NCBI GenBank assembly: GCA_028706475.1
Contig: JAQWBI010000003.1
Location: 1 to 64,000 of the forward strand
Direction: 5' to 3'
Origin: Candidatus Cloacimonadota bacterium
Lineage (GTDB): Bacteria > Cloacimonadota > Cloacimonadia > Cloacimonadales > Cloacimonadaceae
Length of the DNA stretch: 64,000 bases
Part shown: in pieces, positions 1-64,000 of the stretch
How positions within the stretch are numbered: the first letter of the stretch is position 1
Layout: every line of letters starts with the position of its first letter
Translations under genes and position numbers: made by a program
The notes under the pieces: model-generated
The model's input: the letters and a program-made list of their open reading frames with translations, nothing else
Told to the model about the DNA's origin: nothing
Databases searched by the model: none

Positions 1-2
1 CC

Positions 3-1079
3 CGGGGACTCCATTTCTGCTGCAGCAAAGAAAGCCTGTATCGCATTTTGTATGAAGCGCGGCTCATACAACGGGTGCTGATGCCGCTTCTGCATTTTGA
101 CTGCCACAGCATCAAATATCTATATCAGCAAGCGTTTAAAAATATCCCCTGGCATACGATGTTTGGGCTGAGTCAAAGCTTCGGAATCGATACAAACGTA
201 AGCAACTCATTCACCAGACATTCATTGTATGCAGGACAAATCCTCAAAGATGCAATCTGCGATAACTTCCGGGAACGCTTTGGCGAACGTCCTGCTTTCA
301 CAAACAAAGAGCCGGACATCCTCTTCAATCTGCATATTCATGACAATAAAGTGACTATCTCATTGGATATTTTGGGGCAAAGCCTACACAAGCGGGGCTA
401 TCGGAAAGCCTCTGTGGAAGCTCCCCTACAGGAGACTCTGGCAGCAGCGATCATCCAAATGGGCTCTTGGGATCAGGAAATGCCCTTGTGGGATCCCATG
501 TGCGGTAGCGGAACGATCCTGGCGGAAGCTTTGATGCTGTATTGCAGGATTCCCGCAGGCTATCTGAGGAATCATAGCAGGCTGGAGCTGATGCCGGCTT
601 TTGACTCCGGATTGTGGCAAGAGGTCGTGAAGCAGGCAAATGCCGGGATACGTGAATTACCTCAAGGATTGATCAGAGGATCAGATATCAATGAGACAGC
701 AATCAGGGCAGCGGAAGAAAACCTGAGACTATTACCCTTTGGAGATCGGGTAAAATTTGAGACCATGCGCTTCGAGAGCTATTCCGGGGATTTTTGCGGC
801 ATCATCTTCAGCAATCCCCCTTATGGAGTGCGTCTGGGAAATCATGATGACGTTGGCATACTATACTCTGCACTGGGCGATTATTTGAAACAGCATTGCA
901 AAGGAAGCACAGCCTATATCCTTTGCGGATCAAAGGAATTGATCCCAAAGCTTCGCCTACGAGCTCATTGGTCCAAAAGCATAAAGAACGGGGATCTGGA
1001 TTCCAGATTGGCGAAGATTGAAATTCGCAACTCAATAAGGCCTAGTGTTGCCAATAAATCAAATAAATGCCCAGCATAG
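3..1079 (+). CDS. RlmL/YcbY-type rRNA N2-guanine methyltransferase, 5' truncated by the window edge
   Basis: The reading frame is open from base 3, and the residues before the first internal ATG (48), such as GLHFCCSKESLYRIL, still fit the family. The gene therefore begins left of the window; 358 residues are visible. The first third resembles the end of a THUMP RNA-binding domain (GIDTNVSNSFTRHSLYAGQ, then LDILGQSLHKRGYR). The rest is a class I SAM-dependent methyltransferase with motif I DPMCGSGTILAEA and the catalytic motif SNPPYGVRL. COG0116 proteins of this layout methylate guanine N2 in 23S rRNA, but the exact target base cannot be read here. A solute-binding lipoprotein gene follows after 9 bp. 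The family is confident; specificity is not. Confidence 0.85.
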   Translation, partial: RGLHFCCSKESLYRILYEARLIQRVLMPLLHFDCHSIKYLYQQAFKNIPWHTMFGLSQSFGIDTNVSNSFTRHSLYAGQILKDAICDNFRERFGERPAFTNKEPDILFNLHIHDNKVTISLDILGQSLHKRGYRKASVEAPLQETLAAAIIQMGSWDQEMPLWDPMCGSGTILAEALMLYCRIPAGYLRNHSRLELMPAFDSGLWQEVVKQANAGIRELPQGLIRGSDINETAIRAAEENLRLLPFGDRVKFETMRFESYSGDFCGIIFSNPPYGVRLGNHDDVGILYSALGDYLKQHCKGSTAYILCGSKELIPKLRLRAHWSKSIKNGDLDSRLAKIEIRNSIRPSVANKSNKCPA

Positions 1080-1088
1080 GAGCAAGAA

Positions 1089-1829
1089 ATGTACAAATCA
1101 CTTGTATGTCTATCGCTTGTAATCGCAGTGCTGACCATCAGCTCGTGCTACAAAGCACCGGAAGAGCTCAGGCTTCTCACTGAAAACTATCCTCCTCTCA
1201 CCTTCATTCAAAATGAGGAAGTAACCGGATTTGGAACCGATGTAGTAAATGCCATCCAAGCTGAACTGGGTACAGATTTTCCCATTCAGCTAACCAGTTG
1301 GGAGGACGCCTATGCCACAGCCCTTAGTGAAGAGAATGTAGTTTTGTTCACTATGGACAAGACTCCGGAGCGGGAAGAATTGTTCCACTTCATAGGTCCT
1401 CTGGGATCAAACGTGGCAAGCTTCTATTGCCATCGCGACAGGATGTTGGTACCAAATGATGTTGAAAAAGCCAAAACCTACAAATCCATAGCCACTACTA
1501 CCAATTGGTTTACAGAACAACACCTCAGGGAGCTTGGCTTCAAAAACATAGTAAGCAACAAAGATCCGATTCAGTCTGTAAAGCTTCTGGCAAATAAGCA
1601 AGCTGATCTGGCAGTATTCACAGATGTCACTCTGGCGGAATTGTGCAGAGAAGCGGAAGTGGAACCGGATACTTTCACACCAGTTTTGGAGCTGCTATCT
1701 ACAGATTACTACATAGCCATATCCAAGATCACAAACGTAAAGATAGTGGAAAAATGGCAGAAGGCTTTCAATACCATCAAAGCAAACGGAGAATTAGCCA
1801 GACTCCACAGTAAGTGGTTTGACTACTAA
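1089..1829 (+). CDS. periplasmic solute-binding lipoprotein, family 3 (amino-acid type)
   Basis: A 246-residue protein with a short hydrophobic leader ending in a lipobox (TISSC, Cys20), so a lipoprotein anchored in the envelope. After it come features of the SBP_bac_3 family: an opening strand with ENYPPLTFIQ, then EEVTGFGTDVVNAIQ, then TMDKTPEREELFHFIGP, and a C-terminal AFNTIKANGELARLHSKW typical of the last helix. Family members bind amino acids or other small polar solutes for ABC importers or act as sensors. No permease or ATPase gene is adjacent, so its partner lies elsewhere or it works alone. Start: ATG nine bases after the previous stop, preceded by AGGAGCAAGAA. Confidence 0.85.
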   Translation: MYKSLVCLSLVIAVLTISSCYKAPEELRLLTENYPPLTFIQNEEVTGFGTDVVNAIQAELGTDFPIQLTSWEDAYATALSEENVVLFTMDKTPEREELFHFIGPLGSNVASFYCHRDRMLVPNDVEKAKTYKSIATTTNWFTEQHLRELGFKNIVSNKDPIQSVKLLANKQADLAVFTDVTLAELCREAEVEPDTFTPVLELLSTDYYIAISKITNVKIVEKWQKAFNTIKANGELARLHSKWFDY

Positions 1830-1838
1830 TACCGTCAA

Positions 1839-2090
1839 TTGATGGGGTCATACCTGCTGATGTTGCGCACTGCAGCGTTATGGGGCTTTGCCTTTGTGTC
1901 ACAAAGCAAGGGCAGTCAGAGCCTAGCAGGAGTGTTTGCGCTATTGGGTTCACATCTTTTTCTAGCAGAAGCGTTGTCCACTAGAAACGTAACGGTTGCA
2001 TTTCTAATGCTTTCAGCTATGGTTATAGTTGTCCTGTCTAAAATAAATATTGACAGAAACGGCAATCAGAATTTGAGTGCTCAAACGTAA
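1839..2090 (+). pseudogene. remnant of an EamA/DMT-family permease (internal deletion)
   Basis: The 83-residue frame reads as two ends of a ten-helix drug/metabolite transporter joined together. Residues about 6-22 (LMLRTAALWGFAFVSQ) match the first EamA helix. From residue 29 on, AGVFALLGSHLFLAEALS and the following hydrophobic helix match the last two helices. The roughly 200 residues expected between them are absent. The frame stays open, so a two-helix protein could still be made. No clear ribosome-binding site precedes the ATG. It lies 9 bp after the solute-binding protein and 30 bp before secG. A genuine small membrane protein is possible but less likely than a deletion relic. Confidence 0.6.
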
Positions 2091-2120
2091 AGAATAGAAC
2101 ACTAATTTGAGGATAGATAA

Positions 2121-2477
2121 ATGGTTTTATACACAATAGCCCTGATCATTCATGTGATTATCAGCATCGTACTGGTGCTGGTGATCCTTGCGCAGACTTC
2201 CAAAGGTGGTCTTGATGCCAACCTTGGTGGAGCTGCAATGAATGTGTTTGGCGGTAGCGGTGCGTCTCAGATGCTAAAGAAATGGACTCAGATCCTGGCT
2301 CTTGTATTTGCCGCATCATGCATCCTGCTTGCTTTTCTGGTAAAGGATCTTCGCGGTGGTAGCCTGGAAGAAGTGCAGCAACGTCAAAGCAAACTTGCTG
2401 ATACTGAAGCTCCCGCTGAACCCGCTGCAGTTCCCGCACCGGCAGAGACTCCCTCACAGCCTGTTCAGGGCGAATAG
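2121..2477 (+). CDS. secG: preprotein translocase subunit SecG
   Basis: A 118-residue protein with the SecG pattern: a first membrane helix (about residues 2-25, IALIIHVIISIVLVLVILAQ), the conserved cytoplasmic stretch SKGGLDANLGGAAMNVFGG, and a second helix (about 52-73). SecG is the small, non-essential partner of SecY and SecE and eases SecA-driven export through the inner membrane. The C-terminal 40 residues form an Ala/Pro/Glu-rich tail that is variable in this family. ATG is preceded by GAGGATAG. A tRNA-Leu gene follows 8 bp after the stop, an arrangement (secG then tRNA-Leu) also known from other bacteria. Confidence 0.95.
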   Translation: MVLYTIALIIHVIISIVLVLVILAQTSKGGLDANLGGAAMNVFGGSGASQMLKKWTQILALVFAASCILLAFLVKDLRGGSLEEVQQRQSKLADTEAPAEPAAVPAPAETPSQPVQGE

Positions 2478-2484
2478 AGCTTTC

Positions 2485-2572
2485 GCAGAAGTGGTGGAAT
2501 TGGCAGACACGCAAGACTAAGGATCTTGTGCCTGTAACGGGTGTGCGGGTTCAAATCCCGCCTTCTGCACCA
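2485..2572 (+). tRNA. tRNA-Leu, anticodon AAG, CCA encoded
   Basis: A complete class II tRNA of 88 bases including the encoded CCA. Acceptor GCAGAAG pairs with CTTCTGC. The D arm follows the leucine pattern (GTGGAATTGGCAGACAC). The anticodon stem CAAGA/TCTTG encloses the loop CTAAGGA, with T33 and anticodon AAG at 2519-2521. A long variable arm (CCTG TAA CGGG) and a T arm GCGGG/CCCGC with loop TTCAAAT complete it. The anticodon reads CUU. A34 is uncommon in bacterial leucine tRNAs, where GAG is usual, and may be deaminated to inosine by TadA. Confidence 0.95.
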
Positions 2573-2604
2573 AAAATAAGCCTCCCAAGTGGAGGCTTAT
2601 TTTT
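2573..2604 (+). terminator. intrinsic terminator of the secG-tRNA-Leu unit
   Basis: Directly after the CCA end of the tRNA, AATAAGCCTCC pairs with GGAGGCTTATT across a five-base loop (CAAGT), and the 3' arm runs into TTTTT. The stem is perfect and its A-rich 5' side makes it potentially bidirectional. Confidence 0.85.
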
Positions 2605-2648
2605 ACATTGAACCGGTGGAAATACCAAAGCCAAAGTCTAAAATTCCC

Positions 2649-2677
2649 TTGACAAATAGCCTGTACCAAAAAGAGAT
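2649..2677 (+). promoter_or_regulatory. candidate promoter for the 2697-surE-pcm unit
   Basis: TTGACA at 2649-2654, just past the terminator and 43 bases before the ATG at 2697. At 17 bp spacing the -10 position reads only AGAGAT. The -35 hexamer is perfect; the -10 is poor, so the call rests on position and on similar TTGACA boxes before other units here. Confidence 0.35.
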
Positions 2678-2696
2678 AAGAAAAACAGGAGCATAA

Positions 2697-3050
2697 ATGA
2701 GTAGAAAACGGACTAAGATTGTTAAAGAGCTTGATCCACAGGAAGTTGAAGGCTTCAGCCAAGCTCGCATAAACCACTATTTGAGCTTGGGGTACAAGCC
2801 ATACCTGGATGAGAAATCACATGTTAAGTGGCTCACACAGGCACAACTAGGTATGCGGGATGCTGTAACCAGACACCGGCCATTCCGGATTCAACGCCCT
2901 CCACACTACATCCGCAAAAAGCACCGTCGCAGATGGATGCGTCCCAGCCTTTGGCACATAGTCTGCAGCTCTTGGCCTTTCTTACTGCTATTAGGAATAC
3001 TGGCGGTTGGAGTGGCACTAATGCTCATCAGACCGAATATCTTATTCTAA
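2697..3050 (+). CDS. unknown basic protein with one C-terminal membrane helix
   Basis: A 117-residue protein I do not recognise. Residues 1-60 are soluble and charged (SRKRTKIVKELDPQEVEGF, then YLSLGYKPYLDEKSHVKWL). Residues 60-85 are very rich in Arg, Lys, His and Pro (FRIQRPPHYIRKKHRRRWM). A single hydrophobic helix (about 88-110) follows near the C terminus. The layout suggests a tail-anchored inner-membrane protein with a basic cytoplasmic domain. ATG has AGGAG seven bases upstream. It ends 10 bp before surE, so it is probably cotranscribed with surE and pcm. Confidence 0.7.
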   Translation: MSRKRTKIVKELDPQEVEGFSQARINHYLSLGYKPYLDEKSHVKWLTQAQLGMRDAVTRHRPFRIQRPPHYIRKKHRRRWMRPSLWHIVCSSWPFLLLLGILAVGVALMLIRPNILF

Positions 3051-3060
3051 GGAGAATGCA

Positions 3061-3831
3061 TTGAGAATACTACTGGTAAATGATGATGGTATCAACGCAC
3101 CCGGAATCCGCAGTTTACAAGCAGCCTTGGCTGAAGCAGGACACGAACTGATTATTGTTGCTCCCGACAGTGAACGCAGCGCCGCATCTCACTCCATCAC
3201 ACTCAGGAAAGACATCACAGCCACACGTATTGGGAAGAATGAATGGGCGATTGGCGGGACCCCAGTGGATTGTGTGGTAATAGCTTTACAGAAGATAATT
3301 AAAGACAAGATAGATTTGGTAGTCTCCGGGATCAATGCCGGGCAAAACATGGGAGAAGACGTTCTCTATTCTGGCACTGTGTCTGCAGCGGTGGAAGCTG
3401 CCATGTTTGGTCAGCGTGCCATTGCTCTGTCCATAAATGCCTACAAGTGCCAAAACTTCGATTCTGCCACAAAGTGGTTCATGAAGCTTCTGGGACATGG
3501 CATCGATAATCTAGCAAAACCTTATGAAGTGCTCAACGTCAATTTCCCCAATATCCCTTTTGAAGATGTAAAAGGTGTTCGTCTTACCCGCACCGGGCAT
3601 CGTAAGTATTACAATTTTATTTCCATAGTATCGGATGCCGAAGACAGCTTCAGCTATCGAATAGGTGGAGATGTTCCCCAATGGGATCGTGAGCCGGGCA
3701 CAGATTCAGAAGCTGTAAACGACGGTTACATATCCATTACACCCTTGGGATTCGAGCTAAACAAAGCTGAAGCCTTCCCACCCATCTTGAGCTGGATCGA
3801 ATCACAGAAGCTATTGGAGTTTACTCACTAA
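3061..3831 (+). CDS. surE: 5'/3'-nucleotidase SurE
   Basis: A 256-residue protein with the SurE fold throughout. The N-terminal ILLVNDDGINAPGI supplies the metal-binding Asp pair, followed by VAPDSERSAASHSITL, GGTPVDCV, and SGINAGQNMGEDVLYSGTVSAA. SurE enzymes hydrolyse nucleoside monophosphates, and some exopolyphosphate, using a divalent metal in the cytoplasm. Start is TTG at 3061, preceded by AAGGAG about six bases away; no upstream ATG fits. The stop is two bases from the ATG of pcm. The surE-pcm pairing is common in bacteria and is linked to survival in stationary phase. Confidence 0.95.
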   Translation: MRILLVNDDGINAPGIRSLQAALAEAGHELIIVAPDSERSAASHSITLRKDITATRIGKNEWAIGGTPVDCVVIALQKIIKDKIDLVVSGINAGQNMGEDVLYSGTVSAAVEAAMFGQRAIALSINAYKCQNFDSATKWFMKLLGHGIDNLAKPYEVLNVNFPNIPFEDVKGVRLTRTGHRKYYNFISIVSDAEDSFSYRIGGDVPQWDREPGTDSEAVNDGYISITPLGFELNKAEAFPPILSWIESQKLLEFTH

Positions 3832-3832
3832 A

Positions 3833-4474
3833 ATGCGTTTTGAAGATCAGAGGCTGCAACTGGTTAAAAAGCTAAAGAATTCCGGGATTTCCGATCCCTT
3901 GGTCTTGGAGGCATTTGCCAAGATACCCAGAGAGGACTATGTGTTACCTGAATACCGTGAATATGCCTATCGCAATCAACCTCTGCCGATCTTAGAAGCC
4001 CAAACCATCTCTCAGCCGACTATGATCGCCCTGATGCTTAGTGAACTGAGGCTTAGCCCCGCCGATATCGTATTGGAAATTGGTACAGGCAGTGGTTATC
4101 AAACTGCGCTTTTGGCAAGCATTGTAAAAGAAGTGTGTTCGGTGGAGCTTTTGGACGGCCTTTCTCTTAGGGCACAGAAAACCCTGAGAGCTGCCGGATT
4201 CCGCAACCTTTATTTCCGCATCGGTGATGGCTGGCAGGGTTGGCAACAAGCATATCCCCCCTACATCGAATTCAACAAGATTATAGTATCTGCCGCTGCT
4301 GATGAAGTACCTTCCCGATTGTGCGAGCAACTGGCGGAAGGCGGGATTATGGCAGTTCCAGTGGGTGAAGCCGGAGCTCAAACTCTTTACATCATCCATC
4401 GTGAAAACGGAGAACTTAGATATCGAAAGAACGTATCCTGCGCGTTTGTCCCCCTTGTGAGGAGTGGGAGGTAA
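3833..4474 (+). CDS. pcm: protein-L-isoaspartate O-methyltransferase
   Basis: A 213-residue SAM-dependent methyltransferase of usual length for the family. It has the entry motif PREDYVLPEYREYAYRNQPL, the substrate segment AQTISQPTMIALMLSEL, the SAM-binding loop VLEIGTGSGYQTALLA and a C-terminal GGIMAVPVGEAGAQ. The enzyme methylates L-isoaspartyl residues that arise in ageing proteins and so starts their repair to aspartate. It follows surE with a one-base gap and is followed three bases later by a cyclic-nucleotide-binding-domain protein. Confidence 0.93.
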   Translation: MRFEDQRLQLVKKLKNSGISDPLVLEAFAKIPREDYVLPEYREYAYRNQPLPILEAQTISQPTMIALMLSELRLSPADIVLEIGTGSGYQTALLASIVKEVCSVELLDGLSLRAQKTLRAAGFRNLYFRIGDGWQGWQQAYPPYIEFNKIIVSAAADEVPSRLCEQLAEGGIMAVPVGEAGAQTLYIIHRENGELRYRKNVSCAFVPLVRSGR

Positions 4475-4477
4475 TAA

Positions 4478-4960
4478 ATGGACAGCTTCTTCAGATGGTT
4501 AAAGAACCGCTTTACAGCATCTCGCAAACATCTGGAACTCAAACAATACCAGGTTTTTGCAGATTTAAATGATTTTGAGCTATATCTACTAAATGAGCTG
4601 ATACATACACGCAGTTTCAAAGCTGGCGAATTGATCTACGAAGAGGGCTACCCTCTGGAAGTGATCTATTTTGTGCAAAGCGGAGAGATTGAGCTGAGTG
4701 GCATCTACGGCAGTAAATTGAACAAGACAGTAGGTCCGGGGGGACATCTGGGCATCCTGGATATGTACCATGGTAACCAGCGCAGCAGCACCGCAACAGC
4801 CAAGACAGATATTGAGGCACATGTGATTTCCAAATCCGATCTTAGCTCGTTTGTGGAATTGAAGCCTCGAGCAGGATTGAAGATCCTATCTGCCATAAAC
4901 CAAGAGTTTTGCCACTTCATATTTGATCTGGCAGGCACTAAAGAACATGAATTGGACTAA
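4478..4960 (+). CDS. stand-alone cyclic nucleotide-binding (cNMP) domain protein
   Basis: A 160-residue protein in which residues about 25-135 form one CNBD/Crp-type beta-roll: FADLNDFELYLLNELIHTRSF, GELIYEEGYPLEVIYFVQSG, IELSGIYGS, then TATAKTDIEAHVISKSDL. There is no helix-turn-helix and no catalytic domain. The phosphate-binding cassette is not clearly conserved, so ligand binding is uncertain. The gene overlaps the next one (AI-2E family membrane protein) by 14 bases, which suggests coupled translation and perhaps a regulatory or scaffolding link to that transporter. Confidence 0.8.
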   Translation: MDSFFRWLKNRFTASRKHLELKQYQVFADLNDFELYLLNELIHTRSFKAGELIYEEGYPLEVIYFVQSGEIELSGIYGSKLNKTVGPGGHLGILDMYHGNQRSSTATAKTDIEAHVISKSDLSSFVELKPRAGLKILSAINQEFCHFIFDLAGTKEHELD

Positions 4961-6008
4961 GCTGATTTTCAACCTTATCCTGGGCATTCTGTTTGTTGCC
5001 GGCTTAATCTTTTACCGCTGGGTATTCATCTATTTGATCTTTGCCGTGATCTTCACATATATCCTGGATCCTGCAGTTACCTGGCTGGAATACAAGCATT
5101 GGCCCCGTTGGCTGGGAGTGATTGCCTTGTACCTTAGCATTCTGGGCATTCTTGCCTGGTTTACCAGCCGTCTGATTCCGGAGTTGATTGCTCAAGGCAA
5201 CAGCCTGCTTGCTATTTTGGGTCATGAAGAGGTCATGAATGTGGATTATCTGATCCAGATTCCATTTGTAAACAGTATTTACGAATATGCCCTCAATCTG
5301 GACGCTCAGATTCCCGGATTGGATGCCGCCACCTGGCTTACGAGTGTATTGGACAGTGCCGTAGATTTTTTGGCTTACCTGCCAAAATTCCTTCTGGACA
5401 ATTATTCTTCCATCATCGGCGCCGTCTCGTTCATTGGAATGGTTCCCCTGATCAGCTTTTTCTTACTACAAGACAAGCACAAGATTCGTAGAAGTATGTT
5501 GGGACTAAGTTCAAACCGCTATTTCGAGCTTGCGATCATTTTGCTGAGTAAGATAGATAAAACTGTGGGAACATACTTGCGCGCCATGCTGTTTGAAGTG
5601 ATTGCCGTGAGCATTATGGCTTCCACAGCACTGAGTATTGTAGGGGTCAGCAATCCCGTGTTAATCGGTATTTCAGCAGGATTTGCCAATATCATTCCCT
5701 ATTTCGGACCCTTCTTTGGTGGAGCGTTAGCTGTCTTCACCGTATTCTTTGCAGGTGGCCCTTTCCTGCAGATGGTATATGCCGCTTTTGCCATGTGGCT
5801 TGTGCAAGTAATAGATAATAATATCGTTTACCCTGTAGTTGTTGGAACCACCATAAATATGCACCCGCTGCTGGTACTGCTTACTGTTCTTGCCGGCGGA
5901 TGGTATGGTGGCATACTATGGATGCTGATTTCCGTACCCCTGGTTTTTCTGATCTATAGTATAGTAAGTGTGTTGTATAAGAATTTGAAAGTATATCGAA
6001 TAATATAA
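4947..6008 (+). CDS. AI-2E family (PerM/YhhT-like) membrane protein
   Basis: A 353-residue polytopic inner-membrane protein with about eight hydrophobic segments. The family pattern is clear: an N-terminal helix pair, a helical soluble part in the middle (about 80-150), then VSFIGMVPLISFFLLQDKHK, and a C-terminal region with GISAGFANIIPYFGPFFGG and NNIVYPVVVGTTINMHPLLV. Members are proposed exporters of various small molecules or ions; the substrate here is unknown. I chose ATG 4947 (MNWTKLIFN). The frame also allows a TTG at 4923, but neither has a good Shine-Dalgarno sequence. It overlaps the CNBD gene. Confidence 0.88.
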   Translation: MNWTKLIFNLILGILFVAGLIFYRWVFIYLIFAVIFTYILDPAVTWLEYKHWPRWLGVIALYLSILGILAWFTSRLIPELIAQGNSLLAILGHEEVMNVDYLIQIPFVNSIYEYALNLDAQIPGLDAATWLTSVLDSAVDFLAYLPKFLLDNYSSIIGAVSFIGMVPLISFFLLQDKHKIRRSMLGLSSNRYFELAIILLSKIDKTVGTYLRAMLFEVIAVSIMASTALSIVGVSNPVLIGISAGFANIIPYFGPFFGGALAVFTVFFAGGPFLQMVYAAFAMWLVQVIDNNIVYPVVVGTTINMHPLLVLLTVLAGGWYGGILWMLISVPLVFLIYSIVSVLYKNLKVYRII

Positions 6009-6018
6009 GAGGAAACTG

Positions 6019-7197
6019 ATGAGCATATTGGATAAGTGTTTCAATTTCACCGATGCCCGTAAAGCCATGGCTTTGGGCTACTATCCATATTTTAGGGAGA
6101 TATCCTCCGAGCAGGACACCGAAGTAATTTGCAACGGTAAAAAAATGCTTATGATGGGTTCAAACAGCTATTTAGGCCTTACCAACCACCCCAAAGTGAA
6201 GGAAGCCGGCATCCAAGCCATGAAGAAGTATGGTAGCGGATGTGCCGGTTCCAGATTCCTGAACGGCACTTTGGATATCCATCTGGAGCTGGAAGCAGAA
6301 TTGGCACTCCTGGTTGGAAAGGAAGCAGCCCTGGCATATCCCACGGGTTATCAGGCAAACGTAGGCTGCATCTCTGCCATGGTAGGCAAAAACGAATATA
6401 TCGTTACTGATAAATACGATCACGCTTCCATCATCGACGGCTGTAAACTGTCGGACGGCATTATGGTGCGTTACAATCACAATGACATGAACTCCCTGGA
6501 ACGCTGTTTACAAAAGCTGGGAGGTAAATCCGCACTTATTGTTGTGGATGGCATATTCTCGATGGAAGGTGATATTGCCAATCTGCCCCAAATATCCGCT
6601 TTGGCAGATAAATACGGCGCTATCCTGATGGTTGATGAAGCACATTCTCTGGGTGTTTTAGGCGAAAAGGGAGCCGGAGCTACAGCTCATTTTGGCCTGA
6701 CGGCAAAGACCGACTTCATCATGGGAACATTCAGCAAATCTTTGGCTTCAGTGGGTGGATTCATCGCAGCAGATGAGCCGCTGATTCACTATTTGAAGCA
6801 TAAATCCCGCGCTTTAATCTTTAGCGCATCGCTTCCTCCTGCTTCTACGGCCAGTGTTTTGGCTGCCCTCAAGATTATGGAAGAAGAACCTGAACGCATA
6901 GCAAAGCTTTGGGAGAATACCGATTATATGATGCAGGAGTTCAAGGCAATGGGATACGACACAGGGTCCAGCTGTACTCCTGTGATACCATTATATGTGG
7001 GCGACATGATGCGTGCCTTCCAAATGTGGGCTCGCTTGGGAGAAGAAGGTGTATTCATAAATCCCGTGATTCCCCCAGCAGTGCCGCCAAACGGCTGTCT
7101 GATCCGCTGTTCCTTCATGGCAACTCACACCCGCGAACAACTGGATATGGCCCTGGACAAATTCCGGATGATCGGTAAGGAATTGGGAATTATTTAA
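6019..7197 (+). CDS. PLP-dependent alpha-oxoamine synthase (glycine C-acetyltransferase / serine palmitoyltransferase-like)
   Basis: A 392-residue fold-type I aminotransferase of the alpha-oxoamine synthase family, which joins an amino acid to an acyl-CoA with loss of CO2. Visible motifs are SNSYLGLTNHPKVKEA, GSGCAGSRFLNGTLDIHLELE, DKYDHASIIDGC, DEAHSLGVLGEKG and the PLP-lysine segment TFSKSLASVGGF. The N-terminal extension (ARKAMALGYYPYFREI) and the SRFLNGTLDIH region resemble bacterial serine palmitoyltransferases of the Bacteroidota more than E. coli Kbl or BioF. A sphingolipid role is therefore possible but not proven. It lies 10 bp after the AI-2E gene; AAGAGGAAACTG precedes the ATG. Confidence 0.85.
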   Translation: MSILDKCFNFTDARKAMALGYYPYFREISSEQDTEVICNGKKMLMMGSNSYLGLTNHPKVKEAGIQAMKKYGSGCAGSRFLNGTLDIHLELEAELALLVGKEAALAYPTGYQANVGCISAMVGKNEYIVTDKYDHASIIDGCKLSDGIMVRYNHNDMNSLERCLQKLGGKSALIVVDGIFSMEGDIANLPQISALADKYGAILMVDEAHSLGVLGEKGAGATAHFGLTAKTDFIMGTFSKSLASVGGFIAADEPLIHYLKHKSRALIFSASLPPASTASVLAALKIMEEEPERIAKLWENTDYMMQEFKAMGYDTGSSCTPVIPLYVGDMMRAFQMWARLGEEGVFINPVIPPAVPPNGCLIRCSFMATHTREQLDMALDKFRMIGKELGII

Positions 7198-7205
7198 TAC
7201 TCTGC

Positions 7206-7234
7206 TTGACATGAAAGCATAAAGGTTTTAAATG
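7206..7234 (+). promoter_or_regulatory. candidate promoter for the PEPCK-like gene
   Basis: TTGACA at 7206-7211 and TAAATG at 7229-7234 with 17 bp between, in the 84-bp gap before the ATG at 7282. The -35 is perfect and the -10 moderate. Confidence 0.4.
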
Positions 7235-7281
7235 CCAATTAACAAACTTGATACTAAATATCAGCCATAGATGGAGGAATA

Positions 7282-9012
7282 ATGGCAAGCAAGAGCAGTG
7301 CTGAATACTACAGCGATCTAAAAGCGATGTCCCCGATTCGCGCAATAGCGGAGACATTGATGAACAACCACAAAGTGCGCAAAATTGACATTCGAGAAGC
7401 CTATGAAATGGCGAAGAACCAACCCGGTGTGACCGTCACGGACATTCCGATGTACCCTGAATATGTCAAAATGCACAATCTTCCCGCTGATGCAAAGGTC
7501 TTGGACGATTGTCATGGAAACATCCTGGGCAGAACAGCCAAAGCCAGACGCTTTTACCACCGCCTTGATGCCAGCAAAAAGAACAAGCTGGAAGGTGATC
7601 TACGCGAAGCTGTTTGGCAGATGCAACACTATCCTCTGATTAAAGCCGAAGCAGTGTTGGGCATGGATCAGGATGTGATGATCAAGGCTACTTTTATCAC
7701 TACCGAAAGTGACGTCGCCAATGTATTCAACTGGCTATTGAACTTCTCTCCCTATGAGTCGGTAGCAAAGAAGTATGCTGCCAGCCCCAAGCTACCCATT
7801 CAGGACATCATCCTCATCGCCTTCAATGAATGGACTTGCGACGATCCGTTCTACAACAATGTCGGCGCTCCTCAACTGGCTCTCGTTGATGAAAAACACA
7901 ATGTGATGGTGAACTTGGGAATGCGCTACTTTGGCGAACGCAAAAAGGGAACCCTTACCATGGCATGGACCTCCGGCATCCGTATCGGGATGGCTGCTTG
8001 TCACGGCGGAATCAAAGAAATTGATTTCAGTACCTGCGAAGACTCTGCCTATCACAAATTCGGTAAGCGCTCGATTGCATTCTACGGACTATCCGGAACC
8101 GGAAAATCCAGCCACACAAATTCACATGATAACGCTGGTACGCTGCCCAAAGGATTTTCCAAGGTAGTATTGCACGACGATGCTTTCCAGATAGACTTGG
8201 AACAAAAAGTATGTCGTGCTTGGGAACCTACCCTCTTTGACAAGACAGACTCCCGCCCCATCGACCATCCGGACTGGAAATATGCTCTTGCCTTGATGAA
8301 CCACGCCATACTCAATATCGACGGCAAACGCATCCCAGTGGGTCAGGATCTGCGCAACCAAAACGGCCGTGCACTTCTGGATCGCAGCCTGCTGGGCAAT
8401 TATGTGAACCGCTGTGCCTTCCCCAAAGCCTTGGTATGGCTTATGAAAGACAGCGTTTTACCTCCCGCATTAAAGCTTACAAACAAGTATCTCGCAATCT
8501 CCATGGGAGCGGCTTTGATGACTCAGCGTAACCGCGCCGAAAACGTAACTGAAGATGAATTAAAGAAACTGGTGTTCGAGCCATTTGCCAATCCTTTCCG
8601 TGTTTATGAGCTCTATCGTGATGTGGAAGCTTTTCTGAATGTTGCCGATAATGGTGCCGATTTCTATTGCTTCAACTCCCGTGGTTATTGGAAAACCTCC
8701 GATAGCGAACTGGAAGCTATCCCGTTGAAGACTTCTCTCACTCTGCAGACAGCTATCCTTACCGATCAGATTGAATGGGAAGAATGGAGTCTGTTACCAG
8801 GTGCGTTGATCCCTTCCAAAGATTCAATCGAAAAGCTCTTGCCCGGATATTATGAGACCTACAATCCTGCAAAACGCGGCAATATGGATAACTACATCAG
8901 CCTTCTGAAAGACAGATTCCAGCAGCGCATCGACTTCTTGAGAGAAAGCGACCTCAAGGAGCGTCCTGAAATTCAAGCGGAGCTTCTAAAAGCGCTTCAA
9001 ATAAAAGCATAA
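7282..9012 (+). CDS. divergent ATP-dependent phosphoenolpyruvate carboxykinase-like protein
   Basis: A 576-residue protein assigned to the ATP-PEPCK superfamily from its P-loop GLSGTGKSS (269-277), the kinase-2-like LHDDAFQIDL, the upstream YFGERKKGTLTMAW (compare YAGEMKKG in classical enzymes) and the C-terminal LPPALKLTNKYLAI. ATP-PEPCK interconverts oxaloacetate plus ATP with PEP, CO2 and ADP. It is longer than usual (about 530). It departs from the canonical P-loop (GTGKTTLS) and lacks a recognisable GGCYAK segment, having WEPTLFDKTDSRP instead. It may thus be a distinct subfamily, and the substrate should be treated as likely rather than certain. It is a single-gene unit with its own promoter and terminator. 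ATG is preceded by GGAGGAATA. Confidence 0.75.
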   Translation: MASKSSAEYYSDLKAMSPIRAIAETLMNNHKVRKIDIREAYEMAKNQPGVTVTDIPMYPEYVKMHNLPADAKVLDDCHGNILGRTAKARRFYHRLDASKKNKLEGDLREAVWQMQHYPLIKAEAVLGMDQDVMIKATFITTESDVANVFNWLLNFSPYESVAKKYAASPKLPIQDIILIAFNEWTCDDPFYNNVGAPQLALVDEKHNVMVNLGMRYFGERKKGTLTMAWTSGIRIGMAACHGGIKEIDFSTCEDSAYHKFGKRSIAFYGLSGTGKSSHTNSHDNAGTLPKGFSKVVLHDDAFQIDLEQKVCRAWEPTLFDKTDSRPIDHPDWKYALALMNHAILNIDGKRIPVGQDLRNQNGRALLDRSLLGNYVNRCAFPKALVWLMKDSVLPPALKLTNKYLAISMGAALMTQRNRAENVTEDELKKLVFEPFANPFRVYELYRDVEAFLNVADNGADFYCFNSRGYWKTSDSELEAIPLKTSLTLQTAILTDQIEWEEWSLLPGALIPSKDSIEKLLPGYYETYNPAKRGNMDNYISLLKDRFQQRIDFLRESDLKERPEIQAELLKALQIKA

Positions 9013-9028
9013 TACAGACTCATCATAC

Positions 9029-9055
9029 AAGGCCTTCCCTGGTGGAAGGCCTTTT
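9029..9055 (+). terminator. intrinsic terminator after the PEPCK-like gene
   Basis: AAGGCCTTCC pairs perfectly with GGAAGGCCTT over a five-base loop (CTGGT), ending in TTTTG, 17 bases after the stop codon. Confidence 0.9.
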
Positions 9056-9068
9056 GTAATTGACCCAT

Positions 9069-9241
9069 ATAATGCACTGGAGTTCTAGCCACCTATGTCA
9101 TCTGTCTCTGTCAAAATAAGTTAAGAGATGGTTTGGACAATACATAGTTTCCACCCCATGTATTGAAGTCCATTTGACCGTATAACATATAGGTATACAG
9201 TAAGATACGTAAGGTCTAGTGAAATCCATTCGCATTATCCA
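9069..9241 (+). mobile_element. MITE-like element, copy 1 (~170 bp, terminal inverted repeats)
   Basis: This stretch matches, in inverse orientation, 49163-49338, at roughly 75-80 percent by eye, including AAAATAAGTTAA and AAGTCCATTTGACC. The left end ATAATGCACTGGAGTTC and the right end GAAATCCATTCGCATTAT are imperfect inverted repeats of each other. No open frame fits inside. It lies between the PEPCK terminator and a hairpin repeat. Confidence 0.65.
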
Positions 9242-9334
9242 AGATTAAGCATAACTTGGACAAAAAATCTTCGTAAATCAGCTTGATCTGCGGCATCTGC
9301 TTGCTATCCTTCCTCCCTGCTTCAAGCAGTGACA

Positions 9335-9396
9335 AAGCAGATATAAAGCCGTTATCATCGAGTGACCACTGGATCATTACCCGATTATAACAGCTT
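9335..9396. repeat. hairpin repeat family, copy A
   Basis: Begins AAGCAGATATAAAGCCGTTA, continues TCATCGAGTGACCACTGGAT and ends TTATAACAGCTT. It shares GTTATCATCGAGTG with copies C and B, and its ends are partial inverted repeats. See 62155-62227 for the best-preserved copy. Confidence 0.7.
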
Positions 9397-9499
9397 CATC
9401 CTTCGAAGATCAAGAGGGAGAGAACCGGGATTTGTTTATACAGGCATCTTCGATCAGTTCTGAAAAGAAAAGGATATTTTCCTGCTAGTGGAATGGATA

Positions 9500-9528
9500 T
9501 TGCTCCATTACATTCTTTAGGTTATACT
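9500..9528 (+). promoter_or_regulatory. promoter of the pgs (poly-gamma-glutamate) operon
   Basis: TTGCTC (9500-9505), a 17-bp spacer, and TATACT (9523-9528), which differs from the sigma-70 -10 consensus at one base. This is the best -10 element seen in the window. The ATG of pgsB lies 57 bases downstream. Confidence 0.5.
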
Positions 9529-9584
9529 ACCCCGAAATGAGCGAGAGTAGTAGCGTAATCAGACATTTCTACTATGAGGAATAG

Positions 9585-10778
9585 ATGACAATACTGATCA
9601 TTGCGACCATTATCCTGATCTTGCATTGGATATTGGAGTATCGCAGACATGTGCATAAAGTACTGGCTATCCCTGTGCGAATCCATGTGAACGGCACCAG
9701 AGGAAAATCCAGCGTTACAAGGTTGATTGCCGCTGGCTTGCGTGCCGGGGGCAAAAAGACCATCGCCAAGATTACCGGAACTTTACCCCGAGTAGTGCTC
9801 CCCGATGGCAGAGAGGCCGCCATCATTCGCTTGCAAGGGGCGAACATCATCGAGCAGAAATATATCTTCCGCTATGCTGCAAGTGAAAAGCCCGATGCGA
9901 TTGTAATCGAATGTATGGCTGTGAATCCAGTATTCCAATGGATTACTGAACGCAAGTTTGTAAAAAGCACAATTTCGGTAATAACAAACAGCCGTCCCGA
10001 TCATTTGGATCTGATGGGCGGAACTGTACAAAGTGTCACCATGAGCCTATCGAATTCGATTCCGGTGGGTGGAGTGTGTTATACGGCAGAAAACAGCCAG
10101 TTTCACATTCTGAAAAAAGTAGCTGAAAGCCGTAACACCAAGATTCACAAGATATTACCCACTGATGTCACAGACGAAGAGATGAGCAGATTCCGTTATA
10201 TTGAGCACAAAGAAAACGTTCAGCTTGCTTTGGCAGTATGTGCTGAAGCCGGAGTACCCCGGGATGTGGCTCTCGCTGGAATGCAGAGCGCAAATCCGGA
10301 TCCGGGCGCTCTGAAAAAGTACTTGATTGAAGACAGGGGAAAAGACATCCATTTTTACAATGTCTTCGCCGCAAACGATCCGGAATCCACAGTCTATATT
10401 ATTAACATGGTTACCGGCAATTTGAACGGTGAGCAAACTATAATAATCGTGAATTCCCGTGCGGATCGTCTATTCCGATCTCAGCAGCTTATCGACGCTC
10501 TATCGCAAGTGAAATATGATTATGTATTACTTACCGGAGAGATTCCTGAAAAGGTAGAGAATTATGCTCTAAGTCATGGCATTCCCAAAGACAAGCTATT
10601 TGCAATGGGGCAACCACTCACCGAAGATATCTACCAAAAAGTTTGGGATCTAACCCAAAAGGAATCTCATGTCTTGGGAATCGGGAATATAGCCGGTGAG
10701 GTCAAATATGGCGCTCAGATAGTGGCGCATTTCAAACATAAAATAGCAAAAGTAAATAAAGGAGCTGGTCGTGGTTGA
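9585..10778 (+). CDS. pgsB: poly-gamma-glutamate synthase, ligase subunit PgsB/CapB
   Basis: A 397-residue Mur-ligase-like amide ligase. One N-terminal membrane helix (residues 1-18) is followed by IRVHVNGTRG-type sequence (here RIHVNGTRGKSSVTRL, about 31-46), which carries the ATP-binding loop. Further family marks are TGTLPRVVLPDGRE, IIEQKYIFRYA, ECMAVNP, TNSRPDHLDLMG, and FAANDPESTVYI near the C-terminal domain. PgsB activates the growing gamma-linked glutamate chain with ATP and works with PgsC in the inner membrane. Length matches Bacillus PgsB. AGGAATAG precedes the ATG. Its 3' end overlaps pgsC by 8 bases. First gene of the operon. Confidence 0.93.
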   Translation: MTILIIATIILILHWILEYRRHVHKVLAIPVRIHVNGTRGKSSVTRLIAAGLRAGGKKTIAKITGTLPRVVLPDGREAAIIRLQGANIIEQKYIFRYAASEKPDAIVIECMAVNPVFQWITERKFVKSTISVITNSRPDHLDLMGGTVQSVTMSLSNSIPVGGVCYTAENSQFHILKKVAESRNTKIHKILPTDVTDEEMSRFRYIEHKENVQLALAVCAEAGVPRDVALAGMQSANPDPGALKKYLIEDRGKDIHFYNVFAANDPESTVYIINMVTGNLNGEQTIIIVNSRADRLFRSQQLIDALSQVKYDYVLLTGEIPEKVENYALSHGIPKDKLFAMGQPLTEDIYQKVWDLTQKESHVLGIGNIAGEVKYGAQIVAHFKHKIAKVNKGAGRG

Positions 10779-11226
10779 TGCAGTAGTACAAGCCGCAGTA
10801 GGACTCGGCGTTATCATTAGTCTGATCTTTTCTGAATTGTTGGGAGCATCTGCTGGCGGAATTGTAGTCCCCGGCTATATTGCGCTCTATTTAGACAAAC
10901 CAATGCAGATATTGGGTACCTTGGTTATCAGTTTGCTTACTTGGGGGATCATCCGTTTGGTGGGAAGATTTACCCTGCTCTTTGGCAAACGCAGAATGGT
11001 ACTAAGCATATTGATCGGATTCATCCTGGGCTGGGCTTCCAGACTTTTGGTTTTTCATGAACTTACTATTCACCAATTGCAAATGCAATCTATCGGATAT
11101 ATCATCCCCGGCTTGATCGCAAACTGGTTTGAGCGTCAGGGATTTTGGAAGACTCTTTCTACAATAACCATCGCTGCGGTATTGGTGAAACTATTGTTGA
11201 TTGTGATATTTGGCGGGGAGGTCTAA
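10771..11226 (+). CDS. pgsC: poly-gamma-glutamate synthase membrane subunit PgsC/CapC
   Basis: A 151-residue, very hydrophobic protein with four or five membrane helices. The opening LGVIISLIFSELLGASAGGIVVPGYIALY is the hallmark of PgsC (cut here only in my reading; the conserved core is ELLGASAGGIVVPGY). It also shows SIGYIIPGLIANWFERQG near the C terminus, again typical. With PgsB it forms the membrane-bound polymerase. Start is GTG at 10771, inside the 3' end of pgsB, with GGAGCTG ahead; this tight coupling fits a fixed subunit ratio. Confidence 0.92.
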   Translation: MVDAVVQAAVGLGVIISLIFSELLGASAGGIVVPGYIALYLDKPMQILGTLVISLLTWGIIRLVGRFTLLFGKRRMVLSILIGFILGWASRLLVFHELTIHQLQMQSIGYIIPGLIANWFERQGFWKTLSTITIAAVLVKLLLIVIFGGEV

Positions 11227-11227
11227 G

Positions 11228-12355
11228 ATGAATCACAGAATGTACCGTCCCAACCTGAAATCCGGCTGGTCACTGATAATGCTCTTTGTGTTATCTGTGG
11301 TTCTGTATCTTATAGCCAGTAACAACTATGTGGAGATTCGCACCGACAATTATGAAGAGAAACTGGCCGCAGTCAATCTGATGCAGGATTATCTGGACAT
11401 CCTGGAAACAGAGATTATGGCTCGCGGTATTGAGATCGATCCCATCAACGATCCTTTCCACAGCGGTTTGATTGGTCAGCGGCTTTCTTCCATCACTACA
11501 GACCGGGGTCTGCTTTCGGAGAAACAAGCTGCTATCAATCCCAATATCGCTGCCATATTTGTGGAAGAACTATCCCGTGTCAAAAAAGGCGACAAGATAG
11601 CCGTAGGTATCACAGGCAGCAACCCGGCAGTAAACTTGGCGTTATACGCCGCTATCAGCGTTCTGGAATTGGACCCGCAGATCATCGTATCGCTTTCTTC
11701 AGCCTCCTACGGAGCCAACCGTGAGGAAATGACATGGCTGGATATGGAAAGGATTTTGAAGGATAATGGACTACTGAAGTTTAGCAGCAAATATGCTTCC
11801 ATCGGCGGCAGTGAAGACCGCGGTATCGGTCTGTCGGACTTCGGTCTCCAATCTCTTCGGGAAGCCATGAGCAGAAACGGAGTACCGCTGTTGCTGGGTT
11901 CAAGTTTGAATGACAACATAGACTTGCACATGAAAGCTTATGAAGAGCTTTTGGGAGATACCAACCGCTATAGCCTCTTTGTAAATATCGGTGCAGGTTT
12001 GGCCAATGTAGGCAGTGAACCCAATGCCCGGTTGATCCCTGAAGGACTGAACACAAAGCTGGCCGAACGCGATTTTGAGATAGAAGGCGTAATGATGAAG
12101 ATGGCAAAGCAAAACGTACCCGTACTTCATATTCGCCGTATTCTGAGATGGGCTGACAAGTACAACCTTCACCTTACTATGGAGAGAAAACCAGTTCCAG
12201 GAGAAGGATCGGTATTCAGCTCTACCATTCTGAATGTTACTGTCGCTTCGATCTGTCTTGCACTATTGATACTGGCCATCATCTTGGTAATCATCTTTGA
12301 CCGCCACGATAGACGTTTTATGGCAAACATCGTGGATCCGGACGACGAGTTATAG
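11228..12355 (+). CDS. pgsW: poly-gamma-glutamate system protein PgsW-like
   Basis: A 375-residue protein with one helix near each end (about 14-32 and 340-362). Between them lies a large region with AVGITGSNPAVNLALYAAI, MTWLDMERILKDNGLL and GGSEDRGIGLSDFGLQ. This matches my knowledge of the poly-gamma-glutamate system protein family found beside pgsBC in species lacking the Bacillus gene order. Its biochemical role is not established. The large domain probably faces the periplasm. ATG 11228 is preceded by GGGGAGG; an in-frame TTG at 11210 is less likely. It follows pgsC after one base. Confidence 0.75.
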   Translation: MNHRMYRPNLKSGWSLIMLFVLSVVLYLIASNNYVEIRTDNYEEKLAAVNLMQDYLDILETEIMARGIEIDPINDPFHSGLIGQRLSSITTDRGLLSEKQAAINPNIAAIFVEELSRVKKGDKIAVGITGSNPAVNLALYAAISVLELDPQIIVSLSSASYGANREEMTWLDMERILKDNGLLKFSSKYASIGGSEDRGIGLSDFGLQSLREAMSRNGVPLLLGSSLNDNIDLHMKAYEELLGDTNRYSLFVNIGAGLANVGSEPNARLIPEGLNTKLAERDFEIEGVMMKMAKQNVPVLHIRRILRWADKYNLHLTMERKPVPGEGSVFSSTILNVTVASICLALLILAIILVIIFDRHDRRFMANIVDPDDEL

Positions 12356-12370
12356 GAGACTTTTATATAA

Positions 12371-13195
12371 ATGACAAAGAAAATCAGCTTCCTGATCCTC
12401 TTTTGCCTCATGGCGTTAACAGCTTTTGGGCAAAATTATCGCACCCGCATCATGGATTTTGAGAATCCCGGCAGCCGTAGAATCCGCAATTTTGAAGACG
12501 CTAAGCATTGGTTTTATCGCAGTCTGCCCGAAAAGACCATGACGCTGAGAACCGAAGGAATTGAGCGCATCCAAATCCGCAGTTTCAGCATAGAAAACCT
12601 CCGTAAACCGCAGATTTTTATCCTGGTCGGCAAAGATCGCATTCCCTTTGAACTAAGCTTGAACCAGCGCTTGGATGGATACTACATCTATAACAATATC
12701 GAATTTGAGATCCCCGAAGGTGCTGAAAAAATCGAATTGCTCTGCTATCAACGCAGCATATATTTACGTGCTTACGAGATGGAAAAGATCATACCAAAAG
12801 TGAAACCGGTGACCGTGCCAAACCGGGTAATTAATGCTCATGCCGGTATGATAGACATCTCCCACAATTCCACAACCAGCGAATACTATACCTTCAACAG
12901 TACACAGGCATTCCGCTTTACACATAACAACGCCAAAGACGGTATAGTGTATGTGCGTGCCCGGCTTACAGACCGTACCTTGCCCAAATTCAGCCTGTGG
13001 CACAACGGTAAGAAGGTGGAAGAATATGAATTCGGACTGTCTCGCAGCACGAAATACAGTGCTCAGGGAGTAAACTATCTCACCATAGGGAAAAAGATTG
13101 ATTTGCCTGCTAATGACGGCAGTAGCCAATATGAATTGAGGGCAGAATCAGAACATATGTTCATGGCTCGTCCCTATCTACTAAAGAACAGGTAG
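12371..13195 (+). CDS. unknown secreted protein of the pgs operon
   Basis: A 274-residue protein with a clear signal peptide (KKISFLILFCLMALTAFGQ, cleavage about residue 20), so periplasmic or surface exposed. The mature part is rich in beta-type sequence and aromatic residues (HWFYRSLPEKTMTLRTEGIE, GYYIYNNIEFEIPEGAEKIE, SEYYTFNSTQAFRFTH). No catalytic motif was found and I do not recognise a family. It sits between pgsW and a predicted outer-membrane barrel, with 15 and 4 bp gaps, which suggests a periplasmic partner in polymer export or attachment. The function is inference from context only. Confidence 0.75.
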   Translation: MTKKISFLILFCLMALTAFGQNYRTRIMDFENPGSRRIRNFEDAKHWFYRSLPEKTMTLRTEGIERIQIRSFSIENLRKPQIFILVGKDRIPFELSLNQRLDGYYIYNNIEFEIPEGAEKIELLCYQRSIYLRAYEMEKIIPKVKPVTVPNRVINAHAGMIDISHNSTTSEYYTFNSTQAFRFTHNNAKDGIVYVRARLTDRTLPKFSLWHNGKKVEEYEFGLSRSTKYSAQGVNYLTIGKKIDLPANDGSSQYELRAESEHMFMARPYLLKNR

Positions 13196-13199
13196 ATTC

Positions 13200-14336
13200 A
13201 TGAGTTTTACAGAAGAAATCAGTAGCGAGACCAAATCTCAACGCGAGATATACCCGGATCAGCAAGAGGATATGAAGTATCCTGAGGAGAAGAAAGTGCG
13301 AAACCCCCGCAGTCTTGCTCGAAAAAAGAACTTCCGCCCCATCATCTTATGCCTGAGTCTGTTTCTGCTTGCATTTGGCATGGCACATGCCCAGTTGGAA
13401 GGAGAGATAAGCCTTGGAGCGGGTTACTCGGATAATCTGTTCCAGTTGTCAGATGATGATTTGTCCAGATGGGAAAACGGTAGTTCAGCCCTCGATTGGG
13501 CAGAAACCACTGACGACTTGAATCTCTTCACAAGAGTGGATTTAGCGTATCCAATCCCTTATCGCTGGTGGACATTTACGCCTTCCGTTACCGGAACCAT
13601 CAGCCAAAACCTGAGTAATAAAGATAAGTATCGCACAGACAGCATTGCCAGAATCCGTGTTGATCGCCACTATTGGAGTATTAGCGCTCTGTATGGCTAC
13701 TATCCCCATATTTATTACCGTCATTACAAAGATAGTGACGGTAGCGGAGACCACGAGCAATACTCCTATTCAAGAAACCTCTATCGGGGAGATATTATTA
13801 TCCGTCCAATGAAGCACTTTACGGCTTTTGGGAACCTCCGTTATGAAGACTTGTATTATAACAAATACTTCAGCGAAGCGGATGGCAACAGGCTCACCAC
13901 AGAACTCGGCGCCAGATACCACTTCCCCGCTTTCACACTGCAAGGATCCTATGCTTTCCGAACCTACGATAACACGCGTTATGATGAACTGAACGATGAC
14001 GATGGCAGCTACGACAGCAATATCTATCGCTGTGTTCTGCGGATGAAGGAAATGCCCTTCAGCGGTGATAGCACCAAAAATCAGAGTTGGCAACCCTATC
14101 TGGAGTTAAGTCGTGAAGACCGCTTTTACCAGGGAGACAGCCAATGGTATGGCGGGCGGGAGTATTGTATCTACAACACAACTGCCGGCTTGGACCTGAA
14201 GCTGCATCCGGATTGGAAATTATCACTTGACTACTTGCACATATACAGGAATGTAGAATCTCCGAATGAGAGCGTGCTCCGCTTAAAAGAATTCAGCGAG
14301 AACCGCTTCTCCGCCTCGGTAAGTCATAAATTTTAG
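13200..14336 (+). CDS. predicted outer-membrane beta-barrel protein of the pgs operon
   Basis: A 378-residue protein. A hydrophobic signal (RPIILCLSLFLLAFGMAHAQ) ends at about residue 65, preceded by an unusual, charged 45-residue extension. From there on, alternating amphipathic strands dominate: GEISLGAGYSDNLFQLS, WTFTPSVTGTISQNLS, HYWSISALYGYYPHIYYR, FTLQGSYAFRTYDNTRYD. The chain ends with SASVSHKF, a terminal Phe as expected for BAM-folded barrels. About 14-16 strands are likely. An inner ATG at 13272 would shorten the extension and has GAGGAT close by; the true start is open. Together with pgsBCW, an outer-membrane exit for poly-gamma-glutamate is a reasonable hypothesis. Confidence 0.78.
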   Translation: MSFTEEISSETKSQREIYPDQQEDMKYPEEKKVRNPRSLARKKNFRPIILCLSLFLLAFGMAHAQLEGEISLGAGYSDNLFQLSDDDLSRWENGSSALDWAETTDDLNLFTRVDLAYPIPYRWWTFTPSVTGTISQNLSNKDKYRTDSIARIRVDRHYWSISALYGYYPHIYYRHYKDSDGSGDHEQYSYSRNLYRGDIIIRPMKHFTAFGNLRYEDLYYNKYFSEADGNRLTTELGARYHFPAFTLQGSYAFRTYDNTRYDELNDDDGSYDSNIYRCVLRMKEMPFSGDSTKNQSWQPYLELSREDRFYQGDSQWYGGREYCIYNTTAGLDLKLHPDWKLSLDYLHIYRNVESPNESVLRLKEFSENRFSASVSHKF

Positions 14337-14352
14337 AACAGCGAGGTACATC

Positions 14353-14667
14353 ATGGAGTTTCACCAAGAAAAAGATCGCAAAAAGATCAAGGAATTCTTG
14401 GATCTGGTCGAGAATCATAAAATAGAATTACGTCACTTTAAAAATCCGGTTCTGGTGTGGGCAAATGCCGACGGTGTGTGCCACTATTCCTTTTGGGAAG
14501 AAGAGACTCTGGATAAATTCGGCTTTGTTAATGTGGACGGTTGGGATTTTGAAGAAGATCTCCTGTTTTGTCCGGATTGGGTGGCAGACGAAGACGAAGA
14601 CGATGATTTTGATGACGATGAAGATGATGAGGATCTAATAGCATTCTGCGACCTGATAAAGAAATGA
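14353..14667 (+). CDS. small acidic protein of unknown function
   Basis: A 104-residue soluble protein with no signal peptide. The first 75 residues look globular (KKIKEFLDLVENHKIELRHF, VLVWANADGVCHYSFWEEE). Residues 76-92 are almost only Asp and Glu (ADEDEDDDFDDDEDDEDL), followed by IAFCDLIKK. I do not recognise it. GAGGTACATC precedes the ATG. It lies 16 bp after the barrel gene and overlaps gpsA by 4 bases (ATGA), so it links the pgs genes to gpsA in one transcript. Confidence 0.7.
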   Translation: MEFHQEKDRKKIKEFLDLVENHKIELRHFKNPVLVWANADGVCHYSFWEEETLDKFGFVNVDGWDFEEDLLFCPDWVADEDEDDDFDDDEDDEDLIAFCDLIKK

Positions 14668-15689
14668 AGATATCCATCATCGGTGGCGGAGGTTGGGGCT
14701 TGGCTCTGGCCAAGTTACTGGCAGAAAACGGGCATGAACTCTTGGTGTGGGAGTACAATCCAGATTTTTTGGCGTCGCTCAAAGAAAACCATGCCAATCC
14801 AGTTCTGTTAAAAGGAATTAGCCTGCCGGAAAGCATCGCATTCAGCGATTCTTTTGCGGATGTTGCTGATTTCTGCAGTGATATTATGCTCCTGGCTACT
14901 CCTTCCCAATTCATTCGCAATACTCTTCGTTCCATTCCTTCCGACATTGCCGCCAGGATCTGGCTCCGACGGGATTTGATGGCAATCGTGAATGTTGCCA
15001 AAGGCATCGAAGAAAATACCTTGAAAACCATCGATAGGATACTCATTGAAGAGCTGCCCAAAACCGTACACAACAAGATTTGTGCCCTTTCCGGACCCAG
15101 TCACGCCGAAGAAGTGGCTCGTGAGGTACCAACCACAGTAGTGATCGCCGGTAGTGATGAAGAGCTCTTGAAAAGACTCCAGGGAGTATTTTCCAATCAT
15201 TACTTCAGAACCTATAGAAGCTCAGATATTATCGGAGTGGAGATTGGCGGAGCAATCAAAAACATCATTGCCATTGCAGCTGGGATTGTAAGCGGATTGG
15301 GCTTTGGGGACAATACTATGGGCGCACTTCTGACAAGAGGAATCGTAGAAATTAGTCGCTTCGGAAAAAGCATGAATGCTCAACCAGAGACTTTTCTAGG
15401 TCTCTCTGGTATCGGAGACCTTATTACCACAGCCATCAGTCCCAATAGCCGAAATCGCTATGTAGGCTACGAGATTGGCAAAGGTAAAACTCTTGCGGAG
15501 GTTCAAGCTTCCATGCAGATGGTAGCTGAAGGTGTTGCCAGCACCCGTAGTGTGTATCAACTGGCGAAAAAGCTAGATGTCGAGATGCCGATCGTAACTC
15601 AGGTATATAGAATCTTGTACGAGGATAAAGACCCGCAGGAAGCCATGAGAGACTTGATGTTACGTGAATTGAAGGCAGAATTTGTATAG
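14664..15689 (+). CDS. gpsA: NAD(P)-dependent glycerol-3-phosphate dehydrogenase
   Basis: A 341-residue protein with the Rossmann motif IIGGGGWGLALAKLLAENGH at the start, the conserved ALSGPSHAEEVAREVPTTVV, the catalytic-lysine region GGAIKNIIAIAAGI, and LGLSGIGDLITTAISPNSRN. It reduces dihydroxyacetone phosphate to sn-glycerol-3-phosphate, the backbone of bacterial phospholipids, in the cytoplasm. Length and order of motifs are normal for GpsA. The ATG overlaps the preceding stop (ATGA), indicating translational coupling. Confidence 0.96.
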   Translation: MKISIIGGGGWGLALAKLLAENGHELLVWEYNPDFLASLKENHANPVLLKGISLPESIAFSDSFADVADFCSDIMLLATPSQFIRNTLRSIPSDIAARIWLRRDLMAIVNVAKGIEENTLKTIDRILIEELPKTVHNKICALSGPSHAEEVAREVPTTVVIAGSDEELLKRLQGVFSNHYFRTYRSSDIIGVEIGGAIKNIIAIAAGIVSGLGFGDNTMGALLTRGIVEISRFGKSMNAQPETFLGLSGIGDLITTAISPNSRNRYVGYEIGKGKTLAEVQASMQMVAEGVASTRSVYQLAKKLDVEMPIVTQVYRILYEDKDPQEAMRDLMLRELKAEFV

Positions 15690-15914
15690 TCCCTTAATGC
15701 CTGATAAAGAGCCAGCACCAGGTTGAGCAGTTACATCGATTCTTTTTTGAGTACTATCAAAGCTATCTATTTCAAGTACCAGTTTGTACCTTTCATCCCC
15801 GCAAACGCGAAAGTGGATAAAACCCGCGAAAAGCAGAAACCCGGTCGTTTGCTTTCTCTATCTTTGCAGATTTCTGATATATCAATTGAGCACATTCCGT
15901 ATTGAAACGAATCC

Positions 15915-15943
15915 TTGACAAATATCATAGTCTGAAATAGAAA
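15915..15943 (+). promoter_or_regulatory. candidate promoter for acyP and downstream genes
   Basis: TTGACA at 15915-15920 and TAGAAA at 15938-15943, 17 bp apart, 27 bases before the ATG of acyP. The gap from 15690 to 15914 shows no other signal I can name. Confidence 0.45.
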
Positions 15944-15969
15944 GAACCTAAATCTGAAAGTGAGTAATT

Positions 15970-16239
15970 ATGCCGATTTACGAGATTCACGTTCGAGGCC
16001 GGGTACAGGGAGTTGGATATCGCTATCATGCGAGAGAAAGCGCTCTGCAAATGGGGATTACGGGATATGTCCGCAATCTGCCTGACCGAAGCGTGTACAT
16101 CGTAGCTGAGGCTGATGAATTTCTGATCGACAGCTTTTGTGAAATGCTACGCAGGGGAAATGGCTTTTCCCGGGTAGAGCAGATCACAAAAGAAATAATG
16201 AACACTGAAAACAGGTATCATGATTTTGAAATTGGATAG
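15970..16239 (+). CDS. acyP: acylphosphatase
   Basis: An 89-residue protein of the normal length. The signature EIHVRGRVQGVGYRYHARE contains the phosphate-binding loop and catalytic Arg18, and GYVRNLPDRSVYIVAEA contains catalytic Asn36. Acylphosphatases hydrolyse carboxyl-phosphate bonds such as acetyl phosphate and 1,3-bisphosphoglycerate. ATG follows AAAGTGAGTAATT. The gene overlaps the start of the LysM/M23 gene by 20 bases in another frame. Confidence 0.93.
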   Translation: MPIYEIHVRGRVQGVGYRYHARESALQMGITGYVRNLPDRSVYIVAEADEFLIDSFCEMLRRGNGFSRVEQITKEIMNTENRYHDFEIG

Positions 16240-17449
16240 AATACGCTGCCTTGTGCTGGTTTTATTGATGATTCCGGTAATGGCATTGGCACAAGTGCAG
16301 AACCATATTGTAAAACGCGGCGATACTCTCTACGGCCTGGCCAGAAAGTACGGAATGACTGTGCAGGAAATTCAGGACTTGAATCAGTTAAGCACCACCA
16401 ACTTATCCATTGGTCAAGTACTGAAAGTACGTGTCTCAGAGACAACTCCTGTTTCCACCCCTGCTCCTGTAGAAAGGGATAAACCGCAAGCCACGCAACC
16501 CGTTCAACAAGGCCCAGCTACAGTAGCTTCACCTACTCCAACTCCGGCTCCTGATCCAGCTCCCACATTTCAAAGATCATCTCTTCCCGCAGACTACTTT
16601 TATAAAGTACAAAGGGGAGATAACCTCTTTAGAATTGCCAAAAACCATAACATCAGCTTCCATGAAATGCTGAAGTGGAACAGCTTTGAAACTGAAAAAG
16701 TATCCATTTACCCCGGACAACGGATCATCATAAAGGATCCCTACAAGGCACCAAAGTCTGAAAGTGACAATGAAGACACTGATGTAAATGAGATCAAACC
16801 GCAGATCCCGGTTACTACGCCACCAACATCAGATGCAGATACTGAAGTCATAGAAAAGGTGTATATAGTTCAACCCAAAGACACTCTCTTCAAGATCGCC
16901 CGGGAAAACAACATGACCGTGGATGAGATCAAAAGGATCAACTCCCTGCTTTCAAACGATATCCGGGTAGGACAAAAGATATATCTGGCAGGAAGCCCCA
17001 GACCCGGAGGATCTACACCTTCCGGAGTATCACTCACCGAAGCAGACATCATCAACAAAGACAAGATACGAGATGATCTAATAATGCCTGTGGAAGGGAA
17101 GATACTCTCAGAATACGGTTTGCGCAATGGCAGACCACACAAGGGGATAGATCTCGGAGCAAAGAACGGAACTCCCATCTACGCAGTTTTGGATGGAACC
17201 GTGGTTTACTCCGGTGTGCAGGGAGCCTATGGTAATGTTGTGGTCATTGAGCATCCAGATTTTGTGATGACCGTGTATGCCCACAATGAAAAGAATCTCG
17301 TGGCAGTGGGCGATAAGATCCAAAAGGGTCAACAGATTGCAACGGTCGGATCTACTGGAAACGCTACTGGGTCACACTTACACTTTGAGTATCGCATCAA
17401 AGGTAAAGCAATCAATCCTCGAAAAGTTCTACCTCTGGGACAAGGGTGA
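16220..17449 (+). CDS. LysM and M23 peptidoglycan endopeptidase (NlpD-like layout)
   Basis: A 409-residue exported protein: signal peptide (1-25), LysM domain 1 (about 28-72, HIVKRGDTLYGLARKYGMTV), a Pro/Thr-rich linker, LysM 2 (about 128-172), LysM 3 (about 213-257), and an M23 domain (about 295-405). The zinc ligands HxxxD (HKGIDLG) and HxH (SHLHFEYR) are intact, so unlike E. coli NlpD or EnvC this one should be catalytically active on cross-link peptides. It probably acts in the periplasm during growth or division. Start ATG lies inside the acyP 3' end. The stop overlaps the next gene (GTGA). Confidence 0.92.
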   Translation: MILKLDRIRCLVLVLLMIPVMALAQVQNHIVKRGDTLYGLARKYGMTVQEIQDLNQLSTTNLSIGQVLKVRVSETTPVSTPAPVERDKPQATQPVQQGPATVASPTPTPAPDPAPTFQRSSLPADYFYKVQRGDNLFRIAKNHNISFHEMLKWNSFETEKVSIYPGQRIIIKDPYKAPKSESDNEDTDVNEIKPQIPVTTPPTSDADTEVIEKVYIVQPKDTLFKIARENNMTVDEIKRINSLLSNDIRVGQKIYLAGSPRPGGSTPSGVSLTEADIINKDKIRDDLIMPVEGKILSEYGLRNGRPHKGIDLGAKNGTPIYAVLDGTVVYSGVQGAYGNVVVIEHPDFVMTVYAHNEKNLVAVGDKIQKGQQIATVGSTGNATGSHLHFEYRIKGKAINPRKVLPLGQG

Positions 17450-18345
17450 TTTTGAATATGCCCAGAAGAGTGAGAAGAGATAGTGTCTTTGCAGATAAAG
17501 CTCTGCAGAGCTATCTGAATGAGATTTCAAAGTTCAAGCCCTTGAGCAGGCATGAAGAGCATGAATTGGGGAAGAAAGCCCGCAATGGAGATGCTGAAGC
17601 GATGAACCGCCTCATTCAGGCGAATCTGAAATTTGTGGTCAAGATCGCCGCCCGTTATCAGAATCGGGGCTTGTCTCTATCGGAATTGATCAGTGAAGGC
17701 AACATCGGCCTTATCAAAGCCATAGAGAAGTTCGATCCAGATAAGGATATCAAGTTGATCTCTTATGCTATTTGGTGGATCAAACAACGGATTATGCTGG
17801 CAGTTTCCGAGAAATCGTCTCTTATTCGTGTCCCCTTGGGAAAATCCAGTACTGCACACCGCATCAAGGCTACTCAGGAGAGAGTGTTTGCAGAGACCGG
17901 GGAAAAAGCCAGCTCAGAAGAGATAGCCGACAGACTAAACATCACAGAAAAATCAGTGGATTTGCTCAAAGAACAGATGCCGGATACTTCATCTTATGAC
18001 GATATCATGCAAACCACAGACTTTCAAGACTACACTACCAGGGATCTTCTGGAAGATAAAGACACCCTGGATCCGCAACAACTATACCAACAAGATAAAC
18101 TTACATCACGCATCCACAATGCTATCGATAAATTGGAACACCGCGAAGCGGAGATCATCCGAACTTACTTTGGCCTAAATGATAAGCATGAGACCAAGAA
18201 TTTCGCTCAAATCGCAGAAGTAATGGGACTTTCCAGGGAACGCGTCCGACAGATCCAGAAGGAAGCCCTGAAGAAAATTCTTGTGGAACTGAAACCGGAA
18301 GAAGATGCCTTTGTGGATGAATTCATAGACCGTTATAATTATTAG
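17446..18345 (+). CDS. sigma-70 family RNA polymerase sigma factor, RpoD-like without region 1.1
   Basis: A 299-residue sigma factor with regions 1.2 (ALQSYLNEISKFKPLS), 2 (ANLKFVVKIAARYQNRGL, then IGLIKAIEKFDPDKDIKLIS and YAIWWIKQRI), 3 (EKASSEEIADRLNIT) and 4 (FAQIAEVMGLSRERVRQIQK). Region 1.1 and the non-conserved insert are missing, as in the short primary sigma factors of Bacteroidota, so this could be the housekeeping sigma. A group 2 factor cannot be excluded. Start GTG 17446 overlaps the previous stop; ATG 17458, with AAGGGTG about ten bases upstream, is an equally good choice. Confidence 0.9.
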   Translation: MILNMPRRVRRDSVFADKALQSYLNEISKFKPLSRHEEHELGKKARNGDAEAMNRLIQANLKFVVKIAARYQNRGLSLSELISEGNIGLIKAIEKFDPDKDIKLISYAIWWIKQRIMLAVSEKSSLIRVPLGKSSTAHRIKATQERVFAETGEKASSEEIADRLNITEKSVDLLKEQMPDTSSYDDIMQTTDFQDYTTRDLLEDKDTLDPQQLYQQDKLTSRIHNAIDKLEHREAEIIRTYFGLNDKHETKNFAQIAEVMGLSRERVRQIQKEALKKILVELKPEEDAFVDEFIDRYNY

Positions 18346-18362
18346 CCAAAGGAGCTTTCTAA

Positions 18363-19265
18363 ATGATTAAAGATTTTAATGAGCTTGTACAAAAAGTGAA
18401 AGATTCCCGCCGTGGCACTGTTGTTATCGCCGCTGCACACACCGAAAGCGTATTGGACGCTGCTATCCTGGCTAAAGAGGAATCCCTGGCAGAAAGCATC
18501 CTTGTGGGTGATGCTCCGTCCATCCGGGAACTGCTCCAGCGCTTGGCTCCGGAACACTCTCATAGTTTTGAGATAGTGGACACAGGAAAAGACCTTGTTC
18601 TTGCTGCAAAGACATCAGTAGCTCTGGCAAGAGAGAACAAAGCCGACATTATATTGAAGGGTAAGACCGACACATCAATGTTGCTGCGTGCAGTATTGGA
18701 TAAAGAGAAAGGACTGCGTACCAGTGATGTGATATCTGATGTTTTGGCTTATGAGCATCCGGAAGGAATCAAGCTGATGAGCGATGGAGGAATCAACCTC
18801 ATGCCAGACCTCTCTGAAAAGATCGCCATCATCAGGAATGCAGTTCAGGTAGCCCACTATCTGGGCAATCCCAACCCTAAAGTAGCAATCCTTTCAGCAG
18901 TTGAAGTTGTAAATCCAAAAATGCCGGCAACTATGGATGCTGCGATGATCTCCAAAATGAACGAACGCAATCAGATACCCGGATGTATCATCGAAGGACC
19001 TCTTGCTTTCGACAACGCTGTGGATATCAAGGCCGCAAAGATGAAGGGTATTAACAGCCCAGTTGGCGGAAATGCCGACATCATGATTGTACCAAATATC
19101 GAAGCAGGCAACATCTACGGAAAGATGTTGACCTACTATTGCAAGTACCGCGTAGCTCATGTGGTAATGGGCACAAAAGCCCCTATCCTGATACCGTCCA
19201 GAGCAGATGACGGTGAAATAAAGATGCTCTGCATGGCACTGGCTCTGGCTTCCATGATAAGATGA
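18363..19265 (+). CDS. phosphate acyltransferase, Ptb/Pta family (phosphate butyryltransferase-like)
   Basis: A 300-residue PTA_PTB-fold enzyme: VVIAAAHTESVLDAAILAKE at the N terminus, ADIILKGKTDTSMLLRAVLD, SDGGINLMPDLSEKIAIIRN, and GNADIMIVPNIEAGNIYGKM near the end. Such enzymes exchange CoA for phosphate on short acyl-CoAs; an acyl kinase then makes ATP. Length and motifs fit phosphate butyryltransferase better than Pta (about 330 residues with other motifs). The chain length of the substrate cannot be read from sequence. AAAGGAG precedes the ATG. It overlaps rlmH by 4 bases. Confidence 0.85.
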   Translation: MIKDFNELVQKVKDSRRGTVVIAAAHTESVLDAAILAKEESLAESILVGDAPSIRELLQRLAPEHSHSFEIVDTGKDLVLAAKTSVALARENKADIILKGKTDTSMLLRAVLDKEKGLRTSDVISDVLAYEHPEGIKLMSDGGINLMPDLSEKIAIIRNAVQVAHYLGNPNPKVAILSAVEVVNPKMPATMDAAMISKMNERNQIPGCIIEGPLAFDNAVDIKAAKMKGINSPVGGNADIMIVPNIEAGNIYGKMLTYYCKYRVAHVVMGTKAPILIPSRADDGEIKMLCMALALASMIR

Positions 19266-19729
19266 AGATCAGAATCATACAGCTGGGCAAAGACAAAGAC
19301 AGCTGGCTGACGGTAGCTATTTCGGAGTACCTGAAGAGAATAAAGCCATACTGCAAATTGGATATCGTGCAACTGCCCGATGTTAGCATCAAAGAAACCG
19401 GAAATAAAGATTTAGTAATCAAGAAAGAAGGACAAGAAGTGTTATCTAGAATCGAGACCGGAGATTATCTGGTATTGTTGGATGAGAAAGGTACAATGAA
19501 AACTTCTCTTGATTTTTCGCAGTTTCTGACTAATATATCTATCGGTAAACGTATTGTTTTTGTGATTGGTGGAGTATATGGCAGCAGCGACGAGCTGAAA
19601 GCCTCTGCCGATGTTTGTCTTAGTTTGTCGAGCCTCACCTTCACTCATCGAATTGCACGCTTGGTTCTGATCGAGCAAATATATCGTGCCATGATGATCA
19701 AGAATGGCCGACAGTATCATATAGAATGA
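19262..19729 (+). CDS. rlmH: 23S rRNA pseudouridine-1915 N3-methyltransferase
   Basis: A 155-residue SPOUT-family methyltransferase of the usual size. It opens with KIRIIQLGKDKDSWL, carries LLDEKGTMKTSLDFSQFL, then the knot motif FVIGGVYGSSDELKASADV, and ends LTFTHRIARLVLIEQIYRAM followed by NGRQYH. RlmH methylates the pseudouridine at position 1915 in helix 69 of assembled 70S ribosomes. The ATG overlaps the stop of the phosphate acyltransferase. Confidence 0.93.
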   Translation: MKIRIIQLGKDKDSWLTVAISEYLKRIKPYCKLDIVQLPDVSIKETGNKDLVIKKEGQEVLSRIETGDYLVLLDEKGTMKTSLDFSQFLTNISIGKRIVFVIGGVYGSSDELKASADVCLSLSSLTFTHRIARLVLIEQIYRAMMIKNGRQYHIE

Positions 19730-19744
19730 AAGAGGATATGCCTT

Positions 19745-19897
19745 ATGTTGCAACTACTGCTTAGTAAACCTGAAACGATACAATACTCGCTCTGGATGAT
19801 GGGCCAGGGCATGCTGGGGATATTTGTGTTTACCGGAATATTCTACCTGTTGATCTATGGTTTGGAGAAGATATTTACCCCAAAGAAGGACAAATGA
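19745..19897 (+). CDS. 50-residue OadG-like single-pass membrane protein
   Basis: A short frame starting at ATG 19745, preceded by AGAGGATATGCCTT, and ending with TGA that overlaps the next start (ATGA). The protein has one helix: residues about 18-44 contain MMGQGMLGIFVFTGIFYLLI followed by YGLEKIF and a basic tail TPKKDK. The GxGMxGIFxF pattern is that of the gamma subunit of sodium-pumping decarboxylases (OadG) and related small transporter subunits. No OadA or OadB gene is nearby, so the partner must be coded elsewhere if this reading is right. Translation signals and the two-sided tight spacing support a real gene. Confidence 0.7.
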   Translation: MLQLLLSKPETIQYSLWMMGQGMLGIFVFTGIFYLLIYGLEKIFTPKKDK

Positions 19898-22800
19898 AAC
19901 GGATCATTTTAGCACTGAGTATGTTGTTCTCCATTATATGGATGCAAGCAAGCATCACAGTGGTAGATCAAAGCAGCGATGAAATAACCTTGGATTTTAT
20001 CCTCGATGACTACGATATTGCGGAGGGCCCAGACTTCAGTTCCCTACGCTATCGCGAAGGAGCTTATCCGGAGATACCCGGCTCTCCTTCCATACCGACT
20101 CTGGAATTCAAGATAGGCGTTCCTTCAGATGGCAGCGCCAGTGCTACAATAATCTCCAGCACAAAGACCCGTATCTCCCTTAATAAGAGGATAAAGCCTG
20201 TTCCCACACCGATTTCTAGTGAGGGTATATCCGACTATCTGTATGAAATAAACGAAAGTCTGTATACCACCTACGAGCAAAGCGCATTGTACAGTGTCGG
20301 GCTTCATTCTTTCCGGGATCACCCCTATATGGTGTTTATCATCAATCCCTTCATCTACGACGGTAATCTGGGTCTGGAAGTAATTAAAACTGCCAGAATA
20401 AATGTGCAGATAGCAGGAAATACAGACCAGAAAGGCATCCTCCGCTCAGATCACATGAGCGATGTTTTCTTCAATCAGGTCTTGAATAAAGATAATGCCA
20501 AGTATTGGTTGAAAACCTACCGCACTGATGTTCAATACGCAGACTTTTCTCAATCCCCCTGGTGGGCAAAGATTGAAGTGGACAAGACCGGTATGTTCCG
20601 CATCAACAGATCTCAACTAAGTGACTTTCTTCTTGAAGACATTGATCCCCGTAGTTTCAGACTCTTCGGTACGACAGGGCAGTATCAAGACCAAACCGAG
20701 ATTATGCCAGGAGACAGATTTTCCGAGATACCAATCCAAGTAGTAGGCGCAGATGATGGCAGTTTTGATGCTTCAGATTACATAGTATTCTATGGAGAGG
20801 ATCGTACCGGATACGTGAAGAACTCCATTTTACAAACCTCCGATCAGAGCATCTATCATAATCCATACTCTCACAATGGTATATACTGGCTTAGTTTTGC
20901 CGGAAACTTCCCCAGTCCCCCTCTCCGAATCCAACAGGACGACGTCGTGTTCGCCTATAATGACAGCACCGATTATCACACGGCAAACGTACATATTGAA
21001 CAAGAGTCCTACCGCCCCTCCATAACCGGATATACCTGGTATATGGCCAGAATGAATGGCAATACCACTATGGATTACTCTTTCGATATAGATCTTCCTG
21101 ATCTGGATCCCAGTATTGATCAACAATTGATAATGCGTATGCGTCAGGATTCCGGAACGGGCGCCGTCACAAACCAGATTAGCGTATATGTGAATGGGAA
21201 CTTGGTTCCCAGCTCTGAAACCAATACCAACGTACATACATGGTATGGTTCTACGATCTTCAAGTTCTCCAGATCAACCCAATACTTTGTAGCAGGAAGC
21301 AACACGATTACCATCAGAGTGATCAGAAACTCGTCGAACAACATCAATCTGGATTACTACAGCGTTAGCTACGCTCGCAAATTAATCAAAAAAAACGAGC
21401 AATATACAGTGAATGCAGTGGAAAACAATTTCATGCTGCCCGTGAAGTATATATTTAACGGATATGCCTCAGACATTACAGTTTACAAGGTAATGCCTGG
21501 CAACAATATCAGCAACATAAACATAATGCCGGAATCCGATTCGTTTCATTTTATTACACGCTCAAATGCCGACACCAAATTCTATGTATCCCGTCCTGCA
21601 GAACTCTATAGCCCTGCATCTATCACTGTGCTCGAGCCAAAGGATCTTACTGCTCCCAAGGATCCTGTGGAAAGCGTGATAGTAGTACCCGAAGAGTTCG
21701 CGGGGAAAGCAGAAGAACTAGCAGAGATGTATAGGCAAAACTGGGGCATGGCCACCAGAGTAGTACTTCAATCTGACATCATGAACCAATTCAATGGTGG
21801 TTATCCCGATCCCATGGCTATCCGGCAGTTCCTCCGGTATCTTTATCACAACCTTCCGGAACCCAAGATACGATCGCTCACTCTATTGGGAATGGGTACC
21901 ATGGATTGGCGAAATTACTCCCGGGTCGCCGCTGGAAAAAACAAAGTGATGATATTCCAACATCCTACAAATTATATCACTTCGGACGACTATTTCGGCA
22001 TGCTCACAAACCTGAATCACCCCGAAATTGCCATCGGGAGATACCCGGTAAGCACTTTGTCTGATTTGAACATCATGATGGAAAACTTCAGACGCTATAC
22101 TCAAGAACCCAAACCGGGATTGTGGCGCAACAGCTTGCTTTTCCTTGCTGATGACAACGTAAACGGCACCAATACTATGGACTGGCAACATACCAGAGAC
22201 ATGCAGTCACTTTCCACGTTCATAAATCCCCAGGTATTGAACACCAAGATCTTTGCTGCTGAGTACGACACCGATGAGTTTTTGAACAAACCCCGGGTAA
22301 GGGACGAGATGTTTGAAGAGATCAATGAAGGCAAGTTGATCTGGTATTATATCGGTCACGGTTCTTTTGACACACTGGGTATGCAAAACTACTTTACGGG
22401 TTCTACAGACATAGGGAAATTCCGCAATCCGGATATGCTGCCCCTCTTTATCGCCGCATCCTGTGAGATAAGTGCATTCGACCATTGGTCTTACGAAAGC
22501 CTGGGCCAAAAAACTATTCTTGTCAATAATGGCGGCGCTATAGCGTCCGTTGCTGCTACCCGGAAGAGCTTCCCAGATCCAAACAATGATCTGATGGAAC
22601 TCTTTATCCCAAATATGACAAATTCCCGGATGCCTCTGGGCACAGCGCTCACAGCCGCAAAAACCACTTATACGCAAAGCGTAAACAACGACGCCATGTA
22701 TATAATTCTGGGGGATCCGAACCTATACACAGTACCCCCGCAAAGCATCCCTTCTATCAGACCAATATCTGGAGGAAAAGATAAAAATCTCTTTCACTCC

Positions 22801-23757
22801 CGCCAACATGCTAGTTTTTCCGGCCATATGAACGAAAAAGGCATTAGTGGAGAAGCCTTGTTTAAAGCTTACAATTCCGATTCAGAATATACCTTTGCCG
22901 GTATTGACATCAGTAAAAAGGGCAATCCCATTTTCAATGGTAGTGTAACAGTAAAAGAATCCAGTTTTCATGGTGGTTTCTGGGTTCCCGACGATGTCTT
23001 AAGCGGAAACAGTGGATTGGTACTCAGCTATCTCTGGGACAATGCCAGTAATACTGACTACATCAGTTATTATCACCCCCTCAATCTCTCTGATGAAGTA
23101 CTGCCGGATTCCATGCCGAATGAAGCTCCGCCTGCGATTGACATATTCCTGGGATCTTACGACTTCCGTGCTGGTGATACCGTGAATACTTCCCCTGTAC
23201 TCTATGCAAAAATTGCGGATAGCAATGGAATAAACGTAACCGGAAGTGCTGGTCACAACATCCTTTTGGTGATTGACAACTCATTGCAGCCATTAGTAGT
23301 AACCGGATATTTCACCTATGATGTTGATTCTGCTGTATCGGGTACGCTCACATTTCCAATGCCAACGCTGGACGAGGGACCTCACACAATCCAACTTATC
23401 GCTTTTGACAACTTCAATCTTCCCTCTGTAGCCACTACGCATTTCATCGCCAAAGATAGCGGCCCCATATCATTACAGAATCTGCTGATCTATCCCAATC
23501 CCATGAAGAAGGATGCCCACATCACTTTCATAATTTCCGAAAGCGCAGAAGTAACTGTGGAAATATTTACCATGAGCGGAAGACGCATTCGTCGCATTGA
23601 GACAACTGCCCAGCAAGGATTTAACAAAATCCCCTTTGATGGCAGAGACCAATTTAACGATAAATTGGCCAATAATACCTATTTCTTCCGTGTAAAGGCC
23701 AAAACGCAGGATGGCAAAAGCACTGAAGCTCGTGACCGCTTTGTGGTTTATAAATAA
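19894..23757 (+). CDS. C25 (gingipain-type) cysteine peptidase with type IX-like C-terminal domain
   Basis: A 1287-residue exported protein with a signal peptide (1-18). A beta-rich N-terminal region (to about 585) is followed by a Peptidase C25 domain (about 590-960) whose catalytic pair is visible: His822 in YYIGHGSFD and Cys857 in IAASCEISAFD. Ig-like segments come next. Residues 1198-1287 form a FlgD/type IX sorting-like domain (IYPNPMKKDAHITF, VTVEIFTMSGRRIRRIE, ANNTYFFRVKAKTQDGK). It may be a surface protease or a PorU-like sortase. A second C25 protein lies at 40012-45033. It starts 4 bases inside the OadG-like gene; cysS follows after 10 bp. Confidence 0.88.
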   Translation: MKRIILALSMLFSIIWMQASITVVDQSSDEITLDFILDDYDIAEGPDFSSLRYREGAYPEIPGSPSIPTLEFKIGVPSDGSASATIISSTKTRISLNKRIKPVPTPISSEGISDYLYEINESLYTTYEQSALYSVGLHSFRDHPYMVFIINPFIYDGNLGLEVIKTARINVQIAGNTDQKGILRSDHMSDVFFNQVLNKDNAKYWLKTYRTDVQYADFSQSPWWAKIEVDKTGMFRINRSQLSDFLLEDIDPRSFRLFGTTGQYQDQTEIMPGDRFSEIPIQVVGADDGSFDASDYIVFYGEDRTGYVKNSILQTSDQSIYHNPYSHNGIYWLSFAGNFPSPPLRIQQDDVVFAYNDSTDYHTANVHIEQESYRPSITGYTWYMARMNGNTTMDYSFDIDLPDLDPSIDQQLIMRMRQDSGTGAVTNQISVYVNGNLVPSSETNTNVHTWYGSTIFKFSRSTQYFVAGSNTITIRVIRNSSNNINLDYYSVSYARKLIKKNEQYTVNAVENNFMLPVKYIFNGYASDITVYKVMPGNNISNINIMPESDSFHFITRSNADTKFYVSRPAELYSPASITVLEPKDLTAPKDPVESVIVVPEEFAGKAEELAEMYRQNWGMATRVVLQSDIMNQFNGGYPDPMAIRQFLRYLYHNLPEPKIRSLTLLGMGTMDWRNYSRVAAGKNKVMIFQHPTNYITSDDYFGMLTNLNHPEIAIGRYPVSTLSDLNIMMENFRRYTQEPKPGLWRNSLLFLADDNVNGTNTMDWQHTRDMQSLSTFINPQVLNTKIFAAEYDTDEFLNKPRVRDEMFEEINEGKLIWYYIGHGSFDTLGMQNYFTGSTDIGKFRNPDMLPLFIAASCEISAFDHWSYESLGQKTILVNNGGAIASVAATRKSFPDPNNDLMELFIPNMTNSRMPLGTALTAAKTTYTQSVNNDAMYIILGDPNLYTVPPQSIPSIRPISGGKDKNLFHSRQHASFSGHMNEKGISGEALFKAYNSDSEYTFAGIDISKKGNPIFNGSVTVKESSFHGGFWVPDDVLSGNSGLVLSYLWDNASNTDYISYYHPLNLSDEVLPDSMPNEAPPAIDIFLGSYDFRAGDTVNTSPVLYAKIADSNGINVTGSAGHNILLVIDNSLQPLVVTGYFTYDVDSAVSGTLTFPMPTLDEGPHTIQLIAFDNFNLPSVATTHFIAKDSGPISLQNLLIYPNPMKKDAHITFIISESAEVTVEIFTMSGRRIRRIETTAQQGFNKIPFDGRDQFNDKLANNTYFFRVKAKTQDGKSTEARDRFVVYK

Positions 23758-23767
23758 CGGATAAAAT

Positions 23768-25159
23768 ATGAAAATCTATAATACCCAATCCCGCATGAAA
23801 GAAGAGTTCATTCCCCTGGAACCGGGAAAACTAAAGCTGTATGCCTGTGGTCCTACGGTTTACAATTACTTTCACATCGGAAACGCTCGTGCCTTCATCT
23901 TTTTTGATGTAGTGCGCCGCTATTTTGAATACCTGAACTACGATGTGACTTATGTCCAAAACATCACCGATATAGACGACAAGATCATTGAGCAATCGAA
24001 AAGTGAAGGACGTGAATTCCGGGATATCGCCGGGAAATATACTCAGGCCTTTTTGGAAGATTGCGCAGCTCTGGGCATCAAAGCCCCAAACCATCAGCCT
24101 AGAGCCACTGATACTATGCCCCAGATTATTGAGTTGATCCACGATCTGCAGAAGAAGGGATTTGCTTACGAAGTAAACGGAGATGTGTATTTCGATACAG
24201 CTTCTTTGCCCGAATATGGCAGTCTCTCTGGCAAGCAAGTAGACGATCAGATGGCAGGTGCCAGAGTTGCGGAAAATACCGCCAAAAAGCATCCCGCGGA
24301 CTTCACTTTGTGGAAAGCCAGCAAACCCGGAGAACCCTTCTGGCAAAGTCCCTGGGGCAACGGCCGCCCCGGTTGGCATACCGAATGCGTGGTGATGAGC
24401 CGGCACTATCTGGGTACCACTTTCGACATCCATGGCGGAGGCATCGATCTGGTTTTTCCCCATCATGAGAACGAAAATGCACAAGCGATTGCACTCTCCG
24501 GACAACCCTTGGCACGCTATTGGATGCACAACGGTTTCTTGAATGTGGACGGCGAAAAGATGAGTAAGAGTCTGAAGAACTTCTTTACCGCACGTGATAT
24601 CCTTCAGGAATATGATGCTGAAGACATCCGACATTTCTTCCTATCAAAGCATTACCGCTCTCCCATCGATTTTACCCGGGAACTGATTGAGGAATCTCAC
24701 AAAGCCATGCAAAACCTGCATAAAGCAATGGGCGGACATGATTATTACGATCTCCTGCAACTCATGAATCAGGATAAAGCGATCCTTGCTCTGGAGCAGG
24801 AGTTCAAAGCTGCGATGGATGACGATTTTAACACTGCTAAGGCAATAGCCATCCTCTTTGATCTGAGTCATATAGCCAAAAAACAGGCAAATGATCCGAT
24901 AATCTGCAAGGAAGCATCAGCGATGTTACTTAAACTGGGAAGAGTTCTTGGATTTTTCCAAAAAGAAACCCAAGCTAAAAGCGAAAGCATACCTGATCTT
25001 TCCGGTTCTTTGATCGAATTGATCCTTTCCTACCGGGCAGAAGCCAGAACAGAGAAGAATTGGCTGCGCTCGGATAAAATCCGCGATGACCTGCAGAAGC
25101 TTGGTATAGAGATAAAAGACAGTACACAAGGCAGCACATGGAGTATAAAAGAAACATGA
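23768..25159 (+). CDS. cysS: cysteinyl-tRNA synthetase
   Basis: A 463-residue class I synthetase. Motifs are LKLYACGPTVYNYFHIGNAR (zinc-ligand Cys and HIGH-type HIGN), TECVVMSRHYLG, HGGGIDLVFPHHENENAQ and the KMSKSLKNFF loop. It charges tRNA-Cys in the cytoplasm. Length is normal and all motifs are intact. Its stop overlaps the start of the following propeller gene (ATGA), so the two are probably coupled. Confidence 0.97.
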   Translation: MKIYNTQSRMKEEFIPLEPGKLKLYACGPTVYNYFHIGNARAFIFFDVVRRYFEYLNYDVTYVQNITDIDDKIIEQSKSEGREFRDIAGKYTQAFLEDCAALGIKAPNHQPRATDTMPQIIELIHDLQKKGFAYEVNGDVYFDTASLPEYGSLSGKQVDDQMAGARVAENTAKKHPADFTLWKASKPGEPFWQSPWGNGRPGWHTECVVMSRHYLGTTFDIHGGGIDLVFPHHENENAQAIALSGQPLARYWMHNGFLNVDGEKMSKSLKNFFTARDILQEYDAEDIRHFFLSKHYRSPIDFTRELIEESHKAMQNLHKAMGGHDYYDLLQLMNQDKAILALEQEFKAAMDDDFNTAKAIAILFDLSHIAKKQANDPIICKEASAMLLKLGRVLGFFQKETQAKSESIPDLSGSLIELILSYRAEARTEKNWLRSDKIRDDLQKLGIEIKDSTQGSTWSIKET

Positions 25160-25971
25160 AAAAAAAATACATCATATTGATAATAGTGATCCTGGCTATC
25201 GTAGCAGCATTAATCTACGTACTCGCAGGTGGTAAAGACAACTACTTGAACAAACCCGAGAGTGTGGCTTACGATTCTGTAGGCGAACGCTTCCTGATCT
25301 CGAACGTGGGAGACGGCAGCATCGTGGCGATGGATAACCAGGGACAATACAGCGAGTTCATCAAAGAAGGGTTCGAAGCTCCCAAAGGGCTACTGCTGGT
25401 AGGTGATTTGCTCTATGTAACCGATCCTGCTCAGATTCATGTGGTGAGCGTTAGCGAAGCCAAGATAATCGAAAGCTACCCCATTAATGACGCGGTGGGT
25501 TTGAACGACATCGCTATGGATGAATATGGTAAACTCTATATTACGGACACTCCCGGCAACAGCGTATTCGTGTATGATCCCCAATCCAAGACACAGCAGC
25601 GGATTTCTCACGAACTCATCTCAGCGCCAAACGGCATCATCTACGATCGCCCCCGCTGGCAGATGTTCATCGTAGGTAATAAGGAACAATCTCCCATCCT
25701 CAGCCTGGACACCCGGGATATGAGCGTCAGTATTTTTAAGGATACCATGTACTCCAATCTGGATGGCATCGCCATTGATGACCTGGGACGTATCTATTTC
25801 AGCTCCTGGAAAGAACAGATGATCATCGAAATCCCGCAGGAGCAGAATCGTTTTATCACAGACCTGAAGGGATATGACAGTGCTGCAGACATCTATTATC
25901 ATCTGCCCTCAAACGAACTGATTGTGCCTATGCTAAAGCAAAACAAAATCGAGCGAATCACCCTTAATTAA
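25156..25971 (+). CDS. membrane-anchored NHL/SMP-30-like beta-propeller protein
   Basis: A 271-residue protein with an N-terminal membrane anchor (KKKYIILIIVILAIVAALIYVL) and then repeated blades about 40 residues long: KPESVAYDSVGERFLISNVG, APKGLLLVGDLLYVTDP, GLNDIAMDEYGKLYITDTPG, APNGIIYDRPRWQMFIVGN, NLDGIAIDDLGRIYFSSW. The pattern fits a six-bladed propeller of the NHL or SMP-30/gluconolactonase type. No catalytic residues can be assigned. The domain faces the periplasm. ATG 25156 overlaps the cysS stop; an in-frame ATG at 25138 would add six residues. Confidence 0.78.
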   Translation: MKKKYIILIIVILAIVAALIYVLAGGKDNYLNKPESVAYDSVGERFLISNVGDGSIVAMDNQGQYSEFIKEGFEAPKGLLLVGDLLYVTDPAQIHVVSVSEAKIIESYPINDAVGLNDIAMDEYGKLYITDTPGNSVFVYDPQSKTQQRISHELISAPNGIIYDRPRWQMFIVGNKEQSPILSLDTRDMSVSIFKDTMYSNLDGIAIDDLGRIYFSSWKEQMIIEIPQEQNRFITDLKGYDSAADIYYHLPSNELIVPMLKQNKIERITLN

Positions 25972-26591
25972 TGATAGACAGACCCAATATCGTACTATAT
26001 CCAAAAGAAATCATCAAGACCTTTAGCGATCCGAAGTGCTATGAAGCCGAATTGAAGGTTTACAATCTCAATCTGCCTCATGTCCCCCTATTACTCAGCC
26101 ATGGAAAATCCGAGAAAATAGGGGAATCGCTATGGTATATTAGCACTCAAAGGATAAAAGCCTCCTCATATATGGATCAGTTGGGCTTTGATTCCGCCCA
26201 TCTCGGTTCTGCAATAGCAGATTTTCACACTGCGAGTATGGAAGGACATAAATGCATATGCCACATAGATAACCAACCGAAGAACATCATCCTTTGTGGT
26301 ACCGATTACTACTTTGTGGATTTTTCGGATAGCAGAGAGGACTTCCCCGAGACCGATGTCTCGCACCTCTTGTTATTTTGGGCGGAAGAATATGAATATA
26401 CAGATTTCGTCAGTATCGCCGCTCCCTTTCTTGACCGTTATCAGGATCAAATCCAACTGAACCATCAGCTCTGGACAGGCTGCTTGCAACAGAGCATCAA
26501 ACGTTTCGACAAGCGCCGAATCCGCCATCGCGGGATGATACCTTCCGTTCAAAGCAAGCGTAACAGAGACTGGCTTCATGATATAGTGTAG
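25971..26591 (+). CDS. protein-kinase-fold protein (APH/InaA-like)
   Basis: A 206-residue protein with two elements of the kinase fold: CHIDNQPKNIILC (catalytic loop HxDxxPxN) and DYYFVDFSDSRED (metal-binding DF segment). The N-terminal lobe is short. It begins with VLYPKEIIKTFSDPKCYEAE, which could hold the ATP-contacting lysine (IIKTF). Such proteins include small-molecule kinases and lipopolysaccharide core kinases; the substrate is unknown. The start codon shares one base with the previous stop. It is the last gene of the rightward cysS unit. Confidence 0.65.
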   Translation: MIDRPNIVLYPKEIIKTFSDPKCYEAELKVYNLNLPHVPLLLSHGKSEKIGESLWYISTQRIKASSYMDQLGFDSAHLGSAIADFHTASMEGHKCICHIDNQPKNIILCGTDYYFVDFSDSREDFPETDVSHLLLFWAEEYEYTDFVSIAAPFLDRYQDQIQLNHQLWTGCLQQSIKRFDKRRIRHRGMIPSVQSKRNRDWLHDIV

Positions 26592-26648
26592 CGATCAGAT
26601 TTCCCTGCCGCCCGGAATTTCTCTCCCCGTCTTCTCTCTCTTTGGGTC

Positions 26649-26721
26649 AAGCTGTAGCGATCGAGATATCATGCAGTGATGATCGAGTGAACACTAGATG
26701 ATAACGGGATAATATCAGCTT
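26649..26721. repeat. hairpin repeat family, copy D
   Basis: Reads AAGCTGTAGCGATCGAGATA, then TCATGCAGTGATGATCGAGT, and ends CTAGATGATAACGGGATAAT followed by ATCAGCTT. The preceding TTTGGGTC matches, inverted, the TTGACCCA next to copy C. It lies between two convergent genes. Confidence 0.65.
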
Positions 26722-26744
26722 GATCATAGCCTAATCTATTGGCA

Positions 26745-26779
26745 AAGACAAAGGCCGTGATCAACTGGGAATCACGACC
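26745..26779 (-). terminator. terminator of the leftward ffh operon
   Basis: On the minus strand GGTCGTGAT pairs with ATCACGGCC over a nine-base loop, followed by TTTGTCTTTG. It lies 30 bases past the ffh stop. Confidence 0.75.
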
Positions 26780-26808
26780 AAAGCATAATATTGGATGGGT
26801 ATCCGGCT

Positions 26809-28140
26809 CTACTGCTGTCCCTTCATCATGGATTCCAACTGTTTCATACCTTTGGGACTGTTCATCTTTTTCATCATTTTTTTCATGTCTTCAAATTGAC
26901 GCATCAAGCGGTTCACTTCCATTACGGGACGTCCACAACCCTTGGAAATGCGCAGTCTTCTGCTTCCGTTCAAAATTTCCGGCTTCTCACGCTCCATATT
27001 AGTCATGGATTGGATGATAGCTTCCACGTGTTTTAAGGCATTATCATCGATTTTCAGATCTGCAGGCAGCTTTGAGCCGATCCCTGGAATCATCTTGATG
27101 ATGGACTCCAACGGACCCATTTTCTTGATACTTTGAAGCTGTTTTAGAAAGTCGTTTAAGGTAAACTGGTTCTTCAACATCTTGCGGGCAAGCTTTTCTT
27201 CTTCTGCAGCGTTCAGGCTTTCTTCCGCTTTTTCGATGAGGCTGAGCACATCGCCCATACCGAGGATGCGTGAAGCCATCCTATCTGCATGAAACACTTC
27301 CAGATCGGGGATCTTCTCGCCGGTTCCCATAAAGGCCAAAGGCCTACCGGTTACAGCTTTAATGGACAGCGCTGCACCTCCGCGGGCATCTCCATCCAGC
27401 TTGGTGAGTATTACACCGTCGAACTTTAATTTATCATAGAATTCATTGGCAACCGTCACGGCATCCTGTCCGGTCATAGCATCAGCTACAAAGAAGATAT
27501 AATCGGGCTTCACATGGTCTTTCAGACGCGCTACCTCATTCATCATTTCTTCATCGATGTGCAAGCGTCCGGCAGTATCGAAAATGAGAAGATTGGTAAA
27601 TGCAGTATAGGCTTCTTTAAGGGCTTTTTCCGCAATCACCAGGACATCTTTGCTCTCGTCGGCAACAACGGGGATATCGATCTGACGGCCAAGTACTTTG
27701 AGCTGTTCGATAGCAGCAGGACGATAGACATCGCATGCCACCATCATCGGCTTAATCCCTTTTTTGCGATACATAGCAGCCAGTTTCGCGCAAGCCGTGG
27801 TTTTGCCGGAACCTTGCAATCCCACCATCATAATTTTTGTGAGTTTATTGTTATAGACCTTCATTTCAAAGCCCTCAGTGTCCATCAGGGCAATGAGTTG
27901 TTCATGAACGATCTTTACGATTTGCTGGCCAGGAGTAAGGGATTTCATGACTTCAGCGCCTACTGCCCTGCTCTCTACTTCTGCTATGAATTTCTTTACG
28001 ATCTTGAAATTCACATCCGCTTCAAGCAACGCTAGACGAATCTCGCGCATACTGTCTTTGATGTTCTGCTCGGTAAGGTAGCCACTACCTTTCAGGTTGC
28101 GAAATATGGAGTCCAGGCGTTCGGACAGGCTGCTAAACAT
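26809..28140 (-). CDS. ffh: signal recognition particle protein Ffh
   Basis: A 443-residue SRP54 GTPase. The N domain (FSSLSERLDSIFRNLKGSG) leads to the G domain with G1 VGLQGSGKTTACAKLA, G3 FDTAGRLHIDEEMM, G4 TKLDGDARGG and GTGEKIPDLEVF. The methionine-rich M domain has GCGRPVMEVNRLMRQFEDMK and ends MNSPKGMKQLESMMKG. It binds 4.5S RNA and signal sequences of nascent membrane proteins. Start and stop are normal. It is the last gene of the long leftward block that begins at 37784 and lies directly after rpe. Confidence 0.97.
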   Translation of the reverse strand: MFSSLSERLDSIFRNLKGSGYLTEQNIKDSMREIRLALLEADVNFKIVKKFIAEVESRAVGAEVMKSLTPGQQIVKIVHEQLIALMDTEGFEMKVYNNKLTKIMMVGLQGSGKTTACAKLAAMYRKKGIKPMMVACDVYRPAAIEQLKVLGRQIDIPVVADESKDVLVIAEKALKEAYTAFTNLLIFDTAGRLHIDEEMMNEVARLKDHVKPDYIFFVADAMTGQDAVTVANEFYDKLKFDGVILTKLDGDARGGAALSIKAVTGRPLAFMGTGEKIPDLEVFHADRMASRILGMGDVLSLIEKAEESLNAAEEEKLARKMLKNQFTLNDFLKQLQSIKKMGPLESIIKMIPGIGSKLPADLKIDDNALKHVEAIIQSMTNMEREKPEILNGSRRLRISKGCGRPVMEVNRLMRQFEDMKKMMKKMNSPKGMKQLESMMKGQQ

Positions 28141-28782
28141 TTACTCTCCCTTCAATGTGTGTATAGACGCAGTGTAATCCTGCGAAGCAAAGATATAAGA
28201 TGCAGATACCAGGATGTCAGCTCCGGCTTCCCTAAGCTCCCTGCAGTTGTTGCCATTCACTCCTCCGTCCACTTCAATCAGCAGATTGGGATACTTCACT
28301 TTCAGAGCTTTGAGTTGAGCGATTTTATCGATGGCGTGGGGAATGAATTTCTGAGCTGAATAACCCGGATTTACACTCATTACCAGCACGAAATCCAGTT
28401 CTGGCAGGATATCATCCAAAGTGTTCACGGGAGTGGCAGGATTGAGTGCGATCCCGGCTTTGATACCGAGGGATTTGATCTTTTGTACCATGCGATGACT
28501 GTGATACACTGTTTCCTGATGAAAAGAAAGGTATTGGATGCCGATCTCGGCCAGCGGTTCCACATAGACATCAGGATTTGTAACCATCAGGTGAGCATCA
28601 AGAGCTTTATCGCTAAGGCTTCGAATCGCTGAGATGAGGGGATATCCGAAACTGAGATTGGGTACATAATGACCGTCCATCAGATCCAGATGGATTATGT
28701 CGGTTGCTTGCAGCTTCTTTATCTCAGCGGCGAGATGGCCAAAATCTGCAGAAAGTACGGATGCGGCAATTTGTACGCTCAT
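28141..28782 (-). CDS. rpe: ribulose-phosphate 3-epimerase
   Basis: A 213-residue TIM barrel with the family motifs IAASVLSADFGHLAAEIKKL, IIHLDLMDGHYVPNLSFG, AHLMVTNPD, VMSVNPGYSAQKFIP and IEVDGGVN. It interconverts ribulose-5-phosphate and xylulose-5-phosphate with a bound metal. Adjacent to ffh with no gap, and overlapping the DciA-like gene by 4 bases. Confidence 0.96.
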   Translation of the reverse strand: MSVQIAASVLSADFGHLAAEIKKLQATDIIHLDLMDGHYVPNLSFGYPLISAIRSLSDKALDAHLMVTNPDVYVEPLAEIGIQYLSFHQETVYHSHRMVQKIKSLGIKAGIALNPATPVNTLDDILPELDFVLVMSVNPGYSAQKFIPHAIDKIAQLKALKVKYPNLLIEVDGGVNGNNCRELREAGADILVSASYIFASQDYTASIHTLKGE

Positions 28783-29117
28783 TTTTTTCTTTTACCGGGG
28801 CTTTGGATTAGGTATATGATGTCTTGTAGTTGCTCACCATAATTGGCATATTTGGCGATGATATCCGTCTTCAATAAGACCAATTCCTGCATCCAGGAAC
28901 TATTCTGAACACCAACGAACAATACATCATTCTCCAGCTTGATGGGTTGTGACCGTTCAGCCAAGAGAGGACCGACAATCTTCTTCCATCCCAAGTAAAC
29001 ATGGATAAATCGATTGTATTTTTCGCCTGCTATTTGGTAGATTATCTTGTTGAAACGCTGATTAGCAAGAACGAAAGTCATTCTGAAAAAGAGAAGTAAA
29101 CGGGAGTACTGCCCCAA
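28779..29117 (-). CDS. DUF721 / DciA-like protein
   Basis: A 112-residue protein matching the DUF721 pattern: YLGWKKIVGPLLAERSQPIK, LFVGVQNSSWMQELVLLK and a C-terminal LQDIIYLIQSPGKRKK. DciA proteins load the replicative helicase DnaB in bacteria that lack DnaC or DnaI. The start is unsettled: TTG 29117 has CGGGAG at suitable distance, whereas ATG 29081 has none, so I prefer TTG. Confidence 0.72.
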   Translation of the reverse strand: MGQYSRLLLFFRMTFVLANQRFNKIIYQIAGEKYNRFIHVYLGWKKIVGPLLAERSQPIKLENDVLFVGVQNSSWMQELVLLKTDIIAKYANYGEQLQDIIYLIQSPGKRKK

Positions 29118-29144
29118 AATGACATACTCCCGCTTAATACTGTG

Positions 29145-29720
29145 TTATTCTTGGTTGAAGTAAAGACCAAAGGCGTTGTAAGCCAGGATCAATACTGCCA
29201 TAGCTACATAGTAAACCGATCCGATACCCATGGTGGTGCTGTCCACGAGGGACATCAGCAAACCGGGGATCATAGAAGCGATAATAAATACTATGTATCC
29301 GATGGCACGTTTGGCCGCGGTCGTACCTTTTCTGTTGATCAGGTACACGGTTACCAAGATCATCAGGATAAACAGAATGCTGAGACCAAGCATCATGGGA
29401 ATCACAACACCGGAGCTCAGGGTTTGCGGCAGACTGATCACACTGGTACGTGTAGCGATAATCAAAGGTGTTACAATGGCCAGGATCATCAGAATCGCAG
29501 CCACTATCCTTTTAAGGCCTTTGTTTGAACGATACGTTACCTCAAAGTGTCTTTGATTGTTCTTCAGTGAAAAATATACAAGTACACTCAACACCAGAAA
29601 GAATGCAGCGTATGCAAGCATCATAATCGGACGCTCGGTAATCATCCCCACCGTGGATAGAACCGCGATGAAGATAACCACTGTGGCTATCTGCTTGATC
29701 TTGTACAATGTATCATGCAT
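29145..29720 (-). CDS. unknown six-helix membrane protein
   Basis: A 191-residue polytopic membrane protein with about six hydrophobic segments (for example IATVVIFIAVLSTVG, MLAYAAFFLVLSVLVYF, MMLGLSILFILMILVTVYLI, VYYVAMAVLILAYNAFGLYF). A short basic loop (RSNKGLKR) lies between helices 2 and 3. No family was recognised and no catalytic residues stand out. GGGAGGTTCC precedes the ATG. It lies between rplI and the DciA-like gene. Confidence 0.75.
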   Translation of the reverse strand: MHDTLYKIKQIATVVIFIAVLSTVGMITERPIMMLAYAAFFLVLSVLVYFSLKNNQRHFEVTYRSNKGLKRIVAAILMILAIVTPLIIATRTSVISLPQTLSSGVVIPMMLGLSILFILMILVTVYLINRKGTTAAKRAIGYIVFIIASMIPGLLMSLVDSTTMGIGSVYYVAMAVLILAYNAFGLYFNQE

Positions 29721-29738
29721 GGGAACCTCCCGGGAATA

Positions 29739-30194
29739 TTATTCAACTTCGGTTTCTGCTTGAACCACAAAAGCCAGATTTGTGACTACCTCTTTGTGTA
29801 GCCTGATGGAAATGCTATGATCTCCCAGTTCCTTGATATGGTGCTCCATTTGCACCGTTGAACGGTGTATGTCCACTCCCTCTGCTTTCAGGGCATGAAC
29901 GATATCGTTCTCTGAAACTGAGCCAAACATGTTTCCCTGTTCATCCACTTTGCGGTTAAATGTCAGTTTTACAGAAGCTATTTTTTCGGCAAGGTTTTTT
30001 AACTCCAGGATATTTTTTTCTTCTATTGCTTTGAGCTCTTCCTGAATACTGCCCAAGCGTTTCATATTATAAGGTGTGGCGTAACGAGCGAAGTCCCTAG
30101 GGACTAGATAGTTTCTGGCATATCCCCGTTTTACGTTTACTACTTCGCCTTGATTACCCAATTTTTCTATGTTTTCGAGCAAGATTACTTTCAT
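29739..30194 (-). CDS. rplI: ribosomal protein bL9
   Basis: A 151-residue protein with the classic N-terminal domain MKVILLENIEKLGNQGEVVN followed by KRGYARNYLVPRDFARYAT, the long linking helix and a C-terminal domain (GSVSENDIVHALKAEGVDIH). bL9 binds domain V of 23S rRNA. It overlaps the DUF2232 gene by 4 bases. Confidence 0.97.
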   Translation of the reverse strand: MKVILLENIEKLGNQGEVVNVKRGYARNYLVPRDFARYATPYNMKRLGSIQEELKAIEEKNILELKNLAEKIASVKLTFNRKVDEQGNMFGSVSENDIVHALKAEGVDIHRSTVQMEHHIKELGDHSISIRLHKEVVTNLAFVVQAETEVE

Positions 30195-31027
30195 GCGGTA
30201 TTTCCTCCACGCGTTTTGTTGCTACTCATCCAGCTATCGGCAAAACCGATGAGAATGAGCGGAATAAAAGCATATATCAGCAATACAAACATGATTATGC
30301 TTTTTATGATATTATTAGATACTATTCTGGATACGAATGTCCAGGCCAGGAAGAAACCCTGGGTCAAGGGCACGGTGCAGAGTAGGATCAGAGTGTTTAC
30401 AAATACTGTCTTTGTAGCTTCAAACATATACAAGGGAAGCGATGCCAAAATCAGGATATTGTAGAATACTGTGAATTTCATATCCGCCGGCACAAACGGT
30501 ATATGGATTGTGCGGTGAAAGATGATATAGCCGATCAAAAGGGCAACAATCTGCCCTACACCCCAGAATGCGGGCATCAAGTTTTCCCACATCCTGGCGC
30601 TAAGCTGCGTGTATTCATTATCCAGGAAAGCTGGCATCTGCTCCTGTATCATCTGCATCCCTTCCAAATAGGCCTTGCTTAGGATCCCGCCAAAGATGTA
30701 CATCCTGGCAAGTGAATAAACTATTATCACTAATATCCCAGCAAGTAAAGCCTCACTGAGCACCTGATTGCGCCTGAGAGTAAGCAAAAAAACGTAGATC
30801 ACCAAACCCACTCCAAAAATCGCATCAGAAGCAATCAGTGGAATGTCTCCGTGACGTCCGTCCATCAGCAGAACCAGGATCGGCATCACAAAGAACAATA
30901 CTATCGCTCTTTGCGGAGATACCAAAGCAGGGCCCAACATTTTGGCGCTGATATACATCACCATTATCATCCCCAGGAAGGGACTCAATAGCGACATAGT
31001 TCCGCTCAGGAAGGGTAGCAGGAACAT
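30191..31027 (-). CDS. DUF2232-type (YybS-like) polytopic membrane protein
   Basis: A 278-residue protein with about eight helices. Its position between rpsR and rplI and its overall pattern (N-terminal helices, a central loop with SKAYLEGMQMIQEQMPAFLD, then further helices) match DUF2232/YybS, a family that often sits beside the rpsF-ssb-rpsR-rplI cluster. The function of this family is unknown. The stop overlaps rplI by 4 bases; rpsR is 5 bp upstream. Confidence 0.7.
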   Translation of the reverse strand: MFLLPFLSGTMSLLSPFLGMIMVMYISAKMLGPALVSPQRAIVLFFVMPILVLLMDGRHGDIPLIASDAIFGVGLVIYVFLLTLRRNQVLSEALLAGILVIIVYSLARMYIFGGILSKAYLEGMQMIQEQMPAFLDNEYTQLSARMWENLMPAFWGVGQIVALLIGYIIFHRTIHIPFVPADMKFTVFYNILILASLPLYMFEATKTVFVNTLILLCTVPLTQGFFLAWTFVSRIVSNNIIKSIIMFVLLIYAFIPLILIGFADSWMSSNKTRGGNTA

Positions 31028-31032
31028 CGTAT

Positions 31033-31269
31033 TTATTCTACAACGTAAGGGATCAGAGCCATCTGACGGGCACGTTTGATCTCGGTGGTAAGCTTGCGCT
31101 GGTGTTTGGCGCAGGTTCCGGTGAGACGTGCTGCTTCGATCTTACCAACGTCAGAAGTGTATTGACGCATCAGATCGATGTTCTTGTAATCGATTACAAG
31201 ATCAGGATTGGCACAGAACTTACAGTATTTACGGCGAGTGAACTTTTTCTTTCTATCGCTGAAATTCAT
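31033..31269 (-). CDS. rpsR: ribosomal protein bS18 (Cys-containing form)
   Basis: A 78-residue protein with the S18 core [20 protein letters not shown], then [20 protein letters not shown] and [11 protein letters not shown]. It holds a CxxC (KYCKFC) near the N terminus and Cys-x-x-His (TCAKH) further on, a probable zinc site as in the C+ paralogue type. The rpsF-ssb-rpsR order is standard. Confidence 0.96.
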
Positions 31270-31277
31270 TGTTTCTC

Positions 31278-31724
31278 CTAAAATGGGACATCATCGTCGG
31301 TGACACTTTTGGAATGAGCTGGCGCTTCGCTTGGCATTGGCGCTTCATTGTGACCTTGAGGAGCTTCTCCATCGCGGAGAGGCCATTCAAGGAAGTGCAC
31401 TGCTTCGACATTTACTTCAGTGCTTTTGCGGTTTTGGTTGTTTTGATCAGTCCAGTTCCTGGTGTCAATACGACCTTCAACGATGATCGCGCTACCCTTG
31501 TGGGCAGTGTTGGCAATCATCTCGGCAGTTTTATTCCAAGCTACGCAATCGATCCAGCTTGTTACTGTCTGCCACTGGTCAGAGTCGTCTTTATAAGATC
31601 TGTCTGAAGCCAGAGTGATACGGATTACAGGGGTACCCTTGGGGGTAAATTTCAGTTCCAAATCATTGGCTATACGGCCACTGCAGATGAACTTGTTTAG
31701 TCTGGGTAATCTTAGGTCTGCCAT
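31278..31724 (-). CDS. ssb: single-stranded DNA-binding protein
   Basis: A 148-residue OB-fold protein: [40 protein letters not shown], and [20 protein letters not shown]. It has a flexible linker and the acidic tip DDDVPF that recruits repair and replication partners. It lies between rpsF and rpsR with gaps of 8 bp. Confidence 0.96.
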
Positions 31725-31732
31725 AATTCCTC

Positions 31733-32026
31733 CTATTTCTCGTCATGAGCAACGAACATATGTCGGATTATGTTTTCATTGATGTTGAACTGCTGTTTGA
31801 TGGCCTTTACAGCAAGGCTGTCCATCTTCATGTAGTTCACATAATAATACGCTTCCAGATGCTTTTCGATGGGATACGCAAGCATGCGCTTTCCCCAAGC
31901 ATCAGTCTTGATGATCTCAGCACCGGCTTCACGCAAAAGGCTAAGAGCAGCATCATGGGCTGCATCTGCTTTTTCAGCGGAAAGCTTTGGAGATAAAATC
32001 ATCATGAGTTCGTAATCTTTAATCAT
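31733..32026 (-). CDS. rpsF: ribosomal protein bS6
   Basis: A 97-residue protein starting at ATG 32026, which has a near-perfect AAAGGAGG four to five bases upstream. Longer in-frame starts would place the Shine-Dalgarno inside the gene and are rejected. It contains YELMMILSPKLSAEKADAAH, TDAWGKRMLAYPIEKHLEAY and the C-terminal INENIIRHMFVAHDEK, all typical of S6, which pairs with S18 on the 30S platform. It overlaps pth by 8 bases. Confidence 0.96.
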   Translation of the reverse strand: MIKDYELMMILSPKLSAEKADAAHDAALSLLREAGAEIIKTDAWGKRMLAYPIEKHLEAYYYVNYMKMDSLAVKAIKQQFNINENIIRHMFVAHDEK

Positions 32027-32621
32027 CCTTTTCCTCCTTTGGACTTTTGATTCCGACGTTCTTGCCATCGGAATAGGATTTTTTCCATTTACTATATTCG
32101 TTCAACATAGCGTTGAAGTCATCACTTACATAGGTATCTAGAAATCTGGACACCAAGGATAGACTCTCGTCATAAGCAGCCAGCTCTTCATCGGCAAATT
32201 CGTCCAGGACATATTTGTCGGCTGGAAGGCTTTGTGAGCGCCCAATTCCAATCCTGATTCTCTTCAGGTCTGAAGGAGGCATCACATTGAATAGGGATTT
32301 CAGGCCGTTGTGCCCGCCATCTCCCCCACCGCTGCGAATCCGCAGATGTGCTGGAGCCAGTTCGATATCATCGTGCAAAACTAGAATCTCGGAGATTTTC
32401 CAGCGTAATAGTACCTCTTTGAGAGCCTTTTCAACTAGATTCATGAAGGTCCTGGGTTTGATCGCTACTACCTGTCTATACACAATATAATCGTAAAGCT
32501 CACTATGACTGAAGCTCAAGTTATGCGTAAGAGCCCATCGGTTCAAAGCAATAAAACCAATATTGTGTCTGGTCTTTTGGTAGCGGGGAGGATGATTCCC
32601 CAAAGCCAGGATCAACTTCAT
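32019..32621 (-). CDS. pth: peptidyl-tRNA hydrolase
   Basis: A 200-residue protein with LILALGNHPPRYQKTRHNIG (catalytic His in RHNIGF), KPRTFMNLVEKALKEVL, VLHDDIELAPAHLRIRSGGG followed by DGGHNGLKS, and the later RIRIGIGRS. It frees tRNA from dropped-off peptidyl-tRNA. Position 9 reads NHPP rather than the usual NPG-type loop, a small departure. It sits between rplY and rpsF. Confidence 0.95.
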   Translation of the reverse strand: MKLILALGNHPPRYQKTRHNIGFIALNRWALTHNLSFSHSELYDYIVYRQVVAIKPRTFMNLVEKALKEVLLRWKISEILVLHDDIELAPAHLRIRSGGGDGGHNGLKSLFNVMPPSDLKRIRIGIGRSQSLPADKYVLDEFADEELAAYDESLSLVSRFLDTYVSDDFNAMLNEYSKWKKSYSDGKNVGIKSPKEEKDD

Positions 32622-32629
32622 TCTGCGTT

Positions 32630-33238
32630 CTAAGCTTCTTCTTTTTTCTCTGCAGAAGGAGCTTCTTCAGCGGGAGTATCAGGTAGGGCTGATGCTTTCG
32701 CATGGATAACCACAAGAGTGACATCATCGGCCTCTTTGTAATGCCAAGTTCCCTTGGGCAGATCTCCGATATGTTTGGTATCTCCAACTTTCATTTCGCT
32801 TACATTCAGTTCCAAACCTTCTGGAACGTCATTAGCTTTGCATACCACTTTTACCGTACGTTGGATTATATCCATGAAACCGCCTTCCTTGATTCCGGCT
32901 GCTTCTCCCGTGTAGGCTACGGGGATATCTACTTCGATGGTGCTTTCTGCATCCACTACGAAGAAATCAAGATGCAAAAAGTCTCTGCGTACAGGGTGCA
33001 TTTGCTTGTCTTTCAATATAGTGTGGTACTTCTTGCCATCCAGATTCAGCTCGTAGAAGGCCAGATCCGTAAAGCTCTTTTTGTAGCACTTTATAAATTC
33101 ATTGCTGTTTATGGAAAGCTTCAGCGCTTCCATTCCTCCACCATATAGAACTGCTGGGATCATTCCGCTGGCGCGTAACTGAGTAAGGTCACTTTTCTTT
33201 ACGGTGTTTCTTGTTTCTGCGGTAAGAGTAAATATCAT
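32630..33238 (-). CDS. rplY: ribosomal protein bL25, long (Ctc/TL5) form
   Basis: A 202-residue protein with the L25 domain (TVKKSDLTQLRASGMIPAVL, then YHTILKDKQMHPVRRDFLHL) and the Ctc-type C-terminal beta domain (VDIPVAYTGEAAGIKEGGFM, LELNVSEMKVGDTKHIGDL). It binds 5S rRNA. The terminal stretch is Glu/Ala/Lys rich. The prs-rplY-pth order is a common bacterial arrangement. Confidence 0.95.
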   Translation of the reverse strand: MIFTLTAETRNTVKKSDLTQLRASGMIPAVLYGGGMEALKLSINSNEFIKCYKKSFTDLAFYELNLDGKKYHTILKDKQMHPVRRDFLHLDFFVVDAESTIEVDIPVAYTGEAAGIKEGGFMDIIQRTVKVVCKANDVPEGLELNVSEMKVGDTKHIGDLPKGTWHYKEADDVTLVVIHAKASALPDTPAEEAPSAEKKEEA

Positions 33239-33257
33239 TTATTCCTCCATTTATTTA

Positions 33258-34205
33258 CTATCTAAATAACAGGCTTATGGATTCACCAATGTGGATTTTT
33301 TTGATGGCAATTGCCAACATTTCCGCAATGGAGAGTTGTACAATCTTCAGGCAGCTTCGTTTGTGTTCATCCAGCTTGATCGTGTTTGTAACAAAAAGCT
33401 TCTCAATAGGAGATGCTTCTATGAGGTTAACCGCTTTGCCGGATAATACTCCGTGAGTGCAAGCGGCAAAGATCTTTTTGGCTCCTTGTTCCTGCAATGC
33501 TTTGGCAACTTTGATCAAACTGCCTCCTGTATCGATGATGTCGTCGTATAGGATAGCTGTCTTCCCGGCAACGTCACCAATGATGTTCAACAGCTCTGTT
33601 TGATCGTTGTTTCCGCTACGTCTTTTATCTCCGATTGCCAGGCCACAATTGAGCCTCTTGGCCAGTGCTCGTGCGCGGTTTGCCCCTCCAGAATCAGGAG
33701 AAACCACTACGATGTCTTCCATCTGCATTATGCTCTTAAAATAGCGAGCAAAAGACGGAATGGCATAGAGATGATCCACTGGGATATTGAAGAATCCCTG
33801 AATCTGGTCAGCATGCAAATCAACCGTAACCACGCGATCTGCTCCTGCCACAGTAATGAGATCAGCCACCAGTTTTGCCGTGATTGGCACTCGGGGCTGG
33901 TCTTTCTTGTCGCTGCGAGCATAAGCATAATAGGGTATCACGCAGTTGATTCTTTGGGCACTGGCTCGTTTCAGAGCGTCAATAATAATCAGCAAATCCA
34001 TCAGGTTATCGTTTACCGGATAACTGGTGGGCTGGATCACAAAGACATCAGCACCTCGCACATTGTCGTTGATCTTCACGAAGGATTCGTCGTTCGAAAA
34101 CTTAAACAAATCTATGTCGCCCAAAGGGATGCCTGCATGTCTTGCTACTTCCTCCGCTAAAGGTAGGTTCGCATTACCCGTGATTAGTTTTAACTTTGAA
34201 AACAT
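33258..34205 (-). CDS. prs: ribose-phosphate pyrophosphokinase
   Basis: A 315-residue PRPP synthase starting at ATG 34205 (MFSKLKLITGNANLPLAEEV). The frame extends further upstream, but that part lacks family similarity and lies within ispE. Motifs are FSNDESFVKINDNVRGADVF, IPYYAYARSDKKDQPRVPI, the metal-binding DLHADQIQGFF and the PRPP loop ILYDDIIDTGGSLIKVA. It makes PRPP for nucleotide, His and Trp synthesis. It overlaps ispE by 16 bases. Confidence 0.96.
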   Translation of the reverse strand: MFSKLKLITGNANLPLAEEVARHAGIPLGDIDLFKFSNDESFVKINDNVRGADVFVIQPTSYPVNDNLMDLLIIIDALKRASAQRINCVIPYYAYARSDKKDQPRVPITAKLVADLITVAGADRVVTVDLHADQIQGFFNIPVDHLYAIPSFARYFKSIMQMEDIVVVSPDSGGANRARALAKRLNCGLAIGDKRRSGNNDQTELLNIIGDVAGKTAILYDDIIDTGGSLIKVAKALQEQGAKKIFAACTHGVLSGKAVNLIEASPIEKLFVTNTIKLDEHKRSCLKIVQLSIAEMLAIAIKKIHIGESISLLFR

Positions 34206-35035
34206 CTTTGGTACTCTCTTCGTGTTTTGGTTCTGGTTAGATGGGTAAAATAACCCTTTTGTGCAAAGTGAGCTGCGCATAACTCAGCTGTCTTTACGTC
34301 TTCAAAAATTCCAAAGCAGGTGGAACCACTTCCGCTTAACATACTCTTGATTGCACCGAAATCATCAAGCTCGATCAATAAGCGATCAACTTCTGGGTAT
34401 AGCTTGCGTACACCGGGTTCAAGTCTGTTATACATCGTGGCAATAGGGTGAAGGGCATCAAACAGCTTTGCCTCGCCGGGAACAGGGAGTTCCACAGCGC
34501 CATAAGCAGTACCGGCAGAGATAGCAATGCCGGGATTCACCAACAAAATGTTATCAATCTTGATATCATCCATTGGGGATATCTTTTCACCTCTATTTTC
34601 ACCAAGGGCCGTTCCGCCGTGCAGAAAGAAGTTGATATCGCTGCCAAACATGGCAGCAATGCGTTCTTTTGCAGCCGGATCAAGGTTCAATTGCCAAAGG
34701 CGATCAAGTGACTCAATAGCATTAGCAGCATTGGAGCTTCCTCCACCTAAACCGGCTGCTATGGGAATCCTCTTTTTCAAGTGAATATCCACACCGCAGT
34801 CAACTTTGTACTCATCTTGTAAATACTTGGCTATCCGGTAGATGAGATTGCTTTGACCGTCTAGTTCAGCAATAGAAGACCACAGTATTATGGCCCTACT
34901 TTTTGTCAAAGCATATTTGATACTGTCAAAAAGGTCAATACTGCTGAGTACAGTATTGACCTGGTGGTAGTTACCGGGAAGGCGTCCCAGTATCTCAAGA
35001 AATAGATTTATTTTTGCGTAAGAAGCGGTTAACAT
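34190..35035 (-). CDS. ispE: 4-diphosphocytidyl-2-C-methyl-D-erythritol kinase
   Basis: A 281-residue GHMP kinase of the MEP isoprenoid pathway. Motifs are TASYAKINLFLEILGRLPGN, the ATP loop PIAAGLGGGSSNAANAI, GSDINFFLHGGTALGE and the C-terminal MLSGSGSTCFGIFED. Start ATG 35035, with CGGAAGA just ahead, gives the usual N terminus; it lies 41 bases inside the 3' end of the BY-kinase gene. The longer upstream frame is the reverse reading of the Tyr repeat and is not coding. Confidence 0.94.
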   Translation of the reverse strand: MLTASYAKINLFLEILGRLPGNYHQVNTVLSSIDLFDSIKYALTKSRAIILWSSIAELDGQSNLIYRIAKYLQDEYKVDCGVDIHLKKRIPIAAGLGGGSSNAANAIESLDRLWQLNLDPAAKERIAAMFGSDINFFLHGGTALGENRGEKISPMDDIKIDNILLVNPGIAISAGTAYGAVELPVPGEAKLFDALHPIATMYNRLEPGVRKLYPEVDRLLIELDDFGAIKSMLSGSGSTCFGIFEDVKTAELCAAHFAQKGYFTHLTRTKTRREYQRCFQS

Positions 35036-37283
35036 TCTTCCGTTGCTTTTTGGGTACCTCATCACCATAGTAATAGTAATAATAGTAGTAATAATAGTAG
35101 TAGTTCTGCTTGTTATAGTACTTTTGGACGTAGATGCCGTTAACGATGATTCCGTCGATCCTGGCATCGATGTTCTCCATTAGTTCTTTAGTGCGTTTGA
35201 TGATGCCCTTATCGGTGAATCCGCACCGAACAACTACAAAGGTCATATCGACCTTTTTGGTAAGGATCAGAGCGTCCGTTACAGCGATCACGGGCGGAGT
35301 ATCAAAGAGTATGTAGTCATACATGGATTTGAGCTCTCTGATCATCTGGTCAAATCTGTTTGAGGCAATCAATTCAGAGGGGTTGGGCGGCACAAATCCG
35401 CTGGTAATGATATCCAGATTCATGATGCCGGATTCTTTTACCACTTGTTCCACCTTCAAATCTGCATCGATAAGATAGTCGCTGGAACCGTTCTCTTTAT
35501 CCAGATCAAACCTGGTATGAATGGTAGGACGTCTCATATCCATATCCACCAAAACCACTCTTGAGTTCATCTGCGCCAAAGTGATGGCAAGGTTCGCTAT
35601 AGAAGTGGATTTACCTTCTTTGGGACCAGAGGAAGTAACCAAAAGGGAAGTACTGCCCTCGGCTTTACGGGATAGAATGTTTGTACGCAGTGTACGATAT
35701 GCTTCTGCAATGGGGGATTTGGGAGCATAGTGCGAAACCAGTTGCTGCATCACGAAGTGCATGGATTTTGCCAATTGTGCCCGGGCTTCTCCCTCGCTTT
35801 TCTCGATCATATCGTTAAATTCAGCAAGTTTGCTTTCAGCTTCACGAATAACGGGGATAGTACCCACAATCGGTAGTCTTACAAAGCTTTCCATGTCTTC
35901 CAGTGTACGCAGTTTCGTATCCAGAGAATGTACCAGGAAAGCAGCACCAACGCCCAAACCAAGACCCAGGATGATACCGACAAGAATGTTCCCCGATACC
36001 CGGGGTTTGATGGGAACATCCGGACGAGTAGCATAATCGATGATACGGATATTTCCCACTTTTGCTTGCTCGGCTATCTTGGCATCTTCATACTTCTCCA
36101 TCATAATGCCATGGATCTTACTATCCAGCATCATGTTCCGGGAAAGTCTCGCCAACTCAAGCTCAGTGTTGGGTAAAGAGATAATGCGCTGTTCATACAT
36201 CTCTTTAGTTTGTTCCAAGCCATTCACTCTGGTACGGGCTAATTCCATATCCACATTGGCCTGAAGCAAGCGATTTACTAAGTCACTTCTGGTGGAAAGA
36301 GGATCCGCGGAAATGGATACACTTACTAGCTTGCGTATTTCCCGATCCAAGTTTGCCCGCGTATTCTCCAATTCACGATTCAGGAGTAATATCTGGGGAT
36401 GATCCAGAGGATATTCGTTTTTGGTGAGTAGCTTGGTGATGAGCGCTTGAGTTTCCACCACTTGTTTCCGCAACTCTGTGATGTATGGCGTCTTGATCAT
36501 GTTGTCGATATCGACCAAAAGGGAATCTTGATCTCGCAATTGCTTGGTTATCAAGTCCAGGCTTTTGGCTTTCACGGCCATATCCGTGAGAGAAGCCTCC
36601 AATTCGGCTTCAAGCTCGGAAGATTGTTCGATCAGTTTTTCTGTTTCAGCGGTCAATTCAGTAAGGCGGTTTAAGTTCTTGAACTCCCTCAAATCATTCT
36701 CAGAAGCCTGTAAGCGCCTGCTGATGGCATCCAACTGAGTTTCCAGGAACTCCCGGATAGTAGTGTATTCCAAGCGCGCAAATTGAGTGTTTTGCTGCTG
36801 AATAGCTTCGGCTATGGCATTCACGGCGGCTTGTGCTTCAGACGGGCTAGTGGATTCTATGGAAATAGTGAGAAGATCTGTTTCACGTTTGGATTCCACC
36901 TTCACTTCGTCTAGTGCCGCAGCAGGATTCTCACGGGATGCTATGGGGAAAAGATCCCAATCGGGATACTTTTTCATGATTTCCCAAGCTAAGGTGAGAG
37001 TGGGACGGCTTTTTATGATCTCAATCTGATTGTTGATGCTGTTTTTTCCCATCCCGGAAGCACCCATAAAGAGGAATTCCGCTCCTTGATTCTGGTCTTC
37101 CAGCATGATGCGTGAAGAAGCTGAATAGATCTTGTCTTGTCTTGCAGTATATACAATTGTAACTGCCATCACGAGCACAAATACCAATACGATCAGATAG
37201 CGGTATTGCAGGATTATCCGTATATAATCTGAAAGTTTAATTTCGTCTTGCAAGGGCTGTTGGTTTTGATATTGATTTTCCAC
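34995..37283 (-). CDS. Wzc-like polysaccharide co-polymerase with BY-kinase domain and poly-tyrosine tail
   Basis: A 762-residue inner-membrane protein. The N-terminal Wzz domain with helix IVLVFVLVMAVTIVYTA (about 33-50) is followed by a long coiled-coil region (about 180-410), a second helix near 440, and a bacterial tyrosine kinase domain. The kinase has Walker A SSGPKEGKSTS (about 550), A' VVLVDMDMRRPT and Walker B ILFDTPPVIAVTDAL (about 660). The tail holds twelve consecutive Tyr (728-739), coded by alternating TAC/TAT. Such kinases autophosphorylate a Tyr cluster to control polysaccharide chain length and export. The SLBB protein upstream fits this role. Confidence 0.92.
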   Translation of the reverse strand: MENQYQNQQPLQDEIKLSDYIRIILQYRYLIVLVFVLVMAVTIVYTARQDKIYSASSRIMLEDQNQGAEFLFMGASGMGKNSINNQIEIIKSRPTLTLAWEIMKKYPDWDLFPIASRENPAAALDEVKVESKRETDLLTISIESTSPSEAQAAVNAIAEAIQQQNTQFARLEYTTIREFLETQLDAISRRLQASENDLREFKNLNRLTELTAETEKLIEQSSELEAELEASLTDMAVKAKSLDLITKQLRDQDSLLVDIDNMIKTPYITELRKQVVETQALITKLLTKNEYPLDHPQILLLNRELENTRANLDREIRKLVSVSISADPLSTRSDLVNRLLQANVDMELARTRVNGLEQTKEMYEQRIISLPNTELELARLSRNMMLDSKIHGIMMEKYEDAKIAEQAKVGNIRIIDYATRPDVPIKPRVSGNILVGIILGLGLGVGAAFLVHSLDTKLRTLEDMESFVRLPIVGTIPVIREAESKLAEFNDMIEKSEGEARAQLAKSMHFVMQQLVSHYAPKSPIAEAYRTLRTNILSRKAEGSTSLLVTSSGPKEGKSTSIANLAITLAQMNSRVVLVDMDMRRPTIHTRFDLDKENGSSDYLIDADLKVEQVVKESGIMNLDIITSGFVPPNPSELIASNRFDQMIRELKSMYDYILFDTPPVIAVTDALILTKKVDMTFVVVRCGFTDKGIIKRTKELMENIDARIDGIIVNGIYVQKYYNKQNYYYYYYYYYYYYGDEVPKKQRKNVNRFLRKNKSIS

Positions 37284-37301
37284 TTATGCCTTCCTTAGAG
37301 A

Positions 37302-37784
37302 TTATAATCCAGTAACAAGATTGTACACGCTGAGTGTGACTGCTGCTTTCGAGAGGAAATCTGCCACTCTTGAGAATGCATAGAATATTGTTCCGGAAAC
37401 GACGATGGTGTCACCGGGCTTCATTACTGGAATCAATGCCGCATCTCCGGTTTCCATGTACTTTTTAAAGTTCACCCACACTACTTTTTCCCCTTCTTCG
37501 CTGGGTCGTACTATCCTGATTTTTGAGAGCTTTGCGTCTTCCTTTGGACCACCGGCCAGAGCCAGCAAGGTAAGAAAATCAGTGTCGTCCGGCACTACAT
37601 AGAGCCCTGGTTTTGCTACTTGGCCCAAAATAAATGTATTCATCTTGAGCTTTTCTACCCCACTTCTACTGCCATCGAATGTATATGCCGAAATATTGCT
37701 CGACGGTGTAAAGGTCGAAGTGGTCTGACCAAATAGACTTAAACCAATACAGATCAATAGGATCGCAAACAGAATCTTCTTCAC
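37302..37784 (-). CDS. short SLBB-domain polysaccharide export protein
   Basis: A 160-residue exported protein with a signal peptide (KKILFAILLICIGLSLFGQ). One SLBB domain follows (FILGQVAKPGLYVVPDDTDF, LTLLALAGGPKEDAKLSKIR), then VMKPGDTIVVSGTIFYAFSR and a C-terminal hydrophobic segment. It is much shorter than Wza (about 380) and lacks the Poly_export domain, so it cannot form the whole outer-membrane channel. It may be a periplasmic or inner-membrane accessory of the BY-kinase, whose gene follows after 18 bp. Confidence 0.82.
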   Translation of the reverse strand: MKKILFAILLICIGLSLFGQTTSTFTPSSNISAYTFDGSRSGVEKLKMNTFILGQVAKPGLYVVPDDTDFLTLLALAGGPKEDAKLSKIRIVRPSEEGEKVVWVNFKKYMETGDAALIPVMKPGDTIVVSGTIFYAFSRVADFLSKAAVTLSVYNLVTGL

Positions 37785-37808
37785 ATTTTCCTCTTTCGCA
37801 TTTTACGT

Positions 37809-37837
37809 AAAAATCCTAAGCTTGTCTTTCCAGTCAA
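37809..37837 (-). promoter_or_regulatory. weak candidate promoter for the SLBB/BY-kinase block
   Basis: On the minus strand TTGACT (37837-37832) lies about 50 bases before the SLBB start. At 17 bp spacing the -10 is only ATTTTT. The position fits other units, but the -10 is not convincing. Confidence 0.25.
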
Positions 37838-38033
37838 GCATTTTCTTATAATGTTGTTTTGTGGTACCTGTATTGTACATCATCGGGCTGGTTACACTCT
37901 TGAGCAAATCATGGGATTTCCAAGACGAGTCTAGTGTCATGTCAAGCATGAGATGGCAATCTCCGTATTTCTACAGCGACCGAAAGGAGCCTTTGAGTCA
38001 TTTTTATCTTCCCCTTTGTTCGATCCAGTGTTG

Positions 38034-38095
38034 AAGCTGATATCAAGGTGTTATCATCCTGTGCTCACCCGATGATCACCCGATGATATCAGGTT
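38034..38095. repeat. hairpin repeat family, copy E
   Basis: Begins AAGCTGATATCAAGGTGTTA, continues TCATCCTGTGCTCACCCGAT and ends CCCGATGATATCAGGTT. GTTATCAT and the GATATC-bearing arms are shared with the other four copies; this one is the most divergent. Confidence 0.6.
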
Positions 38096-38210
38096 CAAGT
38101 ATCGATAACCCAAAGAGGAATGAAGCTTCTGAATCATCGGCAGAAGTATCTGGGAGATTGGAATTTGGCAGTGCAACAACAAAACAACATTCATGCCTTG
38201 AGTCACTAGA

Positions 38211-38984
38211 TTATAAAACAGTAAAGACCCGTTCCAAGGATTCCGAGCCCATATACATCTGTTTATCCCCATCCAAAACAAAGTAATCTACTCGCCAGCG
38301 TAATACGCTTCCCGATGCGATTGGGGGATTAAGCTGCGGTAGCTTTAGAGACAAAGGCGGATCTTCTGTAGCCAAGTCGAAATCATTACTCCAAAGCAGA
38401 TCGTTGTTCTCGTCCCATACAAGAACGCGATAGAAACCAATACTATCATCTGCTAAGCCCCACACAAAGCTGAGACCTTCCGGAGTATTAAGATTCACAT
38501 ACGCATTGTTCTCCGGAGATATCAATCCTGGCTTACTCAGAATGGCATAATGCACAGTGTCCGATATACTGCTATTCCCGCTAATGTCAAACAGTTCAAT
38601 ATAGTAATAATACCAGTGCTTTTCCACCAAGTCATTTTGATCGAGATAGTCCCGATTACTTGCTGGGACTTGAGCCAGCTCCAGCGGATCCGGTTCGATA
38701 TCGGAATAACGGTATATTTTCAAGTAACTTAGATCGTTATCGACAAAAGGTTCCCAAGTAAGGTGGATCATGTCACCTTCTGGAACGGTGTCGATACCGT
38801 TATTTTCATCGTTCAATGTGATATAAGTGTCTTCGTCCAAGAAGAAAACACCGTCACCGGTATCACCCCGGTGAGCGATCAAAACGGGCTTTACCGGAGG
38901 AATGTTATCCTTTCCGATTTCGTCTTCACCAGAACAGGAGCCCAACATAAGGGCTATAAGAACAATCCATATAATGTTTCTCAT
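38211..38984 (-). CDS. unknown lipoprotein with fibronectin III-like parts
   Basis: A 257-residue lipoprotein. Start ATG 38984 has AGGAGTAATA ahead and gives a leader ending in MLGSCSGEDE (lipobox LGSC, Cys17). Longer in-frame starts lie in the PorV-like gene and are rejected. The mature part looks like two Fn3-type modules: MIHLTWEPFVDNDLSYLKIY, HWYYYYIELFDISGNSSIS, then PEGLSFVWGLADDSIGFYRV. It is the third gene of the C25-PorV-lipoprotein unit and is probably surface or periplasmic. No specific role is recognised. Confidence 0.78.
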   Translation of the reverse strand: MRNIIWIVLIALMLGSCSGEDEIGKDNIPPVKPVLIAHRGDTGDGVFFLDEDTYITLNDENNGIDTVPEGDMIHLTWEPFVDNDLSYLKIYRYSDIEPDPLELAQVPASNRDYLDQNDLVEKHWYYYYIELFDISGNSSISDTVHYAILSKPGLISPENNAYVNLNTPEGLSFVWGLADDSIGFYRVLVWDENNDLLWSNDFDLATEDPPLSLKLPQLNPPIASGSVLRWRVDYFVLDGDKQMYMGSESLERVFTVL

Positions 38985-38992
38985 TATTACTC

Positions 38993-40000
38993 CTAAAAAC
39001 TGATTCTCAAACCCAGTCTGTTGGTTATCCCAACCGGGTTTGTGATAAGGGCATAATCCAGCATCACACCATATACTTTCACGCTGGCGCCACAACTGAA
39101 ATTTGTATCGTAATAACCCAAACGCAGATTGGCTTTGTTATCATAATTCCATTCTATCCCATAATGATTGGTGCCGCCATACACATAATCGTAGTCATAG
39201 GCCAGTAGTATTGTACTTTTCAGCTTTTCCAAAGGCTGCACCAGAGCGACACCGGCCTTGGTATTGAAAAGAACTTCATCCCGAATCTCGCTGTTCGTAT
39301 CCCAGCTGATCGTAGTCCCTGCCACATCTTGGAAATTGATACCTACATGTAGATCGCCCAGGTAATCCTCATCAAACAGTACGGACATATCGGTACGCAG
39401 CTTCACTCCCAGATCAAATCCAGTACCCGTACCCAAGTTGTCTTTCAGTTTGCGTTGAATGAATTTCACATTGCCGCCCAAGCCGAGTTCAAAAGGTATC
39501 TCAAAGAACTGCCAGCCCATATTTACACCAAACTTGATGTTCTTGGAAAACGCAAACTGGTACAGATCGTCCGTTGATCGGAAGTGTCCGTCCGGTATTC
39601 CCGGCAATTGGTTTGCAATGCTTTGGATTCTCTGATCCACTGTCCCCTCCAGATGGCTCTCGTCGAATATGGGGATATCGTCCACAGACAATCTGGTTAG
39701 GTTAAAGGCAATTGATACATCATTCGGCAATGGTTGCACATAACCCATATAATCATAGCTGGCCAAATTACCGTACAGGAAAGCATGCATCACCTGAACT
39801 TCAGAATCGCGGATTTGGGACAACCCTCCGCTGTTCCAATAGATCGCCGAACCATCGTCTGCCAGAGCCGAGAAAGCACCACCCATGCCCAAAGCGCGAA
39901 CTCCGGAGCCTATCATCATGAAGTCACCGGCATATCTGCCCGCAAAAGCTGGTGCACAGCAGAACAAGCTCATAAGGCCAAGAAAGAATATCTTCTTCAT
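38993..40000 (-). CDS. PorV/UPF0164-family outer-membrane protein
   Basis: A 335-residue barrel with a signal peptide (KKIFFLGLMSLFCCAPAFAG). The family signature follows: MIGSGVRALGMGGAFSALAD, DGSAIYWNSGGLSQ, then repeated strands and the end ITNRLGLRISF with terminal Phe. FadL-like PorV proteins act in type IX secretion as shuttle or anchor for secreted cargo and partner the sortase PorU. The directly upstream gene (11 bp) codes a C25 peptidase, the same order as porU-porV in Bacteroidota. The PorV/PorQ subtype is not certain. Confidence 0.82.
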   Translation of the reverse strand: MKKIFFLGLMSLFCCAPAFAGRYAGDFMMIGSGVRALGMGGAFSALADDGSAIYWNSGGLSQIRDSEVQVMHAFLYGNLASYDYMGYVQPLPNDVSIAFNLTRLSVDDIPIFDESHLEGTVDQRIQSIANQLPGIPDGHFRSTDDLYQFAFSKNIKFGVNMGWQFFEIPFELGLGGNVKFIQRKLKDNLGTGTGFDLGVKLRTDMSVLFDEDYLGDLHVGINFQDVAGTTISWDTNSEIRDEVLFNTKAGVALVQPLEKLKSTILLAYDYDYVYGGTNHYGIEWNYDNKANLRLGYYDTNFSCGASVKVYGVMLDYALITNPVGITNRLGLRISF

Positions 40001-40011
40001 CTCTGCTCCCC

Positions 40012-43000
40012 TTATCTCAGAATGGCCATTTTCATGGTCTTCTCGATTTTCTTGTTCCCCCGGCGGGCAACCACTCTATAGAAGTAAGTCCCATTCGCCA
40101 GAAGGAAGCCTTGTTCGTCCCTACAGTCCCATGCATAAAGGGTTCTGGGATATTCATGATATCCCACCCCCGTAGGAAGATCCCTAAATGTCTTCACCAA
40201 TCTGCCGCTAATAGTATATACTTTAATGTAAACCTCATCCGCAGAGTCGGTTAGTACATATGTGAAACGAGTCCGACCATCATTCTTGGGATCTTGAGCC
40301 TGGCCTAATACCGGATTGGGATAATTGGCAATATTCAGTATGTTGAATTCGTCGTTTACGATGAATTGAGCTTCACGGGACATAACATTACCGTTTAGAT
40401 CTGTACAAACAACCTTGAGGTTGTGATCTCCCTTCTGCAGATCGAGCTGATACTTCACCGGTACCCGATTGATGTTCTCTTTATTGATGCTGATCACATA
40501 ATCTGTTTCGGGAATTTCTGAACCATTCAAAGATAGATGGATTCTGTTGTCGATCAAATCGATACCGTTGGCATCGCTCAACAGCAACGAGATCACTCCG
40601 TCTCCCGCCACGTAGCCGCCTACAGTAAATTCCTGATCCTGAACGTTCACTTCTATTGTTGGAGGTGTATTGTCCGTATTCCGGAATATGCAATAGGTAC
40701 CCTGTCTTGCCACCTCAAAACTTACGGTGTCATTCGACAGATCCATGTGTCCGCCTACCAGAATCCACTTCTGATAGTCGGTATTGTAACGATATATCTT
40801 GAAGCTGTATTCAGATTCAAAGTCTTGCGTATCATCGTCATTTGAGCTGTACTTGAATGTGAGGTTCAGCTTTTTGCCATTATCGAAGAAACCCAGAGAA
40901 TCCACCAGACTGGTATTCAACAGCTTGATCTCATACGGGATGGACAATTGGAGATCGCTGCCTTCCGCAGGATTCTGCATCAGGATTGTTTGAAGATCAG
41001 GCTGATTCAGCAATTGGATATTATCCAAGTCATTAACAGCAAATCCAACTGATCCGGAGTTCACAAATCCTGGAGGCACAGTACAAGTAAGGTTGTTGTC
41101 TAGGCTGTTGATGCTGGCTCCTCCGCTGTCCACACTGAAGTAATTCATAGGTATTTCAATGGGAATGTAGTTGTTTGTGTTTACAAAGAAATCCCATTCC
41201 TGAAATACAAAAGTGGTATTCACTCTCACTTCCAATTGATGGTTACCATTGGGTAAATCTTCCAATGAGATAGTATCCCAACGGTATTCTTCCACATCCA
41301 GAGGAGCAAAATCCTGCTCCGAAACCATTATCCAAACATCTCTAACCCTCTTGAACAGCCTCAAATCAGTTGTAAGCGACGCTGCGTTCCCCACATTGGT
41401 CGATTTTACTTTCAGTACAGGAATACCATCGTTTGCATCTAGAAGTATCTCCTGAAGGAATAGATCCGGACCTGCTACGTGGAAAGACTGCAATGGGCTT
41501 TCAAAAACCAGCGTATCCTTATCCGTGATATAATACTTGAATGGTATTTCACGCTTGGTCGGAAATTTGCGAAGCTTCGTGTCGGTCTTCCACAAGGTGT
41601 TGTCTTCAGCATCCGGACTCATGGAATAGTTCTCCCATAGCACTTCCCACGTTTGTGTTTTGGGGTAATAGACACTATCGGTTCTTACTGCCACATATAA
41701 GCTCATGATGTCCTGGGGATTGAAGACTCTTGCCATAAATACCGTAGAATCAGTATAAACAGGCTGGGCAGGAATAAATCCTTCGTGTTTTACGGCAGGA
41801 CGTCCCACGCTGTAGAAAGTGGTGCCAATATATTGTTTGGCCGGTGAATATCCCGATACCATTATCTTGTTTGTATAGTTACTGGAGCCCTGAGGTATTT
41901 CATAGTTGGATAGGAACTCACCTGAGACCAGATCTATGTCGTATGGCACGTTTTTTACGGTCTCATTCTCGTTCATGATATACATCCGAGCCCTTGCTAC
42001 ATCAGCAGGGAATTGGGCTTGCACGCTCAAGGACTCTCCTGGTTCCGGATTGTGGTTCTGAGTAACCACTGTGTTATGCACTATCGGTTTGTTCAAGCTT
42101 ATCAGAGGATCCCCCAAATAGACTGACCCATTTGTGAGGGCGTATCTGGAGGCAGCGCTGGAAGTGGTCGTATAGTACCTTGCCAGAGCAAATACATATG
42201 CCTCTCCCAAGGTATCGAAATCCATCTTGAACGCAGCTTCACTAAAGGCATGACCCCAGTCCTCATCCTGCATAAGGTATCCCAATCCGGAAAAGCCCAA
42301 GGTTACGATTGCTCCTTTATCTGGTTGAGCAATAAGCGCTTCAGATATCGATGCAGCACCGTTTGTATCAAATGCTGAGGCATAACATGCCAAAGATAGT
42401 ACTACCGGAAGGACTTGATTGTTCAAAGTAGCCACATCATTGAAGTTAAACAAGTTGTAATCTGCCCATACACGACCGCCACCGTGCCCCATAAATTGGA
42501 CGAATTGAGTACCGCTATTTATTGCGTCTTTCAAGTCAAATGTGCCCCCAAAATATTCGCTGCTGACGGTTTGAGTACTGGTATATACCCTAGTTACGCG
42601 ATAGTGTTCTGGGATGCTTCTGCGGCGGATTCTCTCGGATTGCTGAGAGAAGATGTCGTTTCCATCGTCTATCTTGCCTCCAGCAGTTAATGTAACATGG
42701 TTGTTCCATTGACGGTTGGTGTACAGATTGTCTCGATAGGATTTAGCTTTCAGGGCATAGTCTGAGATTTGTTCTTCTGTCCATACATTGATGCGCGCAA
42801 GACTGATATCCGGCACCAAATCATCACCCACAATGCAGGCATACCAGGTATCGCTGGCAGTTGCTCCATGTTTGAAAGTCCAAGTCTTCTTTACAGGAAT
42901 CAGGTTGTACTTGCGGCTAGGGCTGTTGTCCCTTGTATCATCAATACCTTCGCCCAAGAGAATTACATGACTCAAACGGGGAGTTCTCCAATGATTGTAA

Positions 43001-45033
43001 GCGTGTGTCAGAAAATCTTTAATTGCCTCGGCAGACACAATACCGTTGTTGAACTCATCATATATATCCTGAATATCTACTGTCTTCACAGTATGGCCTT
43101 CTGAAGACCAGAGATCGGTCAGCATCTGAGTCCCTTCCGATTCCATAAACTGATATGGAGTAATCACGACCACATTTGCTGAATTCATCGGATTCTTCAG
43201 ATCTGAGGGCAGGTTCATGCGCAGTAGTTTTGGGCTCTTTTTGGCACCCTCTTCCACGGCATAATAGAGGACGGCATTTGAGGATACACTATCCTGTAAA
43301 CTAACGGTCCAAGGAGCAGTACCATCCATTGTAAAAGGCTCTATTTGTAAGCCGTTAAACACACTGGAGCCAATCTTGTAAACAGATACATTGGGAGACG
43401 AAAACCCTCCTATATCAAATTGGAACAATCCATTGGGGCGATCAATGGGCTTAGTAAACTTAATGAAGTCTCTGTCGGTTCTATACTCTCTCCAATACTG
43501 CAGTTTGATGTAATCCAACATTACCTGTTCTTTCTCCAGCATCGTTGTGTTTCCGGAAAGACTGATATAGACATTATTGGTACCGTGGTGAAAGAACGAA
43601 TTGGCAATCGGTTCCTTGTTTAGAAAGATCTTCTCAGTTTGCCCAATCCAGGAATGAGTGTTCACCATAGCCTGATTTATCCTGATGGATGCATCGTGAT
43701 CGACCTGCCCTACCGAGAGAGTATCATTATATGTAAGGCCATGTAAAGCTATTTCTGTGTTCCCCTTGCGGACTGCACTATCAATGGGATACTCCAATTC
43801 GATGGGAACTATTTCCAGATTGGGTGCCTTGATTTTTTCCCAAAACCACACATCTTCACGATAAAACTCCTGATCACTATTCTGCCATCCCCTTCCCAGT
43901 TTATCGCTTACCAATTGTTTTTCAAAATGGACAGATTCCAGATATGCATCCGCCAGCATATACTCCATCGGATTACTGCTGATCAAACCTCCGTTTTCTA
44001 CGGCCATGCGGGCTCCATATCCTTCTGTCACACCTAAAGTATAAACATTTTCGGCCGTATAATCGTCACTATAGCGTTCGTCTCCGTAATGCCGATCGCC
44101 AAAGAACTCGAAGAAATCGCCATTATCGAAGCTACCGTCCTCTTCTCCATGGAAGTGTATCGGTACTTGCCCATACTCATCTCTCAATTCCAGATTACGT
44201 GGATCCACCTGGTCGATGTTCCAACTCATCTCCACCTGCAGTGAATCTGTCATCTCCGCAATAAAATCTCTCAACTTACTGTATTGAACTTTGAATATGC
44301 CTTCGCTATCTACGATTATCTGGATATCAGACACGTGATTCTCAGATCCCTTGGGGCTTTCGTATTGATAATCCTGTTTTGGTAGCTGACGCCATGCTTT
44401 GGAACTGGCATTATTCACAAAAAAAGCATCGCCTGCTACATCAATCGGGCTGTAGCCAAGCTGCCAGTTCTGTGCGGGGCTCTTAGTTCCGGAGATATTT
44501 ACACTGATCTCCATCTCTTGATATACTCTCAGCTCTTTGCCGGCAGCATTATACTGAAAGGGGTATATTCGAAGAGTCACAAATCTCCGATCTCCCACAA
44601 AAGCCGGTTTGGATACTTCCAACACCTGTGTGGGATACATACCTGCTTTTGAATAAGCACGAAAATCTCTCTTGGAACTGTACACCGGCATTTCGTCCCG
44701 CAAATCCATAGTTGGAACAGGATGGATCAATACTTCAGTTACAGTGTTTTGTACTGAAGATAGCAAGCGGGCAGAAGCTCCGCCATCGATGGGAACAGCG
44801 ATAGGAACGCTAAACATCCTCAGTTCGGGATAGCCTTCGTCCGCTGTGCTTACACCATCATCCATCATCAGACGTTTGAATCGCAAACCATCTACATTGA
44901 TTTCTGTTAGATTGTACTCGGGCATCACAAACTTCAGAGTAATAGTATCCTTGTTTTCGTTTACCACGCTGATGGGATTTGCCAAGAGAACAAGCGGCAA
45001 CAAGATCAGCAAGCATATATATAGTCTTCTCAT
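40012..45033 (-). CDS. giant C25 cysteine peptidase, PorU-like, with type IX-like C-terminal domain
   Basis: A 1673-residue exported protein with signal peptide RRLYICLLILLPLVLLANP. A beta-rich N-terminal half leads to the C25 domain (about 615-990) with His850 in FMGHGGGRVWAD and Cys883 in LACYASAFD. Several Ig-like or beta modules follow, and a FlgD/type IX sorting-like C terminus (about 1570-1673: NYPNPVLGQAQDP, VYIKVYTISGRLVKTF, LLANGTYFYRVVARRG). Its place before a PorV-like gene suggests the PorU sortase role; a secreted protease is the alternative. Start 45033 is chosen because GGGAG stands five bases before it; ATG 45048 is too close to that site. Confidence 0.88.
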   Translation of the reverse strand: MRRLYICLLILLPLVLLANPISVVNENKDTITLKFVMPEYNLTEINVDGLRFKRLMMDDGVSTADEGYPELRMFSVPIAVPIDGGASARLLSSVQNTVTEVLIHPVPTMDLRDEMPVYSSKRDFRAYSKAGMYPTQVLEVSKPAFVGDRRFVTLRIYPFQYNAAGKELRVYQEMEISVNISGTKSPAQNWQLGYSPIDVAGDAFFVNNASSKAWRQLPKQDYQYESPKGSENHVSDIQIIVDSEGIFKVQYSKLRDFIAEMTDSLQVEMSWNIDQVDPRNLELRDEYGQVPIHFHGEEDGSFDNGDFFEFFGDRHYGDERYSDDYTAENVYTLGVTEGYGARMAVENGGLISSNPMEYMLADAYLESVHFEKQLVSDKLGRGWQNSDQEFYREDVWFWEKIKAPNLEIVPIELEYPIDSAVRKGNTEIALHGLTYNDTLSVGQVDHDASIRINQAMVNTHSWIGQTEKIFLNKEPIANSFFHHGTNNVYISLSGNTTMLEKEQVMLDYIKLQYWREYRTDRDFIKFTKPIDRPNGLFQFDIGGFSSPNVSVYKIGSSVFNGLQIEPFTMDGTAPWTVSLQDSVSSNAVLYYAVEEGAKKSPKLLRMNLPSDLKNPMNSANVVVITPYQFMESEGTQMLTDLWSSEGHTVKTVDIQDIYDEFNNGIVSAEAIKDFLTHAYNHWRTPRLSHVILLGEGIDDTRDNSPSRKYNLIPVKKTWTFKHGATASDTWYACIVGDDLVPDISLARINVWTEEQISDYALKAKSYRDNLYTNRQWNNHVTLTAGGKIDDGNDIFSQQSERIRRRSIPEHYRVTRVYTSTQTVSSEYFGGTFDLKDAINSGTQFVQFMGHGGGRVWADYNLFNFNDVATLNNQVLPVVLSLACYASAFDTNGAASISEALIAQPDKGAIVTLGFSGLGYLMQDEDWGHAFSEAAFKMDFDTLGEAYVFALARYYTTTSSAASRYALTNGSVYLGDPLISLNKPIVHNTVVTQNHNPEPGESLSVQAQFPADVARARMYIMNENETVKNVPYDIDLVSGEFLSNYEIPQGSSNYTNKIMVSGYSPAKQYIGTTFYSVGRPAVKHEGFIPAQPVYTDSTVFMARVFNPQDIMSLYVAVRTDSVYYPKTQTWEVLWENYSMSPDAEDNTLWKTDTKLRKFPTKREIPFKYYITDKDTLVFESPLQSFHVAGPDLFLQEILLDANDGIPVLKVKSTNVGNAASLTTDLRLFKRVRDVWIMVSEQDFAPLDVEEYRWDTISLEDLPNGNHQLEVRVNTTFVFQEWDFFVNTNNYIPIEIPMNYFSVDSGGASINSLDNNLTCTVPPGFVNSGSVGFAVNDLDNIQLLNQPDLQTILMQNPAEGSDLQLSIPYEIKLLNTSLVDSLGFFDNGKKLNLTFKYSSNDDDTQDFESEYSFKIYRYNTDYQKWILVGGHMDLSNDTVSFEVARQGTYCIFRNTDNTPPTIEVNVQDQEFTVGGYVAGDGVISLLLSDANGIDLIDNRIHLSLNGSEIPETDYVISINKENINRVPVKYQLDLQKGDHNLKVVCTDLNGNVMSREAQFIVNDEFNILNIANYPNPVLGQAQDPKNDGRTRFTYVLTDSADEVYIKVYTISGRLVKTFRDLPTGVGYHEYPRTLYAWDCRDEQGFLLANGTYFYRVVARRGNKKIEKTMKMAILR

Positions 45034-45044
45034 CATAACTCCCT

Positions 45045-46295
45045 TCATGAAAGCTTGTTTGCCCTAAGGCCGATATCTTTACGATAGACCATTTCCGGAA
45101 AACTTATCTTATTTATATCTGCATAGACTTTATCACGTGCTTCGACCAAACTGTCAGCAATTGCTAATACTGTCAACACCCTTCCTCCGGAACTGCGTAA
45201 ACCACTTTCTGTTTTTTTCACTCCGGCAAAGTACAATTGGGATTCGAGCTGCGGTATTGATATCGGAATGTCTTTCCGATAAGTGCCTGGATATCCCGGA
45301 GCAGCCAATACCACTCCGACTGCGCAACGTGAGTCCCATTCCAGCTTCAGTTGATCAACCTTACCATCGCATGCGGCCACACATATATCCATGATATCAG
45401 TCTTTAAAAGAGGTAATAGCACCTGAGTTTCTGGATCTCCCAAACGGCAGTTGAATTCTATCACTTTCGGCCCTTCAGTAGTAATCATCAAGCCCATATA
45501 CAATATCCCGCTATATGTGCAATGCTCTTCCCTTAACGCAGTTAGCACTGGTTCCAATATTTTATTTTCGATGTACTTCCGGTATTCTTCAGCTTCGCGT
45601 ACAGGACAGTATGCTCCCATACCCCCTGTATTTGGCCCAAAATCACCATCGTACAACTGTTTATGATCCTGAGCAAAAAGAGTAGTACGGAAGTTTTCGC
45701 CGTCACAGATAGCAAAAAGGGATACTTCCCAGCCGTCCAGATATTCTTCCGCCAGCACTCCATTTGCTCCGCAATTCTGCTCCAGGAGTACTTTACACGA
45801 CTTAATCGCTTCGCTAAGATCGGAAGATATCACCACTCCCTTACCGGCTGCCAATCCATCAGCTTTCAGGACTACAGGCATCTTGAAGCACTTCAGAATG
45901 CTCTCTGCTTCATTAATGTCTCGGATGATCCGATACCTGGCTGTTGGTACGTGATACTTGCCCATGATCCTTTTTGCAAATTCTTTGGAATATTCTATTG
46001 CAGCGGCGGCTTTTGAAGGAGCAAACACCATGATCGAGTGCTGTTTCAGGTAATCCGACAGACCTTCTGCAATTGGCTGTTCGGGCCCGATGAAGACTAG
46101 ATCTATCCCTGTATTCTCACAGAAGTTCCTGATCTCTTCAAATCCCTCCAGCTTTATGCACTCAAAGCTTTCTGCTATTCCATCGTTCCCTGGACTTACG
46201 TAAATTTTGCTTGTTTTAGGACTACGGTCAAAGGCATCCGCTATCGCATGCTCTCTGGCTCCGCTTCCCAGTATCAATACTTTCACGTTACTCAT
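45045..46295 (-). CDS. purD: phosphoribosylamine-glycine ligase
   Basis: A 416-residue ATP-grasp ligase of de novo purine synthesis. Motifs are KVLILGSGAREHAIADAF, SPGNDGIAE, FIGPEQPIAEGLSDYL, VVLKADGLAAGKGVVISS, FGPNTGGMGAYCPV and VIEFNCRLGDPETQVLLPLL. It joins glycine to phosphoribosylamine. It overlaps cinA by 8 bases; no other pur gene is adjacent. Confidence 0.96.
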   Translation of the reverse strand: MSNVKVLILGSGAREHAIADAFDRSPKTSKIYVSPGNDGIAESFECIKLEGFEEIRNFCENTGIDLVFIGPEQPIAEGLSDYLKQHSIMVFAPSKAAAAIEYSKEFAKRIMGKYHVPTARYRIIRDINEAESILKCFKMPVVLKADGLAAGKGVVISSDLSEAIKSCKVLLEQNCGANGVLAEEYLDGWEVSLFAICDGENFRTTLFAQDHKQLYDGDFGPNTGGMGAYCPVREAEEYRKYIENKILEPVLTALREEHCTYSGILYMGLMITTEGPKVIEFNCRLGDPETQVLLPLLKTDIMDICVAACDGKVDQLKLEWDSRCAVGVVLAAPGYPGTYRKDIPISIPQLESQLYFAGVKKTESGLRSSGGRVLTVLAIADSLVEARDKVYADINKISFPEMVYRKDIGLRANKLS

Positions 46296-47514
46296 TCCTT
46301 AGTGTATTTGCTAATTCCAAGATTGCTGCTTCAGCGGCTTTGTAGCGTATGCTTTCTCGATCGCCATTGAACACCTTGTGTAAAGCATATTCTTTATCCT
46401 GGATTCGCCAACAGTAGTATACTGTACCCACAGGTTTATCTGTTGAACCCCCATCAGGACCAGCGATGCCGGTAACAGCTACCACAACATCTGCCCGGAG
46501 CAATCTTTGTATCCCCTGCGCCATAGCCCGCGCGCATTCTTCACTTACGGCACCAAAACTCCGTAATATGGACTCATCTACCTTCAAGAGCTCGGCTTTT
46601 ATCCGATTCGCATAGCTTACCACTCCGCCCAGGAACACATCTGAAGAACCCGGAATATCCGTAATAAAACGCTGAACCAGTCCCCCAGTACATGATTCTG
46701 CAACCGCCAGGCTATACTCTTTTTTCTTCAACAATTGCAGCAGATATTCTGCTGGAACTGTATCTTCATAGCCCCATACATAGTCACCGGTCTGCCTGTG
46801 CAGATACTGCTCCGCAATCTCAATAGCCGCAGCATCCTCGCCGTATAATCTCAAGTCCACTCTGCCTGTTTGCGGAAGCCAAGCCAAGCTTACTCCCTCC
46901 GGAAGCTCTTTGGGGTCCAACAATTCTGCCAAAGCAGACTCAGCAATACCATATGTATGCAGATTTCGCACCACCAACCCTTTAGCTTCGTGATATGCTT
47001 GTTTGAGTATTGGCTTTATGTAGTTTTCGAACATATACCGCATCTCCAGAGGTACACCCTGTAGCACAAATATATGCTTCCCATCGGTGTTATAATGCAA
47101 ACCTGGAGCAGTACCCCTGTCGTTCTTCAAAGCTTCAAAACCTTCCGGCACCATGGCCTGGCTGCGATTGGATAGGGGCATTGTGACATTGCGGTGGGCA
47201 AACCTATCCTGAATGTGTTGCCAGATATTCTCGCAGAAGTGCATATCCTTACCAAAGTATTCAGCAATAGCTGCTTTGGTGATATCGTCCTGAGTAGGAC
47301 CCAAACCTCCGGTGCTAATCACAACATCGTAGTTTTGCCAGCACTCATGAACTGCCTTTTGAATGGCCTCATAGTCATCCTGGATGGTCAAGCTGTACGC
47401 CACCGGTATGCCCAGTTCCGCCATTCCCGCTCCCAGATAGGCGAGATTACTGTTCAGGGTTCGCCCGATCAGTAGCTCGTTTCCGATGCTGATTACCGCA
47501 CTTTTCAGTTTCAT
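46288..47514 (-). CDS. cinA: CinA family protein (MoCF-type and nicotinamide-nucleotide amidase domains)
   Basis: A 408-residue two-domain protein. The N-terminal half is of the molybdopterin-binding type (AVISIGNELLIGRTLNSNLA, VVISTGGLGPTQDDITKAA), and the C-terminal CinA domain (AVAESCTGGLVQRFITDIPG, VAVTGIAGPDGGSTDKPVGT) carries the Ser/Lys-type amidase site. Family members hydrolyse ADP-ribose or deamidate NMN in pyridine nucleotide salvage. Start ATG 47514 gives the usual N terminus; TTG 47532 lies inside proS. Confidence 0.95.
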   Translation of the reverse strand: MKLKSAVISIGNELLIGRTLNSNLAYLGAGMAELGIPVAYSLTIQDDYEAIQKAVHECWQNYDVVISTGGLGPTQDDITKAAIAEYFGKDMHFCENIWQHIQDRFAHRNVTMPLSNRSQAMVPEGFEALKNDRGTAPGLHYNTDGKHIFVLQGVPLEMRYMFENYIKPILKQAYHEAKGLVVRNLHTYGIAESALAELLDPKELPEGVSLAWLPQTGRVDLRLYGEDAAAIEIAEQYLHRQTGDYVWGYEDTVPAEYLLQLLKKKEYSLAVAESCTGGLVQRFITDIPGSSDVFLGGVVSYANRIKAELLKVDESILRSFGAVSEECARAMAQGIQRLLRADVVVAVTGIAGPDGGSTDKPVGTVYYCWRIQDKEYALHKVFNGDRESIRYKAAEAAILELANTLRNE

Positions 47515-47515
47515 A

Positions 47516-49039
47516 TCAATAGGATTTGGCAAATACTACGCGTCGTTTGGAAGTCTTGCCACAACAGATGCATCGCCCCTCTTCTTCAATAGCGTCAAAT
47601 GGGATACAGCGTATCGTAACTTTCAGATCTTCCTTTATTTTCTCTTCACATGCTACATCACCGCACCAGTGAGATTCTGCAAAGCCACCATGAATTTCTG
47701 GCATTTCAGCGTTTTTGGGACTGAAGAATTTATAGAACTTTTTGTTGTCATCGATCTGCTTGGTGTTTTCTTTCCGAAAGCTCAGTGCGCGCTGATAGTA
47801 GTTTTCCTGAATCTCGCTCAGACTCTGTATTACATAAGCTTTTAAGTCTGCCAGCGAAACACTTTGTTTTTCGCGGGGTTCTTGGTCTCTGCGAGCAACA
47901 ATCACAGAATCTGAGGCTATATCTCTGGGACCAATCTCGATTCTGAGCGGGATCCCTTTCTTGATCCAATACCAATTCCGTTCACTACCGGTAAGATCCC
48001 TGTCGTCCAATTCATAGTAAATTCTGATGTCCTCAAAGTACTCGTTGCTGAAGAATTGTTGGATCTTTTCGCAATACTGTAATACCGCAGCTTTCTCTTC
48101 TTCATCTCGAAAGATCGGTATAATTGCTATATGTGAAGGTGCTATCTTTGGTGGCAATGCCAAACCATTATCATCGCTATGCGCCATTATCAGCGCTCCG
48201 ATCAAGCGTGTTGATACACCCCAAGATGTAGTCCAGGCATACTCAAACTCTCCGTTGCGACCTTGAAATTTGATGCCGGAGGACTTGGCAAAGTTTTGTC
48301 CCAAAAAGTGGGATGTTCCTGCTTGAAGTGCTTTTCTATCCTGCATCATGGCTTCAATACAATAGGTATTAACGGCTCCGGGAAATTTCTCCCCTTCTGT
48401 TTTCTCTCCGGTTATCACCGGTAGAGCCAGGTACTCAGCGGCAAATCTGGCATATACTTCCAACATCTTCAGAGTTTCGTCCATTGCGTCTTCCGCTGTT
48501 TCATGCACTGTGTGCCCTTCTTGCCAGAGAAACTCCGTGGTACGCAAGAAAAGCCTGGTACGCATTTCCCAGCGCACAATATTCGCCCATTGATTGATCA
48601 ACAGGGGAAGATCACGGTAGGAATTTACCCACTTGGCAAATGATGCTCCGATGATTGTTTCACTGGTTGGGCGCACGATCAACGGCTCGGTCAATTCACC
48701 TGCGACCTTCAAACCACCCTCTCCGTCATCCTCCAATCGCGAATGGGTCACCACTGCACATTCTTTGGCAAAACCATCTACATGCTCTGCTTCTTTTTCA
48801 AAGTAGGATTTGGGGATAAACAATGGGAAGTAGGCATTACGATGCCCTGTAGCACGAAACATTACATCTAGAGATCTCTGGATGTTCTCCCATATTGCAT
48901 AGCCCCAGGGTTTTATAACCATGCATCCGCGGACATCGCTGTTTTCTGCTAAATCAGCATTTTTAATAACTTGTTGGTACCATTCTGCATAATTTTGCTC
49001 TCGCGTAGGTTCTATAGCTGTCTTCTTTTGTTTGCTCAT
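47516..49039 (-). CDS. proS: prolyl-tRNA synthetase, archaeal/eukaryotic type
   Basis: A 507-residue class II synthetase lacking the editing insert of the bacterial type. ATG 49039 has GGAGTATTG ahead; the frame continues upstream into the promoter and repeat, which is not coding. Motifs are DVRGCMVIKPWGYAIWENIQ, IVRWEMRTRLFLRTTEFLWQ, EGHTVHETAEDAMDETL and AWTTSWGVSTRLIGALIMAH. The C terminus has a Cys-rich zinc module (EEGRCICCGK) and ends in Tyr, as is typical for this type (compare Thermus). The gene starts a unit with cinA and purD. Confidence 0.96.
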   Translation of the reverse strand: MSKQKKTAIEPTREQNYAEWYQQVIKNADLAENSDVRGCMVIKPWGYAIWENIQRSLDVMFRATGHRNAYFPLFIPKSYFEKEAEHVDGFAKECAVVTHSRLEDDGEGGLKVAGELTEPLIVRPTSETIIGASFAKWVNSYRDLPLLINQWANIVRWEMRTRLFLRTTEFLWQEGHTVHETAEDAMDETLKMLEVYARFAAEYLALPVITGEKTEGEKFPGAVNTYCIEAMMQDRKALQAGTSHFLGQNFAKSSGIKFQGRNGEFEYAWTTSWGVSTRLIGALIMAHSDDNGLALPPKIAPSHIAIIPIFRDEEEKAAVLQYCEKIQQFFSNEYFEDIRIYYELDDRDLTGSERNWYWIKKGIPLRIEIGPRDIASDSVIVARRDQEPREKQSVSLADLKAYVIQSLSEIQENYYQRALSFRKENTKQIDDNKKFYKFFSPKNAEMPEIHGGFAESHWCGDVACEEKIKEDLKVTIRCIPFDAIEEEGRCICCGKTSKRRVVFAKSY

Positions 49040-49066
49040 CAATACTCCATGATTTTTGCCTGATGT

Positions 49067-49095
49067 CACATTGATAAATGCAGTCATTCTGTCAA
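49067..49095 (-). promoter_or_regulatory. candidate promoter of the proS unit
   Basis: Minus-strand TTGACA at 49095-49090; at 17 bp spacing the -10 position reads AATGTG (49072-49067), which is weak. The start codon at 49039 lies 28 bases further on, a distance similar to other units here. Confidence 0.35.
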
Positions 49096-49162
49096 TGAAC
49101 TTTAGTATCCGCTGGCCCGGCCTAATTATCTGCTTTCGTATGACAGGGTTTATAAACTCAAG

Positions 49163-49338
49163 TAATGCAATGGAGTTCATTTGACCTTATGTATCTTATT
49201 GTATACCTCTATGTTATATGGTTAAATGGACTTAAATAACTGGGGAGGATACTATACATTGCATACAGTCCAAGCTACCCTTTAACTTATTTTATCAGAG
49301 ATAGATAGCACAGGTGTTTGAACTCCAGAGCATTATTC
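49163..49338 (-). mobile_element. MITE-like element, copy 2 (~175 bp)
   Basis: Read on the minus strand, it starts ATAATGCTCTGGAGTTCAAA and ends GAACTCCATTGCATTAC. The ends form inverted repeats (TAATGCTCTGGAGTTC against TAATGCAATGGAGTTC, two mismatches). It aligns over its whole length with 9069-9241. It stands immediately upstream of the proS promoter and may supply or disturb regulatory signals there. Confidence 0.65.
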
Positions 49339-49464
49339 GGGATTAAAGAAGCTATGAAACGTGACCAGTAGTATACAACTATCATTCTATCAACCAGTTA
49401 AGTGCTTTATCGAATGTGGAAGATTTTCTATCTCTTTACTCTACTGGCATGTAAACGGGTACTA

Positions 49465-49526
49465 AAGCAGATATCATGGGGTTATCATCGGGTGGCCACT
49501 GCTTTATAACGGCTTTATATCAGCTT
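49465..49526. repeat. hairpin repeat family, copy B
   Basis: Begins AAGCAGATATCATGGGGTTA, continues TCATCGGGTGGCCACTGCTT and ends TAACGGCTTTATATCAGCTT. The first and last 12 bases are inverted repeats with few mismatches. Same gap as MITE-like copy 2. Confidence 0.7.
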
Positions 49527-49577
49527 CGGCACATATTGAACCATAGGGCAGTATTAACTTTTAGCAATGGAATCATC

Positions 49578-49612
49578 CAAAGAAAAGAGACCAGCCCAAG
49601 CGAGCCGGTCTC
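49578..49612 (-). terminator. terminator of the infC-to-lipoprotein leftward block
   Basis: Minus strand: GAGACCGGC pairs with GCTGGTCTC (one G-T pair) over an eight-base loop, followed by TTTTCTTTGG. It is 27 bases after the stop of the lipoprotein gene. Confidence 0.85.
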
Positions 49613-49638
49613 TCCTTTCTATATAATTGTTTGGGATA

Positions 49639-52161
49639 TTACATTAATTCAGACCAGATCTTCGTGATCAAGGCTTTGCTATCCTCAATTTCCATGTAGG
49701 AAAGCGGGAAAGTAAACAGGTAAGCTCTGGACATTTTGTTGCTCTCGCCATTGATGTGTCTCATCCCAATTGAGCGTCCGTTGTAAAAATCAAACTGCTC
49801 TTGCGTAGGTGGACGTACAGGCCAATCGACAGGTTTTGCTCCGATGGAGTAGATGTTTTCTCCATTGTGGTTTTGTTCTCCGTTTGAATCATCGAAATAA
49901 GCAATACCGGCAAATCCCTGTAACAGGTTTACGACCGGATTTATCCATTCATCGTCCGATTCATATTCATAGCGCAGATCAAGATCTGGATACCCAAGTT
50001 GAGTATTGCCAACTGCTTTCATAAAGAACACATCATTGGTGGGATTGATAAATTCCTTGAGCTTGGGAACATTTGGTAGTCCAAGAGCCTTTAACAAGCT
50101 TGATTCTGAGCCGGTATCCGGTTTGTAGGTAAGTACTGATATATCTTCCAGCTTGGATTTTATAAAGCGGGAATATGATATCACCAAGTTACCTCCATTC
50201 GTCATATAAAGAGCAAGAGCGTCATTCTCATTACTCAGGTTGCCGCCGACCGTCGGATGATCACAATGATAGATCACCATTTTGTAGTTCTGTAGCAAAC
50301 CGTAGGCCAATTTTCGCTTGCGGCCATCTGTCGGTAATGAACCCACACCATTGGGGCTGTACTTTACTACATCAATATCGCTGGCAGCAAGACCCAATCC
50401 GCTGGTCATTTCTCCGTAGAGCTCATCTACTATGGCATCGGGGGAATAATTTGCGTTATCTTCATCGTCATCCACAATCAGAACACCACTGCGATTTGCG
50501 GGATCTATCTGTTCTCTGATCACAAAGTTTATCACAGCGGGATTCTCAGAAGCGATTCCCTGCATGTCAACGCAACGAACTTCAAATTTGTGGAACCCAG
50601 GCTCTACCATATTTGTAGTGAGGACGATAGACTGATTAAGCGGAGAGGAAACCGGAAGTCTCAGCCATACCTTACCATTTTCATCCATGTAATTATACTC
50701 TTCACCAGGGAAAGGCGGGAATACATAAGGATTACCGTCGTAGCGAAGATCATAGTGGGTGATCTCGCTATAGTAATTCACAGGATTATCTTGATCTGGA
50801 GAGTTATCGCTGAGCACCACATCAACCTTTTTGGGGAACTTTGATGAGGTCGGATCGTTTTCATCATGTGTGGGGTATGTATTGTCTTTATCATTCACAT
50901 ATTCACCCCACCAACCCCAGCGTAACCAGATCTTCAGGTTCGGGCTGTGAACCACGGAGTAAATCTCAGTTGCCAAGGTATCGCCTTCGGGGATGATATT
51001 TTCTTTGAAAAGTGATGTTCCATAGCGTGTCCTACCACCGGAAAGACTTACAGGCGGAGTATCAACATTATAGCTATCGTTGCTGTAGTCATCAAAATGG
51101 TTATCACCTAAGGCAATAATTTTTTTGTGGTACAGCAAAGTGCGAGGGCTAAAGCCTGGCTTTACTTTGAAGGTAATAAAATTTGTAGAGTCTCCCACAG
51201 CAGGCTGTGATGTTGCGCCGGCAAGATCAGTCGCCCGGCCTTCAATCTTGGTGATTGTACCCAAATCCACGCCGTCTTCTGTATAGTCATATACCAGAGG
51301 GGGATCGGTAAATCCAGTTAGCAGATACTCGTCTATCCGGTCTGCATCATCTGTTTTAATCCAATCTGTCATTGTCCCAGGTACCGTCACTCCAGCTTCG
51401 TTGATCTTCATCATACGAAATTCAAATCTATGTGGAACTTCATCAATAAATGGATCAGAATCATGCATGGTAAACTTCAGTTTGATGCCGCTACCCACAT
51501 CCTTGCCGTTGGGATTACCCTTGGTGGTATCCATCAGGCAAGTGGGACGGGCGGTATCCGTGCGGAATCTACGCCAGGCAGATTGAGCAGTGATATCACC
51601 ACGGTTGTCGATTGCTATCACTTCAAAATGGCAAATCAGATTCAAAGGATTACCCAAGGAATCTGCAGCGGGGAAGTTGATGACAGCATATTTCTGAGTA
51701 GTCCATATAGTTCTATCAGCTTCAGGGCTGTCCAATGGTATGCTCTCGTCCGCACTTGGCAGATAGTGATACGCCCAGCCTTCTTTGGAATTGCCCTGGA
51801 GTGTCTCACTCTGCAAGATAACATCAGGGATCATGCCATCTTCAGCACTGCTGATGTATTCGTATCCGGGAGTTGGAATGGGTTCCATGTTTTCGTCCAA
51901 AACGCGGAATGCAAAGCCGGTTATTACGCCATCAGGATCGGTAGCATGCCAATAGATTTTCTGTTGAAATGAATACTTGAAAGATAGTGTGTCCACAGTG
52001 GCGGGAACATTGTCGTCAGTCCAGCCTTCATATGAAGTAATGCTGATCTCCGGAGGCAGGTTCTCAAATCTGCTTCCTGACTTTCCACATCCGGTTACAG
52101 AAAGCACTGTAACTGCCAGTAAAATGATGATTGCCAAGAGATTATATCTCTTATTACTCAT
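49639..52161 (-). CDS. large unknown lipoprotein with beta-sandwich repeats
   Basis: An 840-residue lipoprotein. ATG 52161 has GGGAGG five bases upstream; the leader ends in LSVTGCGKSG (lipobox VTGC). The mature part has several Ig/Fn3-like pieces (KIYWHATDPDGVITGFAFRV, HFEVIAIDNRGDITAQSAWR, HKFEVRCVDMQGIASENPAV). A C-terminal region with GVLIVDDDEDNANYSPD and LYMTNGGNLVISYSR looks like a flavodoxin-like or GATase-type alpha/beta part. I cannot name a family. It overlaps the folD 3' end by 8 bases, so it is cotranscribed with housekeeping genes although it is probably a surface protein. Confidence 0.78.
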   Translation of the reverse strand: MSNKRYNLLAIIILLAVTVLSVTGCGKSGSRFENLPPEISITSYEGWTDDNVPATVDTLSFKYSFQQKIYWHATDPDGVITGFAFRVLDENMEPIPTPGYEYISSAEDGMIPDVILQSETLQGNSKEGWAYHYLPSADESIPLDSPEADRTIWTTQKYAVINFPAADSLGNPLNLICHFEVIAIDNRGDITAQSAWRRFRTDTARPTCLMDTTKGNPNGKDVGSGIKLKFTMHDSDPFIDEVPHRFEFRMMKINEAGVTVPGTMTDWIKTDDADRIDEYLLTGFTDPPLVYDYTEDGVDLGTITKIEGRATDLAGATSQPAVGDSTNFITFKVKPGFSPRTLLYHKKIIALGDNHFDDYSNDSYNVDTPPVSLSGGRTRYGTSLFKENIIPEGDTLATEIYSVVHSPNLKIWLRWGWWGEYVNDKDNTYPTHDENDPTSSKFPKKVDVVLSDNSPDQDNPVNYYSEITHYDLRYDGNPYVFPPFPGEEYNYMDENGKVWLRLPVSSPLNQSIVLTTNMVEPGFHKFEVRCVDMQGIASENPAVINFVIREQIDPANRSGVLIVDDDEDNANYSPDAIVDELYGEMTSGLGLAASDIDVVKYSPNGVGSLPTDGRKRKLAYGLLQNYKMVIYHCDHPTVGGNLSNENDALALYMTNGGNLVISYSRFIKSKLEDISVLTYKPDTGSESSLLKALGLPNVPKLKEFINPTNDVFFMKAVGNTQLGYPDLDLRYEYESDDEWINPVVNLLQGFAGIAYFDDSNGEQNHNGENIYSIGAKPVDWPVRPPTQEQFDFYNGRSIGMRHINGESNKMSRAYLFTFPLSYMEIEDSKALITKIWSELM

Positions 52162-53107
52162 CGGTCCTCCCAAACATCAGGTTGTGTTTTTTATTATGGT
52201 CTTCACTAAAATTGACGTCTATGATTTCGTCAACATATTTATTTATTCTTCTTGCCATCAGGTTTGCTTTTACCAAGTTTAAGTACAAAACAGAAGTGGT
52301 TATACGGCCAATTCCTCCGGGTACGGGAGTAATAGAACCAGCCTTTTTGGCACAGGCATCATAATCCACGTCTCCCACAAAAGAGCTGCTGCCATCAGGA
52401 CTAATAATCTCATTGATCCCCACATCGATCAATACTGAGCCTTCACGAATCATATCAGCTTTCACAAAATGCGCTTTGCCAATGGCGGAAATCAGAATGT
52501 CTGCCGATCTGCATATTTGCTCCAGATTCCGGGTTTGGCTGTGGCATATTGTTACGGTGGCGTTTGCAAAAGGTCTCTTCCACAGCAAGATGTTTGCCAA
52601 TGGCTTACCAACCACGTTTGAACGCCCCAGAATCACAGTGTGTTTCCCCTTGGGGTCTATCCCATAATATCTCATGGTATAATAAACCGCAGCAGGTGTA
52701 CAGGGCAAAAACACCTCATTCTCCATCAGTATCTTACCCAAATTCACCGGATGCAGAGCGTCCAAATCCTTATCTGGGCTCACACTGATGTTTATTATGC
52801 TGTCATCAATGTCTTTGGGCAAGGGTTTCTGGATCATGATCCCGTGAATATCAGGATTATCGTTTGCCTCAGCAATAATTTTCAGTAGCTTTTCCTGCCC
52901 ACAATCTATTACTAAAGCAAGCAATTCTGCCTCGCAACCAAGTTTTGCAGCTGTATTCACTATACTTTGTACATAGTAAGAGCTGGCGGGATCATCTCCC
53001 ACTTGAATCAAAAGCATCTTGGGCTTCAAATCATACTCTGCCACCAAGCTTTTGGAAACCTTGTTGATTGCCAATGCTATTGCTTTTCCGGATAATACTT
53101 TTGGCAC
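52154..53107 (-). CDS. folD: bifunctional methylene-THF dehydrogenase / methenyl-THF cyclohydrolase
   Basis: A 317-residue FolD. Motifs are KMLLIQVGDDPASSYYVQS (catalytic Tyr and neighbouring residues), HGIMIQKPLPKDIDDSIINI, SPDKDLDALHPVNLG, the cofactor loop VILGRSNVVGKPLANILLW and the end AGSITPVPGGIGRITTSVL. It interconverts methylene- and formyl-tetrahydrofolate. About 30 extra residues at the C terminus are not part of the usual fold. It shares one base with the YmdB-like start region. Confidence 0.95.
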   Translation of the reverse strand: MPKVLSGKAIALAINKVSKSLVAEYDLKPKMLLIQVGDDPASSYYVQSIVNTAAKLGCEAELLALVIDCGQEKLLKIIAEANDNPDIHGIMIQKPLPKDIDDSIINISVSPDKDLDALHPVNLGKILMENEVFLPCTPAAVYYTMRYYGIDPKGKHTVILGRSNVVGKPLANILLWKRPFANATVTICHSQTRNLEQICRSADILISAIGKAHFVKADMIREGSVLIDVGINEIISPDGSSSFVGDVDYDACAKKAGSITPVPGGIGRITTSVLYLNLVKANLMARRINKYVDEIIDVNFSEDHNKKHNLMFGRTDE

Positions 53108-53886
53108 TATACCTCCACCGGATAACGTAGTCTCGAGATGTGGGTTGCTCGCTTCCCAACATCATCCAGATCTATTATAACCGCATTCACCATTAGACCT
53201 CCATCAGCAGATTCAAAGCGATGCGGTACTGAAGTACTCAGCTTTTCCAGTATAATTTCTTTGCGGACTCCGATCACGCTGTTGTGAGCGCCCGTCATGC
53301 CAACATCTGTAATATAAGCCGTTCCGCCGTGCAATATCTCCTCATCTGCAGTCTGAATATGGGTATGAGTACCCACCACCACTGCAGCTTTTCCATCCAG
53401 ATACCATCCCATTGCGCGCTTCTCTGAAGTGGATTCTGCATGGATATCTACAAACAAAGGCGTCCCCGTATTCCGCCCACTCCAAAAGCTATCAAAAGCT
53501 TCAAAAGGAGAGTTGCAGGGAGGCATAAATATCTGTCCGGTAAGGCAGATAATCTCCAAGCACAAGTCATCCTTCTGCAAAAGGAAATTGCAATTTCCCG
53601 GAGCCGCACTGGGGTAGTTCATGGGTTTTAGAATTCTGGGTTCGCGAACTATATAATCCAGGGACTCTTCGCGATCCCAAAGGTGATTGCCGCTGGTAAC
53701 AGCATCCACACCCGCTGCGAACAGCGGCTTTAAGGTCTTTTCGGTTAGGCCTTTGCCATCGGCAAGATTCTCCCCATTGGCGATCACAAAATCGACTCGG
53801 TATTCACTGATCATGCTCTTCAGATGAGCACATAAAATACTTCTGCCGGGTTTGCCAAAGACATCGCCAAAGAAGAGTACTCGCAT
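53107..53886 (-). CDS. YmdB-family metallophosphoesterase
   Basis: A 259-residue calcineurin-like phosphoesterase of the TIGR00282/YmdB type. Metal-binding motifs are LFFGDVFGKPGRSILCAHLK, FVIANGENLADGKGLTEKTL, VTSGNHLWDREESLDYI and VVVGTHTHIQTADE. Bacillus YmdB cleaves cyclic nucleotides and interacts functionally with RNase Y, whose gene (rny) sits directly upstream here as in Bacillus (ymdA-ymdB). The shared order supports the assignment. Confidence 0.92.
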   Translation of the reverse strand: MRVLFFGDVFGKPGRSILCAHLKSMISEYRVDFVIANGENLADGKGLTEKTLKPLFAAGVDAVTSGNHLWDREESLDYIVREPRILKPMNYPSAAPGNCNFLLQKDDLCLEIICLTGQIFMPPCNSPFEAFDSFWSGRNTGTPLFVDIHAESTSEKRAMGWYLDGKAAVVVGTHTHIQTADEEILHGGTAYITDVGMTGAHNSVIGVRKEIILEKLSTSVPHRFESADGGLMVNAVIIDLDDVGKRATHISRLRYPVEV

Positions 53887-55452
53887 CTATTTTGCCATGG
53901 CTATCTGCCGCGTCTCGCGGATCACTGTCACTTTTATCTGCCCTGGATACTGCACTTGTTTCTCGATGGATGCTGCGATTTCTGTAGCTAACAGCGGAGT
54001 CTGATTCTCTTCTACCATCGTAGGCTCCACGATAATGCGCAGTTCTCGACCGGCTTGAATGGCGTAAGATTTGTTTACACCCTCCACCGAGTTTGCTATC
54101 TCTTCCAGCTTGGCCAGACGTTGCATATAGGTTTCCAGCATTTCTCTACGCGCTCCGGGACGAGCTCCGGATATGGCATCGGAAGCTTGGACCAAGGCAG
54201 CAAACACCGATATGGCTTCCACCTCTTCGTGATGCGCTTCTATGGCGTTTACAATTAGCTTTCCTTCCCCGTTCTTACGGGCCAGATTTGCTCCAATAAT
54301 AGCATGAGTGCCGTCAAATTCGTGGTCAACCGCTTTCCCAATGTCATGCAACAATCCGGCTCTGCGGGCTATCTCCTGATCCAATCCCAGTTCTGCGGCC
54401 AGTATCCCGCAAATCCATGCAGCTTCGATGGAATGTTGCAGTACGTTTTGACCATATGAGGTACGGTAATTGAGCCGACCAAGCACCTTAATCAGGTTTG
54501 GTGAGATGTTGTGAATATTGGTTTCCAATACCGCTTTTTCACCTATCTTAACTAGGGTTTCGTCCATTTCTTTGGTTGTCTTTGAGATCACTTCTTCGAT
54601 TCTACCGGGATGAATGCGGCCGTCTGATATGAGCTTTTCCAAGGATAAACGAGCAATTTCTCGCCGTACGGGATCAAAGCAAGACAGTACTACCGCTTCA
54701 GGAGTGTCATCGATGATCAGATCTACTCCGGAAGCCTTCTCGAAAGTACGGATATTGCGGCCTTCACGCCCAATAATACGTCCTTTCATCTCGTCCGAAG
54801 GCAAAGAAACTACCGAAACAGTGGTCTCTGAAACGTGATCCACTGCCATCCGTTGTATAGCAGTAGAAAGGATCTCGGCAGACTTTTTGGAAGCGTCCAG
54901 CTTGATCTGTTCAATGCTCAATTTGGCATCGTTTGCAGCAACCTGTCTGGCAGTGGTAATCAATTCCTGACGCAGGCGTTCCAAGGCTTCTTCGCGGGAG
55001 AGACCTGCCACTTCGGCCAACTTCTGCTTCTGTTCGTTCAACACTGCTTCATATTCTGTTTTACGCTGTTGAATTTCTTCTTCTTTGCTCTTTAGCTTTC
55101 GTTCTTGTTCGCTGAGGCTGTTTTCCTTTTTATCCAGAGAGTCTAGCCGTTTATCCAAACTACTGAGGCGCTCATTGTACTTCTTTTCCTGCAAGCGCAG
55201 TTCGCGCTGGCGTTCTTTCACTTCTTCGTCAAGAATGCGTTTTTGCTTGAACCAATCTTCTCGGGCTTCCAGCAGAGCAGCCTTCTTTTCGTTCTCCGCT
55301 TCCGTTTGTGCGGTTCTTCGGATGTTTTCTGCTATCTGGTTGCTCTGTGATATCAGTTTGAAAGCAGAGTTTCGCTTTGCAAGGTATATCACCAAGGCAA
55401 TGGCAAAGCCCAAAACAAGGCCTATTGCCAACATGATGTATGCATTTGGCAT
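53887..55452 (-). CDS. rny: ribonuclease Y
   Basis: A 521-residue protein with one N-terminal membrane helix (about 4-24), a long coiled coil (about 25-190, LRLQEKKYNERLSSLDKRLD and similar), a KH domain (MKGRIIGREGRNIRTFEKAS) and an HD domain (LLHDIGKAVDHEFDGTHAII) near 350-440. RNase Y starts mRNA decay at the inner membrane. Length and order are standard. Its use in a diderm is unremarkable for this part of the tree. Confidence 0.97.
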   Translation of the reverse strand: MPNAYIMLAIGLVLGFAIALVIYLAKRNSAFKLISQSNQIAENIRRTAQTEAENEKKAALLEAREDWFKQKRILDEEVKERQRELRLQEKKYNERLSSLDKRLDSLDKKENSLSEQERKLKSKEEEIQQRKTEYEAVLNEQKQKLAEVAGLSREEALERLRQELITTARQVAANDAKLSIEQIKLDASKKSAEILSTAIQRMAVDHVSETTVSVVSLPSDEMKGRIIGREGRNIRTFEKASGVDLIIDDTPEAVVLSCFDPVRREIARLSLEKLISDGRIHPGRIEEVISKTTKEMDETLVKIGEKAVLETNIHNISPNLIKVLGRLNYRTSYGQNVLQHSIEAAWICGILAAELGLDQEIARRAGLLHDIGKAVDHEFDGTHAIIGANLARKNGEGKLIVNAIEAHHEEVEAISVFAALVQASDAISGARPGARREMLETYMQRLAKLEEIANSVEGVNKSYAIQAGRELRIIVEPTMVEENQTPLLATEIAASIEKQVQYPGQIKVTVIRETRQIAMAK

Positions 55453-55477
55453 AATAATATTTCCTTCGATCTATTTA

Positions 55478-55502
55478 CGCCTCCCCAAGAAAGGGAAGGG
55501 CG
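55478..55502 (-). terminator. GC-rich hairpin downstream of the 6S-like RNA
   Basis: Minus strand: CCGCCCTTCCC pairs with GGGGAGGCG with one bulged base around TTTCTT. No U-tract follows (TAAATAGATC), so it may mark a processing or weak termination point between the RNA and rny. Confidence 0.4.
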
Positions 55503-55504
55503 GA

Positions 55505-55682
55505 ATTAATGGCCCGCGAGTACCGTGTATGTTTGACTTTTTACAAAGCCGTTTTGCAGGTGGGTATCTACCTTGTGGGCTTTATGTATCCGAAACAAGT
55601 CGGCACGCATGCTACCCATGGCTCGATTCCCTTCATAGTGAATGGCTTTTATGCAATCCATATCACGCATACCGCAGGCATA
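55505..55682 (-). ncRNA. ssrS: probable 6S RNA
   Basis: The 230-bp gap between zapA and rny lacks a gene but folds well on the minus strand. The 5' part TGCCTGCGGTATGCGTG pairs with the 3' part CACGGTACTCGCGGGC with one bulge, giving a terminal stem of about 14 pairs. Inside, AAAGCC pairs with GGCTTT, then an open region, then TGGGTA with TACCCA and CTTGT with ACAAG. This long rod with a central bubble is the 6S design. Location next to zapA is the classic site of ssrS. 6S RNA binds RNA polymerase holoenzyme and represses it in stationary phase. A covariance search was not possible. Confidence 0.7.
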
Positions 55683-55684
55683 TG

Positions 55685-55951
55685 TTATAATGTCATCATT
55701 TTCTCGATCATTTGGTTCACTCGGTTCAGTTCACTCTTCAGGGTATCGTTCTCTTCCAGGGCCTTCTGTAGGTTTTCTTCCCGTTGAAAACACGCAAGGA
55801 GCAGTAACCGGGCAAAATCCAGATGTTCGTATGTTTCATATAGTTCTGTTATTTGTTGCGACAATTCTGCCGCAATCCTCTCTGTGCGGGTGGGATTGTC
55901 ACTTCTCAGGCGAAAACGACGCCCAAAGATCTCCACCTCTACTGATTGCAT
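55685..55951 (-). CDS. zapA: cell division protein ZapA
   Basis: An 88-residue protein: SVEVEIFGRRFRLRSDNPTR, then ERIAAELSQQITELYETYEH and a C-terminal coiled coil (LQKALEENDTLKSELNRVNQ). ZapA cross-links FtsZ filaments at mid-cell. It lies 3 bases after a second coiled-coil gene and directly before the 6S-like RNA. Confidence 0.88.
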   Translation of the reverse strand: MQSVEVEIFGRRFRLRSDNPTRTERIAAELSQQITELYETYEHLDFARLLLLACFQREENLQKALEENDTLKSELNRVNQMIEKMMTL

Positions 55952-55954
55952 GTT

Positions 55955-56278
55955 TTACTCACTTTCCTGAAGCTTGGGAAATATGTTGTCGATTTTCTTT
56001 ATGGCATCATCAGCAAAGCTCTCTATGCCAAAGAGCATATTTTGCATTTCTTTGTGTTTGTTTTCCAGTTCTTTATGCTCTATTTGCAGGCTCTTCAGAC
56101 TGCTCTCGGACTCTCCCAGTTGTTTGGCATAGTCTTCGATCTGAGACATCAGTTGCACATTTTCTTCTCTTAATTGTGCATACTGCTTTTTTAGCTCTTC
56201 CATAGTCTTTTTATCTGCGCTGTATTGATCGATCAGTTTCTGCAATCTCTCCTGCAGGTTTACAATAGGGCTTTCCAT
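55955..56278 (-). CDS. coiled-coil protein, ZapB-like in size and context
   Basis: A 107-residue protein that is almost entirely coiled coil (KKTMEELKKQYAQLREENVQ, LQIEHKELENKHKEMQNM), with a short C-terminal IKKIDNIFPKLQESE. Size, heptads and place beside zapA suggest a division-associated partner, but sequence identity to ZapB cannot be claimed. It is flanked closely by pheT and zapA. Confidence 0.7.
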   Translation of the reverse strand: MESPIVNLQERLQKLIDQYSADKKTMEELKKQYAQLREENVQLMSQIEDYAKQLGESESSLKSLQIEHKELENKHKEMQNMLFGIESFADDAIKKIDNIFPKLQESE

Positions 56279-56280
56279 CC

Positions 56281-58779
56281 TTACCTCATTCTTAAATCAT
56301 ATTTATCTGTCAGTGTATTTTGAATTAATGTCATGACATGATCAACGCGTTCATCTGTCAATGTTTTTTCTTGGTCTTGTAGTACTATATGCAAGCTTAG
56401 GCTTCTAAAACCTTCCGGGATTTGCTTTGAACGGTACTCATCGAAGACTTGCACATCCAATACAAGCCCTTTATCCAAAGCCATGATATGTTCCCTGATC
56501 TCGCAATAACTAAATGCATCGGCCAGCAAGAAAGAGAGATCTCTTATGACAGCCGGATGACGGGGAATATCACGATAGCTAATGCTTTGCGTTCTGGAGG
56601 CAGATATCAATTCCTCCATCTCCCAGTTCATTATCCATACTTCTTGTTTCAATACGGTTGCATCTATCCCCCAAGCTTCCAAGACCGGGGCTGTGATTCT
56701 GCCGAAGTAACCCAGTAAACGATCGGAGAAGTAATAGGCAAACGACTCATCCTCAACCAGATATGGCAGCTTGATACTTTTACTTTTCCAATCGAGACCG
56801 ATGCTATTCAAGAGGCCTTCAAAGCAGCCTTTCGCCCAAGCGTAACCCAATTGACTGCTTTTTGCGCTATAATGTTCATCTTGTACATTACCTGTGCAGA
56901 TTGCTCCCAGATGTCTGGGTTCCACATGCCCGTCCGCTGTCTTGAGATACACTTTACCCAGTTCAAAGAGTCTCACATTACGTTCAGCATGGTTCAAGTT
57001 ATAAGCAAGATTAGTCAAGAGTTGTGGTACCAGTGATACCCGCATCACGGATTGATTGCTACTTTGCGGATTGATCAGGCCTATATAGGGCAGTTCACTA
57101 TCGGTCATCCCCAAGTTTTGCATCTGTAGAGGATCAGTGAAACTGTAGTTTAATGTCTCATAAGCTCCCCAAGCCACCATCCATTCTGCGGCTTTTTTCT
57201 GAATCCGGTATGCATGACGGTCCATCACTTGCTTGGGCGGAGTTTTAACAGGAACTTTATCGTAACCGATAAGCCTTGCAAGCTCTTCCAGGATATCTGC
57301 TTCCCGGCTTACATCCTTTCGGTAACCGGGTACACGATAGTATTGAGCATTGTCTTTTTCGCTTTTCGGATCCGCCAGATTCTGCAGATCTGCCACCGGT
57401 CCCTTTATGTAAGCTGCGTCTTTCAGATACACAAAACCCAGTTTCTGCATTATCTCTTTTATCTGAGAGGGATCTATGCTAAAGCCTACCAGATGCTCAA
57501 AGCGGGAAGGACGAACTCCCAGGATGATCTCTTCTTCCACGAGAGGATAGCTATCAATCAATTCACCCATAGCGCTGGCACAGCCAAGTTCCACCAGAAG
57601 CTGAGTAGCTCTATCGCTGATCTCTTTGGCATAGCGAGCAGATAGGTGGCGTTCAAAACGGTAGGAAGAATCGGAGCTGATTTTGTGATTATATGAAGTT
57701 TTGCGGATGTTCCCGGGATGGAAAGCGGCACTCTCCAACACGATGTTTGAGGTGTTTGCGTTGATCCCGGATAGCTTTGAACCCATCACACCTGCCAAAG
57801 CAGAAGGTCTCTTACCATCTGCAATCACCAAGTCTTCGGTATTCAGTCTGTAGCTTTTGGAATCCAAAGCTACAAAGCCTTCAGCTTCGCTGGCTCTGCG
57901 CACAACAATATCCGGATAACCCTGGTCTTCTTTGCGAGATGCCAAAACATCGTAATCGAAAGCATGCAGGGGATGACCGGTCTCCATCATCACATAGTTC
58001 GTAATATCCACCAGATTATTGATTGGCCGTAAACCGCTCTTTATCAATGCGATCTTCATCCATAGCGGCGATTCCTTTACGTTCACACCTTCAATCACTC
58101 TGGCAGTATAACGTGGACAAAGCTGGGGTTCTTCATTGTGCAACCCAAGCTTTAGTGCCGACTGCTTCAATTGCGGAAGCTTGATCTCAGGCTCCTTCAC
58201 TGCCACGCCAAGCCGGGCCGAGAGATCGCGGGCTATACCTTTGTAACCCAGAAGATCACTGCGATTGGGAGTAATCTCCAGTTCATAAATCGTATCCGGT
58301 AATTCGAAGATAACATCCGCCAGTTCTCCGATAGCGATGTCGTCCGGTAAACGGATTATTCCGGCATGACTATCCGATAAACCCAGTTCACGTTCCGAGC
58401 ATAGCATTCCATGGGAGTGTATCCCCCGGATCTTGGCTTTTGATATACTAAAGTCTTTTAGTTCCGTGCCGGGCAATGCCAAAACCGCCATCATTCCGGA
58501 TTCACAATTTGGCGCACCGCATATTACTTGAATGCAGTTATTATCGTCCTTTTCGGCATACGTTGTATCACCGATGTCCACTACACAAAACTTCAGATGA
58601 TCGGTCTTCGGTACCGGTTCAGCCGAGATGACTTTGGCAGCGATTACAGTGTTGCCCAAAGCTTTCAACTCTTCGATGGCCTCCACTTCGATACCTGCGA
58701 AAGTCAAGAGGTCAGCCAGTTCAGCAGCGTAATCTTGCAGGGGCAGATAACGCTTTAACCACGATAATGCGATTCTCAT
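56281..58779 (-). CDS. pheT: phenylalanyl-tRNA synthetase beta subunit
   Basis: An 832-residue protein with the N-terminal tRNA-binding OB domain (MAVLALPGTELKDFSISKAK, IRGIHSHGMLCSERELGL), the B3/B4 editing region (LKLGLHNEEPQLCPRYTARV), the B5 domain (SLVDITNYVMMETGHPLHAF-like segment NLVDITNYVMMETGHPLHAF), and the C-terminal anticodon-binding fold (SYRDIPRHPAVIRDLSFLLA). It forms the alpha2-beta2 enzyme with PheS, whose gene overlaps by one base. Confidence 0.96.
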   Translation of the reverse strand: MRIALSWLKRYLPLQDYAAELADLLTFAGIEVEAIEELKALGNTVIAAKVISAEPVPKTDHLKFCVVDIGDTTYAEKDDNNCIQVICGAPNCESGMMAVLALPGTELKDFSISKAKIRGIHSHGMLCSERELGLSDSHAGIIRLPDDIAIGELADVIFELPDTIYELEITPNRSDLLGYKGIARDLSARLGVAVKEPEIKLPQLKQSALKLGLHNEEPQLCPRYTARVIEGVNVKESPLWMKIALIKSGLRPINNLVDITNYVMMETGHPLHAFDYDVLASRKEDQGYPDIVVRRASEAEGFVALDSKSYRLNTEDLVIADGKRPSALAGVMGSKLSGINANTSNIVLESAAFHPGNIRKTSYNHKISSDSSYRFERHLSARYAKEISDRATQLLVELGCASAMGELIDSYPLVEEEIILGVRPSRFEHLVGFSIDPSQIKEIMQKLGFVYLKDAAYIKGPVADLQNLADPKSEKDNAQYYRVPGYRKDVSREADILEELARLIGYDKVPVKTPPKQVMDRHAYRIQKKAAEWMVAWGAYETLNYSFTDPLQMQNLGMTDSELPYIGLINPQSSNQSVMRVSLVPQLLTNLAYNLNHAERNVRLFELGKVYLKTADGHVEPRHLGAICTGNVQDEHYSAKSSQLGYAWAKGCFEGLLNSIGLDWKSKSIKLPYLVEDESFAYYFSDRLLGYFGRITAPVLEAWGIDATVLKQEVWIMNWEMEELISASRTQSISYRDIPRHPAVIRDLSFLLADAFSYCEIREHIMALDKGLVLDVQVFDEYRSKQIPEGFRSLSLHIVLQDQEKTLTDERVDHVMTLIQNTLTDKYDLRMR

Positions 58780-59804
58780 TACAGCTCTCCTTTGAACTGA
58801 CGCAACATCCGCAGATCATTCTCAAATAGTATTCGCATATCCGGAATATTGTATTTCAGCATGGCGATGCGCTCGATACCCAAACCAAAGGCAAATCCGG
58901 TGTAAAGCTCACTGTCTATGCCCAGGATATCGAAGACAGCCGGATCCACCATGCCAGCGCCGCCCATCTCCAACCATCCGCTCTGTTTACACACGCGGCA
59001 GCCCTTACCGGCACAGACAACACAGGAGATATCCATCTCCGCACTTGGTTCTGTGAAGGGGAAGAAATGTGGTCTGATCCTGCTTTTCACGCTAGAACCG
59101 AACATGATGCTCGCAAAGTTCTGCAAGGTATCCTGCAAATCACTCATGCTTACACCTTTATCTACTACCAATGCTTCCACTTGATGGAAGACGGGGGAAT
59201 GTGAGGGATCGGGTTTATCGTTTCTATAACATCGCCCCGGAGAAATGATACGGATAGGTGGTTTATAGCTTTCCATTACTCTGATCTGCACTGTAGAGGT
59301 TTGAGTTCTCAAGAGCTTTCTACCCTCTACATAAAAGGTATCAGCCAGATTGCGGGAAGGATGATCCTGCGGAGTATTCAGCGCATCGAAATTGTGGAAT
59401 TCATCTTCGATGTCATTTGCTTCAGCGATCTCGAAGCCCATGCTGAGAAATACCTCGTCGATCTCTCTGCGTACTATTGTGAGGGGATGATAACCCCCAC
59501 GTCCCAGATTCAATCCGGGCATACTGGGATCAAAGGTCTTGCGGTCCTGTTTCCAAGCAGCTTCTTTAATGGCTGTGCTTTGAGCGTTCAACAAGCTTTC
59601 TATCTTGGTTCGAACGGAGTTTAGCTGATTACCGAAAGCAGGACGCTGCTCCGGACTCAACTCCTTCATTTTGGCATAAAGACCGTTCAATTCACTTTTT
59701 TTGCCCAGGTATTTTGCTTTACTATTCAATATATCATTGGTATTGGAGCATTGGGCAATCTCCTGCTCCGCCTGTTTGATGATGAGTTCCAGCTTTTCTT
59801 GCAC
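58779..59804 (-). CDS. pheS: phenylalanyl-tRNA synthetase alpha subunit
   Basis: A 341-residue class II catalytic subunit with FHNFDALNTPQDHPSRNLAD, LLRTQTSTVQIRVMESYKPP, FHQVEALVVDKGVSMSDLQD and FFPFTEPSAEMDISC. It has a Cys-rich insert (CVVCAGKGCRVCKQSGW) and GGAGMVDPAVFDILGID, and ends in the ATP site GFAFGLGIERIAML. Start is GTG 59804 with AAAGGAT ahead. Confidence 0.96.
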   Translation of the reverse strand: MQEKLELIIKQAEQEIAQCSNTNDILNSKAKYLGKKSELNGLYAKMKELSPEQRPAFGNQLNSVRTKIESLLNAQSTAIKEAAWKQDRKTFDPSMPGLNLGRGGYHPLTIVRREIDEVFLSMGFEIAEANDIEDEFHNFDALNTPQDHPSRNLADTFYVEGRKLLRTQTSTVQIRVMESYKPPIRIISPGRCYRNDKPDPSHSPVFHQVEALVVDKGVSMSDLQDTLQNFASIMFGSSVKSRIRPHFFPFTEPSAEMDISCVVCAGKGCRVCKQSGWLEMGGAGMVDPAVFDILGIDSELYTGFAFGLGIERIAMLKYNIPDMRILFENDLRMLRQFKGEL

Positions 59805-59836
59805 TATACAATCCTTTGTATCATGTCAATTAGCAA

Positions 59837-59866
59837 GAAAGCGGTTTTAATACCAAAACCGCTTTC
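59837..59866 (-). promoter_or_regulatory. perfect intercistronic hairpin between rplT and pheS
   Basis: GAAAGCGGTTTT and AAAACCGCTTTC form a perfect 12-bp stem around six bases. A second, smaller hairpin (GATGCT/AGCATC, 59881-59898) stands just after the rplT stop. Neither has a U-tract on the minus strand. They may adjust the ratio of pheST to the ribosomal genes by RNA processing or attenuation. Confidence 0.5.
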
Positions 59867-59917
59867 CCTGTATAGATTGTGATGCTTTCGGGAGCATCCC
59901 TTAGTATATCATATCAA

Positions 59918-60268
59918 TTAAGCGTTTTTGGCAATCTCAACGAGATGGGCAAAAGCGCCGGCATCGTGCCAGGCAAGGTGTGCCAAGGTTTTGCGGTTTA
60001 TCTCTATATTGGATTTGTGCAATCCGTTTATAAATCGGCTGTAGCTCATGTCGTTCAATCTGCATGCGGCATTGATGCGGGTAATCCATAGGCTGCGGTA
60101 TTGGCGTTTTTTCAACTTTCTATGAGCGAAAGAGAAAGCCATGGCACGCTCTACGGTCTGGCGTGCAACGCGGTAAGTCTTACTCCTGCGGCCAAAATAA
60201 CCTCTGGCGGCAAGCATATATTTTTTTCTTCTGCGATGGGCTGCTACATTATTTGTAACTCTAGGCAT
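59918..60268 (-). CDS. rplT: ribosomal protein bL20
   Basis: A 116-residue protein with the standard PRVTNNVAAHRRRKKYMLAA, RGYFGRRSKTYRVARQTVER, AFSFAHRKLKKRQYRSLWIT and LNDMSYSRFINGLHKSNIEI. bL20 is needed for early 50S assembly and in many bacteria represses the infC-rpmI-rplT operon. It lies 12 bp after rpmI. Confidence 0.97.
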   Translation of the reverse strand: MPRVTNNVAAHRRRKKYMLAARGYFGRRSKTYRVARQTVERAMAFSFAHRKLKKRQYRSLWITRINAACRLNDMSYSRFINGLHKSNIEINRKTLAHLAWHDAGAFAHLVEIAKNA

Positions 60269-60280
60269 CTTTATTCTCCT

Positions 60281-60475
60281 TTACATTCCCAGCATTCTGT
60301 AGATTCTTTTCTCGTCGCATTTTACCACGATGGCGCTGGTGCTAAGGTTACGTTTCAACTTACGCGTTTTCTTGGTTTTGATGTGTGCTGCCTTGGCGTG
60401 GTGACGCACGATTTTTCCGGTGCCGGTTAGCTTGAAGCGCTTAGCGGCAGATCGATTGGTTTTGATCTTTGGCAT
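60281..60475 (-). CDS. rpmI: ribosomal protein bL35
   Basis: A 64-residue basic protein: [40 protein letters not shown] and [20 protein letters not shown]. It is placed between infC and rplT as usual, with AAGGAGATACAA before the ATG. Confidence 0.97.
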
Positions 60476-60538
60476 TTGTATCTCCTTAAATTAATCTCTG
60501 TAAGAGCCGGCTGATAATAGCCCGCCGGTAATATCTAT

Positions 60539-61177
60539 TTACTCGTCGTCCTGGGAAGCCTTTGTTTGAGGAGCCGGAGTTGCTGCCGGAACCTCTTGGG
60601 TTTTATCAGCTTCAGCGAGGATGCGGTCAATATCCTTTTTGGGGGAAACCACGATCGAAAGAAGATTGCGGTCGGCTACCGCTTCCTGATCCACGTCAAC
60701 AATGTGGGCAAGATCTTCCTTAAGCTTTTCCAACACCCGATAGCCCAGATCCTTGTGCGCCATCTGACGCCCGCGGAACCGAACCGTGAATTTCACCTTA
60801 TTGTGTTGTCTTAAAAACTTGATCGCGTTGTTTTTCTTGAAGTTATAATCATGTTCTTCGGTGTTGGGACCGAATTTGATCTCTTTCATCTCTACTTCAT
60901 GCTGTTTTTTCTTAGCTTCCCTGGCTTTCCTTTCTTTCTGGAAATAATATTTACTAAAATCAAGGATACGACATACGGGAGGATCGACATTGGGGGAAAT
61001 CTCCACCAAGTCCAGCTCAACTTCTTCCGCTCTGCGTAAAGCTTCCCGAATGGACACTACACCGATTTGCTTACCATCAGAGCCAATCAGGCGAACTTTT
61101 TCTGCTGTAATCTGCTGATTAATTCTCTCTTTCGGTACCACTTCCTTGGTCTTAGCCTTGAAACGCTTAATCCGGAT
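60539..61177 (-). CDS. infC: translation initiation factor IF-3 (probable AUC start)
   Basis: A 212-residue IF3: KERINQQITAEKVRLIGSDG, REALRRAEEVELDLVEISPN, DPPVCRILDFSKYYFQKERK, EMKEIKFGPNTEEHDYNFKK, VKFTVRFRGRQMAHKDLGYR, with an Ala/Pro-rich tail. The nearest in-frame ATG (61246) would put a strong hairpin into the coding region and its 20 residues do not match IF3. GGAGG at 61190-61186 is followed 8 bases later by ATC (61177) and 5 bases later by ATA (61180), so a non-AUG start, as in other infC genes that self-regulate through AUU/AUC, is most likely. Heads the operon with rpmI, rplT, pheS and pheT. Confidence 0.92.
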   Translation of the reverse strand: MRIKRFKAKTKEVVPKERINQQITAEKVRLIGSDGKQIGVVSIREALRRAEEVELDLVEISPNVDPPVCRILDFSKYYFQKERKAREAKKKQHEVEMKEIKFGPNTEEHDYNFKKNNAIKFLRQHNKVKFTVRFRGRQMAHKDLGYRVLEKLKEDLAHIVDVDQEAVADRNLLSIVVSPKKDIDRILAEADKTQEVPAATPAPQTKASQDDE

Positions 61178-61337
61178 TATAAGAACCTCCTTCTTACCGG
61201 AAATGAAGCAGGCGAAATCTCCTTGAGGAAACTCCGCCTGCTTCAATAGTAATTATCTACACGTATTTGTTGTCTATGTATAGCCCTGCACGCACATTCA
61301 GGCAGCAAGGCAGAAGCTGGCGGCTTCATTTACTATC
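61178..61337 (-). promoter_or_regulatory. infC leader with two mutually exclusive stems
   Basis: Minus strand. The segment GAAGCAGGCGG (61244-61234) can pair with CGCCTGCTTC downstream (61214-61205, ten perfect pairs). It can instead pair with CCGCCAGCTTC upstream (about 61323-61313, all pairs but one A-A mismatch). Only one can form at a time. The lower stem ends 15 bases before the GGAGG of infC. This design suggests attenuation or translational control. An ATG-led frame of 28 codons begins at 61330 within the leader, without a clear ribosome-binding site. Confidence 0.6.
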
Positions 61338-61366
61338 ACTATTTTTATAGCTAGGAAATCTGTCAA
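61338..61366 (-). promoter_or_regulatory. candidate promoter of the infC operon
   Basis: Minus-strand TTGACA (61366-61361), 17-bp spacer, AATAGT (61343-61338). Transcription from here would give a leader of about 150 bases containing the alternative stems. Confidence 0.45.
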
Positions 61367-61534
61367 TACAAATTATCGATACTGTATATAATACTTGAAG
61401 GATTGCAGTATTATAACAGTTAGTGATCACTGCCATCCTTACCGGCTCACACTATATCAATCCTTCACTCTGATGTATATTGTCATGCTTACAGAAGAAT
61501 CCGAGACAGATACTTCTTCCAGGCAATCCCCAGC

Positions 61535-61945
61535 TTAATGCTGCCAATCTGTGGTAATACACTGTTCCTCGATGTGCTTTATCAATCTTTCCCATGCTCC
61601 GGGAATGCGCGTGAAAGGGTCTTCAAAGGGATTCTCGATCTTTAGTGCCACATAATTGCCACCGTTAAAGGACTCTACCAGCAATCCGGGAAAATCGTAG
61701 GCATACCCGGGTACCTGAACCCAATACTCGTAACCCCGCTTGCCTTGTGCCTTATCCTCTTCCGATACGGGTATATCAGATCCAAATTTACGCATGTTTT
61801 CCAGCTTGATTCCCTCCACTTCGAGACGATTTTCCAAGCGAGACATCACCTCATCTTCAGGATTAAGACCCACAAGCTTGTCTTTTGCTACCAACATGGA
61901 TGGTATTCGGGCATAAAATGGTTGAGAATAGATACTGTCTGACAT
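61535..61945 (-). CDS. GyrI-like / effector-binding-domain protein
   Basis: A 136-residue soluble protein resembling the C-terminal half of GyrI-like small-molecule-binding domains: GKRGYEYWVQVPGYAYDFPG, FNGGNYVALKIENPFEDPFT and RIPGAWERLIKHIEEQCI. Such domains bind drugs or other hydrophobic ligands, often as part of AraC-type regulators, but here no DNA-binding part exists. GAGTAACG precedes the ATG. It is divergent from hydE and stands alone. Confidence 0.65.
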   Translation of the reverse strand: MSDSIYSQPFYARIPSMLVAKDKLVGLNPEDEVMSRLENRLEVEGIKLENMRKFGSDIPVSEEDKAQGKRGYEYWVQVPGYAYDFPGLLVESFNGGNYVALKIENPFEDPFTRIPGAWERLIKHIEEQCITTDWQH

Positions 61946-62365
61946 CGTTACTCCTGTGCAGTCATTCTGATTTGCCTAACTTGAACCAGAATAAGAATTC
62001 CCTCTGAGAATGGCGATTTTCAATATTTACGCAAGCTGATCCGTGCGGCTAAGCCATGTTTGCACCAATCGAAATCGAGGAATTGTTGTCAAGAACAATT
62101 TAGCATCAAGTACTATTAATCATTCTTTGACATCATGTACTAGCTCTTTATGTAAAGCAGATATAAAGCAGATATCATCGGGTTATCATCGAGTGGGCAC
62201 TAGATAATAACAGCTTTATATCTGCTTCGGCATAGCTTGACCCACAGCGTTGGTAGAGAGGGAGGGGGTTGTTGATCAGGTTCACCAGCTAAGAAAGGGC
62301 AATTCCGGGAATATAGTTTGCCGATACTGCACTAACAGGTATTATATCAAAAGAGGTGATAATAG
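61946..62365. other. non-coding divergent gap before hydE
   Basis: A stretch of 420 bp between the GyrI-like gene and hydE. It contains hairpin repeat C (62155-62227) with its TTGACCCA flank (62237) and a G-rich segment (GAGAGGGAGGGGGTTG). No convincing promoter pair was found near hydE. Confidence 0.6.
62155..62227. repeat. hairpin repeat family, copy C (best preserved)
   Basis: The outer arms AAGCAGATATAAAG and CTTTATATCTGCTT are a perfect 14-bp inverted repeat. Inside, GTTATCATCGAGTG faces CACTAGATAATAAC with only two mismatches. The whole could fold as a long hairpin. The other copies are at 9335, 26649, 38034 and 49465. Confidence 0.8.
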
Positions 62366-63412
62366 ATGTGTCCAGATAAAAATGAACTGATTAGAATGCT
62401 CAGCCTCACAAATGAGGATGAGCTGCAAGCCCTGTACAAACAGGCTTATGCTGTAAAAAAACAGTATGTGGGAACCAAGGTCTATTTCCGCGGAATCATA
62501 GAGTTAAGTAACATCTGCACAAAGAATTGCTACTATTGCGGCATTCGCAGCAGCAATCCAGATTTTGAACGCTATACAATCAGCATGGATGAAGCTCTCG
62601 CTGAGGCAAAATGGTGTTTTGAACAGCATTACGGCAGCTTGGTAATTCAAGCCGGGGAACGCTCGGACAAAGCCTGGACAGACTTCATCGAAGAGCTGAT
62701 ACTTGGAATAAAACAGCTTTCCGGGGGAAAACTGGGAATCACCCTTTCCCTGGGCGAACAGAGCGAAGACGTATATAAGCGCTGGTTTGATGCAGGAGCA
62801 CATCGATATCTGCTGAGGATTGAAACTTCTGATCGGGATTTGTATAGAAAACTGCATCCCGCCGATCACAGCTTTGATTATCGAAAGCAATGCCTTGGTC
62901 TATTGCGGAAAACCGGATACCAAGTGGGAACGGGCATCATGGTGGGTCTTCCCGGACAAACAGTGGAATCCATCGCAAATGACATCCTGTTCTTTTATGA
63001 TATTGATATAGATATGTTGGGCATGGGTCCTTATATCCCGCATCATGGAACTCCTTTGAAGCACCTGATAGAGGGTTTTGATGCCGATAATGCCCTAAAG
63101 ATGGGCCTAAAACTGATTGCATGCTGCCGCATTGCATTGAAGGATATAAATATTGCCGCCACAACCGCTCTGCAGGCGCTACATCCCGAAGGAAGAGAAC
63201 TGGGGCTATTGGCCGGAGCGAATGTGCTGATGCCAAACATCACGGACACCAAGTATCGGGAAGGATACCAGTTGTATGAAGGTAAACCCTGCCTGGATGA
63301 GAATGCCGATCAGTGTATAGGTTGCCTTAGCCGCCGAATCGAATCCATTGGAGAAAGCATCGGTTTCGATGAATGGGGAGACTCCTGTCATTTTGCATCA
63401 CGGACTAAATAG
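62366..63412 (+). CDS. hydE: [FeFe]-hydrogenase H-cluster radical SAM maturase HydE
   Basis: A 348-residue radical SAM protein. The 4Fe-4S motif CTKNCYYC (CX3CX2C; Cys51, 55, 58) follows FRGIIELSNI, the typical HydE lead-in. Further marks are YGSLVIQAGERSD, TLSLGEQSEDVYKRWFDAGA, HRYLLRIETSDRDLYRKLHP and GMGPYIPHHGTPL. HydE helps build the dithiomethylamine-bearing H-cluster subsite with HydF and HydG. A PylB-like paralogue is the alternative but fits less well. AGAGGTGATAATAG precedes the ATG. HydF, HydG and a hydrogenase are not in the window. Confidence 0.88.
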   Translation: MCPDKNELIRMLSLTNEDELQALYKQAYAVKKQYVGTKVYFRGIIELSNICTKNCYYCGIRSSNPDFERYTISMDEALAEAKWCFEQHYGSLVIQAGERSDKAWTDFIEELILGIKQLSGGKLGITLSLGEQSEDVYKRWFDAGAHRYLLRIETSDRDLYRKLHPADHSFDYRKQCLGLLRKTGYQVGTGIMVGLPGQTVESIANDILFFYDIDIDMLGMGPYIPHHGTPLKHLIEGFDADNALKMGLKLIACCRIALKDINIAATTALQALHPEGRELGLLAGANVLMPNITDTKYREGYQLYEGKPCLDENADQCIGCLSRRIESIGESIGFDEWGDSCHFASRTK

Positions 63413-63436
63413 CTGAGAATTATATCATAAACACAT

Positions 63437-63477
63437 GGCTCTGCTGATTATCATAAGGCAGAGTCTTTCTTTTTTTG
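63437..63477 (+). terminator. intrinsic terminator after hydE
   Basis: GGCTCTGCT pairs with GGCAGAGTC (with G-T pairs) over about 11 bases and runs straight into TTTCTTTTTTT, 24 bases past the hydE stop. Confidence 0.9.
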
Positions 63478-63558
63478 TAAAAGGAAAGCTTTGGGAATGC
63501 TTCTTGCATACAAAGCTGCTAGAAGAAAATTATGCGATCGATATGATGGAGGATCTTG

Positions 63559-64000
63559 ATGTCGAGAAAGGTTTTAATATATATGTCGCTGGTAGTTATG
63601 CTGGCATTAACCGCTTGTGCAGAACGCAATACAGCCTTTGACGGGGGAAAAAATTATGAACTCCTGGCGCAGGTACCGGTGGTCGGTAATCCCTGTGAGA
63701 TAGAGATTGGGGATACACACGCTTTTGTGGCATTGGATCAGGGCGGTGTTGCTACCATTAATCTCGATAATCATCATCTTGAATGGTACACCAAGATAGA
63801 AGCTGCTGATGGTTCTGATGAGATCCTGTACCGTACCCGCAGGATATCAGTTTCTCCAGCCCATGATCGCCTTTTGATCAATGAAATCCAAAAAACGGAC
63901 ACTATATATATTCTTGATAGCGCAAATCCAGATAGTCTGATATGGCTTCATTCCATTATCGGGAACACTCAGGACATCCACGACATTGCCATTTATGACT
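63559..64000 (+). CDS. lipoprotein, beta-propeller-like, 3' truncated by the window edge
   Basis: An open frame from ATG 63559 (GGAGGATCTTG ahead) to the last base of the window with no stop, 147 residues visible. The leader VLIYMSLVVMLALTACAE ends in a lipobox (LTAC, Cys20). The mature start reads YELLAQVPVVGNPCEIEIGD, then THAFVALDQGGVATINLDNH, resembling LVIVD or propeller repeats, in which short strands track a surface-exposed beta-propeller. Function unknown; the gene continues to the right. Confidence 0.75.
   Translation, partial: MSRKVLIYMSLVVMLALTACAERNTAFDGGKNYELLAQVPVVGNPCEIEIGDTHAFVALDQGGVATINLDNHHLEWYTKIEAADGSDEILYRTRRISVSPAHDRLLINEIQKTDTIYILDSANPDSLIWLHSIIGNTQDIHDIAIYD

Follow-up and report, generated by a model that had tools for sequence, protein, structure and literature searches.

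Does a gene for a C25 peptidase with the gene for a PorV-type barrel directly behind it, as found in a Candidatus Cloacimonadota bacterium, encode the sortase of a type IX secretion system (T9SS) or a further module beside it? The T9SS has been called Bacteroidota-specific (e.g., PMC7463736, PMC4980022, in their accessible parts), and Cloacimonadota has been named as a possible bearer (PMC11285876, in its accessible part). The locus lies on contig JAQWBI010000003.1 in a window of 64,000 nucleotides, which is the whole stretch of DNA that was analysed. A sequence-only reading had grouped the C25 peptidase, the barrel and an Fn3-like lipoprotein in one unit and had suggested a variant type IX system outside Bacteroidota, in which the lipoprotein might be the third member.

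The three genes were confirmed on the minus strand (Table 1), where they form a unit with spacings of 8-11 bp directly behind proS-cinA-purD. The gene overlapping the start of porU2 is presumably purD, an identity taken from reading of the sequence and not from a family search, and the 4-bp overlap makes a translational coupling possible. The gene order was correctly regarded as a mirror of porU-porV in Bacteroidota, as the PorV barrel gene also stands directly behind porU in one P. distasonis record (L261).

Table 1. Features of the porU2-porV2 locus and its surroundings in the window.
Feature	Position	Strand	Remarks
PorU2 (C25 peptidase)	40012..45048	-	1678 aa from first ATG; 1673 from alternative start 45033
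PorU2 prodomain	residues 28-194		
PorU2 PorU-like N-terminal region	residues 243-620		
PorU2 C25 domain	residues 627-985		putative catalytic H855, C888
PorU2 extra stretch	between C25 domain and PorU-like C-terminal part		~450 residues
PorU2 PorU-like C-terminal part and sorting domain	residues 1458-1674		
PorV2 (FadL/PorV-type outer-membrane barrel)	38993..40000	-	335 aa; 11 bp behind porU2
Lipoprotein, two Fn3-like domains	38211..38984	-	257 aa; 8 bp behind porV2
purD (presumed)	45045..46295	-	end overlaps porU2 start by 4 bp
SLBB-domain protein and Wzc-type kinase	34995..37784	-	downstream of lipoprotein
Canonical PorU	19894..23757	+	1287 aa; between rlmH and cysS; outside the unit

In Pfam, PorU2 matches Peptidase_C25 (2e-77) and Propeptide_C25 (8.6e-19), and its C-terminus carries a FlgD_ig-type domain (2.3e-08; 34.3 bits, cut-off 27). 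The PorU profile, in its C-terminal part, also matches the protein, and the sorting-domain model TIGR04183 matches 10 of 21 PorU2 members, with the protein of the window not among them. H855, D863 and C888 are invariant in all 21 aligned members; by position, we take the His and the Cys to be the putative catalytic pair, and, from reading of the sequence, the N-terminus to be signal-peptide-like. PorU2 is like the PorU of Bacteroidota in being a C25 sortase-type protein with a sorting domain and a His-Cys active site. Likewise, its region 243-1002 and its C-terminal part align to the PorU family NF033707 in the layout of PorU, whereas the score of 262.3 bits stays under the cut-off of 420. In contrast to Bacteroidota PorU, it features about 450 residues without counterpart in the PorU alignments, by which the supposed unusual architecture was borne out, and a prodomain, while Pfam finds none in the PorU of P. 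distasonis. Related named families are also NF052324 and NF052325 of NCBIfam, the "putative type IX" PorU2 and PorV2, which are matched by 21/21 members of the PorU2 set and 20/20 of the PorV2 set, although the two proteins of the window remain far below the cut-offs (166.2 of 450 and 102.1 of 325 bits, respectively). Over the region matching NF052324, the PorU model reaches a similar score (179 bits).

The assumption that this C25 protein is the counterpart of PorU could not be maintained. Another protein of the window, outside the unit, scores 607 bits against NF033707 (cut-off 420) and groups with the Bacteroidota PorU in the C25 trees. PorU2 does not; it forms a distinct clade, and joining it to Bacteroidota PorU is disfavoured (AU p 0.0051). 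PorU2 as the PorU of this genome was accordingly rejected, and the two proteins coexist. In the first C25 tree, the branch parting PorU and PorU2 from the cargo C25 proteins is weak (75/67), and in the second one PorU2 falls with three cargo rows on the side opposite PorU, which leaves room for reading PorU2 as an ancient surface protease and not as a sortase. It might then serve peptide scavenging as a conserved surface protease, displayed by a dedicated PorV2 and without any processing of type IX cargo, which we regard as somewhat unlikely. Besides the cargo-side placement, this is favoured by the gingipain-like prodomain and by other PorV-family barrels of the genome, which also adjoin large sorting-domain proteins and thus show that the pairing of a barrel with a client is not confined to sortases. 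The C25 prodomain, however, is present in the canonical PorU of the same genome too and is thus no argument for a gingipain role. Moreover, conservation of PorU2 extends over some 1,500 residues throughout the phylum, whereas the five cargo C25 proteins found in the genome form long, divergent branches in the first tree, and PorU2 and PorU also agree in the N- and C-terminal regions that flank the C25 domain. Gingipain-like cargo proteases share the C25 domain, the prodomain and the sorting domain with PorU2, but they differ from it in the distinct clade and the phylum-wide barrel synteny of the latter and in the gingipain-type C25_C domain, which was found in the one C25 cargo protein scanned and in none of three PorU2 proteins.

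The pair is widely conserved. Of 124 Cloacimonadota genomes, 110 have a strong PorU2 match, including 68 of the 70 good ones; the remaining 14 genomes have only weak matches, and two of these are good but fragmented. Among 45 genomes examined, 43 have porV2 as the next gene after porU2 (48 of 50 loci), and in the other two the locus is cut by contig ends. The intergenic distance has a median of 10 bp, with 7-12 bp in 35 of 48 loci and a 4-bp overlap in five loci of family f13. Because this synteny spans the phylum, the pairing is far from chance, and it fits the adjacent C25-barrel arrangement which the names of NF052324 and NF052325 would lead one to expect. The placement outside Bacteroidota was confirmed among the best 80 of 285 relatives: 78 of these loci were named, and all titles but one (Armatimonadetes) refer to Cloacimonadota, Cloacimonetes or Candidatus genera, three of which were checked and belong to Cloacimonadota. 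A search of plasmids returned two records, one annotated as PorU and one as a hypothetical protein.

For the barrel, the PorV2 model NF052325 tops the NCBIfam matches, and the PorV family NF033709 scores 77 bits, under its cut-off of 90; both models match 20/20 members of the barrel set. A search of PDB sequences with PorV2 gave no match. The top two PDB fold matches of its AlphaFold model (mean pLDDT 82) are T9SS PorV chains, which suggests a PorV-like fold (TM 0.60-0.67). FadL and TodX come next among these matches, and a UPF0164 match lies just above its cut-off, which would be compatible with an ordinary FadL-type transporter whose adjacency to a C25 gene is functionally meaningless. Such a coincidence appears extremely improbable, as PorV ranks above FadL in fold, the PorV2 and PorV-family models match the whole barrel set, and the pairing with PorU2 persisted across the phylum. 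Across members, the barrel is more conserved (43-80% identity) than PorU2 (33-67%).

The lipoprotein probably starts at the ATG at 38984, the listed open reading frame being a TTG extension. Its Cys17 is invariant in 13/13 aligned proteins, that of the window included, and its predicted structure resembles tandem Fn3/Ig domains, with generic matches of low TM-score. As a universal core member it was rejected: it is seen only in loci of the window's own order and was not found behind PorV2 in any of six f13 loci examined. The proposal of a third member was thus not supported, and given its restriction to one order the lipoprotein looks like an accessory. SLBB and Wzc genes follow it in 10 of 12 long loci bearing it; the six such loci outside the window's own family all have a gap of 14-61 bp between lipoprotein and SLBB gene. 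A-LPS serves the T9SS attachment complex as the anchor for cargo (PMC12618676, in its accessible part), and PorU2-PorV2 might join cargo to a surface polysaccharide made with SLBB/Wzc, the lipoprotein being a scaffold in the outer membrane. This is highly doubtful, since the six f13 loci examined showed neither SLBB-Wzc nor the lipoprotein behind PorV2, so that the pair does not depend on them there. Furthermore, loci L064 and L076 have the lipoprotein without SLBB and Wzc genes behind it, and within the window's own family the gap widens to 83-426 bp.

Taken with these alternatives, the reading of porU2-porV2 as a second T9SS attachment module, with PorU2 as a surface sortase or processing protease held by PorV2, is the one towards which we lean, if only slightly. 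PorU2 would be exported by Sec, and its own C-terminal sorting domain would take it through SprA across the outer membrane. There, its cognate barrel PorV2 would receive it, shuttle it and anchor it to the surface, in the way PorV handles PorU, and loss of the prodomain would free the Cys-His active site on the outside of the cell. PorU2 would then be a second sortase that cuts, and perhaps re-links, the sorting domains of some cargo proteins. A comparable arrangement exists in F. johnsoniae, where shuttle genes directly behind type B substrate genes encode cognate carriers (PMC12618676, as far as accessible). The pair described here resembles this SprF-like case in the position of the shuttle gene behind its client, but the barrel is of PorV type, not SprF, and the sorting domain of the client is FlgD-like and type-A-like, not type B. 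Besides the scores below the NCBIfam cut-offs, the placement in the trees and the 14 genomes with only weak matches, two observations count against a second sortase, namely that the canonical PorU already provides one and that the export motor of Bacteroidota was not found (GldL in the own genome, GldM in 124 genomes).

By sequence, a T9SS is indicated in Cloacimonadota. SprA reaches 490.6 bits in the own genome (cut-off 200) and is matched in 114 of 124 genomes, in 110 of them above cut-off, and in 70/70 good genomes. Additionally, the own genome encodes four further PorV-family barrels above cut-off, and among the 50 matches to the PorU profile listed, 43, that of PorU2 included, fall in its C-terminal part and are thus sorting-domain matches. 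The suggested link to a T9SS outside Bacteroidota thus stands on SprA, PorU, PorV-family barrels and sorting domains, apart from the identity of the C25 protein as PorU. The sequence-only reading had also made this link depend on SprA and PorLM, of which SprA is present. GldLM (PorL/PorM) are the T9SS motor (PMC8986121, in its accessible part); a GldL search of the own genome at E 10 gave no match. GldM was likewise not found there, and none of 124 genomes has a match above cut-off, with 11-15 bits in seven; the control genomes include no T9SS bearer, one of them being from Bacteroides, which is said to lack a T9SS (PMC11285876, in its accessible part). A Ton-type operon with the order TonB-dependent receptor-ExbB-ExbD-ExbD-TonB-large surface protein-PorV-family barrel was observed, the part from ExbB to PorV in 16/16 long loci examined across the phylum, and the receptor gene upstream in 15 of these; in the 16th, a contig end interrupts the locus. 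A T9SS that lacks GldLM and in which a Ton-type motor would instead drive secretion and the delivery of clients to PorV-type barrels of their own, as in PorU2-PorV2, is conceivable but quite unlikely. The argument that ExbBD-TonB must serve type IX secretion, as nothing else needs it, is weakened by TonB-dependent receptor plug domains in 123/124 genomes and by the receptor gene in the operon itself.

In the titles and abstract openings found by literature searches, no description of a second sortase pair or of a motor-less T9SS in Cloacimonadota was found. The term "PorV2" in PMC10994853 is, in the accessible part of that paper, PorV followed by a reference number and denotes no second barrel. 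If the proposed role is true, the existence of another sortase with a barrel of its own would illustrate how surface sorting by the T9SS divides into parallel pathways. Likewise, the phylum-wide occurrence of SprA and two sortase-like proteins without a recognisable motor would suggest that the translocon can couple to something else, a question open to comparative genomics and, in enrichment cultures, to surface proteomics.

On the minus strand of the window, proS, cinA and purD (named by reading their sequences) are followed by the genes of a C25 peptidase, a barrel and a lipoprotein, neighbours overlapping or lying a few bases apart. The peptidase and barrel are termed PorU2 and PorV2 here; all tested members match the same-named putative NCBI families, but on profile scores the relation is one of resemblance, not membership, since the window's own proteins lie far below the cut-offs. 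The PorU profile NF033707 covers two separate stretches of PorU2, residues 243-1002 and its C-terminal portion, with 262 bits in total against a cut-off of 420. The top match among solved sequences is Porphyromonas gingivalis PorU, which aligns a second time to residues 1458-1674, so that an insertion of about 450 residues lies in between; this confirms the extra modules noticed in the sequence-only reading. The PorV2 barrel reaches 102 bits with the PorV2 family (NF052325) and 77 bits with the PorV family, both below cut-off. Its AlphaFold model (mean pLDDT 82) placed 8gl6_F and 6h3i_F on top of a fold search (TM 0.60-0.67, 14% identity), both being PorV chains and FadL-type channels ranking lower. 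The lipoprotein features a Cys17 invariant in 13 of 13 aligned proteins; its model (pLDDT 80) gave generic tandem Fn3/Ig matches with low TM-scores. Upstream of proS, an 844-aa lipoprotein-like protein has a relative in locus L077 and matches nothing in Pfam or NCBIfam at E 0.01, and the C-terminal end of the Wzc-type kinase carries an unbroken run of 12 tyrosines.

Coordinates of the genes and domains discussed (window positions unless residues are stated)
Feature	Position	Strand	Remark
Canonical PorU	19894-23757	+	between rlmH and cysS
Wzc-type kinase	34995-37283	-	
Lipoprotein	38211-38984	-	start 38984
PorV2	38993-40000	-	
PorU2	40012-45048	-	
PorU2, signal-peptide-like start			by reading
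PorU2, C25 prodomain	residues 28-194		
PorU2, C25 domain	residues 627-985		
PorU2, FlgD-like C-terminal domain	residues 1591-1664		
844-aa lipoprotein-like protein	49639-52173	-	upstream of proS

The best PorU-profile match of the genome is the canonical PorU (607.9 bits, above cut-off), with PorU2 ranking second. P. gingivalis PorU aligns to the former along most of its length (E 6e-54) and to PorU2 with E 3e-13. The canonical protein has a C25 prodomain; Pfam finds none in Parabacteroides distasonis PorU. A first maximum likelihood tree of the C25 domain (36 rows: 21 PorU2, 9 Cloacimonadota PorU, 5 C25 cargo proteins of this genome and P. gingivalis PorU) joined P. gingivalis and Cloacimonadota PorU with a support of 99/97 and recovered PorU2 as a single clade (99/99), the branch to the cargo being weak (75/67). 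In a second tree (35 rows, P. distasonis PorU added and the two longest-branch cargo rows dropped), every PorU fell on one side (100/99), and a constraint uniting PorU2 with Bacteroidota PorU was rejected (AU p 0.0051). PorU2 was thus rejected as the PorU of this genome, being outranked by the ORF which the trees group with Bacteroidota PorU. The three cargo rows retained in this tree sit with PorU2 opposite PorU, so PorU2 may be nearer kin to gingipain-like cargo. A 388-kb record labelled P. distasonis plasmid (NZ_OY725768.1, L261) bears porU-porV, rex and ispF and may be a chromosome piece.

A search of 124 phylum genomes with PorU2 residues 30-1560 (threshold E 1e-5) gave matches in all of them. 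Counted by reading rows and including fragments, 110 match strongly (E 4.5e-57 or lower), among them 68 of the 70 good genomes, the other two being assemblies of 550 and 680 contigs. The remaining 14 feature a weak match alone (E 1.9e-31 to 3e-12), which may represent PorU or cargo. PorV2 lies directly behind PorU2 in 48 of 50 loci (43 of 45 genomes), and the two loci without it (L042, L068) stop at a contig edge. The gap spans -4 to 213 bp, with a median of 10, and falls within 7-12 bp in 35 of the 48. The lipoprotein is present in 12 of 20 long loci, always in the window's order, and was not found behind PorV2 in six long loci, all of family f13; the other two, L067 (690 bases behind PorV2, no match) and L068, reach contig ends. 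Of the 12 lipoprotein-bearing loci, 10 continue with SLBB and Wzc genes, which are absent there in L064 and L076. The lipoprotein-to-SLBB gap amounts to 14-61 bp in six loci from other families, 83-325 bp in four own-family loci and 426 bp in the window. Given this patchiness, the core unit consists of two genes, PorU2 and PorV2; the lipoprotein, formerly proposed as a third member, and the polysaccharide genes seem to be accessory genes of a single order. With the C25 alignment as query, named genomes were scanned and 80 of 285 relatives retained, representing 78 loci. Their titles name Candidatus Cloacimonadota, Cloacimonetes or Cloacimonadales, or the Candidatus genera Syntrophosphaera, Tenebribacter, Zophobacter, Celaenobacter and Cloacimonas; the taxonomy look-up placed Syntrophosphaera, Tenebribacter and Celaenobacter in Candidatus Cloacimonadota. 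One contig titled Armatimonadetes (L127), bearing a PorU2 with 39% identity, is possibly a misnamed bin.

The variant type IX system expected in the sequence-only reading is partly reflected in the genome: SprA (TIGR04189) was detected with 490.6 bits, and neither GldL nor GldM (PorL, PorM) was found there. SprA occurs in 114 of the 124 genomes and in all 70 good ones, and PorU scores above its threshold in 71 of 124. Numerous f10 rows start as late as profile position 335-370 and come out around the cut-off (365-430 bits). Besides PorV2, four PorV-family barrels of this genome exceed the cut-off, and sorting domains account for 43 of the 50 PorU-profile matches listed for it, that of PorU2 included. 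GldM gave seven matches of 11-15 bits across the 124 genomes, three with internal stop codons. Because the control set held no T9SS-bearing genome, the profile searches indicate the absence of a recognisable motor. In a genome of another family (L174, 2652-13475), PorU lies near SprA with one pantothenate-kinase-like gene between; in this genome (L017), SprA likewise comes after a type III pantothenate kinase gene. A PorV-family barrel adjoins an M6-like, sorting-domain-bearing protein on contig C10 (L168, 4981-9290), and L170 and L169 show further barrel-plus-client neighbourhoods.

GldLM is described as a proton-driven motor and likened to ExbBD and MotAB in PMC8986121. Three MotA/ExbB proteins are encoded in this genome, one of them in an operon on contig C2 (L206, 1879-8001; L169, 1-8639) which comprises a TonB-dependent receptor, ExbB, two ExbD, TonB, a 1046-aa protein, a PorV-family barrel and a sorting-domain protein. 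The 1046-aa protein has matches in 113 of 124 genomes. The ExbB-to-PorV stretch is complete in all 16 long loci across the phylum, 15 of which feature the receptor upstream, and the ExbD1-to-PorV stretch in 27 of 30 shorter ones, the other three being cut by contig ends. By analogy, this operon could possibly drive type IX export; an ordinary Ton system is likelier, as the plug domain of such receptors is found in 123 of 124 genomes. A further ExbB-ExbD-ExbD set (contig C5; L208, 3715-5592) is possibly another envelope motor; next to it lie an open-ended ORF of 1373 aa and a small protein that looks secreted.

The best reading of PorU2-PorV2 is that of a PorU-PorV-like module. After export through SprA, PorU2 would be taken up by PorV2 and act at the surface as a second C25 sortase or processing protease; a precedent for cognate shuttles is offered by the type B substrates of Flavobacterium johnsoniae, as outlined in PMC12618676. 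According to the main rival explanation, PorU2 is a conserved surface protease with no sorting work. As far as literature searches show, the lack of a recognisable GldM, the presence of SprA with both PorU and PorU2 across Cloacimonadota, and the phylum-wide second sortase pair seem to be new.
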